32,094 bases of DNA, taken from positions 1 through 32,094 of the forward strand of contig JALOTV010000010.1 in NCBI GenBank assembly GCA_025457685.1, given 5' to 3'. This DNA comes from Opitutaceae bacterium. Its GTDB lineage: Bacteria; Verrucomicrobiota; Verrucomicrobiia; Opitutales; Opitutaceae. A program made the translations under genes and the position numbers. Below are positions 1-32,094 of the stretch, in pieces. Numbering within the stretch: position 1 is the first letter of the stretch; every line of letters begins with the position of its first letter. The notes under the pieces were generated by a model that ran no database searches, had not been told where the DNA came from, and worked only from the letters and a program-made list of their open reading frames with translations.

Positions 1-1412
1 ACGTCGGAGATCTCGGCGGCGGAGGCGCGGCGGAGACGGTCGATGTCGCCGAAGCGCTCCATGAGGGCGGCGCGGCGCACGGGGCCGAGGCCGGGAAAAT
101 CGTCGAGCACGGACTCGCGGATTTTTTGCGAGCGGAGGTCGGCGTTGTAGGTGTTGGCGAAGCGGTGGGCCTCGTCGCGCAGGCGCTGGAGGAGGTGGAG
201 CGCGGGGGAGTTGAGCGGGAGATTCAGGGGCGTGCGCTCGTCGGGGAAGATGATGGTCTCGTGTTTCTTCGCGAGGCCGATGAGGGCGGGCGGGGTGAGG
301 TCGAGGGCGTAGAAGGCCTTGAGCGCGGCGCCGATCTGGCCGCGGCCGCCGTCGATGACGACGAGGTCGGGGAAGGGTTTACCTTCTTCGGCGAGGCGGC
401 GGTAGCGACGGCCTACCACTTCCTCCATGGCGCGGAAGTCGTCATTGCCGATGAAGCTCTTGATCTGGAAACGGCGGTAGTGATTTTTGTCGGGCCGGCC
501 GTCGGCGAAGTGGACCATGGAGGCGACGCAGTAAGTGCCGCTGATGTGGGAGATGTCGAAACACTCCAGGGTGCGCGGGGCGGGGGAGAGGCCGAGGGCG
601 CGGCCGAGTTCGGCGGAGGCCTCCTCGTCGGCGGTGATGACGGGGTGGTCGCGCTCGAACTTGCGGGTTTTTTGCAGGGTCTTTTCGAGGGCGAAGACGA
701 TGTCGCGCAGCTCGGCGGCTTGTTCGAAGTTTTGTTTCTCGGCGGCGGCGGCCATCTCTTCGCGCAGGGTTTCGAGCCATTCGCGGGATTTGCCCTCGAG
801 GAAGGCGCAGGCGTCGTCCACGCGGGCGCGGTAGGTCTCGGGCGTGACGATGTTTTCGAGCGCGTAGATCTCTTGGCGCACGTCGTCGTAGAGTTGCCAG
901 CGTCCGTCGGGCAGGAGCTGCGGGGTGGCGTCGCCGAGGAGGATGCCGAACTGGCGGCGCATCTGGGCGAGGGTTTTGCGCAGGAGGCCGGAATGGGCGA
1001 AGGGGCCGAAGTAGCGGGCGCGGTCTTCCTTGCGCAGGCGGGTGAGGCGGAAGCGCGGGAGGGCCTCGGCGAGGTCCACGCGCACGAGCAGGAAGCGTTT
1101 GTCGTCGATGAAGTCGGTGTTGTAGCGGGGCTTCCACTGCTTGATGAGTTTGCCCTCGAGCAGGAGGGCCTCGGGTTCGGACTTCACCTCGATGGTGTCG
1201 AAGTCGTGGATGAGGCCGATGAGCGCGCGGATCTTCGGGTGAACCGTCATGGCGCGCGACGGGGTGAAGTAGGAGGAGACGCGCTTCTTGAGGGCCTTGG
1301 CTTTGCCCACGTAGAGAATGCGGCCGAGGCGGTCCTTCATGAGATAGACGCCGGGTTTGTCGGGCAGGCGCCGGACTTTCTCCTTCAGGTTTACTGGGTC
1401 GCTCGCTGGCAT
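1..1412 (-). CDS. uvrC: UvrABC system protein C (excinuclease subunit), 3' end cut by window edge
   Basis: UvrC makes both incisions around a UvrB-bound lesion in cytoplasmic nucleotide excision repair. The ORF track misses this gene because its stop lies outside the window. Reading from ATG at 1412 gives 470 residues. A GIY-YIG domain occupies about residues 15-95 (GVYLMKD, ILYVGKAKALKKR, EPEALLLEGKLIKQW). A UVR motif that binds UvrB lies at about 215-245 (EKQNFEQAAELRD). The RNase-H-like catalytic residues are visible as D286 (ECFDISH), D354 (VVIDGGRGQ) and H416 (RDEAHRF). A helix-hairpin-helix (FPGLGPVRRAALMERFG) begins before the edge. The stretch between the UVR motif and D286 is much shorter than in E. 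coli UvrC, where the first catalytic Asp is residue 399. The start is 38 bases from the divergent cinA start. The family call is secure; only the compactness is unusual. Confidence 0.96.
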   Translation of the reverse strand, partial: MPASDPVNLKEKVRRLPDKPGVYLMKDRLGRILYVGKAKALKKRVSSYFTPSRAMTVHPKIRALIGLIHDFDTIEVKSEPEALLLEGKLIKQWKPRYNTDFIDDKRFLLVRVDLAEALPRFRLTRLRKEDRARYFGPFAHSGLLRKTLAQMRRQFGILLGDATPQLLPDGRWQLYDDVRQEIYALENIVTPETYRARVDDACAFLEGKSREWLETLREEMAAAAEKQNFEQAAELRDIVFALEKTLQKTRKFERDHPVITADEEASAELGRALGLSPAPRTLECFDISHISGTYCVASMVHFADGRPDKNHYRRFQIKSFIGNDDFRAMEEVVGRRYRRLAEEGKPFPDLVVIDGGRGQIGAALKAFYALDLTPPALIGLAKKHETIIFPDERTPLNLPLNSPALHLLQRLRDEAHRFANTYNADLRSQKIRESVLDDFPGLGPVRRAALMERFGDIDRLRRASAAEISD

Positions 1413-1450
1413 TTTCGAAAAGAGTCACCAAGGTGAAGGGTTCGCAACGT

Positions 1451-2812
1451 ATGGTTTCCAGTTCTGACACGTCCTCCGGTCTTTCCTCGCCCACGCCGCC
1501 CCGCGCGGCGCGTTATGAACTCATCACGCTTGGAGACGAATTGTTGCTAGGGCTGACGGCGAACAGCCACCTGACCTTCATCGGCGCGGCGCTGGGCCGA
1601 CGCGGGGTGATCCTGGGGCGCAACGTCACCATCACCGACGAGGCCGACGCGATCGCCGCGCAGTTTCGCGAAAGCTGGGCGCGGAGCGACGTCATCATTA
1701 CCACCGGCGGGCTCGGGCCGACCTGCGACGACCGCACGCGCGAGGTGATCGCCGGCGTGCTGGGCCAGGAGCTTGTATTTGAAGAGTCGATACGCGAGGC
1801 GATCGAGGCGCGTTTCGCCCGCATGGGGCGCAAGATGACGGAGAATAACCTCAAGCAGGCCTACCGTTTCTCACGCGGCGAGGTGTTGCCCAACGCCAAT
1901 GGCACCGCGCCCGGGCTTTGGGTGGAACAGGATGGCAAGGTGTTGGTGATGTTGCCCGGTCCGCCGAATGAGCTGCACCCAATGTTCACCGAGCAGGTGT
2001 TGCCCAAGCTAGCGGCGCTCGGGTTGGTGGCGGCCAAGGAGGCCTACGTGCAGGTGCGCACGGCGGGTATCGGCGAGAGCGCGCTGGAGATGCGCCTGCA
2101 GCCGCTGCTGGCGCCGTTTGGGGACGCGTTGAGCATCGCGTTTTGCGCGCATCAGGGGCAGGTCGACATGCGCTTGAGTTCGCCCTCGGGTGCGCTGGAC
2201 GAAGCCGCGCTGGACGAGCTCGCGCAGAAGTGCGCGGGGGCGCTCGGAGACGACTTCTTATGTTTCGGGCACGACTCGCTGGCGAAGGTGTGCGCGGATC
2301 TGCTGCGCGCGGGCGAGCACACGCTGGCGGTTGCGGAGACGGCGACGGGCGGGCTGCTGGCCAACTCGTTTACGGACATCGCGGGGGCCTCTAAGTTTTT
2401 TGCGGGCGGCTGCGTGTGCTACTCGAACGAGTCTAAGATGCAGCTGCTGGACGTGCCGGAGGACATCCTTATGCAACACGGCGCGGTGTCGGCGGAGAAC
2501 GCGGTCGCGATGGCGGCGGGCGTGGCCGAGCGGCTCGGAGCCGACTACGGTTTGGCGGTGACGGGTTTCGCGGGGCCGTGCGGCGGCACGAAGGAGAACC
2601 CGGTGGGCACCATTTTCCTGGCGCTCTACACGCCCGAGGGCGTGTGGTCGCGGCGCTTGAGCCAATCGGGACCGCGCTCCTCGGTGAAGCAGCGGGCGGT
2701 CAACGGAGCGTTGGACTGGTTGCGACGCGAGTTGGTGCGCGCGAAACGAGGCGGCACCCGCGCCCCCTTCGGCGGTGGCGACACCGCGACCAGGCACGCA
2801 CCTGGAGGCTGA
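1451..2812 (+). CDS. cinA: CinA family protein (MoCF-like domain plus NMN-deamidase-like domain)
   Basis: This is a two-domain CinA protein of 453 aa. The N-terminal MoCF-like domain (about residues 17-190) carries ELITLGDELLLG, TTGGLGPTCDDRT and LPGPPNELHPMF. In the family it is linked to ADP-ribose or related pyrophosphatase activity. The C-terminal PncC-like domain (from about 280) normally deamidates nicotinamide mononucleotide in pyridine-nucleotide salvage. The usual AESCTGG motif reads AETATGG here (residues 295-301), so the family serine is a threonine; the downstream YSNESK is kept. The ATG at 1451 is preferred over the GTG at 1433 because AAGGTGAAGG lies just upstream of it and the extra residues are not family-like. 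The gene is divergent from uvrC and convergent with purC, with a 43-base gap. The C-terminal tail after the last helix is Gly/Arg-rich and probably disordered. Confidence 0.93.
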   Translation: MVSSSDTSSGLSSPTPPRAARYELITLGDELLLGLTANSHLTFIGAALGRRGVILGRNVTITDEADAIAAQFRESWARSDVIITTGGLGPTCDDRTREVIAGVLGQELVFEESIREAIEARFARMGRKMTENNLKQAYRFSRGEVLPNANGTAPGLWVEQDGKVLVMLPGPPNELHPMFTEQVLPKLAALGLVAAKEAYVQVRTAGIGESALEMRLQPLLAPFGDALSIAFCAHQGQVDMRLSSPSGALDEAALDELAQKCAGALGDDFLCFGHDSLAKVCADLLRAGEHTLAVAETATGGLLANSFTDIAGASKFFAGGCVCYSNESKMQLLDVPEDILMQHGAVSAENAVAMAAGVAERLGADYGLAVTGFAGPCGGTKENPVGTIFLALYTPEGVWSRRLSQSGPRSSVKQRAVNGALDWLRRELVRAKRGGTRAPFGGGDTATRHAPGG

Positions 2813-2855
2813 GGCCCGGCGAGTGTCTAGTGCCGCAATCGCGTGCCGCCTGTGA

Positions 2856-3770
2856 TCAACCGAGCAGGTTGCGCAGGGCTTGAAGGTATTTGTCGCGGGT
2901 GCGTGAAATCACTTCGGCAGGCAACGCGGGTGCGGGTGGCTGCTGGTTCCATTTCAAGGCGAGCAGGTGATCGCGCACGAACTGTTTGTCGTAGCTCGGA
3001 GGCGAGCAGTCGGGACGATAGTCGGCGGCAGGCCAGTAGCGGGAGGAATCGGGCGTGAGCACTTCGTCGATGAGCACGAGTTTGCCCGAGGCATCGGTGC
3101 CGAACTCGAACTTGGTGTCGGCGAGGATCATGCTGGCTCGGGCGGCGGTGTCGTGGCCAAATGAATACAGGGCGAGGCTGGTGGCCTTGACCGGCTCGTA
3201 GAGGGCGGGGCCGACGATGGCGGCGCCCTGGGCGTCGTCGATGGGGGCGTCGTGCTCGCCCTTGGGGGCCTTGGTGGTGGGGGTGAAAAGCGGGGCGGGC
3301 AGGCGGTCGGCTTGGCGCAGGCCGACGGGCAGGCGGTGGCCGCAGACCACGCCGGTCTTTTGGTAGGAGGACCAGCCGCTGCCGACGAGGTAGCCGCGCA
3401 CCACGCACTCGATGGCGAGGGGTTTTAATTTGCGCACGATCATGGAGCGCAGTTGCAGGTCGCGGTCGGTGATGCCGCGGCGGGCGAACTCGGCGTCTTG
3501 ATCGGGCAGGAGGTGATTCTCGATCAGGCCGGCGGTGCGGGCGAACCACCAGTGGCTCATCTGGGTGAGCAGGATGCCTTTGCCGGGGATGCCGTCGGGC
3601 AGGATGACGTCGAAGGCGGAAAGGCGGTCGGTGGCGACGAGCAGGAGGGCGTCGCCGAGATCGAAGATTTCGCGGACCTTGCCCGAGGCGATCTTGGGGA
3701 AAGGCAGGCCGTCGATGGACGTGCGGGCCTGGGCGGGAAGGGCGGCGGCGATCTCGGAGGTGGTGAGCAT
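2856..3770 (-). CDS. purC: Phosphoribosylaminoimidazole-succinocarboxamide synthase (SAICAR synthetase)
   Basis: PurC joins CAIR and aspartate with ATP hydrolysis to make SAICAR in cytoplasmic de novo purine synthesis. The 304-aa product is about the size of the longer, yeast ADE1-like form. Recognisable stretches in order are SGKVREIFDLGD (ATP-binding N-lobe), ATDRLSAFDVILPDGIPGKG, ECVVRGYLVGSGW, ILADTKFEFG and LIDEVLTPDSSRYW, the last two being hallmark signatures. The ORF track starts at a TTG at 3815. The ATG at 3770 is preferred because it places the conserved N-lobe (SIDGLPFPKI) at a normal distance; neither start has a clear Shine-Dalgarno. It follows the response regulator by about 90 bases on the same strand, so cotranscription is possible but unproven. 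Confidence 0.95.
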   Translation of the reverse strand: MLTTSEIAAALPAQARTSIDGLPFPKIASGKVREIFDLGDALLLVATDRLSAFDVILPDGIPGKGILLTQMSHWWFARTAGLIENHLLPDQDAEFARRGITDRDLQLRSMIVRKLKPLAIECVVRGYLVGSGWSSYQKTGVVCGHRLPVGLRQADRLPAPLFTPTTKAPKGEHDAPIDDAQGAAIVGPALYEPVKATSLALYSFGHDTAARASMILADTKFEFGTDASGKLVLIDEVLTPDSSRYWPAADYRPDCSPPSYDKQFVRDHLLALKWNQQPPAPALPAEVISRTRDKYLQALRNLLG

Positions 3771-3847
3771 GGACGAGGAGTCGAAGGGCAGGGGAGTGCC
3801 GCAGTCATCCCGCAAGGGAAAGGAAAAATCCGGGTGCGCGTATCGTC

Positions 3848-3867
3848 CGTCCTGCGCGCTCAGGACG
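3848..3867 (-). terminator. Perfect 7-bp inverted repeat at the 3' end of the response-regulator gene
   Basis: CGTCCTG and CAGGACG form a perfect 7-bp stem with a 6-base loop, overlapping the stop of the minus-strand response regulator. A T-run in the minus-strand sense (ATTTTTCC) lies only about 15-20 bases further on, so this is not a canonical intrinsic terminator. It could still be a partial terminator or a processing hairpin between the regulator and purC. Confidence 0.3.
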
Positions 3868-4501
3868 CCAACTGCCGACGGGTGAAGCCCTTTTCGATCG
3901 CGTAGCGGATGAGTTGGGGGGTCGATTTCAGGTCGAGTTTCGCCATGATGTTGTGCCGGTGATTGCGCACCGTGCGGGGGCTCAGGCCCAACTGGGTGGC
4001 AATTTCTTCGTTGGTTTTACCATAACCGAGGTGGCCAAGTAGTTCCATTTCCCTTTCGGATAGGATCTTGTCGAAGGATTTTGCGTCGGCTCGCATGCGA
4101 GCACGCGCCTGGTGGACGCTGGCGCTGGCGTAAAATTCTCCGGCGAGAACGTTGCGCATCGCCTCGTGAAGCAGGTCCAAGGTTTGGAGGTTTTTGTCCA
4201 CAAATCCGTTCACACCCGCCGCGAACGCCCTATGCAGGGTGTATTCGTCCGTGTGGGAAGATAGGGCCAGTAGCTTTATCTCGGGCGAGAGCGTGCGCAG
4301 GGCGGGTGCCAGCTCGAGCCCATCGCCATCCGGCAGCACGACGTCGAGGAGCACCAAATCGGGGAGATGCAGTCGACAGAGTGCTAGTCCCTCGCCCACC
4401 GTATCCGCCGCATGGATAGTGGCATCCGGGTAGGTCTGGCGGCAGGTCATGACCAGCAGCTCCCGGATCAAGGTTTGGTCTTCGATGATGACGAGCTTCA
4501 T
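3860..4501 (-). CDS. NarL/FixJ-family response regulator (receiver plus LuxR-type HTH)
   Basis: This is a 213-aa DNA-binding response regulator. The receiver domain (about residues 1-120) has the acidic pair IIEDQ near the N-terminus, the phospho-acceptor Asp at residue 53 in LVLLDVVLPDGDG, and the conserved Lys in GFVDKNLQ. The C-terminal LuxR/NarL helix-turn-helix (about 145-205) has LSEREMELLGHLGYGKTNEE and LGLSPRTVRNHRHNIMAKL. Phosphorylation by a partner kinase normally drives dimerisation and promoter binding. The ATG at 4501 is chosen over a GTG two codons upstream at 4507. The gene is 65 bases downstream of the receiver-Hpt gene on the same strand, so the two are probably cotranscribed. 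No histidine kinase lies nearby. Control of the divergent surface-protein operon is a reasonable inference, not shown. Confidence 0.92.
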   Translation of the reverse strand: MKLVIIEDQTLIRELLVMTCRQTYPDATIHAADTVGEGLALCRLHLPDLVLLDVVLPDGDGLELAPALRTLSPEIKLLALSSHTDEYTLHRAFAAGVNGFVDKNLQTLDLLHEAMRNVLAGEFYASASVHQARARMRADAKSFDKILSEREMELLGHLGYGKTNEEIATQLGLSPRTVRNHRHNIMAKLDLKSTPQLIRYAIEKGFTRRQLAS

Positions 4502-4566
4502 GGACACATAGGAGAGCGAGGGGGCAAGGGGAGGAGCGCGTTCTCGCGCACGGACAAACCAAGTGA

Positions 4567-5292
4567 TCAGGACGTCGTGTTGCCGGGGTTGGCCGAGGTT
4601 GTGCGCGATACCCCGAGGCAGGTGTCGAGGGCGGCCAACTCGTCTCGTATGGGGCGACCGAGGCGCAGTTGCTCGGCCAAGTGGCGAGCCGCCTCGTGGA
4701 TGGAAAGCGCTCCCACCATCCCCGAGAGCGATACGAGATTATGCAAGGCCCTCAGGGCGGATTCTTTGTGGCCCTCGCTCATGGCTTGGCCAAATTTCAC
4801 ACGCTCGGCGGCAAATTGCTCCTGACTGCGCCCGACCAACAGACGACGTGTGGCCTTTTGCTCGCTAACCATTTCCGGAAAATTGGGGCCGATTGCTCCC
4901 GTGGGCGCCGAAACCACGCGGGAAAGGATTTCTTTCAACTGTATGTTGGTAAATCCTTTGTGTAGTATGCCGGAAATCCCCAGGCGCAGGCAAGTCGCGC
5001 GGGTATCCGGGCTGTCATCCGAGGTGATCGCGATAACCGGCGGAGCCTCGCGTCTGCCAAGGATGGTCTTGGCGAGTTCGGCACCACTCAGGCCCGGCAG
5101 GTTCCAATCCACACACACGAGGTGAACGGTTTCTTGGTCCAGCCTTCGCAAGGCCTCCTCCCCGTCCAAAGCCTGAACCACGCGATAGCCCAGTTGCCGC
5201 AAGGCCACTGCGACAAACACCCGATCCAGCAGCACATCGTCGACGACAAGGGCGGTCAAAGCGGGGTTTCTTTCGCGATTCATGGGCGTCAT
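4567..5292 (-). CDS. Receiver domain plus Hpt-like domain protein
   Basis: The 241-aa protein begins with a CheY-like receiver: VVDD at residues 16-19, phospho-acceptor D62 in CVDWNLPGLSG, ITSDDS, and K112 in ILHKGF. The C-terminal third (about 155-225) is mostly helical in appearance and contains RALHNLVSLSGMVGA. There H184 sits where histidine-phosphotransfer (Hpt) domains carry their phosphorylated His (AHxLKGxxxxxGA), although the usual Lys is Val. This would allow intramolecular or intermolecular phosphorelay without a kinase domain. It lies directly upstream of the NarL-type regulator, a plausible phosphorelay partner. The receiver call is secure; the Hpt call is likely but rests on one motif. 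The start is the ATG at 5292; an in-frame ATG at 5283 is an alternative. Confidence 0.85.
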   Translation of the reverse strand: MTPMNRERNPALTALVVDDVLLDRVFVAVALRQLGYRVVQALDGEEALRRLDQETVHLVCVDWNLPGLSGAELAKTILGRREAPPVIAITSDDSPDTRATCLRLGISGILHKGFTNIQLKEILSRVVSAPTGAIGPNFPEMVSEQKATRRLLVGRSQEQFAAERVKFGQAMSEGHKESALRALHNLVSLSGMVGALSIHEAARHLAEQLRLGRPIRDELAALDTCLGVSRTTSANPGNTTS

Positions 5293-5765
5293 GACTGTCT
5301 GTGGGGACTTCCTGATGTTGAAATCAGCCCTCGCTCATCTGGTTAATCATCAGGTTTTAAACTCACCTCAGGCACGCCGGTAGGTTTCTGGTGAGGGGGT
5401 GCGTGGCGCGTGCGTCGCCTCGGAAATCATCGCCTCGGTGCGTCCTAATCCGAACCGCGAAAAAAGTCCGGCAAGGGCCGTGGTGGAGGCGGTGGGTTTG
5501 CTGGGGTCGGCGAAAGCGTAAAACATCGCGAGTTTTGACAAAAAATTGATGGACGTGCGATGCGATCCGCAACCCGGTAATAGGTGTGTTCATACTTATG
5601 CCATCATTATTAATAGGTAAATAATACCCTAAAATAGGCTGAATGCTCGGTGTAAAAAATTTGATAGGACTTTTGCCGGGGCGAGATGCTGGGGCTCGTC
5701 AATGCCTACGAATCAGGGTCTAACGTTACTTAACTGTTCGGGGCAGAGGCTCGTTCACCTATAAC
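5293..5765. promoter_or_regulatory. Divergent intergenic region with AT-rich core and iterated AATAGG motif
   Basis: These 473 bases separate the minus-strand regulator pair from the plus-strand surface operon and must hold both promoters. From about 5530 to 5730 the sequence is strikingly AT-richer than the rest of the window. A perfect -35-like TTGACA lies at 5535-5540, but no convincing -10 follows at 16-18 bases. AATAGG occurs three times on the plus strand (5579-5584, 5612-5617, 5633-5638); the first two copies extend to TAATAGGT. ATTATT (5606-5611) and AATAAT (5620-5625) form an inverted repeat around the middle copy. The 76-codon minus-strand ORF at 5363-5593 looks non-coding. No riboswitch or tRNA was recognised. 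No strong Shine-Dalgarno precedes the ATG at 5766. Confidence 0.5.
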
Positions 5766-8700
5766 ATGAAAAACCATCACCGCATCCCGACGCGGGCCAA
5801 GTGGCTACTGTCACTCGGCGCGCTGTTAGCGACCGGGGTTTCTTCCGTGTGGGCCTTTACGCCCGCCGGAACCGAGATCCGAAACCAATCGACGGCGACC
5901 TACTTGGACGCCGCCAACACGCCCCAAATCGCGACCTCCAACGAGGTCATCAACACCGTCGCTCCGCTTTACAGCGTGGTCGTCACGCCCAACGCGACCG
6001 GCGCCACCGGCTTCTTTGCCTACGACGGCACCCCCGCGCTTACCCAAGTTTCCGCGCCGGGCAATGTCGCCTACTACTCCTACATCCTCGAAAACACCGG
6101 TAACGCCCCGGATCGCTTCAACGCCGACGTGCGCGCCCGCGCCGCCGGTGGTGCCGTCATCGCGCCTTCGGCCGCCGGCATCGAGATTTACTACGACGCC
6201 AACGGCAACGGCTTCGTGGACGCCGGTGACGTCCTCTTGGACAACAGCACCGCCGGTTCCGCCGCCGCCACCCCGATCGTCAACCCCGGCCAGAAGATCC
6301 CTCTCGTCGTCGCGGTTCACACTCCCTCCTCCGCCACCGCCGCCCAGCGCATCGAGACCGATTTCCAGGTCACCGGCGTGACCGGCTCGGCCTCGGACGC
6401 CGCTTCCAACTGGAACCGCACCACCTTCGCCCCCGGCGTCGGCGTCGTCACCGCCTACAAGTCGGCTGACGTCACCTCCGTCGCCCCCGGCCGCCAGGAC
6501 GTCACCTACACCATCCAAGGCTCCAACACCGGCAGCGCCGCCGTCAGCTCGGTGATCTTCGCCACCGGCGTGGACACGTCCGGCGATGGCGCCGAAGACG
6601 TGGTCGAGGGTATCCTGATCGAGGACGAACTCGACATCACCAAGATCGATGTCGGCGCGAACTACGCCAACATCAACCCCAACACCACCGGCGGCCAGAT
6701 CAGCCCCTCGACCGCCATTCCGCTGTTCTGGGACGATGCCAACAGCCTCTGGACCGCGACCAAGCCCACCCAGGCCGCGTCCACCAGCGCCGGCGACATC
6801 GGGAAATACAAAATCGCGCTCTTCATCCCCGACGCCGACTCCGTCGATAACACCGGCAACGGCGCCTCCGATCCCGTGCTCTCGCCCGGCCAGAGCTACC
6901 GCATGTCCTTCACTGTGGACATCCGCGCAGGCATCACGGCCACGACCCTCGAGAACGAAGTGTCCGGTCAATACGTCTCCGGCGGCGTGACCCGCGACTT
7001 CGAGTCCAACATCCACATCATCGAGATCGGTGGCGACGCCAGCACCACCACGGTGGACGTCGAGCTGAGTCCCTACACCTTCCTGAACGGCACCACGGCC
7101 AACCTTTCGGCCATCACCAACGGCGCGAACCGCGGCGCGCTCGAGCACCCGGGCGTGGACGCCCTCGGCTTGAACGCCAGCGCCGACACCACCTCGGCCG
7201 GTTCCGAGACGGATGCCGACGCGCATCGCAACGCCGGCACCACCGTCACGTTCCCGCTCACGTTGACCAACCCCGTCGCCACTTCCAGCGCCACGGATGT
7301 GTTCAACATCAGCATCGTGTCGGGCGTTCCCTCCGGCTGGGTCGCCACCGTGTTCAAGGCTGACGGCATCACGCCTCTGGCCGATACCAACGGCGACAGC
7401 CGCCCCGACGTGGGCGAGGTCGTCCCGGGTGGGGTCGTTGACCTCGTGGTCAAGGTCGTCATCCCCGACAACAGCCCGGCCGTGCCCGCCGCATCCGTCA
7501 TCACGGTGCGCGCCACCTCGGTGAAACGGGACGCCAACACCACCGTCGTCGCCACCGACGACACGCTCCTGCGCATCCCCGAGGTTCGCCCCGCCGGCGT
7601 CGACATCGCCATCCGCGGCCAGGTCTCCGGCGACAACTCCGTCCAGACCGCCGGCGATGCCTCCGCCGATGACGACGACGATGCCACCGGCACCGCCGTC
7701 CAGCCCGGCTCCAACGTCGCCTTCGCCATCCAGGTGGCCAACATGCGTAACCGGCTCCAGAACGCCCCGCGCACCGCGGACGAGACCACCACCGCCGTGG
7801 ACACCTATCAGTTGTCCGTGACCAAGAACGGTCCCGTGGCCACCACCTTCGACGTCGTGCTCTTCCGCGACCTCAACGGCGACGGTGTGCTCGACGCTTC
7901 CGAGCTGAATCCGATCTCGGACACCGGCTTCCTCAGCCCGGTCGCCACCCTCACCGGCGCGCCCCTGGCTGTCGGCACCGCGAACCTGTTCAACCTCCTC
8001 GCCCGTGTCACCGTGCCGAGCGAGACCCCCGCCGGCGACTACTTCGTGGACGTCACCGCGACCTCGACCAACCGCTCCGCTCAGACCGACACCATGCGTT
8101 TGCTGGTCCGCGTCGTGGCCGCTCCGTCGATCTCGGTCATCCCCGACAACACCGCCACCGTCGTTCGCGGCGGCTCGGTGACCTTCAAGCACGTCGTGGT
8201 CAACACCGGTAACACCACCGGCACCGTCCAGCTCAGCACCGCGTTCCCCGCCGGCCTCTTCCCGACCGGCTACACCGCGGTGTTCGTCAGCGACACCGGC
8301 GCCATCCTCGGCACCGACGGCGTCACCTACGTGACCCCCAGCCTCGCCCCGAACCAGTCCCAGGAGTTCTACGTGCGCATCTTCGTGCCCGCGAACGCCT
8401 CGGTCGGCGCCACCGTGCCCCTGACCATCACTGGTAGCGGCACCGCCGGCGGCGCCACCCTCGGCGCGGCCACCGACGACGCCGTGGACATCATCACCGT
8501 GATCGACGGCAGCCTCGACCTCCAGAAGACCAACTCGCCCACCGGCGCCGTCCTCCCCGGCGGCACCATCGGCTACACCACGGTCTTCAAGAACCTCGGC
8601 GGCGCCAGCATCACCGACGTCGTCGTGTTTGACGCCATCCCCGCCAACTCGACGTTCGTCGCCGGCTCCCTCGCTGCCTCCGGTCTGCCCGCCGGCGTCA

Positions 8701-8879
8701 CCACCACCCTCGAATACAGCACCAACAGCGGTGTCTCGTGGGTCGCGGTCGAGCCCGCCGCCGCCAGCGTCACCAACGTGCGCGTGAAGCTCGTTCGCAC
8801 CGCCGCCCTCGGCGTGCCGCTCAACGGCCTGCTCCCCGGTGAGTCCGGCAGCTTCACCTTCCAGGTGACCGTCAAGTAA
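5766..8879 (+). CDS. Secreted DUF11-like multidomain surface protein (surface gene 1)
   Basis: A 1037-aa exported protein of unknown function. A Sec signal peptide (basic MKNHHRIPTRAK, hydrophobic LLSLGALLATGVSS) probably ends after VWA at about residue 30. It is followed immediately by TPAGTEIRNQSTATY, a motif shared with surface genes 2 and 4. The rest is a series of beta-sandwich-like modules with repeated patterns such as YxxxLxNTGN and VPxxxPAGxYxVxVxATS. At least three acidic, EF-hand or dockerin-like loops occur, near residues 144 (DANGNGFVDAGD), 540 (DTNGDSRPDVGE) and 702 (DLNGDGVLDASE), suggesting bound calcium. The last ~120 residues form a DUF11-type repeat (LQKTNSPTGAVLPGGTIGY, YSTNSGVSW) ending SFTFQVTVK. 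I see no cysteine and no transmembrane, LPXTG or PEP-CTERM anchor. It is first in the cluster, followed by a strong hairpin. Codons are strongly C-ending. An adhesin or fibre subunit is inferred. Confidence 0.88.
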   Translation: MKNHHRIPTRAKWLLSLGALLATGVSSVWAFTPAGTEIRNQSTATYLDAANTPQIATSNEVINTVAPLYSVVVTPNATGATGFFAYDGTPALTQVSAPGNVAYYSYILENTGNAPDRFNADVRARAAGGAVIAPSAAGIEIYYDANGNGFVDAGDVLLDNSTAGSAAATPIVNPGQKIPLVVAVHTPSSATAAQRIETDFQVTGVTGSASDAASNWNRTTFAPGVGVVTAYKSADVTSVAPGRQDVTYTIQGSNTGSAAVSSVIFATGVDTSGDGAEDVVEGILIEDELDITKIDVGANYANINPNTTGGQISPSTAIPLFWDDANSLWTATKPTQAASTSAGDIGKYKIALFIPDADSVDNTGNGASDPVLSPGQSYRMSFTVDIRAGITATTLENEVSGQYVSGGVTRDFESNIHIIEIGGDASTTTVDVELSPYTFLNGTTANLSAITNGANRGALEHPGVDALGLNASADTTSAGSETDADAHRNAGTTVTFPLTLTNPVATSSATDVFNISIVSGVPSGWVATVFKADGITPLADTNGDSRPDVGEVVPGGVVDLVVKVVIPDNSPAVPAASVITVRATSVKRDANTTVVATDDTLLRIPEVRPAGVDIAIRGQVSGDNSVQTAGDASADDDDDATGTAVQPGSNVAFAIQVANMRNRLQNAPRTADETTTAVDTYQLSVTKNGPVATTFDVVLFRDLNGDGVLDASELNPISDTGFLSPVATLTGAPLAVGTANLFNLLARVTVPSETPAGDYFVDVTATSTNRSAQTDTMRLLVRVVAAPSISVIPDNTATVVRGGSVTFKHVVVNTGNTTGTVQLSTAFPAGLFPTGYTAVFVSDTGAILGTDGVTYVTPSLAPNQSQEFYVRIFVPANASVGATVPLTITGSGTAGGATLGAATDDAVDIITVIDGSLDLQKTNSPTGAVLPGGTIGYTTVFKNLGGASITDVVVFDAIPANSTFVAGSLAASGLPAGVTTTLEYSTNSGVSWVAVEPAAASVTNVRVKLVRTAALGVPLNGLLPGESGSFTFQVTVK

Positions 8880-8910
8880 ACGCGCCTCGCCCTCAGCCAG
8901 ACCCTGCTTT

Positions 8911-8942
8911 GGCGCCCGTGAGCAATCCTCGCGGGCGCCTTT
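8911..8942 (+). terminator. Strong GC-rich hairpin with short T-tract after surface gene 1
   Basis: GGCGCCCGTGAG (8911-8922), a 5-base loop, then CTCGCGGGCGCC (8928-8939) form a 12-bp stem with one G-U pair, followed by TTT. It starts 31 bases after the stop of surface gene 1 and ends 29 bases before the next start. It looks like an intrinsic terminator with a weak T-tract, so partial read-through into the downstream genes is likely if they have no promoter of their own. It could equally stabilise the 3' end of the gene 1 transcript. Confidence 0.8.
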
Positions 8943-8971
8943 GGCGCTGTCGCTGAACGGCCTCGGCCCGC

Positions 8972-11900
8972 ATGCTTAAACTGCCTCCAGTCTCCGCCTG
9001 GATTCGACGCGTCTCGATTCTCGGCCTGGCGATCTTTGGCCTCCTGTCCTCGGGTGTTTCACCTGCGGCCCGGGCGGTCACGCCGGCCGGCACCGAGATC
9101 CTCAATCAGGCGACCGCCACCTTCGAGTGGCTCGGTCGCGCCCACACCGTCACCTCCAACCTGGTGTCCAACTCCGTGCTGCCCGTGCATGGCCTGGTCA
9201 TCAAACCCGATGGCACCGTGCCCGCCCCCGGCCTCCTGGCCACCGCCAGCCCCGGCGCGACGGTTTACCTGCCCTACACGTTGCTCAACACCGGCAACAC
9301 CACCGACAGCTTCCGCCTGTCCCTCGTTTTTCTTCCCGATTCCAGCTCCTTCGAGCCCCTCGATCGTCGTCTCTTCATCGATCTCGATGGCGACGGCGTG
9401 CTCTCGCCGCAGGAGGCCTCCGTGTCCATCGATCGCGTCGACCGGGTGCCCGCCGGCGGACTGGTCTATCTCATCGCCCAGATCCGCATCCCGGCCAACA
9501 CACCCAACGGCGCGCGCGCCTTCTTTGATCTCCGGGGCCGCTCCCTCGCCGACGCCACCGCGAGCGACGAGAGCAACATCGCCCGCATCACCCTCTCCGA
9601 GGATCCGGTGCTGCGCCTGCGCAAGTCCTCCGACCGCCCCTCCGTGCTCGTTGGCGGCGTCGTCACCTACACCCTCGACGTGCTGCACGTCTCCGGCTCG
9701 CCCGCCCTCGGTGACCTGTCGGTGGTGGACGGCGCGCCGCGCCGCGGCATCACTCCATCGACGACGGCCTCACCTGGCGCTCCTTCTCCGCACTCGGCGG
9801 CGAACCGCCCGCCGCCTCCGTCACCCATGTCGGCGTGCTTTTCCCCGGCCCCTTCTCCGCCGGCCAGTCCGCCCGCGCCCGTTTCCAGATTCGCGTCGCC
9901 CCCGACCACGCGCCCGGCCGCATCGGCAACCGCGCCGACTTGCGCTACCGCGCCGCCGACGAGCGTCTGCTCACCGACGCCTCCACCAACGAGATTTTCG
10001 TCGAGGTCCTCCCCGCGTTCGAAGGCGTCTTCATCGGTCCCGAGGCCGATCCGCGCCGCGTCGGCGAGACCAGCACCAACGACGACTCGACCCTCGACGG
10101 AGGTGTCAATTTCGACGCCGTCGGCCCTTACCAGGTGGTCGGCAATTTCGTCTTCTTCCGCAACACCATCGAGAACGCCTCCGCCGTGTCCGACGTCATC
10201 AACATCGACGTCGTCGCCGACGACTCCCAGTTCACCGCCGCGCCCGCCCCCGGCGCGCGCTCCGTCCGCGCGGCCCGCGTCTCCGCCCGCCAGCAAACCA
10301 ACCTGCCCGCCGGCTGGATCGTCCAGGTGCTCAGCGCGGACGCCAGCCGCACCCTGCTCGACACCAACGGCGATGGCGTGCCCGACGTCGGCGCGCTCCC
10401 CCCGGGCGGCCGCGCCGATGTCGTCGTGCGCGTGCTCATCCCGCCCGGTTACGTGCCGCCTCCCGCCCAGCCCGCCGCCTGGCAGGTCCTCATCCGCGCC
10501 GCGTCCGCCGCCGCGCCCACGCGGGCCAACCTCACCATCAACCGCATCCCGCGCGTCATCTTGGTCCAGGAGTTTTGGCGCACCTTCGGAAAAACCTTCG
10601 ACGCGCCGGCCGTCATCCTGCCCGGCACCGCCATCACCTACACCAACCGCTTCGGCCATGGCGGCTCCTCCTCCGTCACCAACGTCGTCATCATCGACAA
10701 CCTCAGCGATCGCCTGGTCAACGCCCGCGACATCACCACCGGCTCCATCACCAGCCTCGATGGCTCCCTCACCCTCACCGGCGTCACCGCCGCCTACGAT
10801 GCCGCCGCCAATCGCATCGTGTGGAACATCCCCGTAGTGCCGCCAAATTTCGTGGGCGAGTTGCGCTTCACCGCAGATGTCGCGCAGGGCACCCCCGGCG
10901 GCACCGAGATACCGAACGAGTTCACCATCCAGTCCGATCAGTCCACCGCCGTCCGCGTCTCCAATCTCGTCTCCACCGTGGTCAACGCCCCCGCCGTTCT
11001 CACGGTGGAAAAGGAGGTCAACCGCGAGAACGCCTCCATCGGCGACCCCGTTCTCTACACCGTCACCGTCACCAACGCCGGCCCCGTGCCGCTCATCTCC
11101 GGCGTGTCGCTGGTCGACGATCTGCCTCGCGGCTTCCGTTACCTGCCGGGCTCCGCCCGCCTCGAGGGCGCGCCGCGCGAGCCCGTGATCGATGCATCCG
11201 GCACCAGCCTCACCTGGCCGCTTGGCGATCTGGGCCTGGGCGAATCCCGCGTCGTCACCTACGTCACCGTCGCGTCGGTGGACGCGCTCGAGGGCGACGG
11301 TCGCAACGTCGCCACCGCCACCGGCACCTTCCCGGGCGGCGGCGTCGGGGTGGCGAGCGACGTCGCCGTGGTCAGCCTCGAGGGCGGCCCTTTCGCCAAC
11401 CGCAGCGTGATCCTTGGCCGCGTCTTTGTGGACGAAAACGCCGACGGCGCCTTCACCCCCGGCGAGCGCGGCCTCGCCGGCGTGCGCCTCGTGCTCGACG
11501 ACGGCGTCACCGTGCTCACCGACCGCGACGGCCTCTACCACATCGAGGGCGTCACGCCGGGCGTGCGCGCCTTCCGCCTCGACGAGAGCACCCTGCCACC
11601 GGGCCACACGCCCGTCGTGCTCGATTCCCAAAACGCCCTCAACCCCTCCTCCCGCTTCCTCGACCTGCGCTTCGGCGTCCTCCACCGCGCCAACTTCGCC
11701 GTGCTCCCGCCCGCCGACCAGATCGTGCGCATCGAAAAAACCCCGCCCACCGACGCCGTTTTGCTCGAGCCGTCCTTCCTCTCCGAAAACGGCGTCACCC
11801 ACGTGGTCGCGCGCTGGAACGGCGAAGCCCGCCCCACCCACCGCATCGACCTCAACACCGGCACCGTGTCCGTCTTTTTCCCGGGCATGATCAAGACCGG

Positions 11901-14900
11901 GCGCAAAACCAACCAGCCGGTCGATGAGCTCAACGTGGACCGCTACCGCATCCACACCGACCACGACGCGGGCTACACCCGGCTGGATATCCGGCTGCGC
12001 AAACGCACCTCCGGCTACCCCGCCGACTACGTGCGCGTCGCCCCCGCCGGCGACGGCGAGCTGCGCATCAGCGTGGGCGGGGCCGCCATCCCCGACGACG
12101 ATGAGGCCGCCCGCGCCTCCGCCGCCGTCGAGACCGCCATCCACGCCGTCGGCACGCCCGAGCCCGCCGCCGAGCTCGCCGCGCTTCAGGGCCCCGTCGT
12201 CCACGAACCCGCCGAAGGCACGGCGTTCATTTCCCGCGACAAGATTTCCGTGCGCGTCAGCGCCCACCTCGCCTCCGCCTTCGAACTCTACGTCAACGAC
12301 CAGCCGGTCTCGAAGGAACAGATCGGCGAAAAGAGCATCCACGTGAAGGCCCGCCGCTCCTTCTACGAATACGTCAGCGTGCCCATCGAGCCCGGCCCCA
12401 ACAAACTGCGCTTCGAGACCAAGGGCCCCTCCGCCCAGGAGACCGGTGTCGTGGAACTCACCGTCTTCCGCGCCGCCGATCCGGAGAAAATCGAGCTCGA
12501 GGTCGCCGACGACCAGCTCGTCGCCGACGGCCGCACCGAGCCCGTGGTGGGCGTGTCCCTGCGCGACCGCAACGGCCTGGCCACCGGTGAATCCACCGTC
12601 ATCACGGTGGAGATATCCGGCGGCCAGATCCTCTCCCCCGACTTCCGCCCCATGGAGCCCGGCCACCAGGTGCAGATCCGCGAGGGCCGCGCCCTGCTCC
12701 GCCTCAGCGCCGCCAACCAAGCCGAGACGCGCATCGTCACCGTCATCGCCGGCCGCCTCCGCCACCGCGCCGACCTCGTGCTCCGCCCCGCCCTGCGCGA
12801 CTGGATCCTCGTCGGCTCGGCCGACGCCACCGCATCGCTCACCGAGAGCCGCGAGGCCGCCTCCCGCACCCGCGCCCTGCGCGAAGAAACCCGCGAAACC
12901 ATCGAGTCCGGCCTGCGCGTCTTTGGTCAGGGCCGCTTCGTCGCCGATACCCTCCTCACCTTCAGCTACGACTCCGAACGCGCCTACGACGACTACCCGA
13001 TTTTCCGCCAGTTTCAGGAGGACGACTACTATCCCGTTTACGGCGACACCTCCAAGATTTTCCCCGAGGCCGCCTCCCGCGCCAAGCTCTACGCCCGCCT
13101 CGAAAAGGAGCAGTCCTACCTCATGTTCGGCGACATCGACACCGAGATGCAGGAGACCGAGCTCGCCGCCCACTCCCGCCGCCTCACCGGCGCCAAGGCC
13201 GACATCAAGACCGACTGGATCGACTTCAAGGGCTTCGCCTCCCACACCGAGCAAGCCCGCGTGCGCGAGGAGATCCCCGCCGGCGGCGTGAGTTACTACC
13301 AGCTCCGCGACCGTGACGTCATCCCGGGCTCCGACGAGATCTGGCTCGAGGTTCGCGACCGGGCCCGGCCCTCCGAGGTGCTCCGCCGCGAGCAGCTCTC
13401 CCGCGGTCGCGATTACAGCTTCGACTACAGTTTCGGCCGCATCCTCTTCAAGCGCCCCATCACCTCGCGCGACGAGGATTTCAACCCGCAGGTCATCGTC
13501 GTGAACTACGAGAAAGACGGCCGCACCGGCGACAAACAATACACCTTCGGCGGCCGCCCCGCTCTGCACGATCCCGACCGTCGCGTCACCGTCGGCGCCA
13601 CCTACCTCGAGGAGGAGAACGGCTTCTTCTCCGACAAGGTCGAGGGCGTGGACGCCACCGTGAAGCTCGACGAAAAAACCGCCCTCCGCGGCGAATACGC
13701 CGAGACCAACACCCTCGACGAGGGCTTCGGCCGCGGCCACCTGGTCGAGCTCAAGCGCGAGGAGGAAAAGACCTCCTACCGCGTCTACCACTCCGACCTC
13801 GACGACACCTTTGACAACCCCGGCCTGCGCGGCTCCCCTGTCGGCCGCCGCCTCACCGGCGCCGAGGCCGTGCACTACTTCACCCCGCGCGTCTCCGGCG
13901 AGCTCGAGGCCTACGACCAGATCGACGTCGTCGGCGGCCGCACCCTGCGCGTCGGCGTCGCCGACATGGTGTATGAAGGCGACAACTACAAACTCGGCGC
14001 CGGCGGCGGCTACGTCACCCAGGAGGAGGACGCCTCCTCCTCGCTCGGCGCCGCCGAGCGCGAGAGTCCTCTCCTCCGCCTCCAGGCCGGCTACGCCTTC
14101 AACAGCCGCATCGACATCGAGGGCGAATACCAGCACGCCTTCGGCGACCGCGACACCGAGCAGCCCACCCGCGGCGCTGTCACCGTCGGTTACCAGGTGT
14201 TTGAAAACACCCGCCTGCTGTTTGGCGTCGAGCGCCGCTACGTCACCGGCGAGGGCATGGCCGACAACCTGCTCCTCGGCACCGAGGTCACGGTCAACGA
14301 CTACGTCTCCGTCTTCAACAAATACGAGCTCGACGCCGGCCAGTCCGGCCAGGCCGGCCGCGCCAACTCCGGCGTCGCCTTCAAGTATCCCCTCCGCCCC
14401 GATCTGCGCGTGGACCTCACCGCCGAGGCCAACAACACCGTGCACGAGACCGGCCGCGCCCCGATCGGCCGCGAGTTCTGGTCCCTCGCCAGCGGCTTTG
14501 AATACACCCCGTCCGATGCCGATCACACCCTCGTCGGCCGCCACGAATACAAATGGCAGCCCGATCGCCGCGAACACTTCAACGAACTCGGCGGCACCGT
14601 GAAGGTCCTCGACGACCACACCGCCTTCGCCCGCAACCGCCTCTCCTTCGCCGAGGTCACCTCCCCCGACCAATACGACGAGTGGATCGCCCGCGTGCTC
14701 TTCGGCTGGGCCTACCGCCCGCTGTTCGAGGACCGGCTCAACGTCATCTCGTCCTTGGAATTCAACTACGAGCGCACCGCCTCCGCCAACCTCGCCCGCA
14801 TCCAGGACGTCTTGTCCTCCCACGAGTTCACCTACCAGACCGCGCCGGACTGGATCATCGAGGGCAAATACGCGGTCAAGGCCGCCTGGGGCGACTTCCT

Positions 14901-15279
14901 CGACGACACCGTCTGGACCGACGTCAAGGCCCTGCGCCTGCGCCACGATTTCACCAAGCGCTTCTACGGCGCGGTCGGCGCCCGCCTGCTCAGCCAATAC
15001 GAGACCGAGGTCCACACCCTTGGCTACGGCGTCGAGGCCGGCTGCATCATCCGCAAGGATTTCATCATCGCCCTGGGCTGGAACTTCGAGGGCTTCCACG
15101 ACCGCCGATTCTCCGCCGGCGACCACTGGGAACAGGGCGCCTACGTCGCCTTCCGCGTGAAGTTCGACGAATCCCTCTTCGGCGTGCTCCGCCAGCTCCG
15201 CGGCCGCGCCAACGCCGATGCCGACGCCGCCGGCTCGTCCACCGCCTACAACCTCAACGCCGCGCCCTCCGCGCCCTGA
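8972..15279 (+). CDS. DUF11/SdrD-B-like surface protein with C-terminal outer-membrane beta-barrel-like region; frameshifted (surface gene 2)
   Basis: The gene is read in two frames: frame 2 from ATG 8972 to about 9750, then frame 1 from about 9750 to the stop at 15279, giving about 2100 residues. The signal peptide (MLKLPPVSAWIRR, then SILGLAIFGLLS) probably ends at ARA, followed by VTPAGTEILNQATATF. Next come DUF11-like modules with acidic loops (DLDGDGVLSPQE, DTNGDGVPDVG). An SdrD-B/CNA-B-like module lies at about 11.40-11.70 kb (VILGRVFVDENADGAFTPGE, TDRDGLYHIEGVTPG), and Ig-like segments at 12.2-12.8 kb. From about 12.8 kb to the end, alternating aromatic/polar strands (DDYYPVYGDTSKIF, LEKEQSYLMFGDID, SRGRDYSFDYSFGRILFKRP) resemble the outer-membrane barrel of other large Gram-negative DUF11 proteins, as I recall them. 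The barrel would anchor the protein or form a pore. Only one cysteine was seen, in the barrel. Both frames are well conserved outside the junction, so the break is a recent mutation or an assembly error. Confidence 0.85.
9722..9770 (+). other. Frameshift junction with apparent loss of about 17-27 codons in surface gene 2
   Basis: Frame 2 reads LGDLSVVDGAPRRG and then loses sense. Frame 1 becomes sensible at SIDDGLTWRSFSALGGEPP. In the homologous modules ending surface genes 1 and 3, the equivalent DxIP and YSxxxGxxW elements are separated by roughly 17-27 residues that are missing here. Restoring the frame needs a net gain of 1 (mod 3) bases. The junction contains GGCGCGCC and GCCGCGGC palindromes, a sequence prone to polymerase slippage or assembly collapse. 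Confidence 0.8.
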
Positions 15280-15302
15280 CCTCCGCCTACTTTCCCTTTC
15301 GC

Positions 15303-18300
15303 ATGCCCCGTCTCCGCTCCAGTTTGGCCCGTCTCCTCGCCTTCCTGTTCTGGGTGTTTTTGCCCGTCTTCGCCGGCGCGCAGACGCTGCGTCTCAACGA
15401 GCTGGCGATCGCCGGCGCCGAGTTCGTCGAGCTCGACTACACGGGCTTCAGCACCCCGCAAAACCTCTCCGGCTATGCGCTCGTCACCGCCGGCCCGGGC
15501 GCTTCCGCCGGGTTCGCTCTGCCATCCTTCACCCTCTCCGGCTCCGGCCGCGTGGTGGTCTACACCGGCGCCGGCGTCGCGTCGGGCAACGTGCTCTACC
15601 TCGGCCGGCCCGGCCCCATCCTCGCCGACGGCGGCGATTCCGTGCTCATCCGACGCCTCTCCGACTCCGCCGCCATCGATTATTTCTCTTGGGGCAGCGA
15701 GGTCGCCGCGCCCCCGTCGCCGCTGGTATTCGCCACCAGCTACAACACCGGCGACGGCTTCTATGCGCCGGGCGACTCCCTCGCCTACATCGGCACCAAC
15801 CCCGACCTCGCCGCCCACTGGATCAATCGCCGCGGGGCCAACATCACCCCGGGCGCGGCCAATACCGTGCAGACGCCGCCGACCTTCGCCTACAATGTCG
15901 CCGCGCCCGCGGACATCGATTCGTGCGAACTCATCCCGCTCGCCCTGACGTTTACCCACACCGACGAGGCCCCGCTGCGCGGCACCACCCTTTCGTTCAC
16001 CCTGCCGGCGGGCTTCCTCTACGCGTCCGCCAGCGACGGCGGAGTCTTTAACAACGCCACCCGCACCGTCACCTGGACGCTTCCAGTCAGCCTCGCCGCC
16101 AACACCTTCGCGCGCACCGTGGGCGTGCGGCCCGACACCGCCGTCACCTCCGGCGCCTTCCCCGCCGGCAATCTTGCGTATTCATATTCTCGCTACGTCG
16201 GTGGTCCCGCGGTCCCGGGCTCCGGGGCCAACGCGGTCGATCCTTTCGCCGTCGCCCGTCCCGATCTGTCCGTCTCGGTGGCTGATTTCTCGGCGCCTTC
16301 CCAGCCCTACATCATCACCCAGGGCTCCGGGGTGGTGGCCCTGCTTGTGCGCGTCGCCAACGCCGGCCCGGGCGAGCTCGCCGGCGACGGCGCGACCGTC
16401 GCCCTCGATCTGCCCGCCAATCTCTCCCTGCTCACCGCCCGCATCGGCGGCCCCACCGGCTCGTCCGTCCTCAACCTGGTCTCCAACCTCGCCACCCAGG
16501 AGCACAGTTTCTCCACCGGCGTCATCGCCGCCGGCGCCTCGCGGGATTTCTACATCCAGGCGCGCGTGGACGGTTGCGGCGACCTCTCGCCGGTCATCGA
16601 CGTGAGCTTCGGTTGCTCCGACGCCGCCCCCGGCGCCGTGACGAGCGAGATCGCGCTGCCGACCGTCACCTTCCCCATTTACTGCGACGTCGAGCTGGCC
16701 ATTTCGTATCCGTCTGGCACCTACACCGCCGGTCAGCCCATCCCGGTCTCGGTCACCCTGACCAACCGCAACAACAACGCGCTCGACCCCGCCGGCCTCG
16801 TCCTCGCGTTTCACCCCGGCTTCTTTGTCGATTCGATCAAGCGGAGCGGGCTCGACGTCGGCGTCTACGATCCCGCCGCCCTGCCGGAAAAAACCATCAC
16901 ATTCAGCGCCGCCGACCTGGGCGGCGTCCTGGCGGGCAACTCCACCACCACGCTCGACATCGTGCTGCGGCCGTCCCCCTCGCTGCCCAACGACCGCAAG
17001 TTCACCGCCTCTCTCGGCTACACCGTGCCCGCCCTCGGCCCCACGCCGGTCCTCCCCGTGACGCGCCAAAGTCTGGGCGTCCAGGCGGTCCAGCCCGGAC
17101 TCACCGTCTCGCTCGAGGATCCCGCCGCCCCGGGCAGCACCACCGTGCTCGCCTCGCGCGGTGACGACGTCTTGTTCCTCGTCACCGTGCTCAACAACGG
17201 CGCGGGCAATCTCAATCAGGACGGCCCCGATCCCGACGCCTTGCCCGACGGCGCCTTTGTCGAGATCGCCGGCACGGGCGGCGCCTTGAATATCCTCCAG
17301 GTGCGCGACGTCACGGGCCTCGCCGGTCCCTACACCCCGACCAGCGGCGTGCCCGTCGCCTTGGGCGTCAACCCCGCCAACTCGCGCCAGCGCTGGAACA
17401 CCGGCGCGGTCAACGCCGGCCCGGCCGGCGCCAAACGCTACATCCTGGTCGTCTCGGTCGAGGACTGCGTCGGTCTCGAGGCCGAGCTTGATTCCTACTG
17501 GTCGGTGCAGGGCGCCCTTCTGCCCGCCATCGACACCGCCACCGTGTCGGCCGAGAGCGCGGGCTCCGTCGACATCGTGCTGCGCACCCCGGAGCTCTCC
17601 ATCGTCGCGCCGGCCTTCACCGTGGATTATTGCGCGGGCGTCTCCACGAGCGTCACCTTCGCCAACGCCGCCGGCGCGGGGCCGGTCCGCAATCTCGTCG
17701 CCGCCGTCACCGGGCTCAACCTCACCGCCTACGACGTCGTCGTCACGAGCGGCAATTTCACCTTCACCCCGAGCTACGCCAACCCCGGCCATCCCGCCGA
17801 CGGCCGGCCCGCCTTCGTCCTCATCGGCGGTCAGGACACCGATGGGGACGGCGACGCCGACGATCTCGATGCCGCCGCCTCCGCCGTCCTCACCTACCAA
17901 GTCTCGGTCAAGACCGGCGGCGTGGCCTGCTCGCCCGCCGGGGCCGGCCTGGTTTACCAGCCCTACTACGAGGACGACTGCAACATCCCCTGGACCGCCG
18001 GCACCCGCCTGAGCTCCTACGGCGTCACCACTCCGCCCGGCATCGCATCCGATTTCGACGGCCCCGACTTCGCCGACGTCAACGCCTCCGGTCTAACCTA
18101 CGACTACTCGTTCCGCTACCGCGGTGCGCCCGGCGCCCCGTTCCGCTACACCCTGGTCATCGCCTACCCGCTGGGCTTCGCCTACGCTTCCGTCACGCCC
18201 GCCATCGTCGCGCCGTCCATCCTCACGCACAACGCCCTCGCTCGCACCGTCACGGTCGAGATCGACGACGTGTTTGACGCTTCCGGCGACTATGCCGCCG

Positions 18301-21300
18301 ATTTCGCCTTCCTGTTCGACGCCCCGACCGACAACTGCGCCGCCGGCCAGTCCTACACGTTCACCTACAACCTCACGGTCACCGATCCCGCCGATCCCAC
18401 CGACTGCAACGATTGCCCCCAGACCGAGGACTTCAACGGCAGCCAGACCACCACGCTCAACAACGACGACGAGGACGCCATCGTCGCCCATAACCGCGAG
18501 GTCACCTACCTGAACACCCACCTCAACGGCGACCCCATCACCCACGGCGCCGCCGAGACCTGCACCGAGCTCGTCATCGACCACTACCTGCGCTTCTCCC
18601 CCTCCGCCCCCGCCAACTGGTTTGTCAACGTCTCCGGCGTCGATCGCCCCCTCGTCTTCGACGAGACCTTTTTCAACAACTACGGCATCCCCAACGGAAA
18701 CCTCGCCGATCTCCAGCTCGAGGTTTACTACTTCGCCTCCGCCGGCACGCCCTCCGCCCCCTCCGGTCCCAACTACGGCCCCACCGGCTCCGGCCTCGTC
18801 TCCCTTTCCGACATCAATAACCTCAGCCCCACCGGCGAGGGCTTTGATCGCGTGAAGATCGACCTCGACGGCCTCCAGGCCCTCGGCGGCCCGACCAGTC
18901 GCCCCAACGACGGAGGCTGGCTCTGGTTCCGCTACCGCATGGCGGTGAAGAGCAACACCACCCTCGGCGGCACCATCGAGTTCGCCGACCTCGAGATCCC
19001 CGTCCTGCTCGGCCTGTGCAACGCCGACGATAAAAACGAATTCCGCCAGGCCGTCGTCTTAAACGCCGCCCGCTCCGCCGCCACCGTCTCCATCGCCAAC
19101 GTCTCCGGCTCCGATTCCCGTGTCGTGGACCGCTGCGAGCCCGTCACCTTCCGCCTCGAGATCGGCAACCAGGGCTCCACCCCCTTCGACCTCTACGACA
19201 CCCGCGTCGTGCTTGATCTGGGCAACATCAATCCCACCACCAACCGTTGGGCCTACGATCCCGCCACCGCGGCCGTCTCCTTCGTCGGCCTCAAGAACGC
19301 GGCCACCAACACGCCCCTCGCCGCCTTCGCCCCCGTCGTCTCCGGCCCCAACGACTCCATCCTCACCTGGAACCTGGGCGACCTGCGCGAAGCGTATTTG
19401 CCCGGCACCTACATCGAGCTCACCCTCAACAAATCCTGCGACGAGGCCGGCACCGCCCTCTCCGCCATCGCCTACTCGCGCGACCGCTGCGCCAACGCTC
19501 CCGACCTCGGTCTGCCGTCCGTGCCCTCCGCCACCGGCGGCGGCAACTTCACCACCGCCAACAACGCCAGCTACGCCCCGTCCCTCGACGAGGGCGTGCT
19601 CTCCGCCCTCTTCACCACCGAGCTCGTTTACTACAACGACGGCTACCCGCGCATCCGTTTCGACGTCGTCAACTCCGGCAACGGCGATCTCTACAACGTC
19701 AAGATCCCCGTCCGCCTCGGCGACAACGCCCGCCCGCTCTCCCTCTCCTACGTCTCCTCCCGCGTCGCCAAGGTCGCCGGTGCCGTCACCTTCCCGGGCG
19801 GAGGCGCCCTGACCACGGGCGCCAACTTCCCCGCCTGGATCCTCGGCACCGAGGACGACGCGGTCCCCGTCGTCGCCGGCGCCGACGACGCCGAGCGCGA
19901 GGTTGTCTTCTCCATCGGCAAGTTGCCCAGCGGCGCCCTCGTCACCGTCGAGGTCACCCTGCGCATGCACCTTTGCCAGGACCTCTTCGCCACCATCCTG
20001 CCCGAGACCCGCTGGGGCTGCTTGGGCTCCGCCTGCGGCGCCAACATCGAGACGACCAAGCAGCGCATCAACATCGCCCAGGGCAACACCCGCGTCTTCG
20101 TGCTCGAACACAGCGCCGACCCCGCCGTGCTCGATTTCTGCGGCTCCCGCACCCGCTTCACCATGGAGATCGTCAACGTCGGCGCGGTGGACGTTTACGA
20201 GCCCATCATCCGGGAACAACTCCCGCCCGGCCTCACCCTCGTGCCCGACTCCGTCCGCTACGCCGTCGATAGCGGCTCCGGCTACGGCGCCACCACCTAC
20301 GACGCCATGACGCCCTTCCCCGGCGGCGGCTCGCGCTACACCTCGCTCACCGGCACCGGCTCCGCCGCTTCGCCCCAAGTCATCACGTGGAACTTCACCG
20401 ACCCCGACGACGACGACAGCGAATCCGACTCCCTGCTCGTCGGCGCCGCCCATCTGGACTCTCGCCCCACCGACCCTAATTTCACCCGCCACCGCGTCCT
20501 GCGCCCCGGCCAGCGCATCCGCGTCATGTTCGACGCCGAACTAGTCGCCACCGGCGACTGCGCCAACGCCCTCGCCTACTTCAACTCCGACCGCAAGGCC
20601 GAGGCCACCATCCTCTTCGACCTGCCGTGTAATCACGACAACACCGTCACAGCCTCCGGCTCCCCCGCCAGCCCCTCCCCGCGCGGCCCGCTCAACGCCG
20701 ACACCCGCGACTCCAACTTCCTCGATCCCGGCGCCGCCGACGTGCTCCTCGCCCTCGCCGGACAAAACACCACCCAGGCCGCCGCCCTCACCACCGCCCA
20801 AGTAAACGGCGAAACCGGTGACACTGTCGAGTGGACCTTCACCATCGAGTCCCTCGGGCCCGGCGTCGTCCCCGACGCCTCCCTCCAGGTCTTCCTGCCG
20901 TCCAACCTCACCTTCGTCTCCGCCGCCATCATCAGCGGCCCGTCCAACATCACCCTCGACACCGCCACCCCCGCGCCCGTCGCCGAGCCCGGCGGCGCAC
21001 GCCGCACCTTCACGTTCAACAACACCAACCCCTTCATGATCGCCCAGGGCCGCGCCGACTACCTCGACGCCAGCGGCACCATCACGATCAAGATCGTCAC
21101 CACCATCAACACCTGCGCCGAGGATCTCGTCGGCGTCGAGGGCACCTTCGCCTGGGGCTGCTGCCAGGGCGTCCCCGGCCTTGAAGACGCCAACGGCTCC
21201 GTCAGCGCCTCCGTGGACGTCAAGACCGTGCCCGACGCTCCCGTCGTCAGCCTCGCTTCCGGCCCCATGCCCACCCAGGTCGCCTTCTCCACCTGCGGCG

Positions 21301-24300
21301 GCTACCTCGACATCACCCTCGTCAACCCGAGCACTAACCGCGAGCTGTCCTTGCGCGACTTCGACCTCGCCGTTCCCGTGCCCACCGGCTTCGCCTACGA
21401 CGCCTCGATCGACGGCGCCACCTGGACCTACTCCCTCACCGGCGGCGGAGTCTCCCCCCGCGTTGCCGCCGCCGCCGAGCTCACCCCCGCCGAGGAGGAG
21501 CCGCAGATCGACGGCTCCTTCCTCCGCTGGCGCTCCCAGGCCAATTCCGGCCTCATCCCCGCCGCCAAGGCCCGCCTCTTCCCGCGCGAGACCGTCGTCA
21601 TACGCGTTTACTTCAAGCTCCAGGCCGGCGGCCCCTACTGCGACACCAACCCCGACTCCGACCCGTCCATCCCCAATTTCAACCAGCTCGCCACCTTCAA
21701 CCACACCGATTCCTGCGGCAACCAGCGCCCAGTCAGCCTCGCCAATCTCTCCATCGACCCGCGCTCGCCCAACCTCAACGTCGCCATCACCCCCGTCTCC
21801 GGCCCGGCCTTCATCACCGCCTCCACCACCACCGTGGAGTGGACCCTTACCCTGCAAAACGCCGGCGACGCCCCCGCCGGCGAGTCCGCCCTTCTCGCCA
21901 CCTTCGGCGCCGGCTACACCGGCGTCAGCATCACCCCGCTCGGCGGCGCCCCCGCCCCGACTTCCTCCTCCGGCAACACCTTCACCTGGGATCGCGGCGA
22001 CCTGCCCGTGCTCTCCGTCTCCGGCTCCTCCGGCGACACCCTCCAGTGGCGCGTCACCGCCACCGTGAACACCGTCTCGCGCGGCGATCTCTCCGGCGTG
22101 CTCGATACCAACGGCTGGTGTCTCGACCGCGCAGGAAACGACGTCTGTAATTACTCGCTGGATACACGCCGCGGCTACGTCTCCGGCGGCACCATCGAGA
22201 AGGTCATCGACGGTCTTTCCCTCTCCGCCCCGGCCGTCTCCACCCCCGCGGCAAACGATCCCGCCGCCAAGACCGCCGACCTGACCATCGGCTCCATCGT
22301 GCGCCACCTCATCACCGTCGAGCTCTTCGAAGGCGGCGCCACCGATCTCCGCGTCGAGGACCTCATGCCCGCCGGCTTCGTCTTCCTCGAGGCCTCCGCC
22401 CGGCGCGGCGTCTCCGGCGGCTGGACCGCGCTCACCAATTCCGGCACCGGCCAGCGGCTCGTCTTCACCGGCCAGCCCATCCTCAACGCCATCACCGGCG
22501 CGGCCACCGTCGTCGACGGCGACGCGCTCTACGTCGAGGTCTGGAGCCGCGTGGGCGACCTCGCCGCCAACGCCTCCGGCGGCTCCAAGGTCAACACCGC
22601 CACCCTCACCATCAACCGCGGCACCGGCCTTGGCGCCATCAGCTACACCCACGACAGCCCCGCCGGCGTCGACCTGCGCGACACCACCACCATCACCTTG
22701 ATCGAGCCCGAGCTCACCTCGCCGACCAAGACCTCCGTGCCCGCCTCCGGCACCTCCGGCACCCCCAACGTCATCAACCTCGCCACCGACCCCGCCTCCA
22801 TCGCCTACACCCTCACGGTGGAGAACACCGGCGACGCCCCCGCCTACGAGACCGTGCTCATCGACGCCGTGCCCTTCGGCCTCGTCGTCTCCTCCGCCAC
22901 CGTCACCCGCAACGCGGAGGCCCCGCTTGTGCTCGATACCCACTACACGTTCGCCTTCGTCGCCGGCGTCGGTGGCAACCCCGGCACCCTGACCGTCACC
23001 CTGCTCGACCAGGCCCTCGCCGTCCTGGCCCCGAACGATGTGCTCACCGTCGCCTACACCGCGTCCATCGCCGGCGCCGCCCCGGGCCAGGAACTGTTCA
23101 ACCTCGCCACGTTCAACACCTCCAGCCTCCCCGGCACCGGCGCCGCCAAGACCACCGCCCGAGGCACCGCGTTCCTCGAGGCCGACGACGAGCGCACCGC
23201 CTACCTCACCGCCGAGGTCCGCACCTTCCACCAGATCTTCGGCGTGTTGGAGCGGTCCAAGGGCGTGAAGAACGAACTCACCCTCGCGGCCGGCGCCGCT
23301 GCGGCGGACACCTATCGCTTCCCGCCCGACGCCACCACCCGCGCCACCATCGGCGAACTCGTCACCTACCAGGCCCGTCTCAAACTCCCTCCTTTTGTCA
23401 CCATCTACGACCTTCGTTTCCAGGACACCGTGCCCGACGGTCTCACCGTGCGCTCCATCAAGTGGGAACTCGTGCCGCGCGATGGCGCCCTCACCGTCGC
23501 CGCGCTCGATATTCCCATCCCCGCCCAGTCCTCCGGCGCCACCCCGATAAACCACCTCCACAGCTCGACCACCAATCCCTTCCCGGGCTCGCTCAACGGC
23601 GGCTCCACCCCCGGTAGCGATCTGTTGGTCGAGATCACCGCCACCGTCGACCAGCAGCTCAACGGCGGCACCGCCATCGCCGCCCAGAGCTTCGCCAACA
23701 CCGCCACCTTCAGCTGGGGTGATTTTTCCGGCGACACCACCCGCACCACCCTCGCCACCGACGCCGTCTCGTTCAGCGTCCTCGTGCCCAACATCCTCCC
23801 CGCGAGCGTCACCAAAATCGCCTCGGAATACCGTCGTGAGGACGGCGCCACCGTCTTCACCCCCTCTACGGTCACCGTCGTCAATCGGCTCTCCGGCACC
23901 CCGACTTTCCGCGGCATAAACGACAACGCCAACGCCACCGGCGTGCCTGTCGTCGCCCCGGGTGAGTTCGTCCAATACCGCGTCCGCGTGGTCAATTCGG
24001 GCACCACCACGGCCTACGCCGTGCAGGTTTACGACGTCGTCCCGCGCACCACCGTCGAGGACTTCGCGGTCGGCGCGCCCTACGGTCTCGAATACACCGA
24101 TTTCGGCGGCCTGCTCCCGCCTTCCGTCGTCGCTTCGTCGGGCACGAGCGCCATCCTCACCGGCCCCGCCTTCGTGCAAAACGAGCTCACGCTCACCCTC
24201 GACCAAGTCGCCGCCGGCGCCACGGTGGACGTGTTTTTCTGGATGCGCGTCCGGTCCGATGTCGCCGCGTCGCTGCACTTCGGCAACCGCGCCCGCGTGC

Positions 24301-27300
24301 TCGACTACCGCACTCTGCCCGCCGCCGGCGTCGCCTTCCCCGCCGAGGCCCGCACCAGCTCGTCCACCCCCGCGTTCGCCGCGATTCCCTTCGCCGCCGC
24401 ACGCGATGTCGGCCTCGCCACCGCCGCGCCCGTCTTCACCACCACGTTCCAGAGCGACATAACCGATCCCTCGCCCGATACCGCCCTGTCCGTCGACACC
24501 GGCCGCGCCACCATCGGCGAGGAGGTGGTGCTGCGCCAGACCATCGACCTGCCCGCCGGCCTCGCCCTCTACGAGTGGCGGCCGCGCAACAACCTCACCG
24601 GCCATGATGTCGACGCTTGGGTCGTCCCGTCCGGCCTCACCGTGCGCCGCGTCACCTTTACTTTCGGCGCCGACGCGGCCATCGACCTCCCCGCGGGCAA
24701 CATCACCGTCAACGCCGGTTCCGGATCCACCCGCATCGCCCGCCCCGCCACCCTCGCCGGCGCGCCCGCCGGCTACCCCGATCTGCTCGCCACCGCCATC
24801 TCCACCCCGGGCGGCGAGCCCGAGTTCACCCTCACCGTTTACGCCACGGTCAATGGCGACAGCCTCGCCGCCACGCCCATCCGCATCACCAACGGCTCCG
24901 GCTCCGCCACCATCGTGGATGCGGGCGATACGCTCTCCCTCGTCCCCGTCCATCGCTGGGCCCAGTGGGATGGCATCACGGCCAATCTCAACCAGGCCGC
25001 CGCCCCCACCCGCGCCTTCGGCATCGTCGAGCCCGGCATCACCAACGTCTCTTTCACCAAGACCCGCCTCACCGCCGCCACCTCCGGCACCGGCGTCAAC
25101 TTCACCAACTTCTACGGCGAGGGCCCGCTCGCCCTCGCCCCGCAAAACCCCGTCCCGTCCGTCCCGCTCTTCACCGATGGCGACGTCATCACCTACCGCA
25201 TTCAATACACCAACTCCGGCACCGCCCCCGCCTACGGAATCGAGGTCATCGACCGCATCCCCGCCGGCCTGACGTTCAACCCCGCCTCCCCGGTCGTCAC
25301 GTCCGAGACCGGGGGCACCGGCACCCTCACCGCCGCCGTCATCGCCTCCGCCGCCATCGCGCCGACCGACGCCAACTACTCCACCAACGTCCGCTTCACC
25401 GTGGACCGGCTCGACGTCGGCGAGACCGTCCAGTTCACCTACACCGCCACGGTCAACGATCCGGTCGCGGTCGGCCGCTACCTGCAAAACCGCGCCGACC
25501 TCTCCGATTATTCCACCCTGCCCGCCGGCTACGTGAGCACCCAGACGCCCGCCACCGCGGGCGTGGTCGAGGCCAACGAACGCGACACCGACTCCGCCAA
25601 TCCCTATGTGGACCGCGGGCCGGTCTGGGCTTTCGCCGGCATCGCCGACAACAACGTATCCAGCAAAACCCTACAAACCGAGCTCACCGCCCCCTCCGGC
25701 AAGCTCTCCAACGGCACCTCCCGCGCCACTCCGGGCGAGCTCCTCACCTACGAGCTCACCGTGGACATCCCGGATGGTCGCGTCCTGCACGACTTCTATC
25801 TCTTCGACGAACTGCCCGACGGCACCACCTTCGTGCCCGCCCTCACCAGCTATGCGCTCAACGGCGTGACCGGCCTCACCGCCGGCATCGTGCACGATGG
25901 CAACCGCCGCTTCGGCCTCGCCCTCGGTGATCTCGCCGGCACCGCCGCGGCCAACGAGCTCGTCGTGACCCTGCGCGCCACCGTGGACCTCGTGCGCGAC
26001 ACCGCCGCCACCCCGGTCGTGGCCGGCGCGACCTTGGGCAACTCGTTCACCTTCTCCTGGAACCAGGTGGACGTGGACCCCGATCCCGTGGTCAACCTCG
26101 CCACCGACGCCCGCACCACGGTCAATTCCGTCACCGTCGGCCCCGTCGTCCTCCAGATCCAGGAGCCCGATCTCGACGCCTCCCTGGCCAAGACTCAGGC
26201 CAACGTCCAGGAGGCCGGGGTGATCGGCTCGCCCGCCGCCTCGCGCGGCACCGCCGCCTACTACGCCTACGATGCCGCCGGCTCCACCGTCACCACCGTG
26301 GCCGGCGTGGAGTCGACCCTGCCCGACGACCGCGTGGTCTACACCCTCTCCGTCACCAATTCCGGCGCGTCCCCGGCCTTCGACATCGCCTTGCGCGACC
26401 TGCTCCCGGCCGACGACGGCGTCACTTACCAGAGCGGCGTCGGCACCGTCGTCGCCGGCTCCGCCCTGCCCGGCGCCCTCGGGGCCGACTTCGCCGGCTC
26501 GGCCGGCAGCCGCCTCACCGTCGCCACCTCCTCCGCCGTCAACCCCGCCGGCGAGACCGCCACCCGGCTCGACTTCACCATCGATTTCCTGCTTCCGGGC
26601 GAGACCGCCACCATCCGCTACGTCGCCCAGGTCGATCGCGGCATCGGCGCCGGCCACTACCTGGGGGCCAATTCCGTCAACCTGCGCGACTACGGCTCCC
26701 TGCCCGCCGCCGCTCTCGCCGTGTCCGTGGGCAACCTCGCCGCCGGCGATCTCGTGCACGACAACGCCCTCGAGCGCGACACCGACTCCTCCGTCGCCCC
26801 CTACGCCAAGCAGGGCCCGGTCGTGCGCCACCTCGGCGTGGTCTATCCGACTTTGGCCAAGTCAGTCTTCCGCCTCTACGACGCGGACGGCTCCCACGTC
26901 CCCGCCGCCGTCGCCGCCGACGAGGTCCTGCGCGTGGGCGACATCCTGCGCACCGAGCTCTCCGTCACCCTGCCGCGTTACACCCGCCTGTTCGATGGCG
27001 GTGTATCCGCCGTGCGACTACGCGACGTGTTGCCCGCCGGCCAGTCCCACCTCGCCGCCACCGTCGAGGGCGTGACGTATCCGGATTACAACGACGACAC
27101 GCTCGATCTCTCCGGCTTCGCCCCCGCCGTCTCCACTCCCGCCGCCTCGGGCGTGCAGACCGTGAATTTCGACTTCGCCGACGTCGTCAACTCCACCGGC
27201 GCCGCTCTCACCGGCACGGTGAAATTCCTCAGCGACATCCGCCCGCTCGCCGCCGACGGCTCCGATTTGCTCGCCTCGACCACCGGCCAGCTTTCCGGCG

Positions 27301-29342
27301 CCAACGTCGCCACCCTGTTCTGGAACACCCACGACACCCGCCCGCAGCGCTCCACCTACGCCGCCAGCGCGACCCTCAACCCCGCCGCCGACGATGTGCC
27401 GTGGCTGCGCCAGACCGGGCCCAGCGTGCTCACCCGCCAGCCCAACCTGTCCCTCGCCAAGACCGCCAACTACCCCGACGGCTCCGTCATCGGCGCCACC
27501 GCCGGGGTAGGTGACACCGTGCTCTACACCGTCACCGTCTCCAACCTCGCCGCCACCGCCTTCTCCGGCCCCGCCTACGAGGTCGGCCTCACCGACAACC
27601 TGCCGCGCAATCTCGCCCCCGCCGCCCTTGCCGCCGTGGCCGGCCCGCCCGCCGCCAACCAGTTCTCCGCCTCCGTCGGCTCGCCCGCGCGCACCCTCGT
27701 CCCGGGCGACGACTACACGTTCGCCTACGCATACGATTCCGTCACGCGCCGCGGATCCCTCAGTCTCCAGACCAAGCGGGATACCACGGGCAACGACTAC
27801 GCCTCCCGTATCGAGCCGGGCGAGACGCTCACCCTCACCTACAACCTGCCCCTCAATCCCGAGCTCGGTGCCGAGGGCTCCGGCGTCGGCCTCATGGCCA
27901 ACCGCGCCCAGATCCCGGCCTACGCGAGTTTCCCCGCCGGCATCGCCTCCACCTCGCCCAAGACCTACGATCCGCTCGGTCCCGCCGTCCACACCCTGAT
28001 CGCGCCCGCACCCACCGTCGCCAAGACCGCCCTCGCCCCGCACTTGCCGGGCTCCAGCCTCACCGCGGGCGACATCGTCACCTACGTCATCACCGCCCCG
28101 GCCGCGCTCATCCGCGCCAATCTCTACGACGTCGAGATTCGCGACAGCCTGCCCGACGGCATGAGCTTCGTTTCCGCCGGCGTCGTCACCGCCCCGGCCG
28201 GTCCGGCCGGCGCCCCGGTCGCGCTCGATACCACCCCGACGATCCCCGGCAGCGAGGTCGAGGTCGAGGGCGGCGCGGGCGACGTCACCATCACCATCGC
28301 GCCCGACGCTCGCTCCGTCTCCGTGCGCATCGATCGCGTGGACGAGACCGACGGCGACGCCGCCGGCGCAGACATCGATCAGGTCGTCATCACCCTCCGC
28401 GCGCGGGTGAACGACACGTTCGCCAACGGCGCTCCCATCCCTCGCCTGCATGAGTTCGCCAATTACGCCGAACTCTACTGGTATAACTCCGACGTCACCT
28501 TCGCCGCACGCTCCCGCTTCCTCCTCGTTTCCGAACGCGTCTCCCACTACTACGAGGCCTTCGGTCTGCTGCTCGAGCCCGACAATCAGGGCACCGCCGT
28601 CCCCGGCGAGGTGAAGACTTATCGCCACCTCCTGCGCAACTTCGAGTCGGGCGCGGTCGACGTGCCCCTCACCTGGAGCTCCACCCTCGGTTGGAACTGG
28701 CTCGCCTACGAGGGCGACGGCCAGGGCAACGTCGTCAGCGGCCCCTACGCGCCGGGCGACGGCCACCTCTTCGCCGTCCCCGGCGACGGCGCCATCGAGA
28801 TCATCATGCAGGCCTTCGTGCCCGCCCCGGCCACCGCCTTCACCACCGACGTGCTCACCCTCACCGCCTTCGGACCGCCCGACTTTGCCGCCGCGCTGAA
28901 TCCCGGCGATCAAGACATCTCGGTCTACGACACCACCACCGTGCAGCTCCCCGGCGTCGTCATCACCAAGGACATCTCGGACAACAACGGCGCGACCTAC
29001 GCCGATCGCCTGCTGATCGATCCCTCCGATCCCGATCGCGTGCTCCAGCGCCTGCGTTTCTACAACAACAGCCCGGTCGGCGTGCGCTCGGTCTACGTCC
29101 ACGACAACATCCCCCAGCACACCGCCTACGTGGCCAACTCCGCCGTCAACACCCCGCTCTACGCCCTTTCCTACTCCAAGGACCAGGGCCAGACGTGGTT
29201 GCCCGGCGAGCCCGCCGTTTCCGAGCCCGTGGTCGGCGGCACCGTTCCCTCCGTCACCCATCTGCGCTGGCTCTACGACGGCGGCGCTCTTCTGGTTCCG
29301 GGTCCCGTCCACACCGTCACGTTCAAGCTCAAGGTGAAATGA
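15303..29342 (+). CDS. Giant secreted multidomain protein, 4679 aa, lamin-tail-like N-terminus and DUF11-type repeats (surface gene 3)
   Basis: The ORF track begins this frame at 14553, but that part overlaps gene 2. The ATG at 15303 starts a clear signal peptide (MPRLRSSLARLLAFLFWVFL, cleavage near AGA/Q), 23 bases after gene 2. Residues about 27-145 resemble a lamin-tail domain (LRLNELAIAGAEFVELDYTG, NLSGYAL, DGGDSVLIRRLSDSAAIDYF). Up to residue 2282 the protein has DUF11-like modules with regularly spaced cysteine pairs (CGDLSPVIDVSFGC, ETRWGCLGSACG), consistent with disulfides outside the cytoplasm. After C2282 I find no cysteine for about 2400 residues. That half has six ~354-406-aa repeat units resembling isopeptide-forming/DUF11 fimbrial modules. 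The end (YSKDQGQTW, then VTFKLKVK) matches the end of gene 1. No membrane anchor is visible. The stop overlaps the next start (ATGA). Surface fibre or adhesin is inferred. Confidence 0.88.
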   Translation: MPRLRSSLARLLAFLFWVFLPVFAGAQTLRLNELAIAGAEFVELDYTGFSTPQNLSGYALVTAGPGASAGFALPSFTLSGSGRVVVYTGAGVASGNVLYLGRPGPILADGGDSVLIRRLSDSAAIDYFSWGSEVAAPPSPLVFATSYNTGDGFYAPGDSLAYIGTNPDLAAHWINRRGANITPGAANTVQTPPTFAYNVAAPADIDSCELIPLALTFTHTDEAPLRGTTLSFTLPAGFLYASASDGGVFNNATRTVTWTLPVSLAANTFARTVGVRPDTAVTSGAFPAGNLAYSYSRYVGGPAVPGSGANAVDPFAVARPDLSVSVADFSAPSQPYIITQGSGVVALLVRVANAGPGELAGDGATVALDLPANLSLLTARIGGPTGSSVLNLVSNLATQEHSFSTGVIAAGASRDFYIQARVDGCGDLSPVIDVSFGCSDAAPGAVTSEIALPTVTFPIYCDVELAISYPSGTYTAGQPIPVSVTLTNRNNNALDPAGLVLAFHPGFFVDSIKRSGLDVGVYDPAALPEKTITFSAADLGGVLAGNSTTTLDIVLRPSPSLPNDRKFTASLGYTVPALGPTPVLPVTRQSLGVQAVQPGLTVSLEDPAAPGSTTVLASRGDDVLFLVTVLNNGAGNLNQDGPDPDALPDGAFVEIAGTGGALNILQVRDVTGLAGPYTPTSGVPVALGVNPANSRQRWNTGAVNAGPAGAKRYILVVSVEDCVGLEAELDSYWSVQGALLPAIDTATVSAESAGSVDIVLRTPELSIVAPAFTVDYCAGVSTSVTFANAAGAGPVRNLVAAVTGLNLTAYDVVVTSGNFTFTPSYANPGHPADGRPAFVLIGGQDTDGDGDADDLDAAASAVLTYQVSVKTGGVACSPAGAGLVYQPYYEDDCNIPWTAGTRLSSYGVTTPPGIASDFDGPDFADVNASGLTYDYSFRYRGAPGAPFRYTLVIAYPLGFAYASVTPAIVAPSILTHNALARTVTVEIDDVFDASGDYAADFAFLFDAPTDNCAAGQSYTFTYNLTVTDPADPTDCNDCPQTEDFNGSQTTTLNNDDEDAIVAHNREVTYLNTHLNGDPITHGAAETCTELVIDHYLRFSPSAPANWFVNVSGVDRPLVFDETFFNNYGIPNGNLADLQLEVYYFASAGTPSAPSGPNYGPTGSGLVSLSDINNLSPTGEGFDRVKIDLDGLQALGGPTSRPNDGGWLWFRYRMAVKSNTTLGGTIEFADLEIPVLLGLCNADDKNEFRQAVVLNAARSAATVSIANVSGSDSRVVDRCEPVTFRLEIGNQGSTPFDLYDTRVVLDLGNINPTTNRWAYDPATAAVSFVGLKNAATNTPLAAFAPVVSGPNDSILTWNLGDLREAYLPGTYIELTLNKSCDEAGTALSAIAYSRDRCANAPDLGLPSVPSATGGGNFTTANNASYAPSLDEGVLSALFTTELVYYNDGYPRIRFDVVNSGNGDLYNVKIPVRLGDNARPLSLSYVSSRVAKVAGAVTFPGGGALTTGANFPAWILGTEDDAVPVVAGADDAEREVVFSIGKLPSGALVTVEVTLRMHLCQDLFATILPETRWGCLGSACGANIETTKQRINIAQGNTRVFVLEHSADPAVLDFCGSRTRFTMEIVNVGAVDVYEPIIREQLPPGLTLVPDSVRYAVDSGSGYGATTYDAMTPFPGGGSRYTSLTGTGSAASPQVITWNFTDPDDDDSESDSLLVGAAHLDSRPTDPNFTRHRVLRPGQRIRVMFDAELVATGDCANALAYFNSDRKAEATILFDLPCNHDNTVTASGSPASPSPRGPLNADTRDSNFLDPGAADVLLALAGQNTTQAAALTTAQVNGETGDTVEWTFTIESLGPGVVPDASLQVFLPSNLTFVSAAIISGPSNITLDTATPAPVAEPGGARRTFTFNNTNPFMIAQGRADYLDASGTITIKIVTTINTCAEDLVGVEGTFAWGCCQGVPGLEDANGSVSASVDVKTVPDAPVVSLASGPMPTQVAFSTCGGYLDITLVNPSTNRELSLRDFDLAVPVPTGFAYDASIDGATWTYSLTGGGVSPRVAAAAELTPAEEEPQIDGSFLRWRSQANSGLIPAAKARLFPRETVVIRVYFKLQAGGPYCDTNPDSDPSIPNFNQLATFNHTDSCGNQRPVSLANLSIDPRSPNLNVAITPVSGPAFITASTTTVEWTLTLQNAGDAPAGESALLATFGAGYTGVSITPLGGAPAPTSSSGNTFTWDRGDLPVLSVSGSSGDTLQWRVTATVNTVSRGDLSGVLDTNGWCLDRAGNDVCNYSLDTRRGYVSGGTIEKVIDGLSLSAPAVSTPAANDPAAKTADLTIGSIVRHLITVELFEGGATDLRVEDLMPAGFVFLEASARRGVSGGWTALTNSGTGQRLVFTGQPILNAITGAATVVDGDALYVEVWSRVGDLAANASGGSKVNTATLTINRGTGLGAISYTHDSPAGVDLRDTTTITLIEPELTSPTKTSVPASGTSGTPNVINLATDPASIAYTLTVENTGDAPAYETVLIDAVPFGLVVSSATVTRNAEAPLVLDTHYTFAFVAGVGGNPGTLTVTLLDQALAVLAPNDVLTVAYTASIAGAAPGQELFNLATFNTSSLPGTGAAKTTARGTAFLEADDERTAYLTAEVRTFHQIFGVLERSKGVKNELTLAAGAAAADTYRFPPDATTRATIGELVTYQARLKLPPFVTIYDLRFQDTVPDGLTVRSIKWELVPRDGALTVAALDIPIPAQSSGATPINHLHSSTTNPFPGSLNGGSTPGSDLLVEITATVDQQLNGGTAIAAQSFANTATFSWGDFSGDTTRTTLATDAVSFSVLVPNILPASVTKIASEYRREDGATVFTPSTVTVVNRLSGTPTFRGINDNANATGVPVVAPGEFVQYRVRVVNSGTTTAYAVQVYDVVPRTTVEDFAVGAPYGLEYTDFGGLLPPSVVASSGTSAILTGPAFVQNELTLTLDQVAAGATVDVFFWMRVRSDVAASLHFGNRARVLDYRTLPAAGVAFPAEARTSSSTPAFAAIPFAAARDVGLATAAPVFTTTFQSDITDPSPDTALSVDTGRATIGEEVVLRQTIDLPAGLALYEWRPRNNLTGHDVDAWVVPSGLTVRRVTFTFGADAAIDLPAGNITVNAGSGSTRIARPATLAGAPAGYPDLLATAISTPGGEPEFTLTVYATVNGDSLAATPIRITNGSGSATIVDAGDTLSLVPVHRWAQWDGITANLNQAAAPTRAFGIVEPGITNVSFTKTRLTAATSGTGVNFTNFYGEGPLALAPQNPVPSVPLFTDGDVITYRIQYTNSGTAPAYGIEVIDRIPAGLTFNPASPVVTSETGGTGTLTAAVIASAAIAPTDANYSTNVRFTVDRLDVGETVQFTYTATVNDPVAVGRYLQNRADLSDYSTLPAGYVSTQTPATAGVVEANERDTDSANPYVDRGPVWAFAGIADNNVSSKTLQTELTAPSGKLSNGTSRATPGELLTYELTVDIPDGRVLHDFYLFDELPDGTTFVPALTSYALNGVTGLTAGIVHDGNRRFGLALGDLAGTAAANELVVTLRATVDLVRDTAATPVVAGATLGNSFTFSWNQVDVDPDPVVNLATDARTTVNSVTVGPVVLQIQEPDLDASLAKTQANVQEAGVIGSPAASRGTAAYYAYDAAGSTVTTVAGVESTLPDDRVVYTLSVTNSGASPAFDIALRDLLPADDGVTYQSGVGTVVAGSALPGALGADFAGSAGSRLTVATSSAVNPAGETATRLDFTIDFLLPGETATIRYVAQVDRGIGAGHYLGANSVNLRDYGSLPAAALAVSVGNLAAGDLVHDNALERDTDSSVAPYAKQGPVVRHLGVVYPTLAKSVFRLYDADGSHVPAAVAADEVLRVGDILRTELSVTLPRYTRLFDGGVSAVRLRDVLPAGQSHLAATVEGVTYPDYNDDTLDLSGFAPAVSTPAASGVQTVNFDFADVVNSTGAALTGTVKFLSDIRPLAADGSDLLASTTGQLSGANVATLFWNTHDTRPQRSTYAASATLNPAADDVPWLRQTGPSVLTRQPNLSLAKTANYPDGSVIGATAGVGDTVLYTVTVSNLAATAFSGPAYEVGLTDNLPRNLAPAALAAVAGPPAANQFSASVGSPARTLVPGDDYTFAYAYDSVTRRGSLSLQTKRDTTGNDYASRIEPGETLTLTYNLPLNPELGAEGSGVGLMANRAQIPAYASFPAGIASTSPKTYDPLGPAVHTLIAPAPTVAKTALAPHLPGSSLTAGDIVTYVITAPAALIRANLYDVEIRDSLPDGMSFVSAGVVTAPAGPAGAPVALDTTPTIPGSEVEVEGGAGDVTITIAPDARSVSVRIDRVDETDGDAAGADIDQVVITLRARVNDTFANGAPIPRLHEFANYAELYWYNSDVTFAARSRFLLVSERVSHYYEAFGLLLEPDNQGTAVPGEVKTYRHLLRNFESGAVDVPLTWSSTLGWNWLAYEGDGQGNVVSGPYAPGDGHLFAVPGDGAIEIIMQAFVPAPATAFTTDVLTLTAFGPPDFAAALNPGDQDISVYDTTTVQLPGVVITKDISDNNGATYADRLLIDPSDPDRVLQRLRFYNNSPVGVRSVYVHDNIPQHTAYVANSAVNTPLYALSYSKDQGQTWLPGEPAVSEPVVGGTVPSVTHLRWLYDGGALLVPGPVHTVTFKLKVK
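16570..22148 (+). other. Cysteine-bearing half of the giant protein (recurrent Cys-pair clusters)
   Basis: Cysteines recur in clusters through this segment, near 16.57-16.69, 17.46-17.63, 17.93-17.98, 18.33-18.57, 19.01-19.14, 19.43-19.49, 19.97-20.14, 20.55-20.63, 21.11-21.30, 21.63-21.72 and 22.12-22.15 kb. A common arrangement is a Cys at the end of one sandwich module, a second Cys or WGC about 12-25 residues later, and another at the first strand of the next module (DFCGSRTRFTMEI, DRCEPVTFRLEIGN). This suggests inter-module disulfide clamps. Confidence 0.65.
22284..28500 (+). repeat. Six diverged ~1.06-1.22 kb in-frame tandem repeats within the giant gene
   Basis: An anchor motif of the form (T/R)xG(E/D)xxxxxxxxLPxxxxlyD recurs at 22284 (TIGSIVRHLITVEL), 23346 (TIGELVTYQARLKLP), 24510 (TIGEEVVLRQTIDLP), 25728 (TPGELLTYELTVDIP), 26931 (RVGDILRTELSVTLP) and 28062 (TAGDIVTYVITAP). 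Spacings are 1062, 1164, 1218, 1203 and 1131 bases, all multiples of three. Each of the first five units also has a second half with a DUF11-like core (YTNSGTAPAYGIEVIDRIP, YTLSVTNSGASPAFDIALRD). The sixth has only the first half. Divergence is high, so these are old protein-domain duplications, not recent DNA repeats. Confidence 0.75.
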
Positions 29343-32094
29343 TCCGTCCCCGCGCTTCTCTCTTCTCCCGCCTGCGTCGCCGCGCGCTGCCCGCCCTCCT
29401 GGGCGTCCTCGCGCTGGCGCCGTGCGCCCGCGCCCAGTCCTCACCCGTCACCCCCGCCGGCACGGTTATCCGCAACCAGGCGGTCATCACCTTCGAGCAG
29501 GACGACGCATCCGGCGTTGTTTATCGCGCCACCTCCAACGAGGTCCTCATCGAGGTCGCCGCGATCTACGGCATCACCCTCCTGCCCGATGGCTCCACCG
29601 CCTCGCCGGGCCAGATCCAGTCCGTCGTCTCCGCCGCCACCTTCGCCACCCGCGTCCAGGCCACCTTCGGCTACACGCTTCGCTTCACCGGCAACACTCC
29701 CGACACCGCCACCCTCGCGCCCACCTACGCCTCCGCCGCCTCCACCTTCCGCCCCCAGCTGCCCGACGGCGACACCGGCATCCTCGTCTACTCCGACCTC
29801 AACGCCAACGGCCAGCCCGACAGCGACGACGTGCTGGTCTCTTCCTGGCGCGACGCCAACAACGACGGCGAGATCCAGCCCGCCGAGCTTCAGATAAACA
29901 CCCTCGGGTTTACCTACGCACCCGACGCCGTCGTGCCGCTGCTTGTCACCTTTTTCGTGCCCGAGGCGCTCCCGCCGGGCTCCATCGCCCACATCGGCCT
30001 CGACGGCGCCTATGTCGGCACCCGCCTCGTCACTCCTTTGCCCGCCGCCGGCGACGACGTGGGCAACATCGCCCGCGCCGTGACCGTGAACGACGCCGTC
30101 ATGGCCCTCACCAAGACCGTCTCCTCCGCCGTCACCAATCCCGGCGGCGCCGTCACCTACACCGTCACCGCCACCAACGTCGGCACCGCCGCCGCCCTGC
30201 GCCGTTCCTACACCGTCGATGGCACGCCGGGCTACGAGGGCGTGCTCGTTTTTGACGTCCTGCCCGGCGTGCTGCCCACGGGCGTCGCGCCGGCGCTCTC
30301 CGCCCAGACCATCGTGGCCCAGCCCGGCGGCGTCTCCGGCCTCCTCGTCTACGCCTCGCCTCCCCCCGCCACCCTCGCGCCCGCGTTTACCTCGTGGGAT
30401 CCGACCATCGCCGCGGACTGGGCCTGGTCCGCCACCTACACGCCGGGTGCCACCGTCATCGGCTACCTCTCGTCCACCGGCGCCTCCGACCACGACATCG
30501 CCCCTGGCGGCGCCGTCACCTTCAGCTTTCTCGCCACCCACCCGGCCGACGCCACGCTCCAGGTTCTCGAGAACCACGCCTACGCCCACTACGCCACCAC
30601 CACCCTCAGCCCGGCCGAGCAAACCGTCCGCACCCTCAACGCCACCCGCCTCGCCCTCTCGCGCGCCCACGGCGTCGTCATCCGCGACACCGACTTCGAG
30701 GCCGATGCCCTGCACCTCACCGCCATCGCCGACGACGGCGTCGCCGACGTCCAGCGCCTCGCCTCCGTGCAGGGCGGGACGACCGTCTGGTTCACCCAGC
30801 GCGTGTTCAACACCGGCGGCGGTCCGGACTCCTTCGATATCACCGTCTCCGCCCAACTGGACGGCGGCGCGCCGCCGCCCTCCGGCTACCGCTTCACCCT
30901 CTACCGCGCCGACGGCCTCACCCCGCTCGCCGACACCGGCGTGAATGGCGTGCCCGACACCGGCCTGCTCGACCCCGCCGGCGCCGACCTGGACAACCCG
31001 CTCGCCTTCGCCGACGTGCTTCTGCGCGTCGAGGTGCCCGATGCCGCGGCGAACCTCGCCACCGCCCTCGAGATCACGCTCACCGCGCGCTCCATAGGCG
31101 ACAGCTCCCGCGCCGACACCACGCTCGACCGCATCGAGGCCGTCGCCCGCGCCGCGATGAATCTCGCCAACCACACCGCGCCCGTCGCCGGTCCGCCCGA
31201 TGAGACGCCCTACGCGCGCACCACCGCCGCCGGCGGCTACGTCGATTTCCCCCTCCTGGTGCAAAACACCGCGCCCGCCGCCGCCTCGCCGGGCAACCCC
31301 GCCGGCAGCCCCGACGTTTACACCTTGTCCAGCTCGGTCCTGCCCGCCGGCTGGCGCGTCGTCTTCTACGCCGATCCCGATCGCGACGGCGTGGTCGACT
31401 CCGGCGAACTCCTGCCCGTGCTGCGCACTCCCGAGATCGCCCCTGCCGGCCGCGCCTACGTGGTCGCGCGCGTTTTTGTGCCCGCCGGCACTTCGGGCGA
31501 CGCCGACGCCAACCCCGCCAACGGCCGCCAGGACTACACGCTCACGTTCCGCGCCGCCTCCACGAACCTGCCCGCCGTTTTCGACGACCAGGTCGATTTC
31601 GTGCGCGTGGGCTACGACGACCGCTTCGAGCTTCGCCCCGATCGCCAGGGCACCATCGAGCCCGGCGGCACCGTGCAATATCTCCACACGGTGCGAAATC
31701 TCGGCGAACGCGCCAACCGCTTCTACCTCACCTTCACCCCGGGCCGGAGCGATTGGACCTACACCTTGATCAACGCCGACGGCTCCGCCCTCCTGCCCAC
31801 CGCCATCGACCCCGCCGACGGCCTCGAAAAAGCCTACGTCGATCTCACCGGCGCCGCCGGCGCCACCCCGAAGGTCGATTTCCAGCTCCGCCTCTTCGCC
31901 CCCGCGCGCACGCCTCTCGGCCAGACCGAGACCACCTTCCTCCAGGTATCCGCCAACGATCCCGACGCCCCCGCCACGCCCCTGCCGGTCGAGGATTTGC
32001 ACGGCGTGGTGGATGTCACCCGCGTGGTGCGCGGCGACCTCGTGCTCACCAAGACCGTCGATCCGGCGGAAAACATCCCCGTCTCCCCCGGCGA
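29339..32094 (+). CDS. Secreted DUF11-like surface protein, 3' end beyond window (surface gene 4)
   Basis: The ORF track omits this gene because its stop is outside the window. ATG at 29339 overlaps the stop of the giant gene (ATGA), indicating translational coupling. The 918 visible residues begin with a signal peptide (MIRPRASLFSRLRRR, ALPALLGVLALA, cleavage near ARA/Q), then VTPAGTVIRNQAVITF, the motif shared with genes 1 and 2. The Cys in LAPCARAQ is inside the signal peptide and, with Pro before it, is not a good lipobox. DUF11-like modules follow (MALTKTVSSAVTNPGGAVTY, LFAPARTPLGQTETTFLQVS). Acidic calcium-type loops appear at DLNANGQPDSDD, DANNDGEIQPAE and DPDRDGVVDSGE. The last visible stretch (LVLTKTVDPAENIPVSPG) opens another DUF11 repeat, so more protein lies to the right. 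Module order resembles gene 1, suggesting paralogy. Function is unknown; a surface role is inferred from export and context. Confidence 0.88.
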   Translation, partial: MIRPRASLFSRLRRRALPALLGVLALAPCARAQSSPVTPAGTVIRNQAVITFEQDDASGVVYRATSNEVLIEVAAIYGITLLPDGSTASPGQIQSVVSAATFATRVQATFGYTLRFTGNTPDTATLAPTYASAASTFRPQLPDGDTGILVYSDLNANGQPDSDDVLVSSWRDANNDGEIQPAELQINTLGFTYAPDAVVPLLVTFFVPEALPPGSIAHIGLDGAYVGTRLVTPLPAAGDDVGNIARAVTVNDAVMALTKTVSSAVTNPGGAVTYTVTATNVGTAAALRRSYTVDGTPGYEGVLVFDVLPGVLPTGVAPALSAQTIVAQPGGVSGLLVYASPPPATLAPAFTSWDPTIAADWAWSATYTPGATVIGYLSSTGASDHDIAPGGAVTFSFLATHPADATLQVLENHAYAHYATTTLSPAEQTVRTLNATRLALSRAHGVVIRDTDFEADALHLTAIADDGVADVQRLASVQGGTTVWFTQRVFNTGGGPDSFDITVSAQLDGGAPPPSGYRFTLYRADGLTPLADTGVNGVPDTGLLDPAGADLDNPLAFADVLLRVEVPDAAANLATALEITLTARSIGDSSRADTTLDRIEAVARAAMNLANHTAPVAGPPDETPYARTTAAGGYVDFPLLVQNTAPAAASPGNPAGSPDVYTLSSSVLPAGWRVVFYADPDRDGVVDSGELLPVLRTPEIAPAGRAYVVARVFVPAGTSGDADANPANGRQDYTLTFRAASTNLPAVFDDQVDFVRVGYDDRFELRPDRQGTIEPGGTVQYLHTVRNLGERANRFYLTFTPGRSDWTYTLINADGSALLPTAIDPADGLEKAYVDLTGAAGATPKVDFQLRLFAPARTPLGQTETTFLQVSANDPDAPATPLPVEDLHGVVDVTRVVRGDLVLTKTVDPAENIPVSPG

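Follow-up and report, generated by a model that had tools for sequence, protein, structure and literature searches.

Structure modeling confirmed that, from about 12.9 kb of the window (the whole stretch of 32,094 nucleotides analyzed here), gene 2 becomes an outer-membrane β-barrel, which would presumably be closed. Taken together, the data are best explained by a giant outer-membrane barrel that is dedicated to Ig fibers and would most likely be a portal for folded Ig chains, a reading to which we give close to an even chance. DUF11 fiber proteins can rank among the longest proteins of Gram-negative bacteria, and we know of no established explanation for their passage across the outer membrane or their attachment to it. 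For this step, a giant, dedicated barrel tied to such fibers in several phyla offers a concrete and testable candidate. In addition, a borderline match to SprA suggests that giant translocon-like barrels may reach beyond the type 9 system.

The predicted barrel and its flanking domains

The initial annotation had noticed that gene 2 changes from sandwich modules to alternating aromatic strands with four motifs. This change is real, as the last Ig-like module ends at around 12.79 kb and barrel-type strands begin at around 12.9 kb, and the motifs YPVYGDTSKIF (13030-13062), LEKEQSYLMFGDID (13099-13140), RGRDYSFDYSFGRILFKRP (13402-13458) and YVAFRVKF (15142-15165) are all in frame. AlphaFold2 models and the alignment place the first seven predicted barrel strands, with a conserved YYPVYGD loop, at positions 12895 to 13278 of the + strand, on which all the features of gene 2 lie. 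They are followed by an inserted small β domain, plug-like and SprA-like (13288 to 13518; motif GSExVxxEVRDR...DYxxDYxxGRILxxRP...YE), and then by 31 further predicted transmembrane strands (13537 to 15165), the last of which is GAYVAFRVKF. The predicted total for the window protein is around 38 strands, given by seven strands, an insert of about 75 residues and 31 strands. Many of these are long, antiparallel and amphipathic, and they run to the C-terminal end, as expected for an outer-membrane barrel.

The model of positions 12469-15276, computed with 56 homologues, reached a pLDDT of 83.4 and a pTM of 0.79, and that of the Saccharophagus lead protein, with about 40 strands, a pLDDT of 81.6 and a pTM of 0.72. 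The two modeled homologues are 22% identical, and their strands coincide one to one when mapped through the alignment, except that the Saccharophagus model adds a hairpin and a strand of four residues. The two jobs are not fully independent because their alignments have most sequences in common; both alignments were built without the loci of the whole-genome search, so that the models draw nothing from the closest relatives among Verrucomicrobiota. Structure prediction, the check proposed at the outset, yielded around 38 strands, a number for which the usual barrel geometry (shear n+2) gives an estimated backbone diameter near 6.8 nm. The parity of the strand number fits both barrel ends being in the periplasm, while which of the early strands line the barrel wall is unproven in these models. 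The top Foldseek matches were the large outer-membrane barrels LptD, SprA, SlpA, TBDT and FimD, plus apolipoprotein B. Global TM-scores to all known barrels were low (up to 0.29), as expected because the strand number differs from theirs.

As a single sequence, the barrel gave no match in Pfam, NCBIfam or PDB. Other members of the family do have Pfam matches, to the barrel families OMP_b-brl, Porin_4, BBP2 and DUF2490, and the best PDB match of the family profile is the porin KdgM (E 2.4e-5). Together with the conservation of the family, these matches argue that the barrel is beyond chance. The outer-membrane location proposed initially is therefore well supported by the concordant models, by the barrel-family profile matches and by an aromatic β-signal in one branch of the family. 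In this proteobacterial branch the protein ends exactly on the aromatic F or Y of the last strand, a canonical β-signal. The last strand of the window protein, YVAFRVKF, also ends in an aromatic residue and is followed by a tail of 37 residues (15169 to 15276), predicted to form an amphipathic helix at 15169-15231 and then to be disordered. Such a tail had been considered unusual. It is not anomalous, since the family splits into a tail-free branch and a branch including the window protein, in which 3-37 residues, starting with DE, DQ or DT and then hydrophobic, extend beyond the last strand; the tail is thus a feature of the branch. C-terminal domains beyond the last strand are also known from other outer-membrane proteins, for example OmpA.

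Upstream of the barrel, gene 2 encodes a DUF11 module (10999 to 11325; PF01345, E 5.1e-16), a SdrD_B-like module (11419 to 11565; PF17210, E 3e-4, below the Pfam cut-off) and, immediately before the barrel, an Ig-like module of the Invasin_D3/Big_1 type (12478 to 12789), for which the PF09134 match is weak and the model shows sandwich strands. The SdrD_B module scores above the Pfam cut-off in syntenic relatives, and that of gene 2 resembles a module near the end of the partner giants of Rhizobiales. An AMIN domain suspected at 11.56-12.2 kb gave no Pfam match even at E 10, and Pfam recognized no peptidoglycan-binding domain in the window protein or in window-type members.

The four-gene operon and the break in gene 2

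In its genome assembly (3.5 Mb, 426 contigs, 77.5% complete), the window makes up contig 190. Genes 1 to 4 all lie on the + strand. Gene 1 (5766 to 8879) encodes a secreted Ig/DUF11-type protein of 1037 residues with a signal peptide and a 'TPAGTxIxNQ' start; it is a paralogue of gene 4 and of the N-terminal part of gene 2 (8972 to 15279). Gene 3 (15303 to 29342) encodes a secreted DUF11/isopeptide-type fiber protein of about 4,680 residues. It has seven DUF11 repeats and a match to an isopeptide-forming RrgB-type model (E 1.5e-35), and internal isopeptide bonds are possible from this sequence match. The ATG of gene 4, which starts at 29339 and is incomplete at the contig end (32094), overlaps the stop codon of gene 3 by 4 nucleotides.

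Barrel and DUF11/SdrD-B modules are fused in one frame, as first described; however, gene 2 as a whole is not a single open frame. Its signal peptide and first modules (8972 to 9730) are in another frame than the remainder (about 9750 to 15279). The GC3 periodicity changes frame near 9.77 kb, and comparison by blastp with two intact relatives (L109 and L110) locates the frame change, together with a loss of about 35 residues, at 9731 to 9775, where around 20 residues of the window stand for around 55. In these relatives a single open frame of about 2,150 residues spans the break point. A programmed frameshift is unsupported because the relatives read through and some 35 residues are absent; the break could reflect either a genuine deletion or a fault of the assembly. 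The barrel sequence is untouched by the break, but the barrel is parted from the signal peptide.

The operon is syntenic with that of other Verrucomicrobiota, in the order gene 1 homologue, barrel gene and gene 3 homologue. In L109 and L110, the orthologue of gene 1 is directly upstream of the barrel gene (E 5.6e-206) and that of gene 3 is downstream. An extra ORF with a rhodanese-like end, absent from the window, lies between the barrel gene and gene 3 in both relatives (L109, 5595-6878; L110, 14155-15426). Response-regulator-like genes diverge from the operon on its upstream side, both in the window (3860-5292, - strand) and in Geminisphaera (L011, 1250-2191, - strand), and are possible regulators.

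A barrel family paired with Ig-fiber genes

The barrel belongs to an unnamed, lineage-spanning family that is previously undescribed in the literature found. Our literature search returned no paper describing it, and a paper on T11SS cargo (PMC12282271) was rejected as a source on DUF11, its mentions being incidental and mostly of DUF1194. The barrel occurs in 3 of the 57 nearest genomes and in 13 of 388 genomes of the phylum, its own genome counted, where no second copy was detected in the 77.5%-complete assembly. The family extends through Pseudomonadota, Verrucomicrobiota and Omnitrophota and to cyanobacterial plasmids. In the tree, the window barrel joins Verrucomicrobiota of other families (support 100/100, 38-39% identity) and is separate from the Opitutaceae copies, to which it is only about 28% identical. 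This grouping outside the Opitutaceae copies suggests horizontal transfer or old paralogy of the barrel and its operon.

A DUF11-like gene is found directly upstream of 43 of 60 barrel genes, versus 26 of 461 background ORFs, and the modal overlap between this gene and the downstream barrel gene is 4 nucleotides. On the Eleftheria, Devosia and Sulfitobacter plasmids, a giant gene precedes the barrel gene, and an Acinetobacter plasmid carries several small DUF11/NEW3 genes, the barrel gene, an OmpA-family gene and a DUF11 gene. The Sulfitobacter pair, with a giant of about 4,650 residues (L107), adjoins a ParDE toxin-antitoxin pair, and a 91-kb contig of Pseudorhizobium tarimense bears three giant-plus-barrel pairs (L018, L019 and L039). 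Four Omnitrophota loci (L027, L084, L032 and L081) depart from this pattern: instead of a DUF11 giant, a protein of 515-685 residues, whose end resembles an OMP strand (GVNMSLNRF and similar), is encoded upstream of the barrel.

In some members, OmpA domains are present at the junction between fiber and barrel. An OmpA domain closes the partner giants of Saccharophagus (E 2e-15) and Luteimonas (E 4.6e-13); those of Rhizobiales have SdrD_B near the end and, behind it, a conserved domain that is OmpA-like by eye only and has no Pfam match. The barrel protein itself carries the OmpA domain in Eleftheria and in a Chromatiaceae member (L060), where it sits between the modules and the barrel. Altogether, 8 of 57 family members have an OmpA domain in the arm, and wherever the modules are recognized, their order is DUF11, SdrD_B, (OmpA), Ig and barrel. 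Since OmpA domains bind peptidoglycan, the chain just before the barrel would be periplasmic in the members that bear one. Fiber modules and barrel form one chain in some clades and are split between two genes in others, in the same order, which suggests that the parts behave as one machine.

The barrel as a candidate portal

These observations would fit the following mechanism. The C-terminal 780 or so residues of gene 2 would form a single-chain outer-membrane barrel of around 38 strands, with the small β domain after strand 7, while the Ig/DUF11 arm would be on the periplasmic side, at least where it adjoins the barrel. The barrel would serve the co-encoded Ig-fiber proteins, presumably the products of genes 1, 3 and 4 here and giant DUF11 proteins elsewhere. 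Folded Ig chains would pass through the portal or be held by it, and the resulting surface fibers would keep their base tied to the periplasm or to the peptidoglycan. The initial proposal of an export pore for genes 1, 3 and 4 gains real but indirect support from the gene pairing, the fused and split arrangements, the predicted pore width and the borderline SprA match. A static anchor between outer membrane and peptidoglycan fits nearly as well.

Such a tether, comparable to SlpA/OmpM, would fasten the periplasmic Ig arm and the partner giants and export nothing. The OmpA domains beside the barrel or at the C-terminal end of the partners, the OmpA-family gene that adjoins the Acinetobacter barrel gene, and the place of SlpA among the higher fold-match TM-scores are all consistent with it, and those giants that end in OmpA may lie entirely within the periplasm. 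The family resembles the SlpA/OmpM connectors (PMC9388160) in its large C-terminal barrel behind a periplasmic arm that, in the members with an OmpA domain, would have a wall-binding function, but SlpA of D. radiodurans has 30 strands, and a coiled coil and a SLH domain (PMC9388160) in place of the Ig/DUF11 and OmpA domains of the family. However, about 38 strands are unnecessary for a pure anchor, and window-type members have no recognized peptidoglycan domain. Furthermore, with their 20-40 Ig modules, the partner chains are estimated to be far longer than the width of the periplasm. We regard the tether, the main rival, as somewhat unlikely. The portal is favored because these chains would exceed the periplasm, because the estimated lumen would admit folded Ig domains, and because the closest relative by sequence would be a translocon of proteins.

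This candidate relative is SprA/Sov, the type 9 secretion translocon of Bacteroidota and a 36-strand barrel (PMC10994853), a strand number that the prediction for the window protein exceeds. With a profile of the insert and the first following strands (32 members), SprA was the best of 177,635 PDB sequences (E 0.002). The alignment spans SprA residues 700-781 (about 80 residues) and extends past the insert motif, while the full-length family profile gave no SprA match in PDB at E≤10. TIGR04189, the SprA model, was the one that matched the largest number of members with the insert, 6 of 32, with E 0.0057 at best and 0.0094 for the window; the model was matched at 8.5 bits, far under its 200-bit cut-off. 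No SprA homologue was found in the 19 relatives searched, a result of no weight because the control genomes gave none either, and genes 1, 3 and 4 (the last incomplete) have no T9SS C-terminal sorting domain. The sequence match of the insert to SprA is thus suggestive and does not amount to membership. Like SprA/Sov (PMC10994853), a giant single-chain barrel that exports proteins with Ig-like β-sandwich domains, the family has an inserted domain with a GxDYxxDYxxGR motif followed by similar strands; unlike it, the window barrel is fused to a DUF11/Ig arm. The more specific proposal of a widespread export route outside Bacteroidota, with a SprA-related barrel of about 38 strands in a unit of two to four genes and its own giant Ig-fiber cargo, in which folded Ig chains would traverse the outer membrane with their base still attached to peptidoglycan, is unlikely in our estimate.

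Other known systems were compared in the same way. Among the literature found, a single paper mentions 38-stranded barrels and reports three, unnamed in the main text, that are predicted in Deinococcus radiodurans (PMC9388160); their predicted strand number equals that of the window protein, the comparison being by strand number alone, and Deinococcus gave no match in the plasmid search for the family. Chaperone-usher FimD and two-partner secretion likewise have a barrel encoded with its own fiber or exoprotein cargo, but the family has no usher, POTRA or Omp85 match, and the POTRA domains and 16-strand barrel of TpsB/Omp85 proteins were not found.

In a self-display reminiscent of autotransporters, the barrel would export solely its own N-terminal Ig/DUF11 part. 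The domain order is like that of type Va, and DUF11 and Ig are typical surface modules. This is nevertheless quite improbable: profile searches with the window protein and the family gave no match to Autotransporter or IAT_beta barrel domains, many members are proteins of about 1,250 residues with a short N-terminal arm only, and in L060 an OmpA domain lies between the modules and the barrel. A nutrient transporter of the TonB-dependent type is very improbable, in spite of TBDT barrels among the fold matches, since the predicted 38 or so strands are too many (22 in TBDT), profile searches of the window genes and the family gave no TonB plug or receptor match, and the neighbors are fiber proteins and not transport genes. 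Plasmid records do annotate the family as TonB-dependent receptor, within a public annotation that is inconsistent and also uses OmpA family, DUF11, outer membrane protein transport protein and hypothetical.
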